The notes beneath the pieces are model-generated. The model was not told where the DNA came from, did not search any database, and saw only the letters and a list, made by a program, of their open reading frames with translations. A stretch of 64,000 bases of DNA from Artemia franciscana. Taxonomy: Eukaryota; Arthropoda; Branchiopoda; Anostraca; Artemiidae. Positions 1 to 64,000 of the stretch are shown here, one piece after another. The first letter of the stretch is position 1. Each line of letters begins with the position of its first letter. The DNA lies in assembly GCF_032884065.1 (NCBI RefSeq), contig NW_027062925.1, positions 1 to 64,000 of the forward strand. The letters are read 5' to 3'. Made by a program: the position numbers and the translations under genes.

Positions 1-1878
1 AAATTAAAGATACTCCAAATATTTTAGCCCCACGTCCGGGAGCCTTTCTCAGCGGGAAAAAAAAAGAGGAGAAAACTACACATCAACAATTTAAGACTTT
101 TTTTCAAGACATTATAAAAATGCCACGACAACTAAACCAACACAAAAAAATATAAACAATAAAATAAATAAGAAACAACTCACATTATAAAACAAACACT
201 CCCGCGCTGACACTGACTTTATACACCGATTGCGGCAGAGGAAAGTGTCAATATAAACAATTACTTAAGTTTTTCTAAAGTTACAGTCAGTAATTAAAAG
301 TAGCAAAAGTAGCAAAAATTAAGATTCTTTTCAAATTATCCGAAGAAGCTTAAGACAAAGAAGCAATAGCGAAGTTGCTGCCGTGAAAACAAGTCGTACG
401 TTTTAAGAGTATTTTAGCAATAGCTGAAAAATACTGGACAATACAGCTGGATATAGTTTGTCATGTGAATTTGATGAAAATAAAAAGTTTCAGCTAAGAT
501 GTAACGTTAGCATATAGAAAAAAAGGTTATTGGCGATTTTCATTGCTCAGGGTAATCAAAGAGACAGATCAGGTGGATCCGTGTCTTGCTTTAGTTCAAA
601 CATTTCGTAAAATACCTAATATAAGCGGAATAATCACACACAAAAAGTGTGAAAGCTAGAAGTATCAATGATGAATATTCTTGAAAAACTGGGTTTACTT
701 TCCAAGTCAAGCTAATTAGAGCTTTAAACTTAAACCTTTCATCTTGAAACTGAAGCTGTATTAGAAAAGAGTAGCATTGCTTTACAAAGAGCCAAAGGCC
801 TCATTTATGTTTTTTCCACACGAGATCGTACGGAAACCGCGGTCGTTAAAAACTTAGGAGGGTCTCCATCTGATAGTAAGTTGAAATTTCTATTTCTTCT
901 ATTCAGGACTAAAAGGTATTGGAGGGCAACCAGTCCCCTACCATGCCTTTTAATGTTTGCTTGTTATGGTCCTGTCCTATGTGACGTTTGCTTGTTAGGG
1001 ATTTTAACTGGAGTACTACATGTGTCACTGTAACCAAGCCAATAGAACAAGTAAGGGAATATGAATATAAGTCTATATCGAGGAAAACATAAAAACAGGC
1101 CCGTCACTTCAAAATATGTCGAGTTTTTGCGACAGACCGTAAAAATCTTAGGCGGTCTGTTTTTATATTCGTTTTTGCTGCGTTTTTACGAGCCTGAAAA
1201 ACCATTTGGAATGAGGGGGTGGGTCAAACACCTTAACCTACCCCTTGATACGGCCTGGATTAATACGTTAGAAAAACTCCTTCGGGTTATCCGAAGGATC
1301 AAAGTAATAGAAAGGAAACTGTTCAAAGACAGAATGTCAAACATCTTATTGATGTTATTGGAGCCTTTATTTTACTTTTTAGAGAGTTATTTCTATAACT
1401 ATCTAAAATAACTAATATAATTAGTTCAGTTATTTAAGCTAGTTATTTTATAGTTATTCACTTTTTAGTTAATTACTACTTAGTCAAATAGTTAATATTT
1501 CAATCCAGACTTACTTCGAAACTACTGCTAAGTCCAGATGTCGGTGTTCTTTCCACAGTTCATTATTTTCATCAAGAATGACATGTTTTTCCACGCCCGA
1601 ATCAAGTACCTAAAAGTAAGAACGAATAGATCAAATCTACAACCAACAGTAAAAAAAAAAAAAAATCACATTCATTGGTGAAAATTATTAGTATATGATA
1701 ATCACGTAGTAAATTCAGAATATAAGTTATCATCTTTATTCATGTTTAATGAACTGAAGGTCGTTTTGGCACGATAAAGGAATTAAAACTTCTACAAAAT
1801 TTCCATTGCGAGATCTTTTCATTTTTCCTGACAATATCTAAGAGATCCACTTTAAAGAAGAGTCTATTGGATAATTAA
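1..1878. other. Unassigned AT-rich DNA
   Basis: No gene or known element could be recognised. Two short inverted repeats are visible: ACAGACCG (1132-1139) with its complement at 1153-1160, and TCCTTCGG (1278-1285) with CCGAAGGA (1291-1298). A 116-codon open frame at 1061-1411 spans both but has no recognisable motif. The phrase about a 'ggagggcaacc' stretch near 925-940 resembles the family D repeats further right, so part of this may be decayed repeat. Confidence 0.5.
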
Positions 1879-2233
1879 AACAGCGAAGATGGGTGCACGA
1901 CTAACCTACTTAAACAAATAATCCCTACAATAGCTGAAGTCCTAACGCATATCATTAATCTCAGTTTCAAGGAGGGGACATTTCCTCAGAGCCTCAAAAC
2001 TCCACGAATCATCTCTCTTCACGATATCTATTCTTTAGTATTTTCAAAATTACTGGGAAGATGCATTTACAACAGACTTGTAAAGTTCTAGATGAGCACC
2101 GGATTCTTCACTTCTTCGCAATTCGACTTTCGTAAAGATCACTCTACCGAACACACCATCTTGGTCATTTCTCAATTTATTCACGACGCACTGGATAATG
2201 GAGAAACAGCGGCGAAAAATTGTAGGTTCCACC
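1879..2233 (+). pseudogene. LINE reverse transcriptase fragment (CR1/Jockey-like)
   Basis: The plus strand reads in one frame through typical non-LTR reverse-transcriptase blocks. These are LLKQIIPTIAEVLTHIINLS, then FKEGTFPQSLKTPRIISLH, then SKLLGRCIYNRLVKF, then SSQFDFRKDHSTEHTI and FIHDALDNGET. The order matches the start of the RT domain in CR1/Jockey-type LINEs. The usual linker containing the N-Y-R-P-I-S-L motif between LH and the next block is missing, so there is an internal deletion, and one in-frame TAG follows RLVKF. Both ends are cut: family A repeat DNA follows directly. It is a dead 5'-truncated copy. The clade is inferred from motif wording only. Confidence 0.85.
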
Positions 2234-3655
2234 CCCCCCCCTACTTCCCCTTCACTGAATAAGGTCGAGATTTAATATAAGAGCTCTGAGATATGATATC
2301 CTTCCGAACATTAAATTTTATTAAGATCTAGTCACTCCTTCGTAACTCCTTCGGGTTTTTCCCACCAAGTTTCATCCCGATCCCTCCACTCTAAGCATTT
2401 TCCAAGATTTTAGGTTCCCCCCAATGTCAACGGATCAAGTCGGGATTTAAAAGAAGAGCTCTGAGATATGATGTCCTTCCGAACATTAAATTTTATTAAG
2501 ATCTAGTCACTCCTTCGTAATATAAAAATATCTCATTTTTCTAATTTTTCAGAATTAACCCTCCCCCCATACTCCCCCAAAGAGAGCACATCCGTCCCGG
2601 CTATGTCAATCACGTATCTAGGACTTGTTCTTATTTTTCCCACCAAGTTTCATCCCGATCCCTCCACTCTAAGCGTTTTTCAAGATTTTAGGTTCCCTCC
2701 AATGTCACCGGATCAAGTCGGGATTTAAAATAAGAGCTCTGAGACACGATTTCCTTCCAAACTCCAAATTTCATTAAGATCCGATCACTCCTTCGTAAGT
2801 TAAAAATACCTCATTTTTCTAATTTGTTCAGAATTAACCCCCCCCCCCCCTCCAACTCCCACAAAGAGAGCGGATCCGTTCCGGTTATGTCAATCACGTA
2901 TCTACGACTTGTGCTTATTTTCCCCACCAAGTTTCATCCCGATCCCTCCACTCTGAGCATTTTCCAAGATTTTACTTCCCCACCCCCTCAATTCCCCCAA
3001 TGTCATCGGATCCGGTCGGGACTTAAAATAAGAGCTCTGAGACACGATATTCTTCCAAACTTCAAATTTCATTTAAGATCCGATCACTCCTTCGTAGGTT
3101 AAAAATACCTATTTTTTTCTAATTTTTCAGAATACCCCCCCCCCCCCAACTCCCCAAAAGGGAACATATCCATTCCAGTTATGTCAATAACGTATCTAGG
3201 ACTTCTGGTTGTTTTTTCCTCCAAGTTTCATCCCGATCCCTCCACTCTAAGCGTTTTCCAAGATTTTAGGTTCCCCCTCCAACTCCACCCAGAGTCGGGA
3301 TTCAAAATAAAAGCTCTGAGACACGATACCCTTCTAAACTCCAAATTTCATCACGATTTCATATCCCGTTCGTAAGTTAAAAATACTTCATTTTTCTATT
3401 TTTTCCGAATTAACCGGCCCCCACTCCCCCCACCTATATGGTCAAATCGGGAGAACAACTATTTCTAATTTAATCTGGTCCGGTCCCTGATATACCTGCC
3501 AAGTTTCATCGTCCTAGCTGGCCTGGAAGTTCCTGAAGTAGCAAAACCGGGACTGTTGGTCTGTTTGTCCGACAGCAAATTCTGTTGGACAGACAGACCA
3601 ACAGAATTTGCGATCGCTACATGTCACTTGGTTAATACCAAGTGACATCAAAAAG
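2234..3655 (+). mobile_element. Family A repeat copy A1 (tandem-repeat core plus 3' stem-loop)
   Basis: About four to five tandem units of roughly 280 bp each run through phrases such as 'agagctctgagacacgat', 'gatccgatcactccttcg', 'agagagcggatccgttcc' and 'aagtttcatcccgatccc', separated by C-rich runs. They are followed by the family 3' tail ('ctggtccggtccctgata' onward). The tail ends in a perfect 12-bp stem with a TAAT loop at 3621-3648. A second perfect inverted repeat of 14 bp lies at 3575-3588 and 3598-3611. The 5' end of the element is absent. Short open frames inside are repeat-encoded and have no family resemblance. Confidence 0.85.
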
Positions 3656-5565
3656 CGGGAAACTTCCAACCAATTTATAAGTATTGGTAAATTTACTTTA
3701 ACAGCCAGATTGGGCTTTATTATTTAAATAGGGTTACAGCTTGGTTATGCAAAGCTCTTTGGACCACCCATTTTATTCAGCATTTTTTGTGTTTATTTTT
3801 AAAATTGCAGATACATTATACTAACTGTAACTGACTATTAAATACCAATTAATCTTGCATAACCTCTGAATCTAATTGATATTCTAGGGCTGTGTTCATA
3901 TTGTAGCAAATAAGTATGATACGGGTACTGTCCCCAAATATTTGCCGATGTAATTTTTTAAAGATAGTGAATTCCCCATAGTTACGCAAAAAAATTATTC
4001 ATTAGACTGCAGCACAGGTCAAAACTTAAACAGAATGTCACTAAATGCTTAATATGAACTGAACTCGAAATACCACTATGAAAAGGAGGTAAAGTCACCT
4101 CTTTTCAAGGACCAGTGCTGATTAATAAGCGTTTAAAAGCTTTGTCAAACAGCGTTTGTAACTCCAATTGACTATAGAAAGAAAGTAAAAGAAACAACAA
4201 AGGATTAAGTCAGCTGGATCAGCGATTAAGTCACTCATAGAGAAACACTAATGCAATAGGCCAATAAAATTTGTCAAATTTAAGCTTGAAAAATCGATTC
4301 ACTGAAAGAGCACCAGAAGAATATTCATAATAAAGAGAAAAAGGACATTTATCTGGATGAGACATTTAAAGGATGAGTGTCCCAGTGCGGACGATTTTTG
4401 GCTAAAGTCTATACATTGATAAGGTGGTCACAACTGGCCCTGCGAGGCCAAATTCAGTTTTTTTTTTTTTTTGAATGGAATAACTACAAGGTTGTAATTT
4501 TCTATGGGACAAGGTAGGGCAACTGTCCCTCCCATCCCTCTGTTTACTCCCCCCAGTCCCATGGTTTTTTAAAAAATCTTGTCAAAACTAAAATATTTTT
4601 TAATAAATTCAAAAAAATCGAAAAGAGCTTTTCGCTCTAGAAGATTTTGTTAAAATCATTGAATAACTCCAGAACATAGCTTTCAAATTCCAACTCGATT
4701 CTCAGAAGCCAACTCCCTGTATAAATAAATCGCAGGAATCAACTTGACCTGATGACTCACTGCATAGCTCACGGTTGCTTAAAGAGTAGATACGACTTGA
4801 TCGTGTTAACCCCAAACCGGTTTCTGGACTGGAGTAGGTGAGCTAATTAGTCCGGGAATCAACTATGGTTGAAAAATAGTCGGAACGGAAAACAACAAAG
4901 AAACAACAGTAAAGATTAATACTTAAAAAGATCAGTGTGATTTGAGAACAAAAACAAAACAGTTCAATTCTTACGTAAAATCTTAGAAAATCCGTCAAAA
5001 ATCCTACAGATCAAATTTTCATCCGTCGAAGAACCAGATAATCCGTTTTTGACGGAAAAATCCGTCAAAGTGGAAACGCTAGGTGGCAAGGATATTATAG
5101 CCCCAAGTGTTAAACATCCTATTTAAATACTCTGTACAAACAAATAAACCTGATAAGGCGTTCCTTTTTAACTGTTTTTCAATTTAAGGCCATAAAAAGA
5201 AAGAAAATAGATAGCTGTAAAAAATTTTGGACTAAACTTCAAAGAACAACGCAGATTTTTATTATGAATTTTAAAAAACTGGTGACACAATTTTAGCTCA
5301 TATATCCTACGTAAATCTAAAAGAAACAACTTGCCTGCTTTCTTCGCTTACTCAGCAGATAAAGTACAATAGCCTTTTTCTGAATTTGGCTTAACACTCT
5401 CATTGCTTCAGTTTGAGAACCTGATTTGAATTCTTCTAGAGTTTGTCACAGCGACGCAAAAGTCTGCGTTTCTTTGGGAACCTCCATCCAAATCTGTCGT
5501 ATGTCTGTTCCGCCAGAAAAAAATCGTGTCGGGATTGACGCAGAAGTGGGAATTGGGAAACAGTT
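3656..5565. other. Unassigned, decayed repeat DNA
   Basis: No coding signal was recognised. A T-run followed by 'gggacaaggtagggcaac' and 'caaaaatcgaaaagagct'-like phrases at about 4460-4640 resembles the family D repeats at 40-44 kb. An imperfect inverted repeat AAAAGGAGGT with ACCTCTTTT lies at about 4080-4107. Confidence 0.45.
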
Positions 5566-6232
5566 GAACTAGACATTATCAGGGACATACTTTTTGGAAA
5601 TGGGTATCCCCTTTTATTTATTAATAATACAACTAAACGTAAACTGAAAAGACACTTCCATAAAATCAACTATAATTTACCATGTGAGAATCCCGATAAG
5701 CCCCAAAACATAATTTACCTCCCATATATTCCAAAAATCACTAGAAATCTTAAAAAAATATGCACACAAAATAATCCGTATGTTGTATTTACCAATAATT
5801 TGAAAATCATAAATCTCCTAAATTCTGGTAAAGATAAAACTCCAGTTACTCGCCAAAGAGGTGTCTATAAAATACCATGTGACTGTGGCAAATTCTATGT
5901 AGGGAGAATCAACCAGAATTTCGAGAAACGCCTACAACAGCATAAAGATGATATCACCAAAGCTCTGAACCCTAATATTACTTCTGTTTCTTTTGATTCT
6001 GCTATAAGCAGTCAGGTTTTTGAAAATCCTAGCCACAAAATACTTTTTGAAGAATTCGCCATTATGAGCAATGATCTAGGCATAAAGAAAGTAGTTCGAG
6101 AAGCAATTGAAATCAGACTTAGGAATAATAATAATATTTCCTTAAATAGGGATTTAGGAGAGTATTCATTAAATGCTCTAAACATAAATTTAATTAAAAA
6201 TGACCTCACGAAAAATTTTTCTCCCCACTAGA
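5566..6232 (+). pseudogene. Penelope-like element fragment with GIY-YIG endonuclease domain
   Basis: One open frame covers the C-terminal half of a Penelope-like retroelement ORF. It starts with ELDIIRDILFGNGYPLLFI, the connector seen after the RT domain. Next come NIIYLPYIPKITRNLKKI and VVFTNNLKIINLL, then the GIY-YIG nuclease with GVYKIPCDCGKFYVG (GIY and YIG equivalents plus the paired cysteines of the Penelope-type nuclease). It continues with an FEKRLQQHK helix and the downstream glutamate in REAIEIRL. The frame closes with TAG at 6230-6232. The RT domain itself is not recognisable upstream, so this is a 5'-truncated copy. The nuclease part is intact in frame and all expected motifs are present. 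Confidence 0.88.
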
Positions 6233-6284
6233 TATTCTATTTTGTCTAATCCCAGCTCTTTTAATGTAAAAAGCATTAAATAAT

Positions 6285-6518
6285 GTTCTACAATGGTTCA
6301 GCGAGAATAATATGACATTATTACAGGAGAAAACAGTTTGTATGCTAGTCTCAAAAAAATAATAATACTGAAGTACCACAAATAAATGTTGTAAATCAGG
6401 CTATTAGGCTGGATGACTCTTTCTGCTACCCATGGCTAATTTTTCATAGTAAAATGACATGGTTGAGACACATAGAGTATTTGTTAGGTAATATTAGGAG
6501 TAGATTAAACCTTCTGGC
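6285..6518 (+). pseudogene. LINE reverse transcriptase C-terminal fragment
   Basis: The plus strand encodes VLQWFSENNMTLLQEKTV, then after a stop VPQINVVNQAIRLDD and KMTWLRHIEYLLGNIRSRL. This is the 'L-x-W-F-x-x-N-x-L-x-L-N-x-x-K-T' and 'W-x-x-H-I' order found after the catalytic YxDD box of CR1/Jockey-like LINEs. Several residues are missing between the blocks. It follows the Penelope-like fragment with about 50 bp between and runs into an antisense family B repeat. Confidence 0.7.
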
Positions 6519-6525
6519 AAAAAAT

Positions 6526-6850
6526 ATAAAATTCCACATTTTTGTAGATAGGAGCTTGAAACTTCTACAAAAGGGTTCTCTGATACGCTGAATTCGATTG
6601 TGTGATTTTCGTTAAGATTCTATGACTTTTAGGGGTTGTTGTCCCCTATTTTCTAAAATAAGGCAAATTTTTTCAGGCTCTTAACTTTTGATGGGTAAGA
6701 CTGCACATGATGAAACTCGTATATTTAAAATCAGCATTAAAATGTAATTCTTTTGATGTAGCTATTGGTATCAAAATTCTATTTTTTAGAGTTTTGGTTA
6801 CTATTGAGTCGGGTCGCTCCTCTCTACAGTTCGTTACCACGAACTGTTTG
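6526..6850 (-). mobile_element. Family B repeat copy B1 (hairpin-ended), partial
   Basis: This reads antisense to the longer family B copy at 14.6 kb. The terminal hairpin (9-bp stem ACAGTTCGT with its complement, loop of four) is at 6826-6847. Shared phrases include 'ggtcgctcc', 'atatttaaaatcagcatt' and 'cacatttttgtagatagg'. The tandem-repeat part of the family is not present here. Confidence 0.8.
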
Positions 6851-6929
6851 ATGATCTGTTCTTTGTTTATTTATTTATTTTATCACTTCTTTACATGTCT
6901 TTTATCTCTAATCTATTAACGTCCTTTTT

Positions 6930-7330
6930 CTTTTCTAGGCTAAGCAGTAGCTGAGCAGTAAATTTCGCAGTAAAAAACTAACTGTGTAAGCCTGTACACT
7001 GTTGCCGTCTTTTTGTGTGATAGCCTTAATTTTCACAGAGAAAGGCGTTGCAGCAGACCAGGCTTTATGTGATTTTAAAGTTAAAATAAAAATAAAGGGC
7101 TTTCAACCTTAAATTCGTTTCATTCTCCGTAAAATTCTTGTTTAAGTCTTTTTTCTCCTTGTTTTTCACATTTTAAGAGAAATAGAGCCCTTAACATTTT
7201 TGAACTAGTTATATTTTTTTGCTCATCCTTTGCTAAACGAATTTACTGCTCATTCCAGCTCTTCTGCTCCTTGTGAAGTCTCTACTCCTCAACCAAGAAA
7301 TTGCATCCCGAGTCCAAAAACAAGAAAATA
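6930..7330 (-). repeat. Diverged family C fragment (inverted)
   Basis: The reverse complement of this stretch matches the 3' part of family C (about 29220-29620). Shared landmarks are the T/C-rich lead into 'tctag', 'agcagtaaatttcg', 'ctgtctttttgtgtg', 'agggctttcaacc'-type text, 'ttttttgctcatccttt' and 'aatttactgctcatt'. Divergence is clearly higher than between the two long family C copies, so this is an older copy. Confidence 0.65.
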
Positions 7331-8111
7331 AATTGAAACATTTGATTTTCTCTATCTAAATAAAGATTGGATATTCTTATAACTTATCATCTGCTTAGTA
7401 CAGTTATTACGGTTTTTACGATTCGGACAAACATTTTAGTGGGGAGATCGAACCCCTACCACCACCACCCTGTATATGGTATTGTATTAGCAAATTCAAA
7501 AGCAATCTATTGTTGGCGCATGTCTCCTTTTTCTTTGACAAAAAAGAAGATAAATGCCATCATAACTCAATGAGTTCCTATACTGTCAAAACTCGTACTT
7601 GTCTCTTTTTTTATCTTTGTAACGGCAGGATATATAAAAATTCCAACTGCACCCTTCAATTCATTGTACCGAGTTTTACTCACGAAATATGTTGACTCAA
7701 CGCTACATAGACTGAAGGATATAGACTCAACGTCTGATGTAGACTCAATGATGTAGACTCAACATCTGATGCAGAGTCAACGTTAAGACTTAAGGTCAAA
7801 TCCAACACTTCTAACCTCTGAAATTATTGCTAAAATCGTTTGCTGAACTGTATTAGGACTAGAAAGACAATATATGTTCAATCACAATTCAATCCTCCTG
7901 ATCTACATTATCCTGCTGACTTTCCCTTTGAGAACTGCTTAACAAATGGTTTTTGGTATTTATGTCTAGCGTGTGAAAATGTCAGGCATGAACTTTAAGC
8001 ATAACAGCGGATTCTGTTGCAGAATATTTCTACAGTCACATAATCATTACAATCATCAACATTTTGCATATTTATTACATTTGATAAATTTAATATCAAA
8101 TGTGCCATCAC
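7331..8111. other. Unassigned; short direct repeats at 7690-7785
   Basis: No gene was recognised. A cluster of near-identical pieces of the form 'gatgtagactcaac' / 'tctgatg' occurs several times between about 7690 and 7785, a small irregular tandem repeat. A few short open frames overlap on both strands without conserved motifs. Confidence 0.4.
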
Positions 8112-8424
8112 AGATGTTGATTTTTCCGATGACTTGGCCATTCTGGCGGACTTCATGGAGCAACTGCTGGAAGCGCTCCGAATTATACAAGAAGAGGCTG
8201 CCAAAGTAGGACTGCATATAAACTGGAACAAAACTAAAATTATGGCCATAGACCCGTCTTCTCATACTGTTAACTCTCCAGTTAGCCTGGACAGCACCAC
8301 TGACATCGAGGTTGTTCAAGACTTCACCTACCAGGGCTCCGTAATTTCTTCAAATGGCTCGCTTCTCCCCGAGCTGCAAGTGAGATTATCTAAAGCGCCT
8401 TCTGTCATGGGCAGACTGACTTAG
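8112..8424 (+). pseudogene. LINE reverse transcriptase fragment (RTE/CR1-like, after YxDD)
   Basis: The frame reads DVDFSDDLAILADFMEQ, which is a degenerate form of the RT catalytic box (normally F-A-D-D). It then reads AAKVGLHINWNKTKIMAID and DIEVVQDFTYQGSVISSNG, and closes with VRLSKAPSVMGRLT before a stop. This order (G-L-x-I-N-x-x-K-T-K, F-x-Y-x-G-S-x-I, R-I-x-x-A) is standard for the palm-to-thumb part of RTE/CR1-type LINEs. It is truncated on both sides. The usual first Asp context differs (S for A), which fits a dead copy. Confidence 0.85.
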
Positions 8425-8465
8425 TCTTTTACCGGCCTCTGCATGGGCTAGAAGCTTATTCTAAT

Positions 8466-8690
8466 GAGTTGCAACAAGAGTATGCCCATAATGGACTCAA
8501 GTTTAATGCTGAAAAATCTGAAGGGCTGCTTTTTAACTCGAAATCAGATGCTGGTCGGAGCGTCACACTTGGTGATTCTACTGTTGAGCTTGTGGATGAT
8601 ATTGTATATCTGAGCCTCCCTATTCGACGGTCAATACTAGAGACACAGCGGTTACAGCTCTGTCATTTTCAGAATGCTGTTTGTGATTAA
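8466..8690 (+). pseudogene. Second LINE reverse transcriptase fragment
   Basis: The frame includes YAHNGLKFNAEKSEGLLF, then SVTLGDSTVELVDDIVYL and LPIRRSILETQRLQLCHF. This is the L-x-F-N-x-x-K-S-E and I-x-Y-L-G-x-P-I pattern of a LINE RT thumb region. It lies only about 40 bp after the preceding LINE fragment but repeats the same part of the domain, so it comes from a different LINE lineage. It ends at a TAA at 8688-8690. Confidence 0.75.
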
Positions 8691-8789
8691 ATGATCACAA
8701 ACAGCCCAGTTTGTGATTTGTGATCAAATAATAAATCAGCTGTTTGCTGATTAAATCAGCTGCTAAAACAGCTGTTTGTGATTAAATGA
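8676..8789 (+). repeat. Palindromic duplicated short motif
   Basis: A 19-bp string beginning GCTGTTTGTGATTAAATGA occurs at 8676-8694 and again at 8771-8789. The first copy also folds with ATCACAAACAGC at 8694-8705 (12-bp perfect stem, six-base loop). Partial copies fill the gap. It sits exactly between two LINE fragments. Confidence 0.75.
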
Positions 8790-8794
8790 AAACA

Positions 8795-8990
8795 CTATGT
8801 CTAAAAGCTTTACTTTTAGACATTAAAAAGGCATTAGACACTGTTGATCATGATAAAATTACTCAAAATTCTTGAATTAATTGGTGTACGTAATGTGGCT
8901 TTAAAATGCCTTCGTTCGTATTTTATTAATAGAGCCCAAGTTGTACAAAATGCAAATGCAACATCAGAGCGCCATTTTTTACCGTTTTAC
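8795..8990 (+). pseudogene. LINE reverse transcriptase fragment (CR1-like)
   Basis: The first part reads LKALLLDIKKALDTVDHDK, the 'D-x-x-K-A-F-D-T-V-D-H' RT block. After a single frame change near 8855 it continues LLKILELIGVRNVALKCLRS and YFINRAQVVQ, the next block of the same domain. So this is a CR1/Jockey-type piece with one frameshift, truncated at both ends. It belongs upstream of the other LINE blocks in domain order, so these fragments are independent insertions or a shuffled array. Confidence 0.8.
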
Positions 8991-9104
8991 ATCTTTCATT
9001 TATATTGACCTTGTAAAATATCATTTATTTTAAGCTAATATCATAATATTTGCACATGACACTTCTTTTTGTTGCATGTGAAAATCTACCTGCTTTATTT
9101 AGAA

Positions 9105-10637
9105 AAACAAGACCCAAGAGCTCATATGGCACTTGTTACGAGGCAAGAAGAGCTAAGAGCCAAGAGCTCATATGGTATGAGCTCTAACAAAATTCTAAGA
9201 ATCAATAGATTGATTTAAAAGAAAAATCAGAGGCTTAATTCCGGTCAGGATTTAAAATAAGGACTCTGAGTCACGATGTCCTTCTAAATATAAAAATTCA
9301 TTGAGATCCGATTACCCACTCGTAAGTTATAAATGCCTAATTTTTCCTCTCCCTTCAGCCCCCCAGATGGTCGAATCTGGGAAAACGACTTTATCAAGTC
9401 AATTTGTGCAGCTCCCTGACACGCCTACCAATTTTCATCGTCCTAGTACGTCCAGAAGCACCAAACTCGTCAAATCACTTAACCCCTTCCCCAACTAACC
9501 CAAAGAGAGCAAATCCAGTACGGTTACGTCAATCACTTATCAAGGACATTTGCTTATTCTATCCACCAAGCTTCATCCCGATTCCTCCACTCCAAGTGTT
9601 TTCCAAGATTTACCCCTCCGACTCCCCCCAATGTCAAAAGATCTGGTCAGGATTTGAAATAAGAGCTCTGAGACATGAATTCCTTCTATATATCAAATTT
9701 CATTAAGATCCGATCATCTATTCGTAAGACAAAAATACCCCAGTTTTCACGTTTTCCAAGAATTCCGGTTTCTGCCTCCAACTCCCCCCAATGTAACAGG
9801 ATCTAGTCTCATTAAGATCTGGTCACGCTTTCGTAAGTTACAAATACATCAATTTTCAAAATTACCCCCCCCCCCCCAACTCCACCAGAAAGAGCAGATC
9901 CGGTCCGGTTATGTCAGTCACGTATCTTAGACGGGTTTAATTCTTCCCATCCAGTTTCATCCTGATCACTCCGCTTTAAGTATTTTCTAAGATTCCCCCC
10001 CCTCCAACTGCCTCCTTCAATGACGCTGGATCCGGTTGAGATTCAAAATAAGAAATCTGAATTACGAGGTTCTTCTAAATATGAAGTTTCATGAAGATCC
10101 GATCACTCCTTCGTAAGTTAAAAATACGTCATTTTTTCTAATTTCTCAGAATTACCCCCCCCCCCCCAATAGAGCGGATCCATTCCAATTGTGTAAATCA
10201 CATATTTAAGACTTCTGCTTATTTTTCCCACCAAGTTTCATCCTGATCCCTCCAATCTAAGCATTTTCCAAGATTTTAGGTCTCCCCCTCCCACCCCCCA
10301 CCCGCCAATGTCACCAGATCCGGTAGGGATTTAAAATAACAGCTTTAAGACACGATATCCTTCCAAACATCAAATTTCATCAAGATCTGATCAACCGTTC
10401 GAAAGTTAAAAATACTTCAATTTTTCCGAATTAATGCCCCGCCCCCAGATGGTCAAATCGGGAAAACAACTATTTCTAATTTAATGTGGTCCGGTCCCTG
10501 ATACGCCTGCCAAATTTCGTCGTCCTAGCTTACCTGGAAGTGCCTAAAGTAGCAAAACCGGGACCGACAGACAGACAGACCGACAGAATTTGTGATTGCT
10601 TTATGTCACTTGGTTAATACCAAGGGCCATAAAAAAA
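9105..10637 (+). mobile_element. Family A element copy A2, near full length
   Basis: This is a complete-looking member of the tandem-repeat-cored family. The 5' end has two 'gagctcatatgg' copies. The second forms an inverted repeat GAGCTCATA-TGG-TATGAGCTC-type hairpin at 9164-9184. The core holds about four units of 250-300 bp, each with C-runs, 'gagctctgag', 'gatccgatcac' and 'aagtttcatcctgatcc'. The 3' tail has 'ctggtccggtccctgata'-type text (here gtggtccgg), a run of 'gacagaca' repeats and the stem-loop CACTTGGTTAATACCAAG at about 10608-10625. It ends in an A-rich tract. It lacks terminal inverted repeats, coding capacity and an obvious target-site duplication. Confidence 0.88.
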
Positions 10638-11690
10638 TAACAAATCCAAATAACAAATACCATACGTAAACAATGGGCAAATTTCTGGGCGTATTCCCTC
10701 TACCCAGGGACATCGAGGGCTCATTTCGTCCGTAAAGACATATGTACTTCTATATTATAGCGACCCCATTCAAGAAGTGAAGTTAGCTGAAATACACCAA
10801 AACAGGATGAAAACATAATACTTTATTAACACAATTATGGAAACTACAGAAGAAAATTAAGGAAATTAATAGAATTTTACTGTCAGCAAAACACGTGCTG
10901 ACATCCAAACCGACTTTTCCAACATGGCTTAGTTGAACTATATGCTTTTTGTTGAGAAAGCATAAAGTCATGTTGTTTCCATTGACACACTGTTTTGTTT
11001 TGAGCAACACCCGTTTATTCTGGAAAAGTCTAATTCCCTCTTCTTCAGTTCTTGGCAAATCCCAAGTCTTCATTTTACATCCACGGTCAGACATTATTCT
11101 CTATCACTACATATGGCAAACTTATTAAATTTCATTTATGGTCAGAGAAATCAGTTCTACTCAGATCAAGAACTTGAGTAGGGTCGCTAAAATGCATATA
11201 TACCAGGCATAGTTTTTGGATCTTTCAACTATGCTGATTAAAATGACCATTCAAAATTTTGATCAGATAACTTTGGGGGGAAAGGATTAGCTTGACAAGC
11301 TACATATTAACTCTTGCCCTCAGGTCAAATAACTAATTTGCAATATTACATACTAACTTGATTGCCTTAAATCACTGTTGCAAGCAATAAGGATAAATCC
11401 TGTAGATACTGGTTACTGATGATGAGGGCTCAGCTTATTGAGCCAACCACATAGTTGGAGAAAACATTATTCTCTACTCAGCTATTAACAGGTTTCTGGT
11501 AGAGCTTCAGGGAGGTACTATTACATTCTCTTGAAACATCAAAGCCTGCTGGATAATTGACAGAACTAATTAGAAGTGTCACAGGATCAAAGCTGAAATT
11601 TCTCTTGAAGTAATATCTAATCGGCATTGTTTTTTAAAATCATTTCAAGTCAGAAAGTTTTAAGTCCTTGTCGGCCAACCGTCTAGCGCC
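10638..11690. other. Unassigned DNA
   Basis: No repeat family defined here and no conserved coding motif was recognised. A minus-strand open frame of 103 codons at 10783-11094 (CKMKTWDLPRTEEEGIRLFQ and onward) has no recognisable motif. The residue 'RLFQNKRVLLKTKQCVNG' is vaguely transposon-protein-like (zinc-ribbon-less), but I cannot support a call. Confidence 0.4.
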
Positions 11691-11867
11691 AAACGAAAAA
11701 CAGGTCGTACCCGTTTGGAATGGGAGGATGTCTTAAGGAAAGATTTAAAGAAAATGGGGAATACCTGGGAGGGTGTAAAGAGGGAAGCTTTGAATAAATT
11801 GGGATGGGAGAGGAGTGATCGTACATGGGTTGGCCTCAAGTGGCTTGGTGCTGGAGTGAGTTGCTAG
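11691..11867 (+). pseudogene. LINE ORF C-terminal tail fragment
   Basis: The last 58 codons of a LINE-type ORF are open: GRTRLEWEDVLRKDLKKMG, then NTWEGVKREALNKLGWER, ending WLGAGVSC before TAG (11865-11867). The 'G-R-x-R-x-x-W-x-x-x-V-x-x-D-L' then 'W-x-x-x-x-A' arrangement is the Trp-rich C-terminus following the thumb in RTE/CR1-like LINEs. No RT sequence precedes it, so it is an isolated 3'-end fragment. Confidence 0.75.
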
Positions 11868-14619
11868 GAGTAGTACTATTTCATGTGAAAATTAAATCTT
11901 CGCTAAGTAGGCATGGATTAGCTTGGAAAAATTTTGGCAGGTCTCAGTAGGCTTTTCAACTTTGAGCAGGCAATTTCATTCCTGATATTATTTCACTTCC
12001 TTTACTCTCTCTAACATTTAACGTATCCAAAATAAGACAAGTGGTCCATCACCGAAGTTTAGATGGTGTTGGTGATTTTCAGTTTTCCAAGGAAAAGAAA
12101 GGGTTTCCCCCTTGGGAAAAAATCTTTTGTGAACTACGAGTAGTGCACAAAATACGTACTCCCTCCAACTTGGATACAGCCTTGCCTGACAATTTAATAA
12201 CCTTTAGTTGTCATCTTTGGGGATCAATAAATTTGTAACGTTCGAGTTTTTTTTTTCAGACGAAAAGCTTTATAAAATTTAACTAATTAGCTTCGCTTAT
12301 TCATTTATTTGGCTCATATGGGTACGTAGACAAAAATTTATTGTACGAAAAACTTCATAACCTAAAACGACCAAAAGAAAATACAAGAAAATACTTGTCA
12401 GCCAGCTAAGATGGGTTGAACGGGCAAAAAAGTATTTCTGTTTTGATGACCTTACTAATTTAAAGTGTACCTAATCTTTTAATAGACTATGTTGTGTAAT
12501 CGATTGTCTCAAGGCGATGTGTTTTAAATCAGGTATGTATGCACTCAGGGGGAGAATATACAAATAACAATACATATTAAATGTGAAAATATACCCCCTC
12601 CCAAGGACACTCTTATACTTATTGCTCCAAATCGCTTATATATAATTTATTGGGTCTGTATTACTATCATCTATTCCGAACCCAATTTTTACAAATGTTA
12701 ATAAAAAAAAGGTATAAAGAAATTAATAAAAAAAATTCACATAAATTACAAAGAACAATTTTGCAGCCATTAATAATGCTAAAATTAATACTGTAATAAT
12801 TACACCCCTCTCTCACAGTCCAAGTTTACCGCTAGGTCAGTCAACTTTGAACATGCGTCATTGCTGGCTGATGACTTACAACTAAGTTACCGATTGACTT
12901 CATATTCCCAAAAATGATATTTCATATCTTTGTTACTATTTGATATAGCTAACTAATGTTATAATACATGTTTGTTTGACCCTATTTTTAGTCATTAAAT
13001 GGTCTTACTTTACCCCCATCCCTTCTAATGTGCAAATATATAGCCTAAATTATATTATTACATGAACTAAAGTATGATATTTTCATCATGTTTTAGTATG
13101 TTTCATTATGATTTACATAACTTAACTTCTCGAGTATGTTCTGGATTATACAAGAATACCAAAAATTGTAATTCAGTGGATGATGACGTAGGAGAATTCT
13201 AGTGGTAAATGATATGGATGATTCAAGTGTAATAAATACTATTTAAATAGTTAGATAGATAAAATGACTCAAATTAGCATAAAATAATGCTGCAATGACT
13301 GAATTTGTCAAAATCTATTATTTATACATCAGCAGCTTTGCTGAGGGCCACCGCTAACAACGATTCCAAACAAATTCGGGTAGAAGAAAAAGTTTTTGAA
13401 AGGCTACATTTATCTAATATTTGTTTGCAGTTATTATTACGCCTGGGTGAGTTTTATGCTTTACTAACATACTGCCATTTAAATCTCATCGGTGTTCAGT
13501 ACATTGCCAAGAACTTCTCTCCTGGCAACGCTGTCGAAATTTTTAATTTTATTCGTACTTGGAAGAAAACGTTGGCTCCTTGAAATATATTCCATAATCT
13601 TTGGATCCTAGGAGAGGGGTAAGAGGAAGCCCTGAAGTTAGGTCTACTAGACCCTTCAAAAAAAGAAAATATTGACCTCAAACGGCACTTTTTCTCTCCC
13701 CCGACGGTAATGCTTAAATGCAGACATTGGCTCTTGTCTGATTAAGCAACTATTGGAGGCAAAACCATAACTTTTTTCTAGTTTGATATCACTAAATTGC
13801 GTTTCTTGAGCTAATATAATTTCCCGACTTTCCAAGCTTGAAAAGTGTATTTCAAGGAACAGGTAATGTATTTGGTAATGACCATTGTAAAGAAGTGGTC
13901 AACTTCAAATTCCTTAAAATATAATCCATTTTGTTTCAATATTTGGATTGAATTTAAGTGAAGTTTGGCTTTTATCCCTTAGAGGTAACCAGCCACTTGG
14001 GAAGACACAAACTCAGCAGTTCTGGCATTATCTGCTGGTTAAGGGCGAAGAATTGATATCTTTGGCGATCAAGTGAATCGGCAAAACATAGAGGTTTTGT
14101 CCCTTGATAGTTGATAGGATATTCTAGAACCTTTTGTTATACGTGAAGTTTCGTTTGTTAGTTTCTTTTTATGTCAAAATTCAATTATTGGAAAATGAAG
14201 ACAGGAATTGAGTTTAGTTAATTAGCTTTCCGGAGATAGAAGTTCGGTTTCTTGTGCATTTTCTCACAATATTTGGTGGAGTTTGGCTTTTCTACACAGT
14301 AATTAGGTCACTTTTCTTGTACACACCTATACTTAAATGCAAGATGAGATATTTTTAGGACAAGAATAAGGAGACTCACGAGAAAATAAAGAACAAATTA
14401 ATCATGAAAAACCGCAACCTATGAAATCTGCAGACGTAAAATAAAGCAGGTGACAAGAAAATTGAAACACACATAGATAAATCAGTGAAGTAATATTTAT
14501 CACAACTCTCATTTAGTGTGGATAATTACATGGGCTCTGTAAGGCATCTTCAAGTACATACTTCGTGAAGTTTAGTGTCAGTAAATAAAAGCGAAAACAA
14601 ATTTGTTATGGCTTTCTTT
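11868..14619. other. Unassigned DNA, about 2.7 kb
   Basis: I see no conserved coding sequence, no copies of families A-D and no simple repeat of note. Short open frames at 12041-12238, 13305-13583 and 13496-13681 show no motifs and overlap on both strands. Base composition is uniformly AT-rich. Confidence 0.4.
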
Positions 14620-15710
14620 TTCAAACAGTTCGTGGTAACGAACTGTAGTAAGGAGCGACCCGGCTCCATAGTAAACGAAACTCTAAAAAACGGAATTTTG
14701 ATGCTAAAATATACATCAAAAGAATCAGATTTTCATGCTGATTTTAAATATATAAGTTTCATCAAATTTAGTCTTTGTCATCAAAAGTTACGAGCCTGAA
14801 AAAATTTGCCTTATTTTAGAAAACAGGGGAAACACCCCCTAAAAGTCACAGAATCTTAACGAAAATCACACCATCGCATTCGGCGTATCAGAGAACCATG
14901 TTGCAAAATTTTCAAGCTCCTATCTACAAAAATGTGGAATTTCGTATTTTTTGCCAGAAAACGAATCACGGGTGCGTGTTTATTTGTTTTTTTTTTTTTT
15001 TTTTTTTTTTTTCAGGGGTCATCGTAACGACCAAGTGGTCCTAGAATGTCGCAAGACGGCTCATTCTAACGGAAATGAAAAGTTCTAGTGCCCTTTTTAA
15101 GTGACCAAAAAATTGGAGGGCACCTAGGCCCCCTCCCACGCTCATTTTTTCTCCAAAGTCAACAGATCATAATTTAGAGATAGCCATTTAGTCCCGCATA
15201 GTCAAAAACTATAATAACTATGTCTTTGGAAATTACTTACTCCCCCAGAGTCCCTGGGGGAGGGGCTGCAAGTTACAAACTTTGACCAGTGTTTACATAT
15301 AATTATGGTTATTGGGAAGTGTACAGTCGTTTTCAGGGGACTTTTTTTGGTTTTGGGGGTGGGGTTGAGGGGAGGGGGCTACGTGGGAGGATGTTTCAAA
15401 AATAGTCGAAAACCATAATAACTATGTCTTTAGGAATGACTTACTCCCCCATAATCCCTGGGGGAGGGACTGCAAGTTACAAACTTTGACCCGTGTTTAC
15501 ATACAATAATGGTTATTGGGAAGTGTACAGACGTTTTCAGGGGGCTTTTTTGGTTTGGGGGGTGGGGTTGAGGGGAAGGGGCTACGTGGGAGGATCTTTC
15601 TTTAGAGAAATATGTCATGGGGGAACAGAAATTCAATGAAAAGGGCGCAAGATTTTCTAAAATTACTATAAAATACAATGAAAAAATAAACATGGAAAAG
15701 TTTTTTCAAT
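14620..15710 (+). mobile_element. Family B element copy B2 with tandem core
   Basis: The copy starts at a hairpin (14625-14646: ACAGTTCGT, loop GGTA, complement), followed by 'aaggagcgacccggctcc', 'aaaacggaattttgatgc' and a poly-T run at 14990-15012. The second half is a direct tandem duplication with a period of 204 bp: units begin 'tagtc' at 15199 and 15403 and each contains 'ctgggggagg' and 'attgggaagtgtacag'. There is no coding sequence. The plan (terminal hairpin, T-run, tandem units) recurs in B7 at 55.7 kb. Confidence 0.85.
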
Positions 15711-16400
15711 TGAAAGTAAAGAGTAGCATTGAAACTTAAAACGAATAGAGATTATTACTCATATGAGGGTTTCTAAAAATACTTTAGCATAAAGAGCGAT
15801 GTATTTAGGAGAAGATAAATACCTCGCTCTTTATGCTATAGTATTTTTAGTAATTTCAACTATTTATTCTACGGCCTTTCTGATTCAGGGTTCATTCTTA
15901 AAGAATTGGGAGAAAACTTACGATTTAGTGTAAAGAACGAGGTATTAACGAGGGTACAAACCCCCTCATATACATAATAAAAATTAAAGAATATAAAAGT
16001 TTACGTAAGTTACTTCTTAAGTTACGTATATTTTTTACTAATAAAAAAATTCGTTAAAAATGAAAATTTATGGTTGCCTTTTTATGTAACCGAAAAATTG
16101 CATGGCAACTAGGCCTCCTTCCCCATCCCTTATTTCTCAAAATCCTGATCAAAACTAAGAGAAAGCCATTTAGCCAAAAAAGGAATTAATATGCAAATTT
16201 CATTTTAATAATTTATGTGTGGAGAGCCAAAATCAAACATGCATTAATTCAAAAACGTTCAGAAATTACATAAAAAAAACTAGTTTTTTTAACTGAAAGT
16301 AAGGAGCGACATTAAAACTTAAAAAACAGAAATTACTTTATTTACTGCTCTGTTTTATTTGTTTGCTACACTCAACCCGAATCAGAGTTTTTTTTTGCAA
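15711..16400 (+). repeat. Family B-associated segment with long hairpin
   Basis: This contains 'gtagcattgaaacttaaaacg' style text also seen at 16300, 30270, 33060, 54080 and 56320, always near family B. It carries a 78-nt hairpin at 15773-15850: two 35-bp arms with 33 matches and an eight-base loop. The arms contain the 'gctctttatgctaaag' word that recurs singly elsewhere, so the hairpin looks like two opposed copies of that piece. Confidence 0.75.
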
Positions 16401-18488
16401 GTTTAATGGGGCCGTCTAGTATCAGTAAATTCTCCACGATAAAACGCTACTGTGAGTAGATCTTTTGCCTACAAAGCAAAAATTGATTCAAAATTGTCTA
16501 AGACACAGCTTTTTTCCGCTTACTTAAATTTTAGAAAATGAGTAAATAAGCAAGGTAAAAAGCACAACTAAATAAAGCATTCCACTCCTCTGAATGAATC
16601 ATAGCTAAATAGACTTTCTTTTGCGCCAAACTGAACCAAAAATAGCCAAGAATGCTCAAAATGTAACCAAGATATGCTCCTTTAATGTAAAATGTAACCA
16701 TGAAGTTCTAATAAATGCTCCTTATGATTGATTGCCACTATCCCAGGAAGAATTTTAGTCATAGGGAAAGTGGCAACGACTGTTACAGATATTCTGTAAC
16801 AGAATATGTTGCCACTTATCACAATTTTGGGCGTGTGCAAATTTGAGCATGTTGGAATTACAATACGATGAAGAGGATAAAAATTTTAGACTCGCACCAA
16901 ACGTTGAACATCTCATAAAAGAAGAGCAAGTTTTAAGTAATGTCAATTACACGATGAATTTCTGAAATTTATATATAGACTCTCACTGGTATTGAATTTG
17001 TATGTTACCTCCTTTGTATTAATCTTCATTAGCCAAGTGTAATTTTTAATGTGATCTTTTTCAGAAGTAAGATGCAGAAGATATTTTAGTAAATTCAGTA
17101 TTATTAGAACAAGGCTAATGATTGTGATGCCAGTGAGCTGCTCGAAGCAGTCGTACTTTTTAATGTCTTGCGAGCAGTAGCTAAATATGATAAAATCAAA
17201 TTTAAATATATTTTGGAAGTGTAAATAAAATTTTTAAACCAAATTACCGTATTTTTTTAATAAAAATAACTGTTTTTTATTTGTGTTAATGAACCAAATT
17301 CACTGTCACGTTTGTCTAAGAGGATTTATTTTTGCAATGTTGTGTCTATGCTTTGTCTAGCCATTCAACAGTCTGCACAGTACAAGTAACAAAATGTATC
17401 AAAATAAATCATCAGGGTTCAGCCAATAAAAAAAAAAAAATGGATAAAAAAAGTAAAGGATGTTTTCACTTGTAGCTAATCTGGCTATATTATGTTTCTA
17501 AGTATTTGCCAAAAAACGGTGGCACTGGTCGAGATAGCTCAAAGAGTTAAGGTGATTGGTGCCACTGGGGTTTTAAGAGTCTCGGCAAAATGCAAGCTTC
17601 CACATTTGGCAATAAGCCTAAGACAAGAATAATACAGAGCGATGATCGAGCTGGATGTCTACAGGTTTCCTCAAGAAAGAATCACACTCAACTTTCTCGT
17701 ACAAGAGGACCGAATCATATCGAGATAGTTCCATCGTGGAGAGATTTATTTTGGCATCTATACGGCTCAACTCCCGAGCAATTTTCAGCAAAAATTATGC
17801 ACGGTAAATAAGACAAGGATTATTCGTAGAAACGCACACTTACCTAGGTAAATAACAGTATCACAACTCATTTCACTGCTCGATATTTCAGCAGAGGTTG
17901 ATCCCTCATCTCCAGAGGTCTTCATATAATTATCTGGAGATCCTCCTCACATGTGGGACGTTGGTAAACCCTAAACATAAACATTAAGCAAATCAATTCC
18001 AGTAAAAAGGACAAACTAATAAAGCGTTGAAAATCTATGGAACACACAAAGTTCAAAAGAATTTGAAGATAATTTAAAAGTTACAACTGTTTCTAGTCAA
18101 TGACGTGTGTATAAGTTACTCTGCTGTATTGGTTTTTGGGAGGCTTTTGTAGATTTACTTTAAACCAGATATAAAAATATAACAAAACCAACATCCTTTC
18201 ATTCAAGTGGTCCTGTTATATAATCTTGACACATCATAAAATATCAAAAAAGGAAAAAATTATGTGGAAAAATAATTAAAGCAGAAGTTGTCCCATACTT
18301 TTTTGGCTTAATTTGATATTCTTCCTACAAAATAACCCTTCCTCCTCATTCCCCTTGAAAATTTTTATCTAATTGTAAAATAGAGAAACCAAAGGGAAAT
18401 TAAGATAAATAAAAAAGAAAGAAGAGAAGAAGGAACTCGGGACAATTCTAACTATATTCCAAAACACGCCTAGAATAAATTTGTAAAA
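16400..18488. other. Unassigned DNA with one composite hairpin
   Basis: No gene was recognised. At 16768-16817 an outer stem AAGTGGCAAC / GTTGCCACTT encloses an inner stem TGTTACAGA-TAT-TCTGTAACA (16781-16801). At 17528-17586 a tRNA-like fragment (7-bp acceptor-like stem, A-box-like TAGCTCAAAGAGTTAAGG) is too short to be a tRNA and may be a decayed SINE head. Confidence 0.45.
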
Positions 18489-18965
18489 TCAAACAGTTCG
18501 TGGCAGCGAACATTAAGTAAGGAGCGATTTCGACTCTAAAAAAAATAACTTTTGATGACAAATGATACATCAAAAGAATTCACTTTTTATACTGATTTTA
18601 AATATATAAAGCTCATTAAGCTAATATTACGTATTAATCGCTACGAGCCAGAGAAAATTTGCCTGATTGTCGAGAACTTCGGAGAGACCTCCATAAAAGG
18701 CACAAAATATTAATGAAAATCCCAGAATTAAATCCCAGAATATTAGAAAGCCCTACTATGGTGGTTTCAAGCTCTAATCTACAAAAACGTAGAATTTTTT
18801 TCCAGATGAAAGATCTAGGATACGTGCTTATTTTTTTTTTTTTTTTTCCCTGGGGCAATTGTATCAAACCGACGGCCTCGGATATCGGAAGAGGGCTTCT
18901 TTGAACGGAAATAAAATGATCTAAAGCCCTTTCAAAGTGATCAAAAAGATTCTGCAACGAGAAAG
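18489..18965 (+). mobile_element. Family B repeat copy B3, diverged
   Basis: It begins with a diverged form of the family hairpin ('cagttcgtggcagcgaac'), then 'agtaaggagcgatttcga', 'gatacatcaaaagaattc' and a T-run near 18832. Divergence from B2 is high. Open frames on both strands (up to 115 codons) are repeat-derived. Confidence 0.75.
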
Positions 18966-19651
18966 TAGCGTTTTCTGCCAATTTGGGGCACTAAACTACG
19001 ATTTCGCTCCATTGAGGACTAAATTGCTGTTAATTTAAAATTCCGAGATAGTCTATTAAATTTAGAAGTATATAAAAAGTAGATATTGAGCTTCCCGGTT
19101 GCAGAGGAAGTAATGCCACGCGTTTTGCGCATTCTTTCGTAAAAAGTCACGTTGTCCGTTCAAGTAAAGTCTCTCAAGACCGGAAAATCTTCTGATTTAC
19201 GTCTGTTGGACGATACCCAATACTTTTTTTGAATAGGGCTTGATGACTTTTTGAAAAGTTTCTTTGTTTAAACTATTGATTGCTTAGTTCTAATAAAGAT
19301 CTGTCAATTCAAAATTTGCTTGGTTCTGACTTGAAAGTCTGATTGCCTGTTATTTAATTAAGTAAAAAAAATTACCCTTTAATGGCTTTTCGAATAGAAA
19401 AACCTTCTGATACCCAACTAGTGGTCATGTACTCGATTGCAAGGGGTGAACTGGTATCATACACTATAGTTGTCGACATAGGTGTCACGTACGGGTGGAG
19501 GGAAGACAGCCCTACCTATGTGTTTCAAGCCAGTCGGGTGAAAAATTTGAGTCGGTAAAATATCAACGCAAAGTACCACTTTTGGTACTAGAGGGTAAAA
19601 AGTACCCTCGCTCAAATTTTTGTATTAGGGCAAATGGACTGATCAATGAAA
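18966..19651. other. Unassigned; foldback stretch before the large inverted repeat
   Basis: No gene was recognised. At about 19540-19620 the arms AAAAATTTGAG and CTCAAATTTTT flank smaller inverted pieces (AGTACCACTTTTGGTACT and GGGTA-AAAAG-TACCC). This lies directly outside the left arm of the large inverted repeat. Confidence 0.45.
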
Positions 19652-21655
19652 GAAGAGAAATCCCAGCTGGTGTAGAACAAAACAGTAATTGTAATAACAA
19701 TATCACCCAGATCAGTCGGTAAAGATGACCAGCCAATAAGTAGAAATCCATTGCCCCCAGACATTCTGGCTAAGGCCACCTTTGGTTGGTGCCAGACCAA
19801 ATCAACGAGGGAGTAATTACTCGTATTCTTTTGTCCCACCTTGTTATTTCAGTGCACTTCTAACATAGGGCAACTCTTTCGCAGGTTCAAATTATTTTTT
19901 TGAACCTAGCTATGATACCATTACTTGAACCCTCCTATGATAACTCCACCCCAAAAACAAGAAAAAAAAATCAAGATAAATAAGAATGTAAAATAAATAC
20001 TATAGGGTATTCTCCCTATATTTTGAAAAGTAGGCAAAATATTTCAAGATTCTTTCTTGTGTTCATATTTTCTTTTTGGCTGTTTAGTTTTGCACGTGGT
20101 GAAATTTTCGGCTAGGGGGGGGGGGCTCACGGAGGGAAATATTGGAGGAGTTTTCAGAGGGCCACTTTGTTTGATTGGGAATTTTTTTACAGGAGGATAT
20201 TTCCGAGGGAATATAACATCCATTAATCTAAAGGAAAAGCTTATATTTTAACGAGGCTTATTTTGACACGTCGAATTGACGAGTATTTTCACAAGGCCCT
20301 ATTACCATAAGGTATCCATGCAAATATTTATGTGTTGTGTAATATTTAACACATAAACGCTAAAATAAGCTGAATAAGCTAACTATAAATAAACCACTTT
20401 TTATTTCCTTAATCATGTCCAAAGACTATTTGTATAAAACCCAAAAGCACATATATACACTTATTCAAAAAAAAGAAAAAAAAAGAAAAAAAACAAATTT
20501 GACATCATGTTACTCGTTTAAGGCAAAAAGCCATTTCAATCAAAATGCTTGAGCATTGTGCAAGTTAGGTTTACTTTTGCAGCCATTAGGGTAGCCATTA
20601 GTCATTAGGGCAAGGGCCCCCAAGGGTATGAGTAACTACTTATTTTATTCAGAAGGACTAATAAATAAATCCTTGAGGATAAATAAATTTGTTAGACATT
20701 GTTGAATTCAAGATCATAAGGCTATTTTTATCCTGAGATGAATATATGTTGTTTTCCAAAAGACATCTCAGGAAAATGACCAAAAGTTATAGAAATAATA
20801 TTTCTTATGAAAATATTAATTTGTCAATTATATTAGAAAGATGAGAACGTTATACCTTGATAGACTACGAATCGAACAGAAATCTCACTGATTTTTTTTT
20901 AAAGATTCCCTTTTTTATACAAAAGAAAAAAAAATGAGGTACATAGCATATTTTAGGGCAAAGGCTCATTGATAAATTTTAAAAGAAACAAAGACAAAGT
21001 AACGTTTCGAATAAAACATTGAGCAAAAGTAAATCCAATTGCTTGACGGATTATATTCCCTACTATTCTCTATATCCTCTATCAAACTAAGATCAAATAG
21101 AGCCTAAATTTTGGAATATTTGGAAAGGACTCTTCTGAAATGGAATAAAAAGTTTTAATATTTTTTTTTTTTTTAATAAGTCAGAAGTGATTGAAAGGTA
21201 ACAAGGCTCATTAATTAACTCTTTGGCATATAGTCCATTCGCTACAAAACAATAAGTGAAACTGGAGGTCAAAATGGTTTTTTGAATGAGAAAGAATGAA
21301 ATGATGTCAAAATTTGCTGCTCATGGGCCCACTCCCCTCTATTTGTGCTGTTATTTAGCTCAAATGGCCCACTTATTACGTGTAAGCTGAGACTTCAAGC
21401 CGAATCTTCCGATATACCATATCAATACAATTCTACTTACTCTTATCTTACGTCTGCGAACACGATGAAGCCGCGTTGCCAACTGGACAGTGTTCAGCGC
21501 CTGGTGATATTCTGTCTGCCCACCAGAAACCCGAGCGTGAGCAATGACTGTTGTCTGGCACGTGACAACAATCCTAGAAAAATTCCATAATAAATCAATT
21601 TAGCGATTTAATTCCAAGGTTTTGTTGGAATGGAATCGCAAGAACCGGTAAGAAT
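19652..21655 (+). repeat. Left arm of a 2.0 kb inverted repeat
   Basis: This arm is the reverse complement of 24675-26707, with differences of only a few percent (small indels in A/T and C/G runs, scattered substitutions). Alignment by eye starts at 'gaagagaaatccc' (19652) and stops after 'ggtaagaat' (21655). The arm contains an exon-like 122-bp block on the minus strand (21452-21573). Otherwise it is AT-rich without recognisable coding sequence. Confidence 0.92.
21452..21573 (-). CDS. Candidate internal exon (left arm copy), unrecognised
   Basis: On the minus strand a polypyrimidine stretch and 'tttttctag' precede 122 bp of distinctly GC-richer sequence that ends at a GTAAGA donor, with a second GTAAGT eight bases on. 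Two frames are open. One gives a cysteine-rich peptide (DCCHVPDNSHCSRSGFWW and later CPVGNAASSC). The other gives IVVTCQTTVIAHARVSGG then TEYHQALNTVQLATRLHRV. Neither is recognised. The block differs from its partner in the right arm at one base, less than the flanking DNA, which hints at constraint but on few sites. It could be a real exon of an inverted-duplicated gene, or just a GC-rich piece of a repeat. Confidence 0.3.
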
Positions 21656-22017
21656 TTTACCAAATAAATAGTTATTTGTTAATTTCAAGAAGATGTGAAC
21701 AGAAATTAAATAAAATCCAGAATTTCGGAGAGAAAAGACCCCAACCTCCCCCCCCCCACCCCGGGTACTTTTATACCGTTTTAACTGCGTTTGGCTATAC
21801 CGATCGTGAAATTGCTATGAGGAGCCTCCTTTAGAATGTTGTTAAGCTTATTCTATAACGCATAAATAATTGTAATATAAAATCCTCAATGGACTACCTC
21901 ACAACAGGAAAAAATGCCACAGTCTCATCGCTAGGATGTGTTATATTTCGTTACCTATTGTGTAACACATAAGAAAATCCATGCACATTATTTTCTTTTC
22001 AATCTCTGACCCGTGGG

Positions 22018-22869
22018 TAGTGGGGCGAGGTCTGTAATTCTATATTTAATCTCTGAACAACACTGAACTTGAAGAGAAGATGAAAACTTGGCAAAACAAG
22101 GTCAGAGCAGCTTGAAAAACAAGGTCTTTTCAATCTCTGAACAACACTGAACTTGAAGAGAAGATGAAAACTTGGCAAAACAAGGTCAGAGCAGCTCTTG
22201 TTGCGACACATACAAAAGGGTTTCTTCATAAACAATAAATAAGGCCATATGCTAAGAGAAACATTAATCTTTACTAAGTCAACCCTTTTGTATCCACAAT
22301 TCATCAATCAAACAACTAACAAATTTTTAAACAGCAGCGTGGGGTCTAGGATGAACAGGAGGAAAGTGGGGTGCCATATGGAGACCCCAACTTTCTGATG
22401 AAATGCTGCATCGTAATGAATGCTTTAACGACAACTTTAAAAAGCCGAAACAAAATATTTATGATTCTAATCGGCGATGAGATTCAAAACTAATTTTAGA
22501 GAGATGTTCCGAACACCATTTTTTTCGTTAAAGGATAATTATGCTATAGTGTTACAGCATTAGTTTGAGGGGCATTGGCCCCATTTTATGAAGAACAGTT
22601 TATGCTATTTTGAACTTCTAATTTTGCTCTGACTATATGTCAACAGGGTAGTATCTTTTCGTGAGCACCATGAAATAGAGCCATGTCTCATTTTTTTTAC
22701 ATCTTTCTTATAAAATTGCAAATTTTCTCAGTTTATTTCTATGCATAAATAAATCATCTACAATGTCATTACACTGTATTCTGTATTTATTTAAAAGATT
22801 GATAAAACTAAAAAAAAACTCAAACGAGGCTTATTGAATAAATATAGAATTACAGACCTCGCCCCACTA
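22018..22869. mobile_element. 852-bp segment with 31-bp terminal inverted repeats
   Basis: The 31-bp arms (22018-22048 and 22839-22869) are exact complements, with the word TGGGGCGAGGTCTGTAATTC inside. The interior has the 65-bp tandem duplication and no coding sequence. The same terminus, about 85-90% alike, forms both ends of the foldback at 24300-24446. This fits a small non-autonomous TIR element. Target-site duplications were not clear. Confidence 0.6.
22048..22196 (+). repeat. 65-bp direct duplication, period 84
   Basis: Copies at 22048-22112 and 22132-22196 are identical as read ('ctctgaacaacactgaac' through 'caaggtcagagcagct'). A short spacer 'tgaaaaacaaggtctttt' separates them. Perfect identity implies a recent event. 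Confidence 0.9.
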
Positions 22870-22878
22870 TCTCGTTCG

Positions 22879-23448
22879 ATATCTCGGAAAGGGTTTATGT
22901 TAAGAGAATGAAACTTTCAGGGATGAATCTACAGACTAAAGTATGTTCCGGGAAGGTATTTTGAAGCAACTACCTCTACTCTTTCTCCCTCTAGAGGGCC
23001 CTGACCTTTGCTGACCTTTAAAAATATGTGTCTTATAAAATTGAAACCTTGCAAAATAGATCTTCTGCTTAATTGAAGTACAACAAAATTGTTTTCAGCT
23101 TCATAACTTTGCTCAGTTCTATTTTATAAGGTTTTAAAGATATGCAAATATATTTCCTAAATTTTGAAAAAAAATGTTGATATGGCTCAAAATTCTACTC
23201 AAATAACAGGAATTGCATTTTCAGAACTAAAGGCAGAGAAAAAGCAACTAGTAACTGAAAATTAAGATAAAATGTTGTTTTGTCAAAATTTCAATAGGTT
23301 TAGACCTGTCATGTAGGCAAATTTCAGGGCCCTCTAGAGGGAGAAGGAGTGGAGGTGGATACTTTAAAATACCTTCCCGGGACATACTTTAGTCTGTAGA
23401 TTCATCCCTGAAAGTTTAATTTTCCTAACCTAAACTCTTTCTGAGATA
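22879..23448. repeat. Inverted pair of about 125 bp
   Basis: Arm 22879-23004 is the reverse complement of 23325-23448 at roughly 85% identity. Shared words include 'cagggatgaatctacaga', 'gggaaggtatttt' and 'ccctctagagggccctga'. The latter contains a self-complementary CTAGAG-type centre. The loop is 320 bp and AT-rich. The left arm starts ten bases after the end of the 852-bp TIR segment. Confidence 0.8.
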
Positions 23449-24299
23449 GCAAGAAGTCAATTAACTAGAATTTTACCATTTATTTTTTATTATTGACTTC
23501 CCCCTCGATTTGTTATGATTATTCGATCCAAAAAAAACATTGTACGTCCCTTTAGTAAGAATAGCCTACTCTTTTAAGGCGGGGGACTGTCCAATGGGGG
23601 TTGATAGCTATGATCATGTAGGCTAGTGCCTCATAGAATACAAGGCATTCAGGGTGCCGAGTGAGCGTTTTAGCTAGAAAATAGACGAGTGTCGGCATAT
23701 TCTTTGAATCCATATCAGATTTCTTTGCTTCTCGGAGCCCTTAGCCAATATTTCTGAAAGGCGAGGATAAAAAATAAAGGTGAATTTGGTAAATGAAAAA
23801 GTTACTTCTGTAAAACAATTAGGGGTGGGGAGTGAGAGGATGCAGGGGAAAATTTACAGATAGTTTATGACTAGTAGGCGAAGCCACATCTAACTGTGAC
23901 CTCTAAGATTCTGATCCATTAGACTTGAGCCCCTTCCCCTGCCAAGGCGTAAATTAATGAAAATGTTGGGAGATGAAGAATATGTTCCTTTTCTTAATCT
24001 TTTCAACGAAAGTACAGTTTTTTTTTTCAAATTTAAACCGCTCCCTAACCCAGTCGGCAGAAGTAACCTATACCAACCTCTTTCCCAATTAGGCAAAGAA
24101 GACTCCTGGGGGTGGAATTTAAATTGAATGGAAGAGTATTCTTGGTAAATGTTTAGTTTCGTTCCAGTTTAGAGCACTTAGAAATGTCAATTCTGGAAGC
24201 GCATCCATTTCTGGTTGACCCTCCTCATCCATGGGGCAAACTAAAAATGTATAAATTGGGCCTTCTTACAGTAAACATTTCCTATAGAGCGAAGCATAC

Positions 24300-24446
24300 T
24301 AGTCTATGAGACCTGTGGGTAGCAGGCCGAGGTCTGTATTCTATATTTATTCAATAAGCCTCGTTTGAGTTTTTTTAGTTTTATCAATCTTTTAAATAAA
24401 TACAGAATACAGACCTCGGCCCGCTGCCCACGGGGCTCATGGACTA
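24300..24446. repeat. Compact foldback (MITE-like) of 147 bp
   Basis: The two ends pair over about 50 bp (ATGAG..GTGGG.AGC..GGCCGAGGTCTGTATTCT type text against its complement), leaving a loop of about 45 bp. The ends match those of the 852-bp TIR segment, and the loop (caataagcctcgtttgag) matches inverted sequence next to that segment's right end. It is therefore a deletion derivative or sibling of that element. Confidence 0.8.
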
Positions 24447-24674
24447 ATACCCTTCACTCTATTGGTAATGTTACATCTAAGGAAACCCACTTTACGCATT
24501 TTTAGTCTCGTTGGAGGGGGATTTTAGAAACCTAAAAAATGAATAGCCTACGCTTCTCTAATAATGACAAAGAAATAATCGTCAAAAGAAATAATATGCG
24601 ATCGTCAGAATCTTGCTATATGCAATAATACCCACTTTAGAGCACTTGGAACGAATCTAAACATTTACCGTATT

Positions 24675-26707
24675 ATTCTTACCAGTTCTTGCGGTTCCAT
24701 TCCAACAAAACCTTGGAATTAAATCGCTAAATTGATTTATTATGGAATTTTTCTAGGATTGTTGTCACGTGCCAGACAACAGTCATTGCTCACGCTCGGG
24801 TTTCTGGTGGGCAGACAGAATATCACCAGACGCTGAACACTGTCCAGTTGGCAACGCGGCTTCATCGTGTTCGCAGACGTAAGATAAGAGTAAGTAGAAT
24901 TGTATTGATATGGTATATCGGAAGATTCGGCTTGAAGTCTAAGCTTACACGTAATAAGTGGGCCATTTGAGCTAAATAACAGCACAAATAGAGGGGAGTG
25001 GGCCCATGAGCAGTAAATTTTGACATCACTTCATTCTTTCTCATTCAAAAAACTATTTTGACCTCCAGTTTCACTTAGTGTTTTGTAGCGAATGGACTAT
25101 ATGCCAAAGAGTTAATTAATGAGCCTTGTTACCTTTCAATCACTTCTGACTTATTAAAAAAAACAAAAAAACATTAAAACTTTTTATTCCATTTCAGAAG
25201 AGTCCTTTCCAAATATTCCAAAATTTAGGCTCTATTTGATCTTAGTTTGATAGAGGATATAGAGAATAGTAGGGAATATAATCCGTCAAGCAATTGGATT
25301 TACTTTTGCTCAATGTTTTATTCGAAATGTTACTTTGTCTTTGTTTCTTTTAAAATTTATCAATGAGCCTTTGCCCTAAAATATGCTATGTACCTCATTT
25401 TTTTTTCTTTTGTATAAAAAAGGGAATCTTTAAAAAAAAATCAGTGAGATTTCTGTTCGATTCGTAGTCTATCAAGGTATAACGTTCTCATCTTTCTAAT
25501 ATAATTGACAAATTAATATTTTCATAAGAAATATTATTTCTATAACTTTTGGTCATTTTCCTGAGATGTCTTTTGGAAAACAACATATATTCATCTCAGG
25601 ATAAAAATAGCCTTATGATCTTGAATTCAACAATGTCTAACAAATTTATTTATCCTCAAGGATTTATTTATTAGTCCTTCTGAATAAAATAAGTAGTTAC
25701 TCATACCCTTGGGGGCCCTTGCCCTAATGACTAATGGCTACCCTAATGGCTGCAAAAGTAAACCTAACTTGCACAATGCTCAAGCATTTTGATTGAAATG
25801 GCTTTTAGCCTTAAACGTGTAACATGATGTCAAATTTGCTTTTTTTTTTCTTTTTTTTGAATAAGTGTATATATGTGCTTTTGGGTTTTATACAAATAGT
25901 CTTTGGACATGATTAAGGAAATAAAAAGTGGTTTATTTATAGTTAGCTTATTCAGCTTATTTTAGCGTTTATGTGTTAAATATTACACAACACATAAATA
26001 TTTGCATGGATACCTTATGGTAATAGGGCCTTGTGAAAATACTCGTCAATTCGACGTGTCAAAATAAGCCTCGTTAAAATATAAGCTTTTCCTTTAGATT
26101 AATGGATGTTATATTCCCTCGGAAAATTTTCCCTTGGAAATATCCTCCTGTAAAAAAATTCCCAATCAAACAAAGTGGCCCTCTGAAAACTCCTCCAATA
26201 TTTCCCTCCATGAGCCCCCCCCCCCCTAGCCGAAAATTTCACCACGTGCAAAACTAAACAGCCAAAAAGAAAATATGAACAAAAGAAAGAATCTTGAAAT
26301 ATTTTGCCTACTTTTCAAAATATAGGCAGAATATCCTATAGTATTTATTTTACATTCTTATTTATCTTGATTTTTTTTTCTTGTTTTTGGGGTGGAGTTA
26401 TCATAGGAGGGTTCAAGTAATGGTATCATAGCTAGGTTCAAAAAAATAATTTGAACCTGCGAAATTACTGGAAACTGTAGAAGAGTTGCCCTATGTTAGA
26501 AGTGCACAGAAATAACAAGGTGGGACAAAAGAATACGAGTAATTACTCCCTCGTTGATTTGGTCTGGCACCAACCAAAGGTGGCCTTAGCCAGAATGTCT
26601 GGGGGCAATGGATTTCTACTTATTGGCTGGTCATCTTTACCGACTGATCTGGGTGATATTGTTATTACAATTACTGTTTTGTTCTACACCAGCAGGGATT
26701 TCTCTTC
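24675..26707 (-). repeat. Right arm of a 2.0 kb inverted repeat
   Basis: Reverse complement of 19652-21655. The outer end joins family C DNA: the last shared bases are 'gggatttctcttc', and family C text ('ttttacacaaagcttg') starts at once. A diverged relative of the outer 100 bp of this arm occurs at 48905-49010 ('atggaagtgcacaaaggt'). Confidence 0.92.
24757..24878 (+). CDS. Candidate internal exon (right arm copy), unrecognised
   Basis: Plus-strand partner of the exon-like block in the left arm: acceptor 'tttttctag', 122 bp, donor GTAAGA, one base different (GGC/GAC in the cysteine-rich frame, or GCG/ACG in the alternative frame). The two copies would be transcribed towards each other from opposite strands. 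Same caveats as for the left copy. Confidence 0.3.
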
Positions 26708-29640
26708 AAATTTTACACAAAGCTTGTTCCCAAAAATGAATGCCCGTGTTCTGCAGAGCTCATAGAAAGCTGTTTATACTCATCCAAAGGATTAATAATA
26801 CGGCTTCTAGAGATATAACAGGATATCAATGGATATTCTTCTGAGTATCCACCAATCTTACTAGCTATATACTAGTATCACCGTTACGGTAGGTAAAGAA
26901 ACACCTCACAAGGGATAGTCAATTCCTATGTTTAGACAGCCTGATTGCACTAAGGTCATTACTAAAAAAAATACTACAGTTGCCAACAATCTATGAAAAG
27001 GGGGTTGAGCTTTATATCTCGAATCAATTGTTAAAAGGGTATGGCAAAAAATTGTTATAAAGGGTATTTTCAATTACAACAGCAGAAAGAACTTGTTTCC
27101 CAAAGAGCATGGTGACTTTTTCCACACCTGGTAAGCATGTGTTTTTTCAGCATGGTCAACATGTTTTGGTTTATTCGTAATAGAATTTCTGTGATTTTTC
27201 TGTTAATTAGATTCTAGTATAAGCTAAAACGAAGCAAGTTGGTATAGATTATTAATATTTTTTTATTGGGGGGGGGGCTGAAATACTACGCCTGCACGGT
27301 GGAAATTTGGCATTGGTTGCACGACTTTCACTGGTTTTAAGTTTTATTATTGAATTACTAAGTAAACATAGAGTATTCACTAACTGCGCATGTACCAATA
27401 AGATGATTAAATATAGACTTGTCTCACATTAAGAGCTAATCCTCTAAATGATCATTGCGATAGTAGCTTATTCTGCATTTTTTTTCAGGCGCTTATAATA
27501 TGCACTGGATTGAATCAATATCCACTGAATTGAATTCCACTGTCTTGGAAAAATGTCCCTACTGTTCCTAAGTAGTGTTTGTTTGCACTTACCATGCATG
27601 CACTTATTCCCCACCCCTGCGTTAATCATTGGCTATCAAGCAATAAACGATGTCGTATGGGTCACGTGACATTGAAACCCTATGATTCAACCGTAGAATT
27701 TTATTGTTTTGCCCGTAGGATTTTGATTCTGACCTCTAAGCAGTTTCTAAAATAACTAAAATTTTGACATTCTTAAGAATCCATTTTTCATATTCTATAC
27801 TCGAGTTAAATTTTTTCAATAATTGTATAAGTTTTCAGATGTGGTATGACTTAGCTGACAACACTGATTTGCATCTTTAAGTAAGTTTTAGGGTCTATTC
27901 CGAAAATTGGAATAGGTTTAATATTCGATCCCACTCATATAGCAAGCTTATGAAAAATACTATTGCACTTATGCTATAAATAATTAACGCTTAATAATAT
28001 AACCTCTTTTGTTCTAGAGTTACTTTCGATTTACGATCAACTCAAAATCTACTATAACAAAATTTTCACGAGTTTTACCGACCAAAAGCGTTAAGTACAG
28101 GTCTCCCCCCACAGTCAAAAGTATAACGTCTTTTCAACAATCGACGGTTTAAAAGGCGTTTTATATATTTTTTTGCTAATCTTCAACATTTTGGAAAATG
28201 TCATAAATATATGCCGTATTTCCACGACCTTACTGCAAAGTTCTTTTGAAAAATCAAAATTCTTCTTCAATAATTTTATTTGGTTCTTAAAAGTGTCCTC
28301 TAGGCTTTTCATACAAGCCTAGATACTCACGAAAACGCCCAAAGGTTTTTTGGGGTTAGTATGCTCATCCATAGACCAGAAGCTATCGTCAACGCAAAAG
28401 TACTGTATACATTGTTATTTCATTTAAAAATTCAATGCATGAAAACGATACATTTTTGCGAAAGAAAAGACACAATTTTAGAGATCAGAGCGGGCATATG
28501 TCGAATCCACTAAGTTAACAATCTTAAACCAAACAGCCTATATTGAAAGTAGAAATCCAGCACAAAAAGAAACGGAAAAGGCCATTAATATGAGTAGTGC
28601 AACCCTCATTTAACTCCCCAAAACAATTAGTGGCATTGGCTCTTCAATGAATACGCAATATATTTTCAATTGAAATTATTCTTTACCCGATGGTCAATAT
28701 ATTTGACAGAATGAATTATTTTAGTCATTTTATAATTATTATAACTTCGCCATTAGTGAGCATATAGATACAGTAAACCCTAGCATTGGGGTTTTTGGAC
28801 AAGCAAGATCCCCTTCCTACTTTTATCAGGTTCACTCTATATATAAAAAAAAGTCCTAGCTACATTTTTTAAGTTATAGCATTAATCCACAAAAATAAAA
28901 TGGCGGGCCCAGAAATAGGTCTGTCGAAACTGTTTTTGAAACATAACCACAAAATCACTTTTCCTCCATGGCATCCCCTTCTTAAAAGGGGATGCTTAAA
29001 GTTGAAAGTATACAATAGTTGTTCGTGTATAATAAATGCTCTTCATTAATTATTTTGATAAACATAGTTATGTATTTATTTTAATTTTCCCTATTTTGTA
29101 CTCCGTCCCTATGAACTATCCCTAAATCTAAGAACAACAAGCAGTTTGCAAGAATACAAAGAAACAATATTTTATTGATTAAATTTATATATAAATATAA
29201 AATAAAAAAATGTTCTTGTATGTTGAGTCAGGAAGAGGTTCTTTGGCAGGAGCAGAGGCCACATAATTGCACAGCTTCAATGAGCAGTAAATTCGTTAGG
29301 TGAAGGATGAGCAAAAAAGAAAATTGATTAAAATTTTTTTAAGGGTTCTATTTTTTTTAGTAAAATATAAAAAGGGGAGCAAAAAAAATATACGCGAATT
29401 TTACTCAGATTCTATTTAACTTGAGGTTTAGAACCCTTGTTTTTTTTATTTAAACTTTAAAATTATAAGAAACCAGTTCTGCTGCACTGTCTTTTTATGT
29501 AAAAATAAGCGTCTATACACAAAAAGACGAATGCAACAGAAAACAGGCTTATACAGAGTTACGAAATTTACTGCCCAGCTACTTCATTATCTAGAAAAGA
29601 AAAGGAAAGTCAATCATTTGCAGACAATAGACAATATGTT
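26708..29640. repeat. Family C copy C1 (about 2.9 kb)
   Basis: It matches 62036-64000 in direct orientation at roughly 95% identity over more than 1.9 kb, from 'ttttacacaaagcttg' onward. Relative to the second copy it holds about 835 extra bases (27110-27944) bounded by AGCA on both sides. A perfect 10-bp stem GCATCCCCTT / AAGGGGATGC lies at 28971-28995 and is kept in both copies. The minus-strand open frame at 28115-28312 (lysine-rich, SLEDTFKNQIKLLKKNFDFS) is not recognised and is broken in the second copy. Family type is undetermined. Confidence 0.8.
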
Positions 29641-30059
29641 TTTCCGAACTAAAAAATTTATAAAAGGATAAATTTTGAAGACTGGCTAAATACATTACAA
29701 GAGCGATAACCTCAAGATGGTTGCGATGTCTGGTCAAGACCTTTTTTCTTCATATGTAATTATGCTTGCTATTAACAGATCCTTTTAGACTTTCCTGGAA
29801 CATTTTGTGATATAGGAAAATCACAGATACAAATGTGTTCCTTAAATCTAAATTAGTCAATAGAAGAGAAATGCTAAATGTGAAAAAGAGCACTACCTAA
29901 GGAGGGGCGGGGGTAGCATAGATATGTTTTTGGCGGAAAAGAAATTTTCTGGGCAAAAACTTTCATGAGTAGATAAGGTATGATTTAAAAAATTTACATT
30001 TTCTAAGAGCCCCACGAAGATATAACCATCAAAAAATTGATGAAGAACTAATATATTAT

Positions 30060-30061
<2 letters not shown>

Positions 30062-30114
<53 letters not shown>
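30062..30114. repeat. (AT)n microsatellite
   Basis: About 26 uninterrupted AT dinucleotides, with a further short (AT) tract at 30124-30132. Confidence 0.95.
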
Positions 30115-30116
<2 letters not shown>

Positions 30117-30194
30117 TTTTATCATATATATAAATCACTTTAGCTCTTAAAGAGGGCACTATAACTTCAGACTCTTTGCCACAATGCTGCTTTT

Positions 30195-30705
30195 TAAACA
30201 AATTAAAAACTTTAGCGTAAAGAGCAAGGGATTGCGGAGGGGACAACCCATTTCATATACGGAGTAATTTCTGTTCGTTGTAAGTTTTAATGTTACTCCT
30301 TACTTTCAATTAAAAAACAAGTTTTTATGTAATTCTAATCAAACGACCATTGGATTTCAGGAGTGAGTAGGTGGCAAAAAATACAAAATTCCGCATTTTT
30401 GTAGATAGCATCTTGAAATTTCTACAGTAGGGTTCTCTGAGATGCTGAATCTGATGGTGTGATTGTCGACTTTTGTGAGCTATGACTTTTTGGGGGTGTT
30501 TCCCCCTATTTTCTAAAATAAGACAAATTTTCTCAGGCTTGTAACTTTTGATGCGTAAGACTAAACTTGACAAAACTTATATATTTAAAATCAGCATTAA
30601 AAAACACTTTTTTTTATTTACCTATTGGTATCAATATTCCGTTTTTACAGTTCAGTTACTATTGAGCCGGGTCGCTCCTTATTACAGTTCGTTACCACAA
30701 ACTGT
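30195..30705 (-). mobile_element. Family B copy B4
   Basis: Antisense family B: the end hairpin (stem ACAGTT-GT type, one mismatch) is at 30684-30705. The 'gagaaccctactgtagaaat' word (read on minus) and the 'gctctttacgctaaag'-type piece at 30200-30240 are also present. It forms the left part of the direct duplication with 33190-34385. Confidence 0.8.
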
Positions 30706-31795
30706 TTGATGCCTTGGTGAAAGCGCAAGGAGTGACATTAACAGTTAAAATGAATAGAAATCATTTCGTAGATGAAAGGGGCTGTCCCTTCCTCAACGCC
30801 CCGCTCTTTACGCTAAAGTTTGACTATTTCTCACAACTCTACTTTCAATGCTTTGTTGAAATTAAAACCCGTTTTTTCTTGCTTAATTTTCCATTAATAG
30901 AAAAGTATTGTTCAGTGCTTTGTTGAAATTAAAACCCGTTTTTTCTTGCTTAATTTTTCGTAAAAAGAAAAGCAGTGTGGTCTAAGAAATTATTCAGAAG
31001 CCAAACTCGACTGTTCTTTCCATATGAAATAAAACCAAGTAATGACAGTATCACATCTTTTAACCTAGCGTTTGTCACAATAGCGAAGCAGCTTTTGTTC
31101 TTTGGGTGCAGGTGCAGAAGAAAACAGAAGAAGCTTGGACTCAGTTTCCTTGGAGGAAGAAGAAGAAAAACAACAGACAACTACAGTTTTCAAATACCTC
31201 ATAACATTTAAACTAGACCCAGTTTGGAGGCTTTAATTAGGACAAGATTTGAACAATGGAAGCCACAATGCATGTAAATGCGAGTTGATTCTGCTTTCTG
31301 TCTACATTATACCAGGTAGGGGCGTCACAAGGGAGGGGGGGGGGAGCAACCCAAAATTTTTGAGATTCAGTGAAATGCGAAGCAAAAATTACAATGATTC
31401 CGGAAAAACAGAGAAGCTAAAATGGAATCTCAGAGGGTCTAAAATTCAAATTCGATTTCTATACCATTTCCAAGATCGAGAAGTTAAGGTCCAAAATTCA
31501 GTAGCACAATTTGTAAATTATGCAAAGGAAGTCTTGCAGCGACATGCCTAGTTATCAAATATAGTTAAAGCCGAATCAAATCGAAAATCGTATCGAAAAT
31601 CCGAAAAAAAGTTGAGGATTTGCTTGACTTTTGCAAGAAATTTTAATTTTATTCATCTCTTCTTCCCAAGGGAATTTTCTGGAAATGATATGATAAAATT
31701 TAAAAAAAATTATTTTTTTTATTTTTGTACAGTTGCCAAATCAGCCTAATTTAAACTAGGAAATTAAATCTGTTTCTTACCTTTTTTTTTTTTTA
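30340..31795 (+). repeat. Direct duplication, copy 1
   Basis: It matches 33190-34385 at about 97% identity. Copy 1 carries about 245 bp (31009-31254) that is absent from copy 2 between 'gccaaactcga' and 'atggaagcc'. It contains the family B end and about 1 kb of other sequence, including 'taggggcgtcacaaggga' and 'caacccaaaatttttgag'. Copy 1 ends about 20 bp from the stop of the cysteine-rich terminal exon. Repeat-encoded open frames were not called. Confidence 0.9.
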
Positions 31796-31816
31796 ATTTT
31801 GTAAAATACTAATGTA

Positions 31817-31930
31817 CTAATTTAACTCTACATGTACACCTGGCGCTTCCAACTGAAATTTGGGTTTCGAACAACAAGAGCCAAAGGCTTCAAAAATCTG
31901 AACGCAGCAACTGGTACAACAGGTCCCAAC
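31817..31930 (-). CDS. Terminal exon of an unrecognised gene with Cys-rich C-terminus
   Basis: On the minus strand a pyrimidine-rich tract and 'tttgcag' precede 114 bp in phase 0 coding 37 residues and a TAG stop. The peptide begins VGTCCTSCCVQIFEAFGSCC and ends SKPKFQLEAPGVHVELN. The three Cys pairs around a short hydrophobic stretch (VQIFEAF) look like an S-palmitoylated membrane-proximal tail or a metal-binding knot. That is inference. The exon joins in phase with 34823-34930, and a 2.9 kb intron holds the GA microsatellite and one copy of a direct duplication. I do not recognise the protein. Confidence 0.6.
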   Translation of the reverse strand, partial: VGTCCTSCCVQIFEAFGSCCSKPKFQLEAPGVHVELN

Positions 31931-32496
31931 CTGCAAAGGAAAGAAATATTTACAAATAACTTCTAAATAATAATCCCATCCTAGAAAGGGTCAATCTATT
32001 TTGGTTTTTTGTTTTGCTTAAGGTTTGTTCTGTACTGAGGATGGTCAAGCGAAATCTTGACCAAAACTGGCTGTTTATTGTCCTCATTTTCTCCTTTCTT
32101 CGTGATTTTGTTTCATCAATTTGTGTAAAAAGGAAGTTTGTATCTTTAGAGACAAACCTTGTAGGGGTCAAAATCCTTTAAATGCACGGTTTCACCCCTC
32201 TCTTCCCTTGTAAACAAGAGGCCCCTCTCAAAATCTTGATTAGTTGTCTTGCACAGAGGGGGGGGGGGGGTTTGAATTTACTGTTATTCTTGATGCATAC
32301 AGATCGCAGAGATATAATGGAAAAGGTTTACAATATTATGAACGTGTAATAATAACGATTGCCCCATTATTTCCATATTAGCTCATAATATATTAGCTAA
32401 CACAATACAATCCCATGAGCAATACATGGAGAATAACTGGTATTAGAGTATTATTTTTATTTCTAGTACTAGTACTATTTCTAAAACTTGAGGCCT

Positions 32497-32532
32497 GAGA
32501 GAGAGTGAGAGAGAGAGGGAGTGAAAGAGAGT

Positions 32533-32602
<70 letters not shown>
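32497..32602. repeat. (GA)n microsatellite
   Basis: An imperfect then perfect GA-dinucleotide tract of about 105 bp (interrupted by GAAAGAGT-type units at the left). It generates the spurious Leu-Ser open frames on the minus strand. Confidence 0.95.
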
Positions 32603-32605
<3 letters not shown>

Positions 32606-33049
32606 TATAAAAGTATAAAAAAGGACACTTTGTAATTCTTTAAATTCCAAATACTTGCTGTAAGGTAAAGGTAAAGAATATGGTAATGGACTTTAAGAGT
32701 CCCTACTGGCGGTGCTGATATCCATTTCTCAGCCCTTCAGCCAGGAAGTGCAATGGGGGGGTTAGGGGCGATCCATCCTGTGCTTTCGCACGCCACTTTA
32801 CCCATTTAGAGCTGGGTCGACTGTGTCTGAGCTTACAGTCACACCACTGACCCCTATCCCAAACCAAATAATTGGGTACACTAGAATTTGAACCATCGCC
32901 CTCTCGAAAAAACGATCCGAAATCCAGCGCACCAATACACATTCCAGCGCGAAATGCTAAGTGACTTGAAATATGGAAACTGATAACTGCTAATCCAAGA
33001 TTAAAATTGAAAAAATCAAAATTATGCAATGAAATATACTAGAAACTAG

Positions 33050-33565
33050 AGTTGAAAGTAAGGAGCAACATTATAATTTAAAACGAACACAAATTACTCC
33101 ATATATGATTAGGGCTGCTACCTCCTTAATCTCTTGCTCTTCAAGCTAAAGTTTTTTAGTATCAGTACTTTAAAAAAGGTTCTTATTCTAATCAAACGAC
33201 CATTGGATTTCAGGAGTGAGGAGGTGGCAAAAAATACAAAATTCCGCATTTTTGTAGATAGCAGCTTGAAATTTCTACAATAGGGTTCTCTGAGATGCTG
33301 AATCTGATGGTGTGATTGTCGACTTTTGTGAGCTATGACTTTTTGGGGGTGTTTCCCCCTATTTTCTAAAATAAGACAAATTTTCTCAGGCTTGTAACTT
33401 TTGATGGGTAAGACTAAACTTGACAAAACTTATATATTTAAAATCAGCATAAAAAAACATTTTTTTTTATTTACCTATCGGTATCAATATTCCGTTTTTA
33501 CAGTTCAGTTACTATTGAGCCGGGTCGCTCCTTATTACAGTTCGTTACCACAAACTGTTTGATGC
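33050..33565 (-). mobile_element. Family B copy B5
   Basis: Antisense copy nearly identical to B4. The end hairpin is at 33537-33558 with the same mismatch, and the left side has 'gtaaggagcaacattataat' and 'ctcttgctcttcaagcta' pieces. Shared private differences with B4 show that the two were duplicated together. Confidence 0.8.
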
Positions 33566-34385
33566 CTTGGTGAAAGCGCAAGGAGTGACATTAACAATTA
33601 AAATGAATAGAAATCATTTCGTATATGAAAGGGGCTGTCCCTTCCTCAACGCCCCACTCTTTACGCTAAAGTTTGACTATTTCTCACAACTCTACTTTCA
33701 ATGCTTTGTTGAAATTAAAACCCGTTTTTTCTTGCTTAATTTTCCGTTAATAGAAAAGTATTATCCAGTGCTTTGTTGAAATTAAAACCTGTTTTTACTT
33801 GCTTAATTTTTCGTAAAAAGAAAAGCAGTGTGGTCTAAGAAATTATTCAGAAGCCAAACTCGAATGGAAGCCACAATGCATGTAAATGCGAGTTGATTCT
33901 GCTTTCTGTCTACATTATACCAGGTAGGGGCGTCACAAGGGAGGGGGGGAGCAACCCAAAATTTTTGAGATTCAGTGAAATGTGAAGCAAAAATTACAAT
34001 GATTCCGGAAAAACAGAGAAGCTAAAATGGAATCTCAGAGTGTCGAAAATTCAAATTCGATTTCATCACCAATTCCAAGATCCAGAAGTTAAGGTCCAAA
34101 ATTCAGTAGCACAATTTGTAAATTATGCAAAGGAAGTCTTGCAGCGACATGCCTAGTTATCAAATATAGTTAAAGCCGAATCAAATCTAAAATCGTATCG
34201 AAAATTCGAAAAAAAAAGTTGAGGATTTGCTTGACTTTTGCAAGAAATTTTAATTTTATTCATCTCTTCTTCCCAAGGGAATTTTCTGGAAATAATATAA
34301 AATTAAAAAAATTTTTTTTTTTTTTATTTTTGTACAGTTGCCAAATCAGCCTAATTTAAACTAGGAAAGTAAAATCTGTTTCTGA
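33190..34385 (+). repeat. Direct duplication, copy 2
   Basis: Partner of 30340-31795, about 2.85 kb away, with the 245-bp segment missing. The end 'tttttgtacagttgccaaat' is shared with copy 1. Confidence 0.9.
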
Positions 34386-34822
34386 CCTTAAATAAGCTTT
34401 TCGCTTACCTAATTTACTGCTTTTGCAATGGCATATAACAAAATAATGGCATAAAACAAGCAAAAAATGGCCTTGGTTGCCCAAGTTTATAAATATACTT
34501 TTAATTCATGGCTTCTTAGAAATATTCTTAAGTTGTGATCATTGATCTGAGCTAAAGTTTTCATCTTTGTTATAAACAAAGAGACAATTGAAGGCGTTTT
34601 CTCCATAATTTTTTTGCATGCAAAATTAAAAGCAAATTTAAACTGTTGTGACTCTTTCAGTATTGTCATTGATTCAAGCAGTTTAAATCTTTTGTTAATA
34701 CATTACATTCTGAGTCCATTCTATGGACAAAGATAAAGTTTATAGAAAAGGACACTTTGTAATCCTCTAAACTCTAAGAGAGTAAAATCTATTTTTATAA
34801 GCAAATGTAAGCAATTACTTAC

Positions 34823-34930
34823 CCGTTCGTACCAGCTCAACTCGTGAGACTTCGCGGAGTCCACAGTGATCGTTGGAAAGTCGTCCAGTTTTTCAAGCTT
34901 GAAATTAGATGACTCGGGTTGATTGGTAAT
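34823..34930 (-). CDS. Penultimate exon of the unrecognised gene
   Basis: A 108-bp minus-strand exon in phase 0 on both sides, flanked by acceptor 'ttgttttag' and donor GTAAGT. It encodes 36 residues: ITNQPESSNFKLEKLDDFPT, then ITVDSAKSHELSWYER. Composition (balanced codons, higher GC than flanks) supports real coding sequence. It reads directly into the cysteine-rich terminal exon. Upstream exons of this gene should lie at higher coordinates, but I could not identify any before the glutathione peroxidase gene, whose 3' end is at 46224 on the same strand. Confidence 0.6.
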
Positions 34931-35280
34931 CTAAAACAAACAATTCTTACTAGGAAAAAAATAAAGATATAGATATAAGTACTAACTAGCAATGTGATAT
35001 GAGATCAGATTGTTAGTTACATGATTTAGTTTTAACAAGGTACTGACTTGTTAAAAAAATCATGGATAAATGTTATAAACATTTATGTGATTTAACATTA
35101 CCAGATGAAGGCTTCGCTAGTTGGAGCTTTAAGCACCTACCACCAATCTGGAAAAGCGAAGTACTGTCGACGTCTTTGAAGGTCCCTCTCTTAGACTCTA
35201 ATCATTCTCATCACTTTATGCTTTAGTGAGACCTGGTCAATAAAGGCTGAGGATGAACGAAGAATCTTTGTGTTTGAAAA

Positions 35281-35735
35281 TAAATACCTACGCTACATAT
35301 ACTGGTTATCAACCTCCGTAAACTCCTCCGCTGCTCCCGTATCTGGATGAAAAGTCAATTTGAAAGTGGTGCCTCCCTGCTAGAACTGAGCTTTCCACTC
35401 GAAAGCAGAAACATGGTTTGATGATACGAACATTTGGCTGCACAATTTCAGATACTCCTCTCTGACATAGGCTATATAACTCCACTTCACTTCGCACACC
35501 ATAGACTCTGGCTCGGGGACAAGCAAAAACCATCCTTTTTGGCTCCAGGCAAGAGTTCTTGTGCCTTGGCAAGAGTTTTTGGGCATCTGTAATGTGGTAA
35601 TCAATGTTACCATTATAATTAGGCTGTATCAAGGGTGGATTGACGTCAATGCAAATTTCCGGATTTGTGTCACTTGTTGTGACAGGTATCACTGGATTTA
35701 ATCTTCTAAGTCCTTCATCAATATTCATTTGGTTT
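35281..35735 (-). pseudogene. Unidentified coding-like block
   Basis: The minus strand has a 139-codon open frame (35309-35728, starting MNIDEGLRRLNPVIPVTTSD). In a second frame there is a stretch with protein-like wording: PESMVCEVKWSYIAYVREEY, then SNHVSAFEWKAQF, a stop, and GGTTFKLTFHPDTGAAEEF. I recognise neither. It is joined at 35738 to a family A 3' tail in the opposite orientation, so it may be a gene or transposon fragment carried by a family A relative. GC content is above the local background. Confidence 0.35.
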
Positions 35736-35737
35736 AT

Positions 35738-35890
35738 GTTAATCTGGTCAGTTTCCTGATGCGCCTGCCAAATTTCATCATCCTAGCTTACCTTTAAGTG
35801 CCTAGACTAGCAAAACCGGAACCGACAAATCCGACCAACAGAACTTGTGATCGCTATATGTCATTTAGTAGATACTAAGTGTCATGAAAA
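35738..35890 (+). mobile_element. Family A 3' end (copy A6)
   Basis: This has 'ctggtcagtttcctgatg', 'tgccaaatttcatcatcc' and 'agtgcctagactagcaaa', as in the other 3' tails. The stem-loop follows in decayed form ('gtcatttagtagatactaag') and an A-rich end. No tandem core precedes it. The unidentified coding-like block takes its place. Confidence 0.8.
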
Positions 35891-36572
35891 TCACGATATT
35901 TCATCAATAAGAGAGACCTAATTAGTTTTTCCAGAGCAACCAAATTTGTGGTAAATTTAAAACCTAATTTAAATATACTTCTAAAATACAGTCTTGACGC
36001 ACAGCTATAATTAAGAAACAACTATCCAATTATTATAAAATATAATTATTCATCAGTTTATTCTGACAGTTACACATTCTTACATTCAGCTGTGCAGTTT
36101 TAATGACATTTAATAGTTAGACCAAGGTCTGAAAAGCTGCTTCTTCAGGTTCTTTTCTTCTTCTTTTTTAATAACAATTAGAAGTTAGACAAGGGAAAGC
36201 ATAGCAAATACTTTAATAGCGGGTAATATTCTAATTTATTAAATGCTGACAAGCTCCGCGTTTTAAGTTATTAAATTGCTGATAGTTTTTCAAATCATAC
36301 TGGGAACTAACCTGGAAAATTCCCCTTATATAAATCCCCCAGACAATTCCCTACTTGTTGAAAATACAATTCCCTACTCGCTGAAAATACCCCACAAATT
36401 TATACTTACTTTCATAAAAAAAAAAATCGTTAAGTAATTTCAAATCATGCTGGAAATCCCCTCTCCCCAAAGTGAAAAAAATCCCTTTTTGGGAAGTCCC
36501 TTCCACCAGAAAATCCTGAAGAAATGGTGGAAATGGGAGGGGTGTTGGTTGCCCTCAAATCACGCCCAACTA

Positions 36573-37140
36573 TTAACAAGAGCTAAGATCTCATATGGCA
36601 CTTGTGACGAGGCAAGAAGAGCTAAGAGCCAAGAAACTCATATGGTATGAGCTCTAATAAAATTCTAAGAATCAATAGATTGATTTAAAATAAGAGCTCT
36701 TAGTCACAATGTTCTTCTAAACATCAAAATTCATCAAGATCTGATCACCCACTCGCAAGTTATAAATACCAAACCTTTTCTAATTTTTCCTCTCCCTTTG
36801 GTCCCTCCAGATGGTCGAATCCGGGAAAACAACTTTACCAAGTCAATTTGTCCAGCTCCCTGACACGCCTATCAATTTTCATCGTCCTAGCACGTCCAAA
36901 AGCACCAACCTCGCAAAATCACTGAACCCCCCCCCCCCCAATTCAACCAAAGAGAGCGAATCCAGTACGGTTCCGTCAATCACGTATCAAGGAAATTTAC
37001 TTATTCTATCCACCAACCTTCATCCCAATTCCTCCACTCCAAGTGTTTTCCAAGATTTCCCCCTCCAACTCCCCCAATGTCAAAAGATCTGGTTGGGATT
37101 TGAAATAAGAGCTCTGAGACATGAATTCCTTCTAAATATG
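36573..37140 (+). mobile_element. Family A 5' part (copy A3)
   Basis: It opens with the family 5' end ('acaagagctaagatctca', 'tatggcacttgtgacgag', 'actcatatggtatgagct') and about one and a half core units. It is cut at about 37140, where unrelated sequence begins. The subterminal TATGGCACTTG motif is intact. Confidence 0.85.
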
Positions 37141-37351
37141 AAAATCAAATCAAGACAGCAACTGCAGTTTATGATTTCTGTAAAGTCAACATTGAAAAAA
37201 TAAACTTTCACTTTATTGACAAAAAAATGCTGAAGCTTTTAGATTGGAGTTAGCATCACAATTTTTAAATGATGGTTTTAAAATTTTTTCATTATTTCAA
37301 ACCACTAAATACAAATCAAATTGAAATAAGGAGGACTAGTGATAGTCCTAA

Positions 37352-37588
37352 TCCTACTCTAATGTTTTTTTTATTCTGCTATGGATTGGGTCTGCATTAA
37401 ACCATTATGTGGCTGCAAACTACAATGGAAAGTGGTACTTTGGACTTGTTAAAACTGTGTTTCATGAAGAAGAAAATGCTGAAATTCTTTTTCTTGACCC
37501 TCCATGGCCTGCTGCCAGCTTTTACTGGCCTCAAAGAGAAGACTTGTGCATAATACCTTTGGAGCACATTATCAGTCAATACAGTTGA
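37352..37588 (+). pseudogene. Fragment of a transposon-associated protein C-terminus
   Basis: An open frame ending at TGA (37586-37588) reads NHYVAANYNGKWYFGLVKTV, then EILFLDPPWPAASFYWPQRE and DLCIIPLEHIISQYS. The pattern 'Y-V-A-x-x-Y-x-x-x-W-Y-x-G-x-V ... P-x-x-S-F-x-W-P-x-x-x-D' is a compact domain that I associate with the ends of uncharacterised transposon-linked proteins in arthropods and Hydra. The name is not firm. The frame begins after a stop at 37351 with no Met, so it is a 3' exon or a truncated insertion. The roughly 750 bp after it looks like that element's AT-rich 3' flank. Confidence 0.5.
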
Positions 37589-40300
37589 TCAAGCACTGTA
37601 ATCAAGTAGCACTGGCAGAATGGACTACTTCAAAAAAGAGTGTATCAGAAAAACAGAAGTGTTGGATGAAGTGGAAAAAATATAACAAGCAGAACTAATA
37701 AATACTGTAAAAGATATTGATTCTTAGGCTTCATTTTTTATTTTATTTCACATTTATTACAAGTAAGTAAACCACAAATTTATAATTTCTTAATAATATT
37801 CGACTTTTTGGAATATTAACTAAACATGTGAAAAAGCCATACATCTTTTTTGTTCATATGTTAGCCTATGTATCTAGGAGTATGTAAAAAAAAATGAACA
37901 CTTTACCAGGTCTGAGACCTGAGATGTTGCAATTTTAGTAAATCCTAGCAGTGGTTTACAAATAAAAAATATATTCTGATTATAGTATTTTTATTATTTT
38001 TTGGAGTTGAGAAAGGTTAGTGAATGTATTTTTTCTTGATTTTAAATATTTTGATCAAATATTATGCAAAGTTTCATGGTGATATCTAAAATAGTTTTCA
38101 AGATATTATTTTTTTAAGCTACAAGTTACATTGCAAGATGCAAAATCCAAGGCCTAAAATTGCATTAAATTAAGAAAATAAAAAAAAATTGTAGAAAAAA
38201 AACTATAAGAGATAGAGAAATAAAATTTGGTATTTATCAATAGGATTGCAAATGCAACAATTGTGCCAAGTTTCATCAAAATCTAAAGAGGTGGCTGTCA
38301 TGACCTGGTTGACTTGACATGGAATGACCCACTGTCCACCACAAAATAAACTGATATCACTGCGATGATGGTCATTAATTAAGTAACTAGGATAGAATAT
38401 AATGGGTATTTCAACTTTTGTGATCTAAGCCTCATTTGTTATTTTGTTTTTTGACCCCATTTGAGGACCATTATTTACACTTTAAGTCTTTGTGAAATTC
38501 CTTACTCATATTTTTTTACTGTGTGAAGATTGGTTATGCTGCTTCATTTGGGATAGCATAAAATGTTATATCATGAAATTTTGTTTAACCATAGAAGACT
38601 TGAACTGCTTAATAAACAACTCAAACTTCCAAAGAAGTAAAAAAAAAACCAAAAAAAAATGGGTAAATAGTACAGAAATAGAACAATAATGATAGATGGT
38701 AATAAGCTTACCTAAGCTAGTATAAAAGGCAGGTTGGCATCAGAGAATATATTAGAAATAGAATAGTTTTAACTAGTGATATTAAATTTATTGGAGACCC
38801 CCATATATTTAGAAAAATCATTCGGTAACTGCTTTTTGTAGAATATGAGGTGTGACTGATTAATATATTTACTGTTGGGTTATGTTGATATGATGTTCCT
38901 GGAGGCAAAGTAAATTAATGATTTTTTTAATATTTATTGTTTATTGTGATTATATTAGTTATGTCAGTGGCCAAGTATTCTTTTTGATTTAAGGATTTTG
39001 TTTTCTCTACCTCTCCTGTGGAAAGACTTTGCTTTTTAAGGGAGATAGCAATATTTTTTTGGCATATTATGAGTTAAATCAATAAATCCTTCTCTTTTCA
39101 ATAGGACCTAGTATACAAGAGATTGCAAGATTCACCAAGTGAAATAACTGTCTGAAATAACTAAATTGATTTTTAGGGTCATTGTCTTAAAAATTTTCAT
39201 ATGGGAAAGGGTAAAATAAGGTAAAACCTATTTCTGAGCAATACCACCATCCATTCAACTTCTGTACAGGTAACTTTGTGAATTTAACTTTTAAATTCCA
39301 TTTTCAAGCTATTTCTATGGTAAGATAGGAGCCATCCTCTCCAGGGACATACTTTTGGGGATGCAGGCCTTGAGGTCCAGCTTTCTGGCCCCAAATAAAT
39401 GTTTTCTTATTATTGAGCCCCTCCCCCCCAAAAAAAAACCCTTCAAAAAAGGAAAAAAATCCTGCATACATTCCTAACTCTCCCTTCAGGATAAAACTAT
39501 GAAGCTAACATAAGGAACCCAATACAAATTTTAGAAAAGCTATTGTAATGGTAAGCTTCCTATTCTTGCTTCTAGTTTACAGTTGGACCTACTCAAAGAA
39601 AAACACTAACATTCTGACAACTTATTAGCCATTCTTGAATTAATGGACATCAAGGAATGAATTAATAAATCATTTTACAATACAGTGTGGTGTTTATTTA
39701 GAGCAGGAGTACTTATATACTAACATCCAACTAAGTTTTAAAATCATTTTCTAAATAACAGTTGGCAATAATGACACCACAGTTGTCTATTAACAACCAT
39801 TTAAATTAGCCACCTAATGATTTCCCCATGATTCCCATACAAGAAATACTAAAATCTAAATTACAAGAGGATACAAACGTTCAACTTACAAATGATTGAA
39901 ACAGATAATGCCCACCGACCCGACCCCCCAATTAAGCCATATTTCTTTTAAAAGTTGCTGTTTATGTTGCTGTTTTTAAATGATTAAAATGAAACGGGAT
40001 AAGAAAAAGCTTTAAAGATGGCTCAGATGGCGTTCGTAAAGTTTGGAAAGTTACCCGCAAAGCTCGAAAATTTGCTTCGTTAACCTTCCTTAAATCTTTA
40101 CATGGGCAAGCATTAAAGTTAAACTTTGGTTAACTTTTTCAAAAAGTTCATAAAGATAACCAATATGAAAAGAATTCCAGAGAAAACTTATAAAAGGATT
40201 TGGAAATGTGGAATCAGGAAACTGAAGATATGCTAATTTCTTTAGTCCAAGAACAATTCAAACCTTTTTTACTAGGCCACTCAAATATAAATTGTTTTCC
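37589..40300. other. Unassigned AT-rich DNA
   Basis: No coding sequence was recognised. The stretch 38030-38350 ('tttcatggtgatatctaa', 'aagtttcatcaaaatcta', 'acatggaatgacccactg') has the look of a transposon 3' region connected with the preceding fragment. Simple A-runs occur at 38170 and 38640. Confidence 0.4.
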
Positions 40301-40309
40301 TACCATTTC

Positions 40310-41900
40310 AATTAAGTGTGAATTTTCTTATGAGATTAGAGGACAACTACCCAGCCCCACCCTTTGGCAATTTTAAGTGCCCCCTCTCCTCAACACTGAT
40401 CAAAATTTTGGGATCGTCGGTTTGCTCATACTGGTCAGAAGGTCTAATAGCTATACTTCCGGAGATGCAATGCCCCCCTCCCAAATCCCCGGCTATGGAT
40501 TTAAATTATTGAATTTGCCCATTGTTAATGCGCAGAATTTATCATTAGGAGAAGGGGAAATATTTGATTCTGGGTGTATCCGAAAAGGCTAAAGGTATTA
40601 AACTTAAATTATGGAGGATGTTGAATGGTTTGTTATGCTAAATCAAAAGGCACTACCATTCAGTTTATCAAATAAGAGGGTATTTTAAAAACAGCTGAGG
40701 GTATTAAGTTGAAACTTAAAGGACATTTTGAAGAGGATGTTGAAAAGTGGTTGGAGGGCCACCAGTCCTCTCTAAGGACCTTTTTAGCTGCCTTTCTTTC
40801 AAAAATATTCCATATTATTTAGTAATAGACATTTTGTTCAAGATAGTCATAAGCTTCAACGACTAATAATATGGGGATGACATAGCCCCCCACAACTTTG
40901 AAAAACGACACCGAACACATTAAAACACACTGTGTACGTGCTGGTTTTCAGAAGGACGTACCTTCAATATGTAAGGAATGTCTGAGGGTTTTAAGTTGAA
41001 AATTTTAGGGGACGTCGAAAAGTTTTTGGAGGGCAGCAAGCCGCCTCGCCCCTTTTAGATGCTCCCTTCTCCCATCACTAATAAAAAGTTTGGAAAACCT
41101 TTTTTGTTTAAAACAGTAACACTCCAGTAACTGTTCCTCCGCAGATGCAATCGCTCTCCTCCCCATCTTCCCCAGGACAAGGTTTACAGATTTTGCAATT
41201 TGCCCTCTTTTACATGCAGGATTTATCTTAAAGAGATCTATATTCTAGGTGTGTTCGAAAAGGGTAAGGGTGTTAAGGTGAAACTTTGGGGAATGATGCG
41301 GAGTATGTTAAACCAAATTTAAAAATACTATATGCATCCTGTTATCAAAAATGTGTATATGCAATATCACATTAATAGATGAGGGTATTAAGTTTAAACT
41401 TAATCAAAAATAAGGAAAAATTGAAGACCTTTAAATAAGATGCACAAAACGAGTTGGCTGTTTGTCGTAAAGAATGCACTAGTGTTGCCTATATTTGGAA
41501 AAGGCTTATTTGATTGTAATGTTGAGGAGGATGTTAAAAAGTGGTCGGAGGGCAATCGATCTCCCTAACATTCTCTTTTTAGCAGCCCTTCCTCCAAAGA
41601 CATTTGATCAAAATTTTGGAATATCTCGTTCAAAATAGTCGAAAAGTCTAATAACTATATCTCCAGGGATGACGTCAATTGTGGGATGATATAATTCGTC
41701 AATTGTTTATATAAAGGGTTGTTTGTTGGGAAAATAGGGCATGTTTGATCCTGAGTCTCCAAAAAGGCAAAGAATATTATGTTGAAATTGAAAATGTTGA
41801 ATGGGTGTAAAATAAAATGAAAGCACACTGTGTGCAGGATGGTTGTCAAGAGGTTACAAGAGAAATGTTTTAGAAGAGCTAAGGGTATATACAATAGCAT
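40310..41900. repeat. Irregular tandem repeats, family D1
   Basis: Several diverged copies of a unit of roughly 300-450 bp share phrases such as 'gagggtattaagttgaaact', 'aggatgttgaaaagtggt', 'ggagggcaaccagtcctc', 'gatcaaaattttggaat' and 'ggtgtgtccgaaaaggc'. Units are incomplete and out of register, so counts are uncertain. No coding capacity was seen. Confidence 0.65.
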
Positions 41901-42189
41901 TTAACCTCCAAACACTTTAAAATAACCGAAAAAGCAGGTCGAAGCACATTCAATATTAGAAAAAATTATATTTTTTGACAAACCTCGTATCCTGATTCTT
42001 ATAGTTCCATGGCTAATATTTATGACATTATTGCTTGTCCAAAGTACCCAAAACTATGGGACTTCAGTCGACACTAAAAAACAATTAAAATGCAATAAAA
42101 TAAACAAATATGAATAATGTTCATTCAGCTCTTGTATTTCGGACTATCAAACCCGTGAGCATAGCAATTAGCTAACTGAAAATTTTGAT

Positions 42190-44470
42190 AGAAAGCATTT
42201 AGAAAAAAAGAAGTGGGGGGGGGGGGGTTGCATACAGTCTGATTACTCTTGACTTTTAAAAATTGATCTAGAGCTTCCTATTTAAACTGCAATTTCTAAT
42301 CATTTGAGTTCCCTTCGAAGTTAATACGACCTTTTCTGTAAACACTTTATATGCCCTGGGGCATAAGTTACAACTCTTCCCACGGGTTTTTGGGGGCAAG
42401 GGTGTGTGAACTTCGAAGTTTTGTTATCTGATCGTTGAAACATTTCAAACAAAATGGTTATCTCAAAATTCTGAGCGGGTGCATTTGGGGAAAAGAGGGT
42501 GAAGGGGGGGGGGGATATGTGTCCACCATAATTTTTTATGACTCAAAGAGATTTCAATTTGCAATCAAATAAGCCACCTCTGATGTTTATACGATCACCC
42601 CTTACAAAAACCTTATCTGCCCCCTTCCTCCGGGGGGCATAACTTACAACACTTCCCCCGGGCTATGTTGACCCCTCAGCTTTTGTTATTTGATCTTTAA
42701 ACTATTTTGAACAAAATGGATGTCTAAAAATTTGGATCAGATACATTTGGGGAAAAGGGGCCTTCCGGGGGAGGGAGGGGGTAGTTGCCCTCTGATCACT
42801 TTTGACTAGAAATTTCAAATTACAATCGAAAATGCCATCTCCGAAGTTAACTCAATGTACAACACTTACCCGAAGGTTCTGGTGGGCTGTGTTATCCCTT
42901 TAGTATTTGATGATCTTTGGTAAATTTTTAGCAAAATGGCTATAATGAAATTCAATCGGACCCTTTTGGGGAAAAGAGGGCTGGTGGAAGAGGCGAGGAG
43001 GGGTTATTGGAAACCAGATCACTTTTGACTCTTAAAAAGGGAATTAGAACTTTCTATTCCTAATCATTTGAGTTCCCCAAAGGTGTATACGACCACGTAT
43101 TCCATAAGACTTTATATGCCCCCACGGCATAAATTACAACTCTTCCCCAGGCTCTAGAGAGGGGGGAGGTTATGTTAACCCTGAATATTTTTTTATCTGA
43201 TCGTTGGCCTCTTTTGAATAAACTGGCAATGTCAAAATTTTGTTCCGATACATTTGCGGAAAAGAGGGTATGTTTGGGGAGGGGTTAGATACCTTCTGAT
43301 CCCTTTTGACTCATAAAAATGTAACTAGAACTTTCAATGAGTCACCTCTGAAGTCCCTACGACCCCCCCCCCCTCCTATATAAAAACCTTATATGGCCTA
43401 GGAACATGGCTTATAACTGTTGCTCCAGTGCTCTAGGGGTTCGTGTCGACTCCGGAGTTTTCATTATTGCATTTTCGAGCTATTTTTTAACAAAATGGCT
43501 GACTCAAAATTTTGACCACATGGGTTTAAAAAAGGACGTGGTGGGGGTAGGGTTGTTGTTCTTTGGTCTGTTTTGACTCTTTAAAAGTGAACTAGAGCTT
43601 TGAATTTCCAATCAAATGAGCCCTCTATAATGTTTATACGAGCATCCCTTCTTTAAGAACCATATATGCCCCCAGAGAATAACTTATAAGGCTCACTCCT
43701 GGACCCTGGGGAGTTGTGCCGACCCTGAGTATTATTATCTGATGTTTCGACTATTTTTAACAAAATAGTTATCTCAAAATTTTTGTCGGATGGGTTTGGG
43801 GAAAAAGGGCTTGGAAGAGGGGGAGGGGCTAGTTGCCAGATGATCTCTTTTGACTCTTAAAAAGTGAAATAGAAATTTCAATTTCCAATCAATGAGCCCT
43901 CTTAAGTTTACTGGAGCATTCCCTTTACAACAACCATATATGCTCCCAGGATATAACTTACAACGCCTGCCCCCAGGCTATATGGGTTGTGCAGACCCTG
44001 AAGTTTTCGTTATAGGATTTTCAAACAACTTTAAAAAATGGCTATCTCAAAATTCTTTATCCGATGTTTTTGGGAAAGAAGAGCGTGGGAGGGCTAGTCG
44101 CCCTCTGATCTCATTTGACTCTTAAAAAGCGAATTGGAACTTTCAATTTCCAATGAAATGAGCCCTCTCTGAGGTTTATACGAGCATCCGTTCTGTAAGA
44201 ACCATATATACCCCCAGGACATAACTTAAAAAAACACACCCCCAGGCCCTGAGGTTTGTGTCGACCCAGGAGTTTTTGTTGAATGATCTTTTAACAATTT
44301 TTAAAAAGATGGATATCTCAAAATTTTTATACGATGCATTTGGGGAGAAAAGGGCGTTGGGGGTGGCTAGTAGCCCTCCGATCTCTTTTGACTCTTGAAA
44401 AGGCCACCAGAACTTCTGATTCAAACCGAATGAGTCCCTTCTGAAGTTTATGCGATGACCCCTTCCATAT
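42190..44470. repeat. Satellite-like array, about nine units of ~270 bp (family D2)
   Basis: Units start near 'tgactcttaaaaagtgaa' at about 42250, 42540, 42800, 43027, 43307, 43574, 43851, 44118 and 44389. Each continues with 'caatttccaatcaaatgag', 'accatatatgcccccagg', 'cataacttacaac', 'tatctcaaaattttgatc' and 'gggaaaagagggc'. Unit lengths run from about 225 to 290 bp. Neighbouring units differ by perhaps 20-30%, so the array is old. A single related unit sits at 56930-57110. Confidence 0.85.
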
Positions 44471-46223
44471 GAAATGCCTTTGGGAAAAAAATAATGAAAC
44501 ATTAGAGCCGTATGGCCTTTGCTATAAGCAATGCCATAGCATCGCCTCTGATTGCGCTAAAAAGAAAAACTAATTTTCATATATTTTATGAAAATAAAAA
44601 AGATAGAATAAGATCTAATGTCTTCTTCAATAAAGTATTTAAACATGAATAAGAAAGACTCTGAGCGTGTTGTCGATTTCACCTCTTTTTTTTCTCTCAC
44701 CTTCTTGCACACATTCTTAGGGTCCCTATTAGGGTTTAAGTAATATCTACATGAAAACTATGATGCTAGTAATAAAAACGTTTCTTTAGGATTTTTATCA
44801 CTGAACTATGCAGAGTTACTTCCAAACGAGAAGATAGGGAACAGTTGACCAAATAATATACGGAATTTCAGTTGATGGCTAAAAATGTTCAGTCTTTTAG
44901 AATCTTGGTCAATGATCAACGGGATTACAACCAAAGAAAACATGGTGAGAGTTTTCAGAAGTCAGAATGCAATTTCTTCAAAGAGAAGAATGGTAGATAC
45001 CCCAATCAAAATATCAGCATTAAGTATAATAGCTCCAATTTTCAGCTTATAATACATCATATTGGAGTCATTAGATTTGAATGGAGGAAGAACAAATCCA
45101 TGCTATAAAATTTTTGCTCAAGCCCCAACTACATCTCAAAAACTTGAGGTCCTGATATTTCTTGGAAAAAAGATTTCTAATGTCTTATTATCTAAACCTT
45201 TTCTACAATGCTATTAAAAAAATAAATGTGAATGTGCCAATTAGTCTGATTGATCTTAGCACCATTTAGCATTTAGCACCATGTAGAGGTAAACATGACT
45301 TATGATTTTTTTGGAAAATCCCGCAAATGTGATAGGAGAAATTGTTAATAAAGCACTTGTTATATGAAAAATTCAAACAGTGGACAACTTAAGGCATAAC
45401 CCCTGATACTGTTTACGATATTTTCTTTGAGCATTCAATTTGTCCTTTATTTTATTTTGTCTTTCAGTCCATTACGTTTTCAAGATGTCGATTTTTTGCT
45501 ACGAATCTTCAGATTAAACAAAAAATTATCTATCTATATATTAGTTATAACTGTATCTAACACCATTTTATTACGAAATTCCAAATACAAGGTAAAAAAA
45601 AATAATAATAACGGAACCAGAAATATAACATCATAGACCATCACCTTTAAGGTAGGTTATATCTTAAATAGAAGACATTAAAAAATAGAGCTAATAACAG
45701 ATCTAAAACCATAGGCATTTCATGCAATATTTAATCAAACATAATAAAAAAAAAAAATTCCGCGTAAATTTCTCTTTGCTTTGTTTTCGTCAACTCACGA
45801 AGAATAAAATAGAAGGTAACAAACTTCTTTGACTTATTACCTCTTTACTTAACTATTAATTAAATTTTAAGCACCATGAAAAGCCATTTCGGCTTTTCGT
45901 AAAATTCGTAAAATTTTACGAATTTTTTATTAATTTTCTTAAGCAGAAGACCGAAATTTCAATATATAGCAGAAAACTCCATAAAATAATTCGTTTTAAA
46001 GCCACAAACTTTATATTTACAGGTATTGTCACCGAATATCAATTTTTACTAACACTGAAAAAGTTAAGTTGCTTTTGAAAACAATAGAAATAAAAATACT
46101 TCAAGGAAATTTTGATACTGAAGACACAGCAGCACTACAACCCAGGAATTATGAAAGAACTATCCTATGAAATTATAATTCATCCTTTACCCTTTCATTG
46201 ACTACTACAGGCTTAGGAATTTT
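44471..46223. other. Unassigned; 3' flank of the glutathione peroxidase gene
   Basis: No further gene was seen. Just downstream of the peroxidase stop, hairpins occur at 45878-45898 (GAAAAGCC / GGCTTTTC) and 45902-45925 (palindrome AAATTCGTAAAATTTTACGA and on). An AATAAA on the minus strand at 45926-45931 could be its polyadenylation signal, about 290 bp after the stop. That is inference. Confidence 0.45.
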
Positions 46224-46462
46224 TTAATCTTCTTCAGCATTCAATAGAACTTCGTCACTACTTCTATTTCTTTCTTCACTAAAAACTTCTTCTTTGATTT
46301 GAAATTTCGTAGTATTGTCTTTTCCTGCTTCTTCTACGGCACGTTTAACGTCGCTGAATATCTCATCAATTGTTACTTTAGTGCTCCAAGCTTTGATCAC
46401 CCTCCCTTCAGGATTAACCAAATATTTGTAGAAATTCCATTCCGGATGTATAGATGATTGGG
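46224..46462 (-). CDS. Glutathione peroxidase (GPX7/8 type), terminal exon
   Basis: This is the last exon of a thioredoxin-fold peroxidase-family gene. Acceptor 'ttattctag' precedes 239 bp. The first two bases complete an Ala codon split with the previous exon. It encodes QSSIHPEWNFYKYLVNPEGR, then VIKAWSTKVTIDEIFSDVKR and a tail. WNF-x-KYL carries the conserved Trp and Asn of the catalytic tetrad, and the wording is closest to vertebrate GPX7/GPX8 ('WNFWKYLV') rather than GPX1 or GPX4. The protein continues about 35 residues past the usual family end with an acidic, Ser/Glu-rich tail ending NAEED, and no KDEL-like signal. The stop is at 46224-46226. Confidence 0.9.
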
Positions 46463-46783
46463 CTAGAATAAAAACGGAAGTTAATGTTAGAAATGATCGG
46501 TTACCATTTCTAACGAATGTAGTCGTAAGAAAAAGATTTTTTATATTCTACTACTACTACTAACAACTCAGCACGGCAAAAATCGCCCAAGGCCAATACA
46601 TTTGAACATATCGCTGCAATAACCAACTCCATTCAGTTTCGATCTTAGTTCACTCCCATGGTATTCTCGCGAAATCTTGACTTATTATCTCTTCCTACTA
46701 GAGGCCTTCAAGGGCATCTTGCTTTGCGTTTTGCTCCAGCTGGATTAACAAAAAGCAGAACTTTTGGTTGCATATCATTCTTC

Positions 46784-47230
46784 ATTTATAAAACGTACCC
46801 AAGCATTCTTGACCTTCTTTTTTCATTTATATCTTAACGTTACCAGGGAAACGGGATTCATTTATAAAACGTACCCAAGCTATCTTGACGTGCTTTTTTC
46901 ATTTATATCTTAATGTTACTAGGACAATGGGATACATTATAAGATGTACTCAAGCCATATTGACGTTCTTTTTTTCATTTATATCTTTACGTTACCAGGA
47001 AAACAGGATTCATTTATAAAACGTACCCAAGCTATCTTGACGTGCTTTTTTCATTTATATCTTAATGTTACCAGGACAATAGGATTCATTTATAAGATGT
47101 ACTCAAGCCATATTGACGTTCTTTTTTTCATTTATATCTTTACGTTACCAGGAAAACAGGATTCATTTATAAAACGTACCCAAGCTTGGTGTTCTTTTTT
47201 TATTTATATCTTAACGTTACCAGGAATAAG
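46784..47230. repeat. 76-bp tandem repeat with dimeric higher-order structure
   Basis: Six units start at 46784, 46860, 46936, 47012, 47088 and 47165. Each has 'atttataa(a)acgtaccc' or 'aagatgtactc', a T-run, 'atttatatctt' and 'gttaccagga'. Units 2 and 4 are one type and units 3 and 5 another, nearly identical within type, so units 2-3 and 4-5 form a 152-bp dimer repeat. The array makes a 120-codon plus-strand open frame that is an artefact of the repetition. Confidence 0.93.
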
Positions 47231-47492
47231 GGGATGGACTAATGTTTTTATTTGTATAGCTTCTTGTTTAACTTCTTATACAACAAGCGTTGGAGAGAAA
47301 AAATAAGCCTGTCCAATTGGCTTGAAAAATTTTCAAGTAGAAACTTTGAGAATTTTAAGACTGTGGGTGAATTTGTCCGTGTGGGCATGGTAAATGAAGA
47401 ATCCTTTTTTGATGAACTGTAAATATATTAAGGTTAGTGAGGTTTTTATTGTGTTTCTCAAATTCTCATAAAGATCTAAGTTTCCATTCTGT

Positions 47493-48093
47493 TACTGAAA
47501 ACATGTAAATTATTTTCACATCTAACTCCAATCTTAATCCGATATTTGAATCAAACACATATTTGGAGTCAGTACAAAAACAAAATAATTTCTCCTATAA
47601 GCTCTTACAAAAGTTGGTGTTTCTAGGGATGAAAAAAATTGAACCGAATGGAAATGGCGGCACTGAATCTTAGAACGAACAGAAACTAAGCCATAAATAA
47701 AGTCCAACTTAAGACAAACAGAAATTACCATAAATGGGGGTGCGCTGTTGGTAGCCTCTCCACCTAAAAGTCTAGACTGTCATTTGCGCTTTACTGAAAA
47801 CATGTAAATTATTTTCACATCTAACTCCAATCTTAATCCGATATTTGAATCAAATACATATTTAGAGTTAGTACAAAAAACTAAATCTTTTTTCCTACAA
47901 GCTCTTGAACAAGTTGGTGTTTCTACGGATGAAAAAAATAAATAAACAGAATGAAACGGGCAGCAGTGAAACTTAGAGCGAACAGAAACTAAGTAATAAT
48001 TGAAGTCCAACTTACAACAAACACAAATTACCATAAATGGGTGCGCTGTTGGTACCCTTCCCACCCCAAGGTCTAGACTGTCATTTGCGCTTT
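47493..48093. repeat. Direct tandem duplication, period 299 bp
   Basis: Copies begin 'tactgaaaacatgtaaat' at 47493 and 47792 and end 'agactgtcatttgcgctt'. Identity is roughly 88-90%. The inner 'cgaacagaaactaag' text resembles family B-associated segments. Confidence 0.9.
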
Positions 48094-48904
48094 ACCGAAA
48101 TTTGTCAAACTGAAAGCTTTACTTAGCTAATATATCTTCTATAAAAGTGGATGGAATAGATTTAATAGGAAAAAAGAGATGAAAACTAATCAAAATTGGT
48201 ACAATGGTAGACTATAAAAAGTAATTTGCTAGTATTATTACATTATAGTAATATATTTTCAAGAGTTGGATTTCTTTACAAAACCTACAATTAAAAAATG
48301 AAACTATTCAAAACAGCTCCTCGTTTAGTGTAAATGTTTGGTTTCACTTCTTCATTCGCAGAAATTTCAGTTCATTTTAAGTTAGACTTCTTATACGAAT
48401 TAACTTATGCTTGTTTTAAGTTTCAATGTCAGTCTTCACATTTTGTTGCAATACTTTCTTTTTAACAACTTAGTTTCTGTCTGTTTTTTATTCGTAAAAT
48501 TAATTTATGCATGTATTATGCGTGTCACAAAATCAATAAATACAAAAAAATTATCATGTTCCATGCTCAAGTATTAAGGTTAGCCACCATTCAGATGCTA
48601 GTTCATTCAGATCAGTTCTTTGTGCCATTGTTTGGAGATGAGACTTGCAGAACTTTTATCTTATATTTTTGAAAAGCTAGTTGCTGCACTTTGTTGCATT
48701 CTCAATCTGGCATAGGTAAGAGAGAGAGTATGTCAAACAGGCTATTTTTACACTACCAATTGCTTTGCCTTAAATTTGTTATATGAACAGCGAAAATATT
48801 CAAATACTCCAATAAATAGAGAAACAGAAGAATAAGATTTATTAGGCCTATATATATGGTGCTAGGCGTATTATCACGCGGCAAATCCCCCGCCGAAAAA
48901 AATT

Positions 48905-49010
48905 CTTGTGATGGAAGTGCACAAAGGTAACAGGCTGGGACTAAGAAGTGCTAGTAATTAATTCCCACGGACTTGGCCTGGTACAGACAACCATAGTACA
49001 TGACGGCATT
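48905..49010 (+). repeat. Diverged relative of the large inverted repeat's outer end
   Basis: 'ggaagtgcacaaaggtaaca' and 'ttcccacggacttggcctgg' align with 26495-26580 ('agaagtgcacagaaataaca', 'ctccctcgttgatttggtct') with many substitutions. So the outer part of the inverted arms is an interspersed repeat older than the inversion. Confidence 0.6.
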
Positions 49011-49217
49011 TCACCCCTTATCATCGTGAGCGCGTCCACTGGGCATACATCAGAAGGTACTGTATCTCTGAAGTATCTTTAAGGGAATTAAAAAAAAAAA
49101 ATGAAATTTAAATAACATGGAGTCAAACTCTAAGTTAGAACCAAGTAAATTATAAACTGACAGAACTAATTATTCCAAATAAGAAAGCCAAACAGTTTAA
49201 TCAAAGAAAGTTTAGTC

Positions 49218-49308
49218 TTTAAAATAAAGAAAGAAATAAGTAAATAAACGTAAGAAGCAAGAAAATAAGTAGAGAAAAGAAAGAAAAGTAAAGAAAGAAA
49301 TAAGAGAA
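49218..49308. repeat. Purine-rich (GAAA-like) tract
   Basis: About 90 bases of almost only A and G on the plus strand, in AAAGAAAG-type units. Confidence 0.85.
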
Positions 49309-49776
49309 GCTTACTATACCAATACAAAGACCCCTTTCTTTCAGCAGTCGTGCTTTCGAAATCAAATTTGTAATGAATTTACTCAACAAACAAATTCCAA
49401 GGAAGAGGCAAAAAACAAATTTTGTGCAAAAACATCGCTATTTTGTATCTTAACACATCTATCTTGGGCCATCTATAGTGAGTTCATAAAAATTGAATTT
49501 GAAGTTATGCTATAAAGTAGCTACAGGGAGCTAATTCTTGACGGTTATATATCAACAATTATATTATGTCCTACTCGGGTAGCTATTTCTTGTCATTCTA
49601 AGGGTAACCAGTTTGATCGTTGTAAGGGTAGTGGTTTTCTAAGGGTAGCGGTAGCGGTTTGATTCTAAGGGTAGCGGTTTGATCGTTGTAAAATCTATCT
49701 TATTGTGAAATTCCACAACAATACACTATAAAATAATACTATGTATATATAATATCCACAATAATAATACAATAAA

Positions 49777-49830
49777 TAAACTACTGTCAGTTGTAGTTGA
49801 ATGCTTCAACTACGACTGACAGTAGTTTTA
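49777..49830. repeat. Near-perfect 25-bp hairpin
   Basis: Left arm 49777-49801 (with ACTACTGTCAGT and GTAGTTGAA) pairs with 49805-49830, with one mismatch in the middle and a three-base loop. It lies inside the peroxidase intron. It is shorter than most microRNA precursors and lacks an interior loop. Confidence 0.9.
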
Positions 49831-50287
49831 AATGCTATTAATAAATAAACATTAAAATAGATAAACAAAAAATAAAATAAAAGTTGACAAAGCATCATGC
49901 TCTGACGAAGCAGGAGGAAAGAATCAAACCAGCAATTAAATAGAAACATTCAAGATTTTTAGACTAAAGGTAAAGTGGTATAGTTAAAATACCCAAGAAT
50001 TTAGCGTAATTAGAGGAGAAATATCACAACACTCAGACCCTCTATATAAGTGCATATTTATTATTCACTATATATTATTTGTTATTTATTATTTTATATT
50101 TATCATTATTTTTAATAATTTATATTTTTTATGTTCGGTTGTGTGGTGTGTGTTTGTTTCTGTGTTTGTGCTGTTGTATTGGTGATTTCTTTTTTCACTA
50201 TATAAAACATACAAATAACGAAGCAAACTCAGTTTGACCCTATGAAACTCAGTTTAACAGTTCAATTTTCTTATTCTAATTACTTAC

Positions 50288-50539
50288 CAACAAGGTTTCT
50301 AAACGCCGGATGCGATTTATCACCAATGACATCTATCTTCGAAAACACAGGAGACTCAACACGATAATTTCTGTACACAAAATTCTTGATGTCATAGTTG
50401 GTACTTGGCTCCTGCTCACCAAACTGATTACAAGGAAAAGCCAAAACTTGAAATCTATATTCAAAGCCAAGTATATCTTGCATTCGTTTTAAAGCTTTAT
50501 AATGAGAATCTGTAAATCCACGTTGACGACTAGCGTCAC
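50288..50539 (-). CDS. Glutathione peroxidase (GPX7/8 type), internal exon
   Basis: A minus-strand exon of 252 bp (acceptor 'tttttttag', donor GTAAGT) encoding GFTDSHYKALKRMQDILGFE, VLAFPCNQFGEQEP, SPVFSKIDV and SHPAFRNLV. AFPCNQFG holds the catalytic Gln and the second Cys used in GPX7-type disulfide chemistry. The segment that should read 'V-A-S-x-C-G-F-T' reads DASRQRGFT: there is no Cys and no TGA (Sec) codon at the peroxidatic position. The family reduces hydroperoxides, and GPX7/8 act in the ER with protein disulfide isomerase. This copy may lack peroxidase activity. The preceding exon (signal peptide, 'K-V-x-L-V-V-N') was not found; it must end one base into a codon. Confidence 0.92.
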
Positions 50540-51299
50540 CTAAAAAAAGGATTATTGACAAAGAAATATAACAAGCAAACTTTAAAACGGAGCCATTAAA
50601 ACTGGAAGAAAAAGAAGAGGAAACGTCAAACGTTAATACTTCTACTTACTGCAGGTAAATAAACCCCTACCAATAGCAAGATAAGTAATATATGATCATG
50701 TTCAGTGAATATTGACCAAATTGACACCCAAGTAAGTTAGTGATTACATAACGCTTAGAATAATTGAGTGATACGGATGCATATGACCTGTTGTTAGAAC
50801 GCTTCAAACCCCGAAAAACAACAACTTACTTCTAGGACCGATAACTTCTTCCAGAAGTTTTCTTAAACTTCTTTTTAATTTCTCTCCGTTTGTAAAATAA
50901 TTTACATCCTATGTCTGCGAATATTTCAATCAAGGAAGTTAGCACAGTAGAAAACCTCTAAAGATGTGAAATTATACAATGAGACTAATTTTGAGCGAAT
51001 TATTATTATTTTTTTTTCTAGCAGGTATACTAGAGTATTTTTAGGGACTGCCCTTTCTTGAACTTCGAAAAAAAAATTCAGCTTCATTCAATACGAAAAT
51101 TTTTTTTTAATGATGTAAGTTTAATTAAATCTGAATATCTATAACTCTAGCACACAACTAGATAGCTAATTTTTTATTTGCAACAATTACATAGATAGAT
51201 ATGACAAACCAGTGCACATGCCTGGAGGCATACTTTCGCACTGAAATGTTACACTACAAAAATAAAAACTAGCACTTACAATATTACAATGTTACACTA

Positions 51300-51359
<60 letters not shown>

Positions 51360-51747
51360 TTCTGGGTAGCGAAGTCCTAGCTCAAAGTTCTCCTCTCTTC
51401 CCTGCCATGATCTTTTTCAAAGGCCTATTTTGACCTGCCTTGTGCCGTAACGAGTTAATTGAAATAGGAATATATAGGAATAAATATGATAAATAGCAAT
51501 ATGATTATTAAATGAAAAAAAATACCGATTAAAAATAGTGAAGTGCAAAACGAGCTAGATAAAAGGAAAAGTGAACAAATGAGCCACGTCCAAGCTGCAC
51601 TTAGTTTTCTCCGTCAAGGGAAGATATTAGAAAAAAATCTTAAGGGGAGGGGCTCAATATGACATGGGCATCAATAAGCAAAATCTTGGGAGAGGAAGGG
51701 GGCAATATAACAAAGGCGTTCATAATTGACGCTTGTTCGATAATTGA
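50540..51747. other. Upstream intron or flank, no exon identified
   Basis: I searched for the missing 5' peroxidase exon on the minus strand and found none. The stretch 50837-50900 ends at a donor-like GTAAGT and is in compatible phase, but its peptide (TNGEKLKRSLRKLLEEVIGP) is unlike the family. A 57-base poly-A run is at 51301-51357, preceded by a duplicated 'aatgttacactacaaaaa'. Confidence 0.5.
51301..51357 (+). repeat. Poly-A run, ~57 bp
   Basis: An uninterrupted A homopolymer. It may be a retroposon tail or an assembly-length artefact. The sequence upstream shows no recognisable SINE. Confidence 0.95.
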
Positions 51748-53697
51748 ACAAGAGCTTAGATGGCACTTGTGACAAGGTTGGAAGGGCTAAGAGCTCTTAT
51801 GGTATGAGCTCTAGCAAAATTCTAAGAATCAATAGATTGCTTTAAAAGGAAAATCAGAGGCTTAATCCCGGTCGGGATTTAAAATAAGAGCTCTGAGTCA
51901 CGAGGTCCTTCTAAATATCAAAATTAATGCAGATCCGATCACCCACTCGTAAGTTAAAAATACCTCAATTTTCTAACTTTTCTTCTCCCTTCAGCCCCCC
52001 AGATGGTTGAATCAGGGAAAACAACTCTTTCAAGTCAATTTGTACAGATCCCTTACACGCTTACCAACTTTCATCGTCCAAGCACGTCCAGAAGCACCAA
52101 TGTCAATAGATCTGGTTTGGATTTGAAATAAGAGCTCTGAGAAATGAGTTCCTTCTAAATATCAAATTCAAAATATCAAAAGTTATTTTTATTTAAAAAT
52201 AAAAGTTATTTAAATATCAAAAGTTAAAAATACCTCAATTTTTCCAAACTAACAACCCACAGCTCCCCCAAAGAGAACGGATCCATACCAATTATGTCGT
52301 TCTCGTATCTATAACTTGTGTTTATTCTTCCCATCAAGTTTTGTCCACATCTCTCCTCTCTAAACGTTTTCCAAGATTTCTGTTTTCCCCATCCAACCCT
52401 CTATGTCCCCAGATCCGATTCGAATTGAAAATGGAGCATCTGACACATAATATTCTTCTATATATTAAGTTTCCCTAAGATCCGATCACCCATTCGTAAG
52501 ATACCTCGATTTTCACGTTTTCCATGAGTTCCGGCTTCCCCTCCAACTCCCTTCAATGTCACCAGATCTGGTCGGGATTTGAAACAAGAGTTCTAAAGCA
52601 CAAAATCCTTTTAGATATCAAACTTCATTAAGATCTAATCACCCGTTCGAAAGTTACATATACCTCATTTTTTCTAATTTTTCTGTATTACTCCCCCCCC
52701 CCAACTCCACCAAAGAGAGCGGATTCGGTCGGGCTATGTCAGTCACCAATCTTGGACTTGTGCTTATTCTTTCCACCAAGTTTAATCCTGATCTCTCCAC
52801 TTTTAGCGTTTTCCAAGACCCCCTCCGCCTTAATGACACTGGATCTGATCGGGATCTAAAATAAGAGATCTGAGTTTCGAGGTCCTTCTAAATATGAAAT
52901 TTCATTAAAATACGATCCCTCTTTCGTAAGTTTAAAATACCTCATTTTTTCTAATTTTTTAGAATAAATCCTGTCCCCCCTCCAACTCCCCTAAAAAGAG
53001 CAGATCCGTTCCAGTTATGTGAATCCCATATCTAAGACTTGTGCTTATTTTTCCCACCGTGCTTATTATTTGTGCTTATTATTTTCATGAGATTTTAGGT
53101 TCCGCTTCTCCCCCAAACTTATCCAAATCCGGTTTGGATTTAATATAAGAGGTCTGAGACACGATATCCTTCCGAACTTCAAATTTCATAAGGATCTGAT
53201 CACTGCTTTGTAAGTTAAAAATACCTCATTTTTCAGAATTAACTCCCCCCCTCCAACTCTCTCAAACAGAGCAGATCCGTTCCGGTTATGTTAATAACGT
53301 ATTTAGGACTTGTGCTTATTTTCCCCACCAAGTTTCATCCCGATGCCTCCACTCTATGGGTTTTCCAAGATTTTAGGCCCCCCTCCAATGTCACTGGATC
53401 TGGTCAGGATTTAAAATAAGAGCTCTGAGACACGATATCCTTCCAAATATCAAATTTCATTAAGATCCCATAACCTGTTCGTTAAGTTAAAAATACTTCA
53501 TTTTTTTTCTATTTTTCCGAATTAGCCGGATCCCAACTCCCCCCCCCCCAATGGTCAAATCGGTAGAACGACTATTTATAATTTAATCTGGTCCGGTCCC
53601 TGATACGCCTGCCAAATTTCAGCTTACCTGGAAGTGCCTAAAGTAGCAAAACCGGGACATCGCTATATGTCACTTGGTTAATACCAAGTGCCATAAA
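51748..53697 (+). mobile_element. Family A element copy A4, longest member
   Basis: This has the 5' end with TGGCACTTG (51761-51769) and a 'tatggtatgagctct' arm, then about six core units with C-runs. The 3' tail closes with the stem-loop CACTTGGTTAATACCAAGTG at 53671-53690. The last arm overlaps CAAGTGCCATA (53685-53695), the complement of the 5' subterminal motif. About 1.95 kb, with no coding capacity. Core units are more diverged than in A1. Confidence 0.88.
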
Positions 53698-54074
53698 AAG
53701 GGATGGCATATTTGGATACTCCAGCCTTAGATTATACTGTTTTTCTGTGAGGCCCCTCGTGAAGTCACAAAATCAATTTGTGATTATAATTCGTAACAAG
53801 TTTATTAGCACGGGTCCCCAGTGGGGTTTTTGGAGCAGTGGCGTCAATGGGGTATTATGAGCAGGCCTAGTGGGGTTATACCACTTGCCACCCCCAAAGG
53901 CTGGCTCTGCTTAATACTTTCTTATGAAAACAAGATATTCTCAGCAGTTACACATATGACTCAAATCTTACGAATTTATTTTATCAAGCGCCTAAAATTT
54001 CACCAATGGCCTTGCGATATAAATGTCTTCAAATCGTCATCTAGGCATGCGGACTTAAAAACAATAAAATGAAA

Positions 54075-54340
54075 AACAGTTTTTCCTTTCAACTGAAATC
54101 AAGGAGTAACATTACAACTTAAAACGAACAGAAATTGCTACGTTTACGAGGGGTCGCCCCACCTCACTCCCTCACTATTTATGCTAAAGTTTTTGAATTT
54201 TTAAAAAGCTAATTGTTCTAATTAAACAGATCTTGTGTTTCAGGAGTCATTCTTAAGTAATTGGAGCAAAAAGTCAAACTTCGGCGAAAAGAGCAGGGTA
54301 TTGAGGAGGGGTAGCCCCCTCTAAATCATTCTTTACAAAA
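54075..54340 (+). repeat. Family B-associated piece (B6)
   Basis: 'aaggagtaacattacaact', 'aaaacgaacagaaattgc', 'ctcactatttatgctaaagt' and 'gaaaagagcagggtattg' match the segments beside B2, B4, B5 and B7. Confidence 0.7.
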
Positions 54341-54765
54341 CTTTCCACCATAATAATTAGCTCCCTATAAAAGGTCTTCAAGATAAATGGGAGCCATGAT
54401 GCACGCTATCCCCCCCCCCCCAAAAAAAAAAGCAATTCCGTAAATTCTCCAAACTTTTATAATTACTCATAAAATACTTTACGTCTCTCCCATATTCCCA
54501 ACAAAGGGCGCAAGCAGACCAGCCTCCCGGACCATTTTCATCACAAGAATCCAAGTGTGCCCTAGGCTATGGCATAAAATTAACAAACACCTACAACCAA
54601 CACCTTAGCACGCTCCACGGTAGGTTCAGTATCAACTAAAACTCCTCTCAATACATTACTTTAATCTGGTTATAAAATCATAAGCTACTTTAATCTTCTG
54701 GTGGTAAAGAACCAAATCCAACATGCCAAGGAAATCATTAGGTTTGCAATGGGGACCCTGATCAT

Positions 54766-55090
54766 TATTTCATGCCCATGAGAAGACAGCTTCTTCCAGC
54801 GTGGCTTTAATCTGTTTTGGCCACCTCGCCTTTTTAGAAGATTTCAACAAGTTATTGTGAGCCGCCTTCACTAGACGATTATCAGGCAAATGTAATATCT
54901 GTAATAAAAATTTGATCATCTTGATAATGCTCTTATGACACAATTTTGGTAAACCCAGGTCACCTTTGAGAGCCAAACTGTTTCAAGCCCACTACTTTTT
55001 TAAAATACATACACTGTAGAGACTTCAATTGTCTCATTGTAGTGGCCCCCCACAATAAAATCATGAAGCGCTCCCAAAAACCTAATAGGG
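54766..55090 (-). pseudogene. LINE ORF C-terminal fragment
   Basis: The minus strand reads FWERFMILLWGATTMRQLKS and CMYFKKVVGLKQ. After one frame change it reads ALKGDLGLPKLCHKSIIKMI, LLQILHLPDNRLVKAAHNNL and KKARWPKQIKATLEEAVF. This is the post-RT region of LINE proteins ('R-x-x-L-G-L', 'E-L-G-x-x-P-L', 'W-x-x-x-I-x-x-L-L'). It has one frameshift and is truncated at both ends. Clade not determined. Confidence 0.7.
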
Positions 55091-55734
55091 TGAAGATAGA
55101 CTGAAACTGAAAATTGTCAACAAATTGCTTTAAGCCTTAAATATTCTAAAGAAATTTGGCTCCTCGTTACAAGGAGCATCATTAAATTAAGCTTTTCAAT
55201 ACTTTCATTACAGCTATGGCCAGGTCTCCCTCGTTAACCAGGTATGGGTTGAATGTTTAGTTTTATCGTTGGACGACTCTAAAGGTTCCAATTTGATCTG
55301 TAGTTGGTCTTTATCCCACAAGACCAAGATGTAAGCTGGTACGCGTACACATTCCGAGGGAGAAGGTTGGGCGGTGCTTTCGGTAGCAATGGCACACCCT
55401 ATGTGATAGTAAGACTTTATTTGTAGTTTTTCTATTGAACGGCTCTAGTTTAGAAGAGAAGATTCCCACAATGCATTAGATTTAATTTTATTCATGATAA
55501 AAAACAAAAAAGGTACTGATACTGGGTGCTTGTGAAGCGAACATTAAGCCAAATCTTCCTTTAGTAATGAAGCATTCTGAATAAACTGGAGCATTGCGAA
55601 TAGAGCATCTGCATGTGATTGTATTTGAATCCAAAGTAGTCTATACTGTTGTCCTGTGATTGTGTTTAAGCACCATCTATAACTTAAATCACTGGATAAC
55701 AGTTAATAGACCTGAAAGAAAACAAAAAAATGCC

Positions 55735-56900
55735 TCAATGGTAACCGAAACTCTAAAAAATGGAATTTAAAAAAAATTTTAAAAATGGAACCTCAAAAGA
55801 ATTATATTTTTATGCTGATTTTAAATATATAAGTTTCATCAAGTTCAATCTTAGCCATCAAAAGTTATGAGCCTGAGAAAATTTGTCTTATTTTAGAAAA
55901 TAGCAGGGAACATCCCTTAAAAGTCATTAAATGTTAACGAAAATGACACCGTCAAATTCAGTGTATCAGAGAACCCTACTGCAGGAGTTTCAAGCTCCTA
56001 TCTACAAAAATGTGGCCCTAGAATGTCACAGGAGGACTAATTCTAACGGAAATTAAAATTTATAGTGCCCTTTTTAAGTAACAGAAAATATTAGGTCTAA
56101 GTTACAAACTTTGACGATTGTTTACATATAGTAAGGGTTATTGGGAAGTGTACAGTCGTTTCCAGGGGGAATTTTTTGTGTTGTGGGGGAGGGAGTTAAC
56201 GTGGGAGGATCTCTGCATGGAAGAGTTTGTCATGAGAGAAGAGAATTTCCATGAAGGGGCTGCAGGATTTTCTAGCATTAATTAAAAAAAATGACAAAAG
56301 AAAATTCAGATGAAAGTAAGGAGCAGCATTAAAACCTAAGAAGTACGGAAATTATTATGTAAATAAGGGGGTTCATCTCCTCCATGATACTTTGCTCTTT
56401 ATGCTAAAGTATTTTTAGTAATTTTAACTATTTATTGTACGGCCTTTGTGATTCACGGGTCATTATTAAAGAATTGGGACAACATTTAAGCTTTAGTGAA
56501 AAGAGCGAGGTAGTGACGAGGGGGCAAACCCTTCATATTGCAAACCGTTCATTACACAAGTTAATTCGTAAGTAACGTATATTTTATTACTAACAAAAAC
56601 GTTCGTAAAAAAAGTTCTAGTTGCCTTTTTAAGTAATCAAAAATTGGAGGGCAACTAGGCCTCCTCCTCCTCCACCTTTTTTTTTTTTTATCAAAATCGT
56701 CTGATCAAAACTGTGAAAAAAACCGTTTAGCAAAAAAACCGTTTAGCCTCGCTCTTTACGCTAAAGTTTTCTATTGATTTAAAAAGTAGAGTTGTAAGAA
56801 AGAGTCAAACTTTAGCGCAAAGAGCCAGGTGTTGAGAAGGGGACAACCCCTTTCATATATGGAATAATTTCTGATCGTTTAAATGTCGCTCCTTACTTGC
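55735..56900 (+). mobile_element. Family B element copy B7
   Basis: It carries 'accgaaactctaaaaaatgg', 'tatataagtttcatcaag', 'aaagttatgagcctgaga', one core unit ('attgggaagtgtacagtcg') and the B-associated block with 'tactttgctctttatgctaaag' type text. The terminal hairpin at the left edge is lost. A shorter repeat of the right-hand block follows at 56740-56900. Confidence 0.8.
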
Positions 56901-56929
56901 AGTTACAAAAACCTGTTTTTTTTAATTTA

Positions 56930-57110
56930 ATAAATAGCTGAGTCAAACTCAAAACGAGCAAAAATTAAATCTAATAAGCCTAATCTGAGGTTTATACCAT
57001 AAAATTCCGTAAATTCTGTTCCATAGAAACCTAACATGCCCCCAAGGCACAACTTACAGCCCTATCCCCAGGAACGCATAGGCTCAGCCTGTGGGGTGGG
57101 GGAGGGAGTA
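56930..57110. repeat. Single family D2 unit
   Basis: 'cctaacatgcccccaaggca', 'caacttacagccctatcccc' and the G-rich follow-up match one unit of the array at 42-44 kb. Confidence 0.65.
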
Positions 57111-57966
57111 CAAAAGAACAATTTAAGGCTGGTATTTTTAACTTGGGGGGATGGGGCTTCTGTCTGAATCCCTTTCTTCTGTCAAAAGGAACACCCTGCC
57201 TCAAAGTTAAAGTGACACCCTCCTGTGGTATACCTGAGGTAGACAAAGGCTGGGGAAAAACCCAGAATTTGTAGGTGTACCTCAAACGAATCAAATTGTG
57301 CATTTTATTTTTTTGCCTTAGGCGTTCGAAAAAAAACAACAGGAAAAGATCTAAGGGTAGAAGGAATAAAACAAAGTAGATTTTTAGGTCGCTTCCTATC
57401 ATTTTCAAGGGAGAGGGCTTTTATTTTATTCCCCTCCCACAGCACAAACGGTATAGCCACTTCCAAAATCAATCCCAGCACACAAGCTTGAGTCACACAG
57501 AGACTGGGAGGGAAAGCTGTATTTGGAAGTGTGCTGTAACTAGATCAAATTGTGCATAATTGTTTTCCTTCGATGTTTTAAAAAGCCATAAAAAAAACAA
57601 GGGCAGCTATAGAAGACTTTTAAGACAACTCTAAAACATCAATTTTACCCTATATTTCCTGACAAGCACCATACTGTATCCAATATCAATCACCACGTTT
57701 GGCCCTTTGGGGCTTGTGATAGTATTTTTTTTTTTAAATAAACATCTTATCTTGCCACATTTTTTTTACAGCAATTTTGCAACACTTGCCATACCCAATT
57801 TTTTCTATCTTAACACTACCATAGCCTAGATAGTTGAAGACATCTGAATTAAAAAAAGTTTGATTATTTGAAAAAGCCTTAGTTAAGTAATGACAGTCTG
57901 TAAACATACTAATTAATATGCAACATCGACTTTAATATGTTTACAATAAAAGCTTAAGGAAGAAGA
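57111..57966. other. Unassigned DNA
   Basis: No recognisable gene or repeat. Minus-strand frames at 57031-57408 and 57305-57496 overlap each other and show no conserved motif. Confidence 0.4.
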
Positions 57967-58860
57967 AACAAGAGCTAAGAGCTCATATGGCACTTGTGAC
58001 GAGGCGAGAAGAGCTAAGAGCCAAGAGATCATATGGTATGAGCTCTAACAATATTCTATGAATCAATAGATTGATTTAAAAAGAAAAATAAGAGGCTTAA
58101 TGCAGGTCAAGATTTAAAATAAGAGCTCTGAGTCACAAAGTCCTTCTAAATATCAAAATTCATTAAGATCCGATCACCCACTCGTAAGTTATAAATACCT
58201 AATTTTTTCTAATTTTTCCTCTCCCTTTTGCCCTGCAGATGGTCGAATCTGGGAAAACGACTTTATCAAGTCAAATTGTGCAGCTCCCTGACACGCCTAC
58301 CAATTTTCATCGCCCTAGCACGTCCAGAAGCACCGAACTCGCCAAATCACTGAACCCCTCCCCCCAGCTCCCCCAAAGAGAGCGAATCCAGCACGATTCT
58401 GTCAATCACGTATCAAGGACATTTGTTTATTCTATCCACCAAGCTTCATCCCGATTCCTCCACTCCAAGTGTTTTTCCAAGATTTCCCCCTCCAACTCCC
58501 CCCAATGTCAAAAGATCTGGTCGGGATTTGAAATAAGAGCTCTGAGACATGAATTCCTTCTAAAAATCAAATTTCATTACGATCCCATCATCTATTCGTA
58601 AGATAAAAATACCCCAATTTTCATGTTTTCCAAGAATTCCGGTTTCCCCCTCCAACTCCCCCGAATGTCACAGGATCTGGTCGGAAATTGAAATTAAAAC
58701 TTTAAAGCACAAGATCCTTCTAAATATCAAATTTTATTAAGATCTGGTCACCCTTTCGTAAGTTACAAAGATAGCAGATCCGGTTCAGTTATGTCAGTCA
58801 CGTATCTTAGACAGGTTTCTATTCTTCCCATCCAGTTTCATCCTGATCTCACCGCTAAAT
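57967..58860 (+). mobile_element. Family A 5' part (copy A5)
   Basis: A clean 5' end: two 'gagctaagag' words, TATGGCACTTG at 57986-57996, 'tcatatggtatgagctct', then about two core units. It stops at about 58860 without the 3' tail. It gives a 120-codon open frame (58239-58601) that recurs with changes in A2 and A3. The frame is also open in part there, but the peptide (Ser/Pro-rich) is not recognised and is probably repeat-derived. Confidence 0.85.
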
Positions 58861-59216
58861 TCGATAAGGACTATTGATAATGCCCTAATGCCAATTTCCA
58901 TCAAAACGAACCTGAGCTGAATTGGACTTTAGCAAGAAAATATTTTGTATAAAAAGCATGAGCTATATTTTGATTAATCCTATATAGTTTCTAATAAGGT
59001 TCGAGTAGTATTTTGGGTTAGATTTTTAAAGTAACATACTAGAGCGTTTTCTTAAATAAGTTCGGAGACCAAGCAGGCAAAGCAAGACAATGCAAGGCAA
59101 CAGGACAACAAAAGAAAAAAAAATTAGAATTCCAAGTACTGACCTTTCTTTATTATAGCTTTCTTAGGCAAAATTGGTTGAGTGGAAACAATTTTCAAAT
59201 CCGCTTAGTTGCTAAG

Positions 59217-59249
<33 letters not shown>

Positions 59250-62035
59250 GAAGCGCGAAGTCTTCCTGAAAAAGCCTCATTGAAATCATGGCTCAAATAA
59301 GATTTTTTTTTTGCAAAATTATTATTTTCTTTTTTGCTGTGGATAGCTTCGTTTTTTTTTCCGTGTCCTTATTCTCCCGTATTGTCAAATAGAGACGATT
59401 CAGAAACTTACATATCTGTACGATATTTTTACATATTATTTCTCCTTATTTGAGTTCCAGCAATTTCAATTTAAGAAACTCATTTATCGACAGCATGAGA
59501 AAATATAAGAAAACGTGGTAGTTTGCAGCCAGTTGAAAAGCAGAATAAATTTCAAAAGCAAAGGCAATTTTCACATTCAGCCGTGTCTTCAATAAAGTTT
59601 TTCAGGCAAAGCTGGTGTACTTTTTTAATTTTTCAGGGCAACTAAAATGAAAAAGCCTTAACTAATTATGGTGTTTGAAATCGAAAAAGGAAAAATTATG
59701 AACTTGTATAAAGCTAATAGATTGGTATTATGTGAATTTTTTTTAGGTAATTGGGGGACCACTGTTAGTTGATGGGTTGAAAATTGAAATTTGGATTGAA
59801 TCAAATCTTGAATGAGGGTATATTTGTTTCACGTCTACTGGACTGCCCTTCTAAAGAGCCTTTTGTCAGGCACTTGACAAGATCAGAAGAGTATTATATT
59901 GTAATGTATACTGTAAATACTTAGTTCAGTAGAAAAAAAAAAAAAAAAAAAAAAAAGAAGCAAGCAAGTTCTATGGACCTATCAAGATATAGCGGTAGTA
60001 GGCCTTAAAAATTTTGTCAAAGATTGAGCAAAGCACTAGGTATCAGTCAAGGGCCCTGTTGCTATATCAAGCATTGTTAACATTAAAGAGCTACAAAAAG
60101 AAAGTGGAACAAAACTTGAATTGGCTCTCACTACGTTTGTTACTAAAGAGAACCCGTCCATCAGCAATATGGACACCCCGCCAGAGATATTGAAACAACA
60201 TGCACGATTCGTAAGGTGTTCAACTTATGGCGTGCTGACACCTTCCCTCCCCCAACGGCAAAAGAAAGTTTAACATTCTATTTTCCACTGATTTTATTTT
60301 CTTTGGCCAAATTGAATGGAAATTTGGCCAAAAATGGCCAAATTGAATGGAACTACAATTAGTGTTACAAGGACTGTAGACAGGCAGATACACAGAAGAA
60401 ATGTCTCAGCCGAAAGCACAGAACAATTTTAAAGAATTAACTTATTCATCTTCTGGATTGAAAGTATAAAACTTTATAGAAGAACGTCTCTTAAAGCACA
60501 AGAATATTTTAAAAGGGTTTCGCTGTTTGCTTCACACTTATCCACAGAATAGTGAAGAATGTAAAGAGATGAAAGAGTCATTTTTGAAGTTGATCGAAAG
60601 TTATGAAGAAGATTTGAAAAACAACACCTTAAACGTTTAATAGCGGAAAGAAAAATTTGGCAAAAATTTCTCTAACGGAACAAGGCACACCATGTCAATG
60701 CAACTGATTTTCTAAATATTTGTGGCAAAGCAATCTCTTCGAACATCCATATCTTACTTAATATTTTAATCACTATACCTGTATCGACCAGCACAAAAGA
60801 GCTCTCCTTTTACACTTCGGAGAATCAAGACATACCTAAGAAACGTGACGTCTGAAAGTAGGCTAAATGGCTTTGCCAATCTCAATGTCCACAGGGAAAT
60901 TCTAGTTGACACAGACAATGTATATATCCATACTGACGAAGACTCAATTTTATTTTGTAAGACAGCTAATATAGGAAGATTGTGTCGGAATGAAACGTAA
61001 AATCGTATTTAATCCGCTGGGTTTTATCAATCATTCTTATAGTCCCTACTCGAAACTTGCATCCAAAGAGCTAAAATAAACTTTAAGTAATGCCTTAAAT
61101 TACCGATTTTACTGAGGATTTTTGAAGTTTTTTTGTTGATTAGCCCGCACTAGACATCACCACCCTTACTTACGCTAACTTACGTTCATTCTAAGCTTGC
61201 TTTCATTCACTCTTTTCATTTTTCTTCATTTTAAGTTTCCTTCTCTTATGGATTTCTGCTTGATTTATCAAAATTATTTTGCTCAAACTAAGAGTTTATG
61301 CAAAATCTTTTGGATTTTACTTTTTGTTTTTCGGTTGGTTTGAACTTTTTGCTTTTTATGCAAAACTTCCTGTTTTCAACAATATAATTCAAAAGAGGCC
61401 ATTAACCATTTTTATTTTAAGGGCAGGTAATAATCTTGTCAACAGAAAAAAAAATCGGCTTATGTAATTTAAAATGCATTATGATGCAAATATTAAATAT
61501 TAGTGGAGAAAACTTTCTTTCTGATTTTTTCAACTTTTATCATGACCACATTTATGGACAAGCAGGGCTTTACCGTATGCAAGGTGCAATACATTAAAAA
61601 TGATTGGACTAATTGACAGTGTTTTCAGATCGACTCTGTTTTGTGGTAAAGAATTCTTTATACTTTTTTACTGATACTGACAAATGTCCTTAGAAATGGA
61701 GACACAACCTAGGTTTCCCGGTATCCACAGGTATATCTTGTGGAGACAGAAAAGTTATCTATTTCCAAGAGGGTCAGTTTCCAAAAATCAAAGACAGAGA
61801 GAACACACAAAAGATCAGTTAGTCAGTCAAAGATCGTGCAACACCCTGGTTTCATCTTTGGAGGTAAAACTATAAAGAATATTGATTAATCCCATCTCCT
61901 CAAAAATATATTTTCACCATCCATTCACGCGGTAGATATTCTCGAATGGGTTTGTTCCTTTTGGGCAAGAAAGCATGGTGAACTTAAACCTTCTATGGAT
62001 ACAATGCCATCCATCTCAATTATACTTCTCTGCAA
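58861..62035. other. Mostly unassigned DNA with poly-A runs
   Basis: Poly-A tracts are at 59217-59247 and 59931-59956. A local repeat 'ggccaaattgaatggaa' occurs twice at 60312-60353. Two open frames without Met are at 60038-60271 (SSIVNIKELQKESGTKLELA and on) and 60470-60640. Nothing else was recognised. Confidence 0.4.
60470..60640 (+). pseudogene. Unrecognised open coding-like frame
   Basis: 57 codons from after a TAA (60467-60469) to TAA (60638-60640): NFIEERLLKHKNILKGFRCL, LHTYPQNSEECKEMKESFLK, LIESYEEDLKNNTLNV. The amphipathic, charged wording looks protein-like and the same frame is open for another 25 codons before the upstream stop. There is no Met and no clear splice site. It could be a decayed gene or transposon exon. 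Confidence 0.3.
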
Positions 62036-64000
62036 ACTTTACACAAAGCTTGTTCCCAAAAATGAATGTCCGTGTTCTGCAGAGCTCATAGAAAGCTGTT
62101 TATACTCCTCCAAAGGATTAATAATACGGCTTCTAGAGACATAACAGGGTGTCACTGGATTTTCTTCTGAGTACCCACCATTCTTACTAGCTATATACTA
62201 GTATCACCGTTACGGTAGATAAAGAAACACCTCACAAGGGATAGTCAATTCCTATGTTTCCTATATTTAAAAAAATACTACTGTTGCCAACAATCTATGA
62301 AAAGGGGTTGAGCCTTATATCTCGAATCGGCAAAAAATTGTTATAAAGGGTATTTTCAATTACAACAGCAGAAAGAACTTGTTTCCCAAAGAGCAAGCTT
62401 ATGAAAAATGCTGTTGCACTTGATGCTATAAATAATTAACGCTTAATGCTATAACCTCTTTTGTTCTCGAGTTACTTTCGATTTACAATCAACTCAAAAT
62501 CTATTATAACCAAATTTTCATGAGTTTTAGAGACCGAAAGCCTTAAGTAGAGGTCTCCCCCACAGTCAAAAGTATAGTGTCTTTTCAACAATTGACGGTT
62601 GAAAAGGCGTTTGATATATTTTTTTGCTAATCTTCAACATTTTGTAAAATGTCATAAAATATATGCCATATTTCCACGACCTTACTGCAAAGTTCTTTTG
62701 AAGGACGATAAAAATTCTTCTTCAATAATTTATTAGTTTCTTAAAAGTTTCCTCTAGGCTTCTCATACAAGCCTAGATACTCATGAAAACGCCCAAAGGT
62801 TTTTTGGGGTTAGGATGCTCATCCATAGACCAGAAGCTATCGTCAACGCAAAAGTACTGTATACACTGTTAATTGATTTAAAAATTCAATGCATGAAAAC
62901 GATGCATTTTCGCGAAAGAAGACACAATTTTAGAGATCAGAGCGGGCATAAGTAGAATCCTCTAAGTTAACAATCTTAAACCAAACAGACTAAATTGAAT
63001 GAAGAAATCCAACACAAAAAGAAACAGAAAAGGCCATTAATATGAGTTGGGCAACCCTCATTTAACTCCCCAAAACAATTAGTAGCATTGCCTCTTCAAT
63101 GAATACGCAATATATTTTCAATTGAAATTATTCTTTACCCGATGGTCAATATATTCGAAAAAATGAATCATTTTAGTCATTTTGTGATTATTATTACTTC
63201 GCCATTAGTAAGCATATAGATACAGTAAACCCTGGCATTGGGGTTTTTGGACAAGCAAGATTCCCTTTCCTACTTTTATCAGGTTCAAACTATATATAAA
63301 AAAGTCCTAGCTACATTTTTTAAGTTTAGCATTAATCCGCAAATATAAAATGGCGAGCCCAAAATAGGTCTATCGAAACTGTTTTTGAAACATAACCACA
63401 ATATCACTTTTCCTTCATGGCATCCCCTTCTTAAAAGGGGATGCTTAAAGGTAAAAGTATACAATAGTTGTTCGTGTATAGTAAGTGCTCTTCATAAATT
63501 GTTTTGATAAACATAGTTATGTATTTATTTTAATTTTCTCTATCTTGTACTCCGTCCCTATGAACTATCCCTAGCTCTAAGAACAACAAGCAGTTTGCAA
63601 GAATACAAAGAAACAATATTTTATTGATTAAATTTATATTAAAATATAAAATAAAAAAATGTTGTTGTATGTTGAGTCAGGAAGAGGTTCTTTGTCAGGA
63701 GCAGAGGCCACATAATTGCACAGCTTCAATGAGCAGTAAATTCGTTAGGTGAAGGATGAGCAAAAAATTGAAGCAAAATTGATTAAAAATTTTTTGAGGG
63801 TTCTATTTTTTGCGTAAAATATAAAAAGGGGAGCAAAAAAAAAATATACGCAAATTTTACTGAGATTCTATTTAACTTGAGGTTTAGAACCCTTTTTTTT
63901 TATTTAAACTTTAAAATTATAAGAAACCAGTTCTGCTGCACTGTCTTTTTATGTAAAAATAAGCGTCTATACACAAAAAGACGAATGCAACAGAGAACAG
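62036..64000. repeat. Family C copy C2, running off the window
   Basis: Direct copy of 26708-29550 at about 95% identity, lacking the 835-bp stretch found in C1. The stem-loop GCATCCCCTT is at 63420-63444. The end of the copy lies beyond position 64000. Just left of it, 'acttctctgc' shares TTCTCT with the junction at 26700-26706. Confidence 0.85.

Follow-up and report, generated by a model that had tools for sequence, protein, structure and literature searches.

A tandem-cored repeat family in the window

Family A is a repeat that occupies six places in the window, ie the whole 64,000-nt stretch of Artemia franciscana DNA analysed here. Self-BLAST of the window returned these places only, at 2230-3655 (A1), 9105-10637 (A2), 35738-35890 (A3), 36573-37155 (A4), 51748-53699 (A5) and 57966-58860 (A6), all as plus-strand hits; the only two minus hits both came from an inverted duplication within A1. 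With five of the pieces as queries, 6,535 of the 64,000 bases of the window were covered. A preliminary description of this DNA had listed the same six pieces, which recurred here at its positions and in one orientation, and had assigned one plan to all of them. The family is indeed common to the six, but the whole plan is not, as both ends are present only in A2 and A5 (Table 1). The hairpin end, described previously as the 3' end, is found in A1, A2, A3 and A5, and the opposite end, described as the 5' end, in A2, A4, A5 and A6.

The core of the element is built from a unit of ~280 bp, of which up to 20 register copies are present in the window; the spacing is mostly 280-305 bp, with a shorter step of ~160 bp in many copies. 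The tandem core of variable number noted earlier is confirmed. So is the lack of coding capacity: the stop-to-stop frames in the pieces include four of 119-139 aa, the longest being 139 aa, and none of these four gave a Pfam match. No Rfam family matched the window. The hairpin CACTTGGTTAATACCAAGTG occurs three times in the window when up to 3 mismatches are allowed, against 0.01 expected, and none of 100 shuffles reached three; a fourth, diverged copy lies in A3. By itself TATGGCACTTG is a poor marker of the family, giving 28 matches with up to 2 mismatches against 15.4 expected, although no shuffle reached 28.

Table 1. Positions in the window of family A pieces and their parts.
Feature	Position	Strand	Basis
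A2, two-ended element, 1525 bp (5' end 10632, 3' end 9108)	9108..10632	-	end comparison
A2, 5' subTIR + inverted repeat (hairpin), T run before	10602..10631	-	DNA fold z -3.4
A2, GTCK-type microsatellite, left module	10570..10586	-	sequence
A2, 3' subTIR CAAGTGCCATA + terminal palindrome region (imperfect in A2) + TTG end	9108..9139	-	sequence
A2, inner right-module hairpin AGAGCTCATACCATATGAGCTCT; imperfect in A4, A5, A6	9163..9185	-	fold + sequence
A5, two-ended element, 1948 bp; tandem units 51855-53535	51749..53696	-	end comparison
A5, 5' subTIR + inverted repeat hairpin	53666..53695	-	fold z -5.7
A5, 3' subTIR + end	51749..51769	-	sequence
A1, left end + units, without right end; hairpin 3620-3649	2230..3655	-	BLAST, fold, sequence
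A3, solo left-end fragment; diverged hairpin 35857-35886	35738..35890	-	fold z -1.15, equalled by 25/200 shuffles
A4, right end 36577-36609 + units, without left end	36577..37155	-	BLAST, sequence
A6, right end 57969-58002 + units, without left end	57969..58860	-	BLAST, sequence

In A1 the microsatellite beside the left hairpin is duplicated in inverted order (3553-3611), giving an extra long hairpin. Several features of the window lie apart from family A. At 19652-26707 there are inverted arms of ~2 kb, 96-100% complementary, around a centre of ~3 kb, ie a large foldback-like or palindromic element. An exon-like ORF of the glutathione peroxidase 7/8 type (PF00255), probably from a host gene, is present at 50280-50645 on the minus strand, and a 76-bp unit forms a tandem array of ~6 copies at 46781-47226. 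A further repeat family, with a period of ~270 bp and G runs, lies at 42217-44435; it is present in one of the genomic contexts examined below (L013) as an insertion target.

Abundance, ends and insertion sites

The genome assembly searched contains 1,270,528,402 bases in 6468 contigs. An 18-nt left-end pattern (up to 2 mismatches) gave at least 17,278 matches, compared with 34 for the reversed control, and a 30-nt right-end pattern (up to 3 mismatches) gave at least 19,252, compared with 0 for its control. Nineteen contexts were taken, which hold 20 of the first 22 left-end matches listed, on contig C1; all the sampled matches were perfect, and the context sample is therefore not random. A two-ended element is held by 14 of the 19, mostly of 1.8-2.6 kb with two of 4.3 and 4.8 kb, and the other five contain none. 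In a comparison of 17 elements, the most similar two were 97.3% identical over 1.98 kb. The two longest copies (L013 and L020) are in places similar to parts of the Helentron contig C4112 described below, up to 92% over 527 bp; these stretches may be either captured pieces or shared nested repeats. In L030 (C1:11579000-11588600) a 2.98-kb unit, each with a left-end fragment and the same flank, is repeated three times in tandem at 99% identity. Its head-to-tail order was considered as a rolling-circle concatemer, and rejected because the 2.98-kb tandem duplication takes in the flanks. In L014 a complete copy comes after one truncated at its 3' end, which fits a rolling-circle tandem; being a single case, it was set aside.

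When both ends were aligned and reverse-complemented the published HINE plan (PMC4067079, PMC7492417) appeared, in the direction opposite to the earlier reading. On the minus strand the element starts, after TT, with ATGGCACTTGG-TATTAA-CCAAGTGACAT, a 5' subTIR and its inverted repeat; the 5' end can equally be set out as a T run, TATGGCACTTGG, the TATTAA loop and CCAAGTGACATA. The hairpin is followed by a GTCK microsatellite, the tandem units of ~280-300 bp, the 3' subTIR CAAGTGCCATA, a short GAGCT-CTT-AGCTC palindrome and a final TTG with TT beyond it. Read in this order, the element lies on the minus strand, with the right module as its 3' end and the hairpin as its 5' end. The preliminary description had the direction reversed: its 3' hairpin corresponds to the 5' subTIR and inverted repeat, and its 5' end to the 3' end with the palindrome.

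One consensus was common to the 26 left ends and 21 right-end matches found in the window and the 19 contexts. In the left-end consensus the 5' subTIR has a complementary inverted repeat nearby. The 3' subTIR, which sits 17 nt from the element end, is exact in 15 of the 21 right-end matches, and the terminal palindrome is perfect in 10. The fold of the left hairpin was equalled in 0 (A1), 1 (A2), 0 (A5) and 25 (A3, diverged) of 200 shuffles; for the right module the figures were 0 (A2), 0 (A5), 7 (A6) and 49 (A4) of 200, ie not uniformly better. The two ends are asymmetric, with a subterminal match of just 11 nt, in keeping with the lack of TIRs reported previously. They read TTATGG...CTCTTG in a T run, and the marks of canonical Helitrons (5' TC, 3' CTRR, A/T insertion) are absent. 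Nor was the MITE arrangement of inverted repeats at the very ends with a fixed duplication found, the ends being asymmetric and the gain at most two or three T.

Insertion sites were examined by joining the flanks of 17 copies (16, and A5) and searching the collected DNA for the corresponding empty sites. Matches of L023, whose flanks are simple, and of L027, which matched itself, were left out, as were 7 of 23 pairs, which were wrongly anchored on an inner right-module hairpin or on a duplication. Good empty sites were obtained for three copies. L025 has 17 empty-site paralogs of 71-79% identity, 14 of them gapless across the junction. Five paralogs of 67-70% identity were found for L013, four of them gapless, and one of 88% identity for L010. 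The four found for L018 are weak, since the match extends just 15-17 nt beyond the junction. No usable empty site was found for 13 of the 17 copies tested. The target in L025 is ATTTTTTAGAG of a common repeat, and that in L013 is a TTYTT-like site in the repeat that is also present at 42217-44435 of the window.

In all four cases, three good and one weak, the insertion splits a T run and there is no duplication beyond a possible TT. Compared with most empty sites, the filled site has two extra T positions in L025 and L013, and three T in L010. The extra T may be part of the element or a TT duplication, two origins which are indistinguishable here; the same ambiguity is known from the HINE and Helentron literature, as described in PMC4067079. 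With that proviso, the test for insertion without target-site duplication that had been proposed is answered by the empty sites, which place the insertions in T runs. The preference for T is also apparent in the copies themselves, as at least five T precede ATGG in 21 of the 26 left ends (exactly five in 16), against a background TTTTT frequency of 1.1% in the sequences studied. TT follows 19 of the 21 right-end matches, and the other two are internal duplications in L018 and L019.

Rep-helicase genes in the genome

The DUF6570 domain (PF20209) is common in Helentron proteins, and a search of the genome for it gave 47 matches. Contig C4112 contains a 2446-aa ORF with a UCH domain at residues 35-306, DUF6570 at 741-867, Rep at 1014-1209, PIF1 at 1725-1946 and an endonuclease at 2310-2414. 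The Helentron set of Rep (PF14214), helicase (PF05970) and C-terminal AP-endonuclease (PF14529) is therefore present in one frame. The second Rep motif, VEFQQRGSPHIH (RGSPHIH), has S between G and P, and S at that position is given as a Helentron mark in PMC4067079. The minus-strand ORFs of C4112 were considered as RPA-like and discarded, three frames having no Pfam match and one no PDB match.

The right module of family A starts 163 nt past the last codon of this ORF. Over 67 of 67 nt it is identical to the non-autonomous copies L018 and L019; the match stops 26 nt before the end of those two copies, and the contig closes with 5 nt that do not match. The stretch in common with L018 and L019 is ~100 nt, at 88% and 96% respectively, as against 67 nt or less for the other elements compared. 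A second Helentron copy, on C11, is 96.2% identical to the first over 10.7 kb and continues ~40 nt into this right module, where it degenerates. Because the right module follows the stop in both copies, it appears to be part of the Helentron, whose coding strand agrees with the corrected polarity of family A. With up to 6 edits allowed, no left-end match was found ahead of the ORF, either in C4112:1-9807 or in the 5.1 kb of C11 covered, and the single 6-edit matches inside the two genes look like chance. Neither the left nor the exact right terminus of the Helentron was reached in these two copies. An autonomous Rep/helicase element sharing both termini had been proposed as a search target; what was recovered is the right module, up to 26 nt before its end, and no left end was seen.

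Other Rep-helicase genes were also examined. A search with the Rep profile PF14214 gave 7435 first-look candidates, and the 150 scored were all above the cut-off at 197-205 bits, a uniformity which suggests one swamping family. Two of these 150, L032 (from C4:41848600) and L033 (from C4:32093500), have a 5.7-kb element in common that is 99.6% identical and holds an open ORF of 1663 aa. It has the motif RGLPHAH, (AT)n borders and a 3' GC hairpin followed by CTAG; no endonuclease match was found in its protein. By these marks it is a canonical autonomous Helitron, and it looks recently active. The family A ends are absent from both copies, and the abundant canonical Helitron was rejected as the family A driver for want of ends in common with the two copies read. 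Also rejected as a partner was a RepHel fragment (L023/L029) that lies, by chance, at a distance of 5 kb from a copy of the family: its motif is RGMPHAH, it has a LINE inside it and no right end follows in the 17.8 kb, which argues for no link to family A.

A second RepHel family was observed at C6:2726500-2736400 of the assembly (G000), where an ORF on the plus strand at 3-8048 of the extracted region (L034) encodes 2682 aa with DUF6570, Rep (RGAPHVH) and PIF1. Its UCH domain is at the C terminus, the position of the endonuclease in Helentrons. Family A ends were not found in L034.

The UCH/USP-type domain (PF00443) is N-terminal in the C4112 protein and C-terminal in L034, and the Cys and His boxes are in place in both families. 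This predicted USP-type deubiquitinase domain is the unusual point of the partner Helentron protein. Deubiquitinases reported in Helentrons are OTU and VTD domains, according to the portions of PMC9741609 that were available, and a UCH/USP domain is not named in the accessible portions of the literature on Helentrons and ubiquitin that was searched. It seems as likely as not that a third deubiquitinase class, of the UCH/USP type, was acquired by Helentrons in this animal, convergently with OTU and VTD. If so, deubiquitination would be a general need of rolling-circle transposons. A UCH domain in the driver would allow a connection of rolling-circle transposition with the removal of ubiquitin to be tested.

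Family A as a probable HINE

Family A is very probably a HINE, a non-autonomous Helentron-associated rolling-circle transposon with a satellite-like core, moved by a Helentron protein encoded elsewhere. The anatomy, the copy number, the insertion into T runs with nothing duplicated beyond TT, and the Helentron with the right module after its stop codon are matters of direct observation; we infer from them that a Helentron of the C4112 type moves family A. The Helentron/DINE-1-type class proposed in the preliminary description is upheld by the T-run empty sites and by the presence, in the same genome, of a Helentron that carries the right module.

In rolling-circle transposons generally, RepHel nicks the 5' end of the donor, the helicase displaces a strand, the 3' palindrome marks where it ends, and this strand is then joined to the target. 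In family A, a Helentron protein with Rep, PIF1 helicase and AP-endonuclease would nick the T run at the donor copy, one strand would be displaced up to the 3' palindrome, and the displaced strand would be inserted, with no staggered cut, into a T run at the target. These strand-displacement steps, and the parts played in them by the palindrome and the subTIRs, are what we would expect by analogy with that scheme. The preference of family A for T runs fits nicking between T by the endonuclease, as proposed in PMC4067079.

The partner link would be accidental if the right module near the Helentron gene were a non-autonomous piece inserted there by chance. With more than 19,000 right ends in the genome chance neighbours must be common, and neither of the two C4112-type copies read has the exact terminus. 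The right module nevertheless starts at the same point after the stop in both copies, within one continuous alignment of 96.2%, and the matches of ~100 nt to L018 and L019 (88% and 96%) exceed the 67 nt or less of other elements, so that this explanation is an unlikely one. Mobilisation of family A by the abundant canonical Helitron rather than by a Helentron has the numbers in its favour, ie the 7435 first-look candidates with all 150 of those scored above the cut-off, two copies of 99.6% identity and several frames open for more than 1500 aa. It is very unlikely given that the copies read, L032 and L033 (2 of 150), are without the family A ends and have (AT)n borders, a GC hairpin with a CTAG end, RGLPHAH and no endonuclease match.

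A MITE-like reading, in which a cut-and-paste element with subterminal inverted repeats makes a 2-bp TT duplication at its target, deserves no greater weight. Such a duplication would also give the two-position gain of L025 and L013; L010 gains three T. The asymmetric ends, with the 11-nt subterminal match alone, and the presence of the family A right module on a gene for a RepHel-endonuclease make it highly improbable, and the same T ambiguity is described for HINEs in PMC4067079.

As a HINE, family A is a new family of a known class. The literature search returned no description of it; the letters of the hairpin were found in no paper searched, and none of the papers listed joined Artemia with Helentron or DINE-1. 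The assignment links a very abundant Artemia repeat (at least ~19,000 right ends) to a named system of transposition, corrects its polarity and offers a candidate autonomous driver. Work on oysters and flies has argued that satellite-like arrays are dispersed in genomes by Helentron derivatives, and family A is a probable crustacean case of this. For an A. franciscana assembly of 1,270,721,445 bp in 6486 scaffolds, rolling-circle elements have been put at 8.81% of the genome (PMC11492255); in the available portions of that report the Helitron content is given as a total only, with no Helentron or HINE family.

The C4112 protein resembles known Helentrons in its Rep, its PIF1, its C-terminal endonuclease and the 'S' of RGSPHIH, and differs from those with OTU or VTD, the only such domains named in the portions of PMC9741609 available, in having an N-terminal UCH/USP-type domain (PF00443) instead. 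With the HINEs of Metaseiulus occidentalis and DINE-1 of Drosophila (Thomas et al. 2014, PMC4067079, in the portions available) family A has in common a 5' subTIR 2-4 nt from the end, a 3' subTIR, a 3' palindrome and optional tandem repeats, as well as T-rich targets with at least two T on each side and no target modification. The inverted repeat adjacent to the 5' subTIR of DINE-1 (PMC4067079) is also present in family A. The 3' subTIR is 17 nt from the end in family A, compared with 38-60 in the mite (PMC4067079); family A differs from these HINEs and DINE-1 also in its core units of ~280-300 bp, in its host and, as far as searched, in its sequence. Cg_HINE of Crassostrea gigas (PMC7492417), likened here by its published description only and from a different host, has like family A two modules flanking satellite-like tandem arrays, a TT target, and a left module of subTIR, IR and a GTCY/GTCK-type microsatellite.
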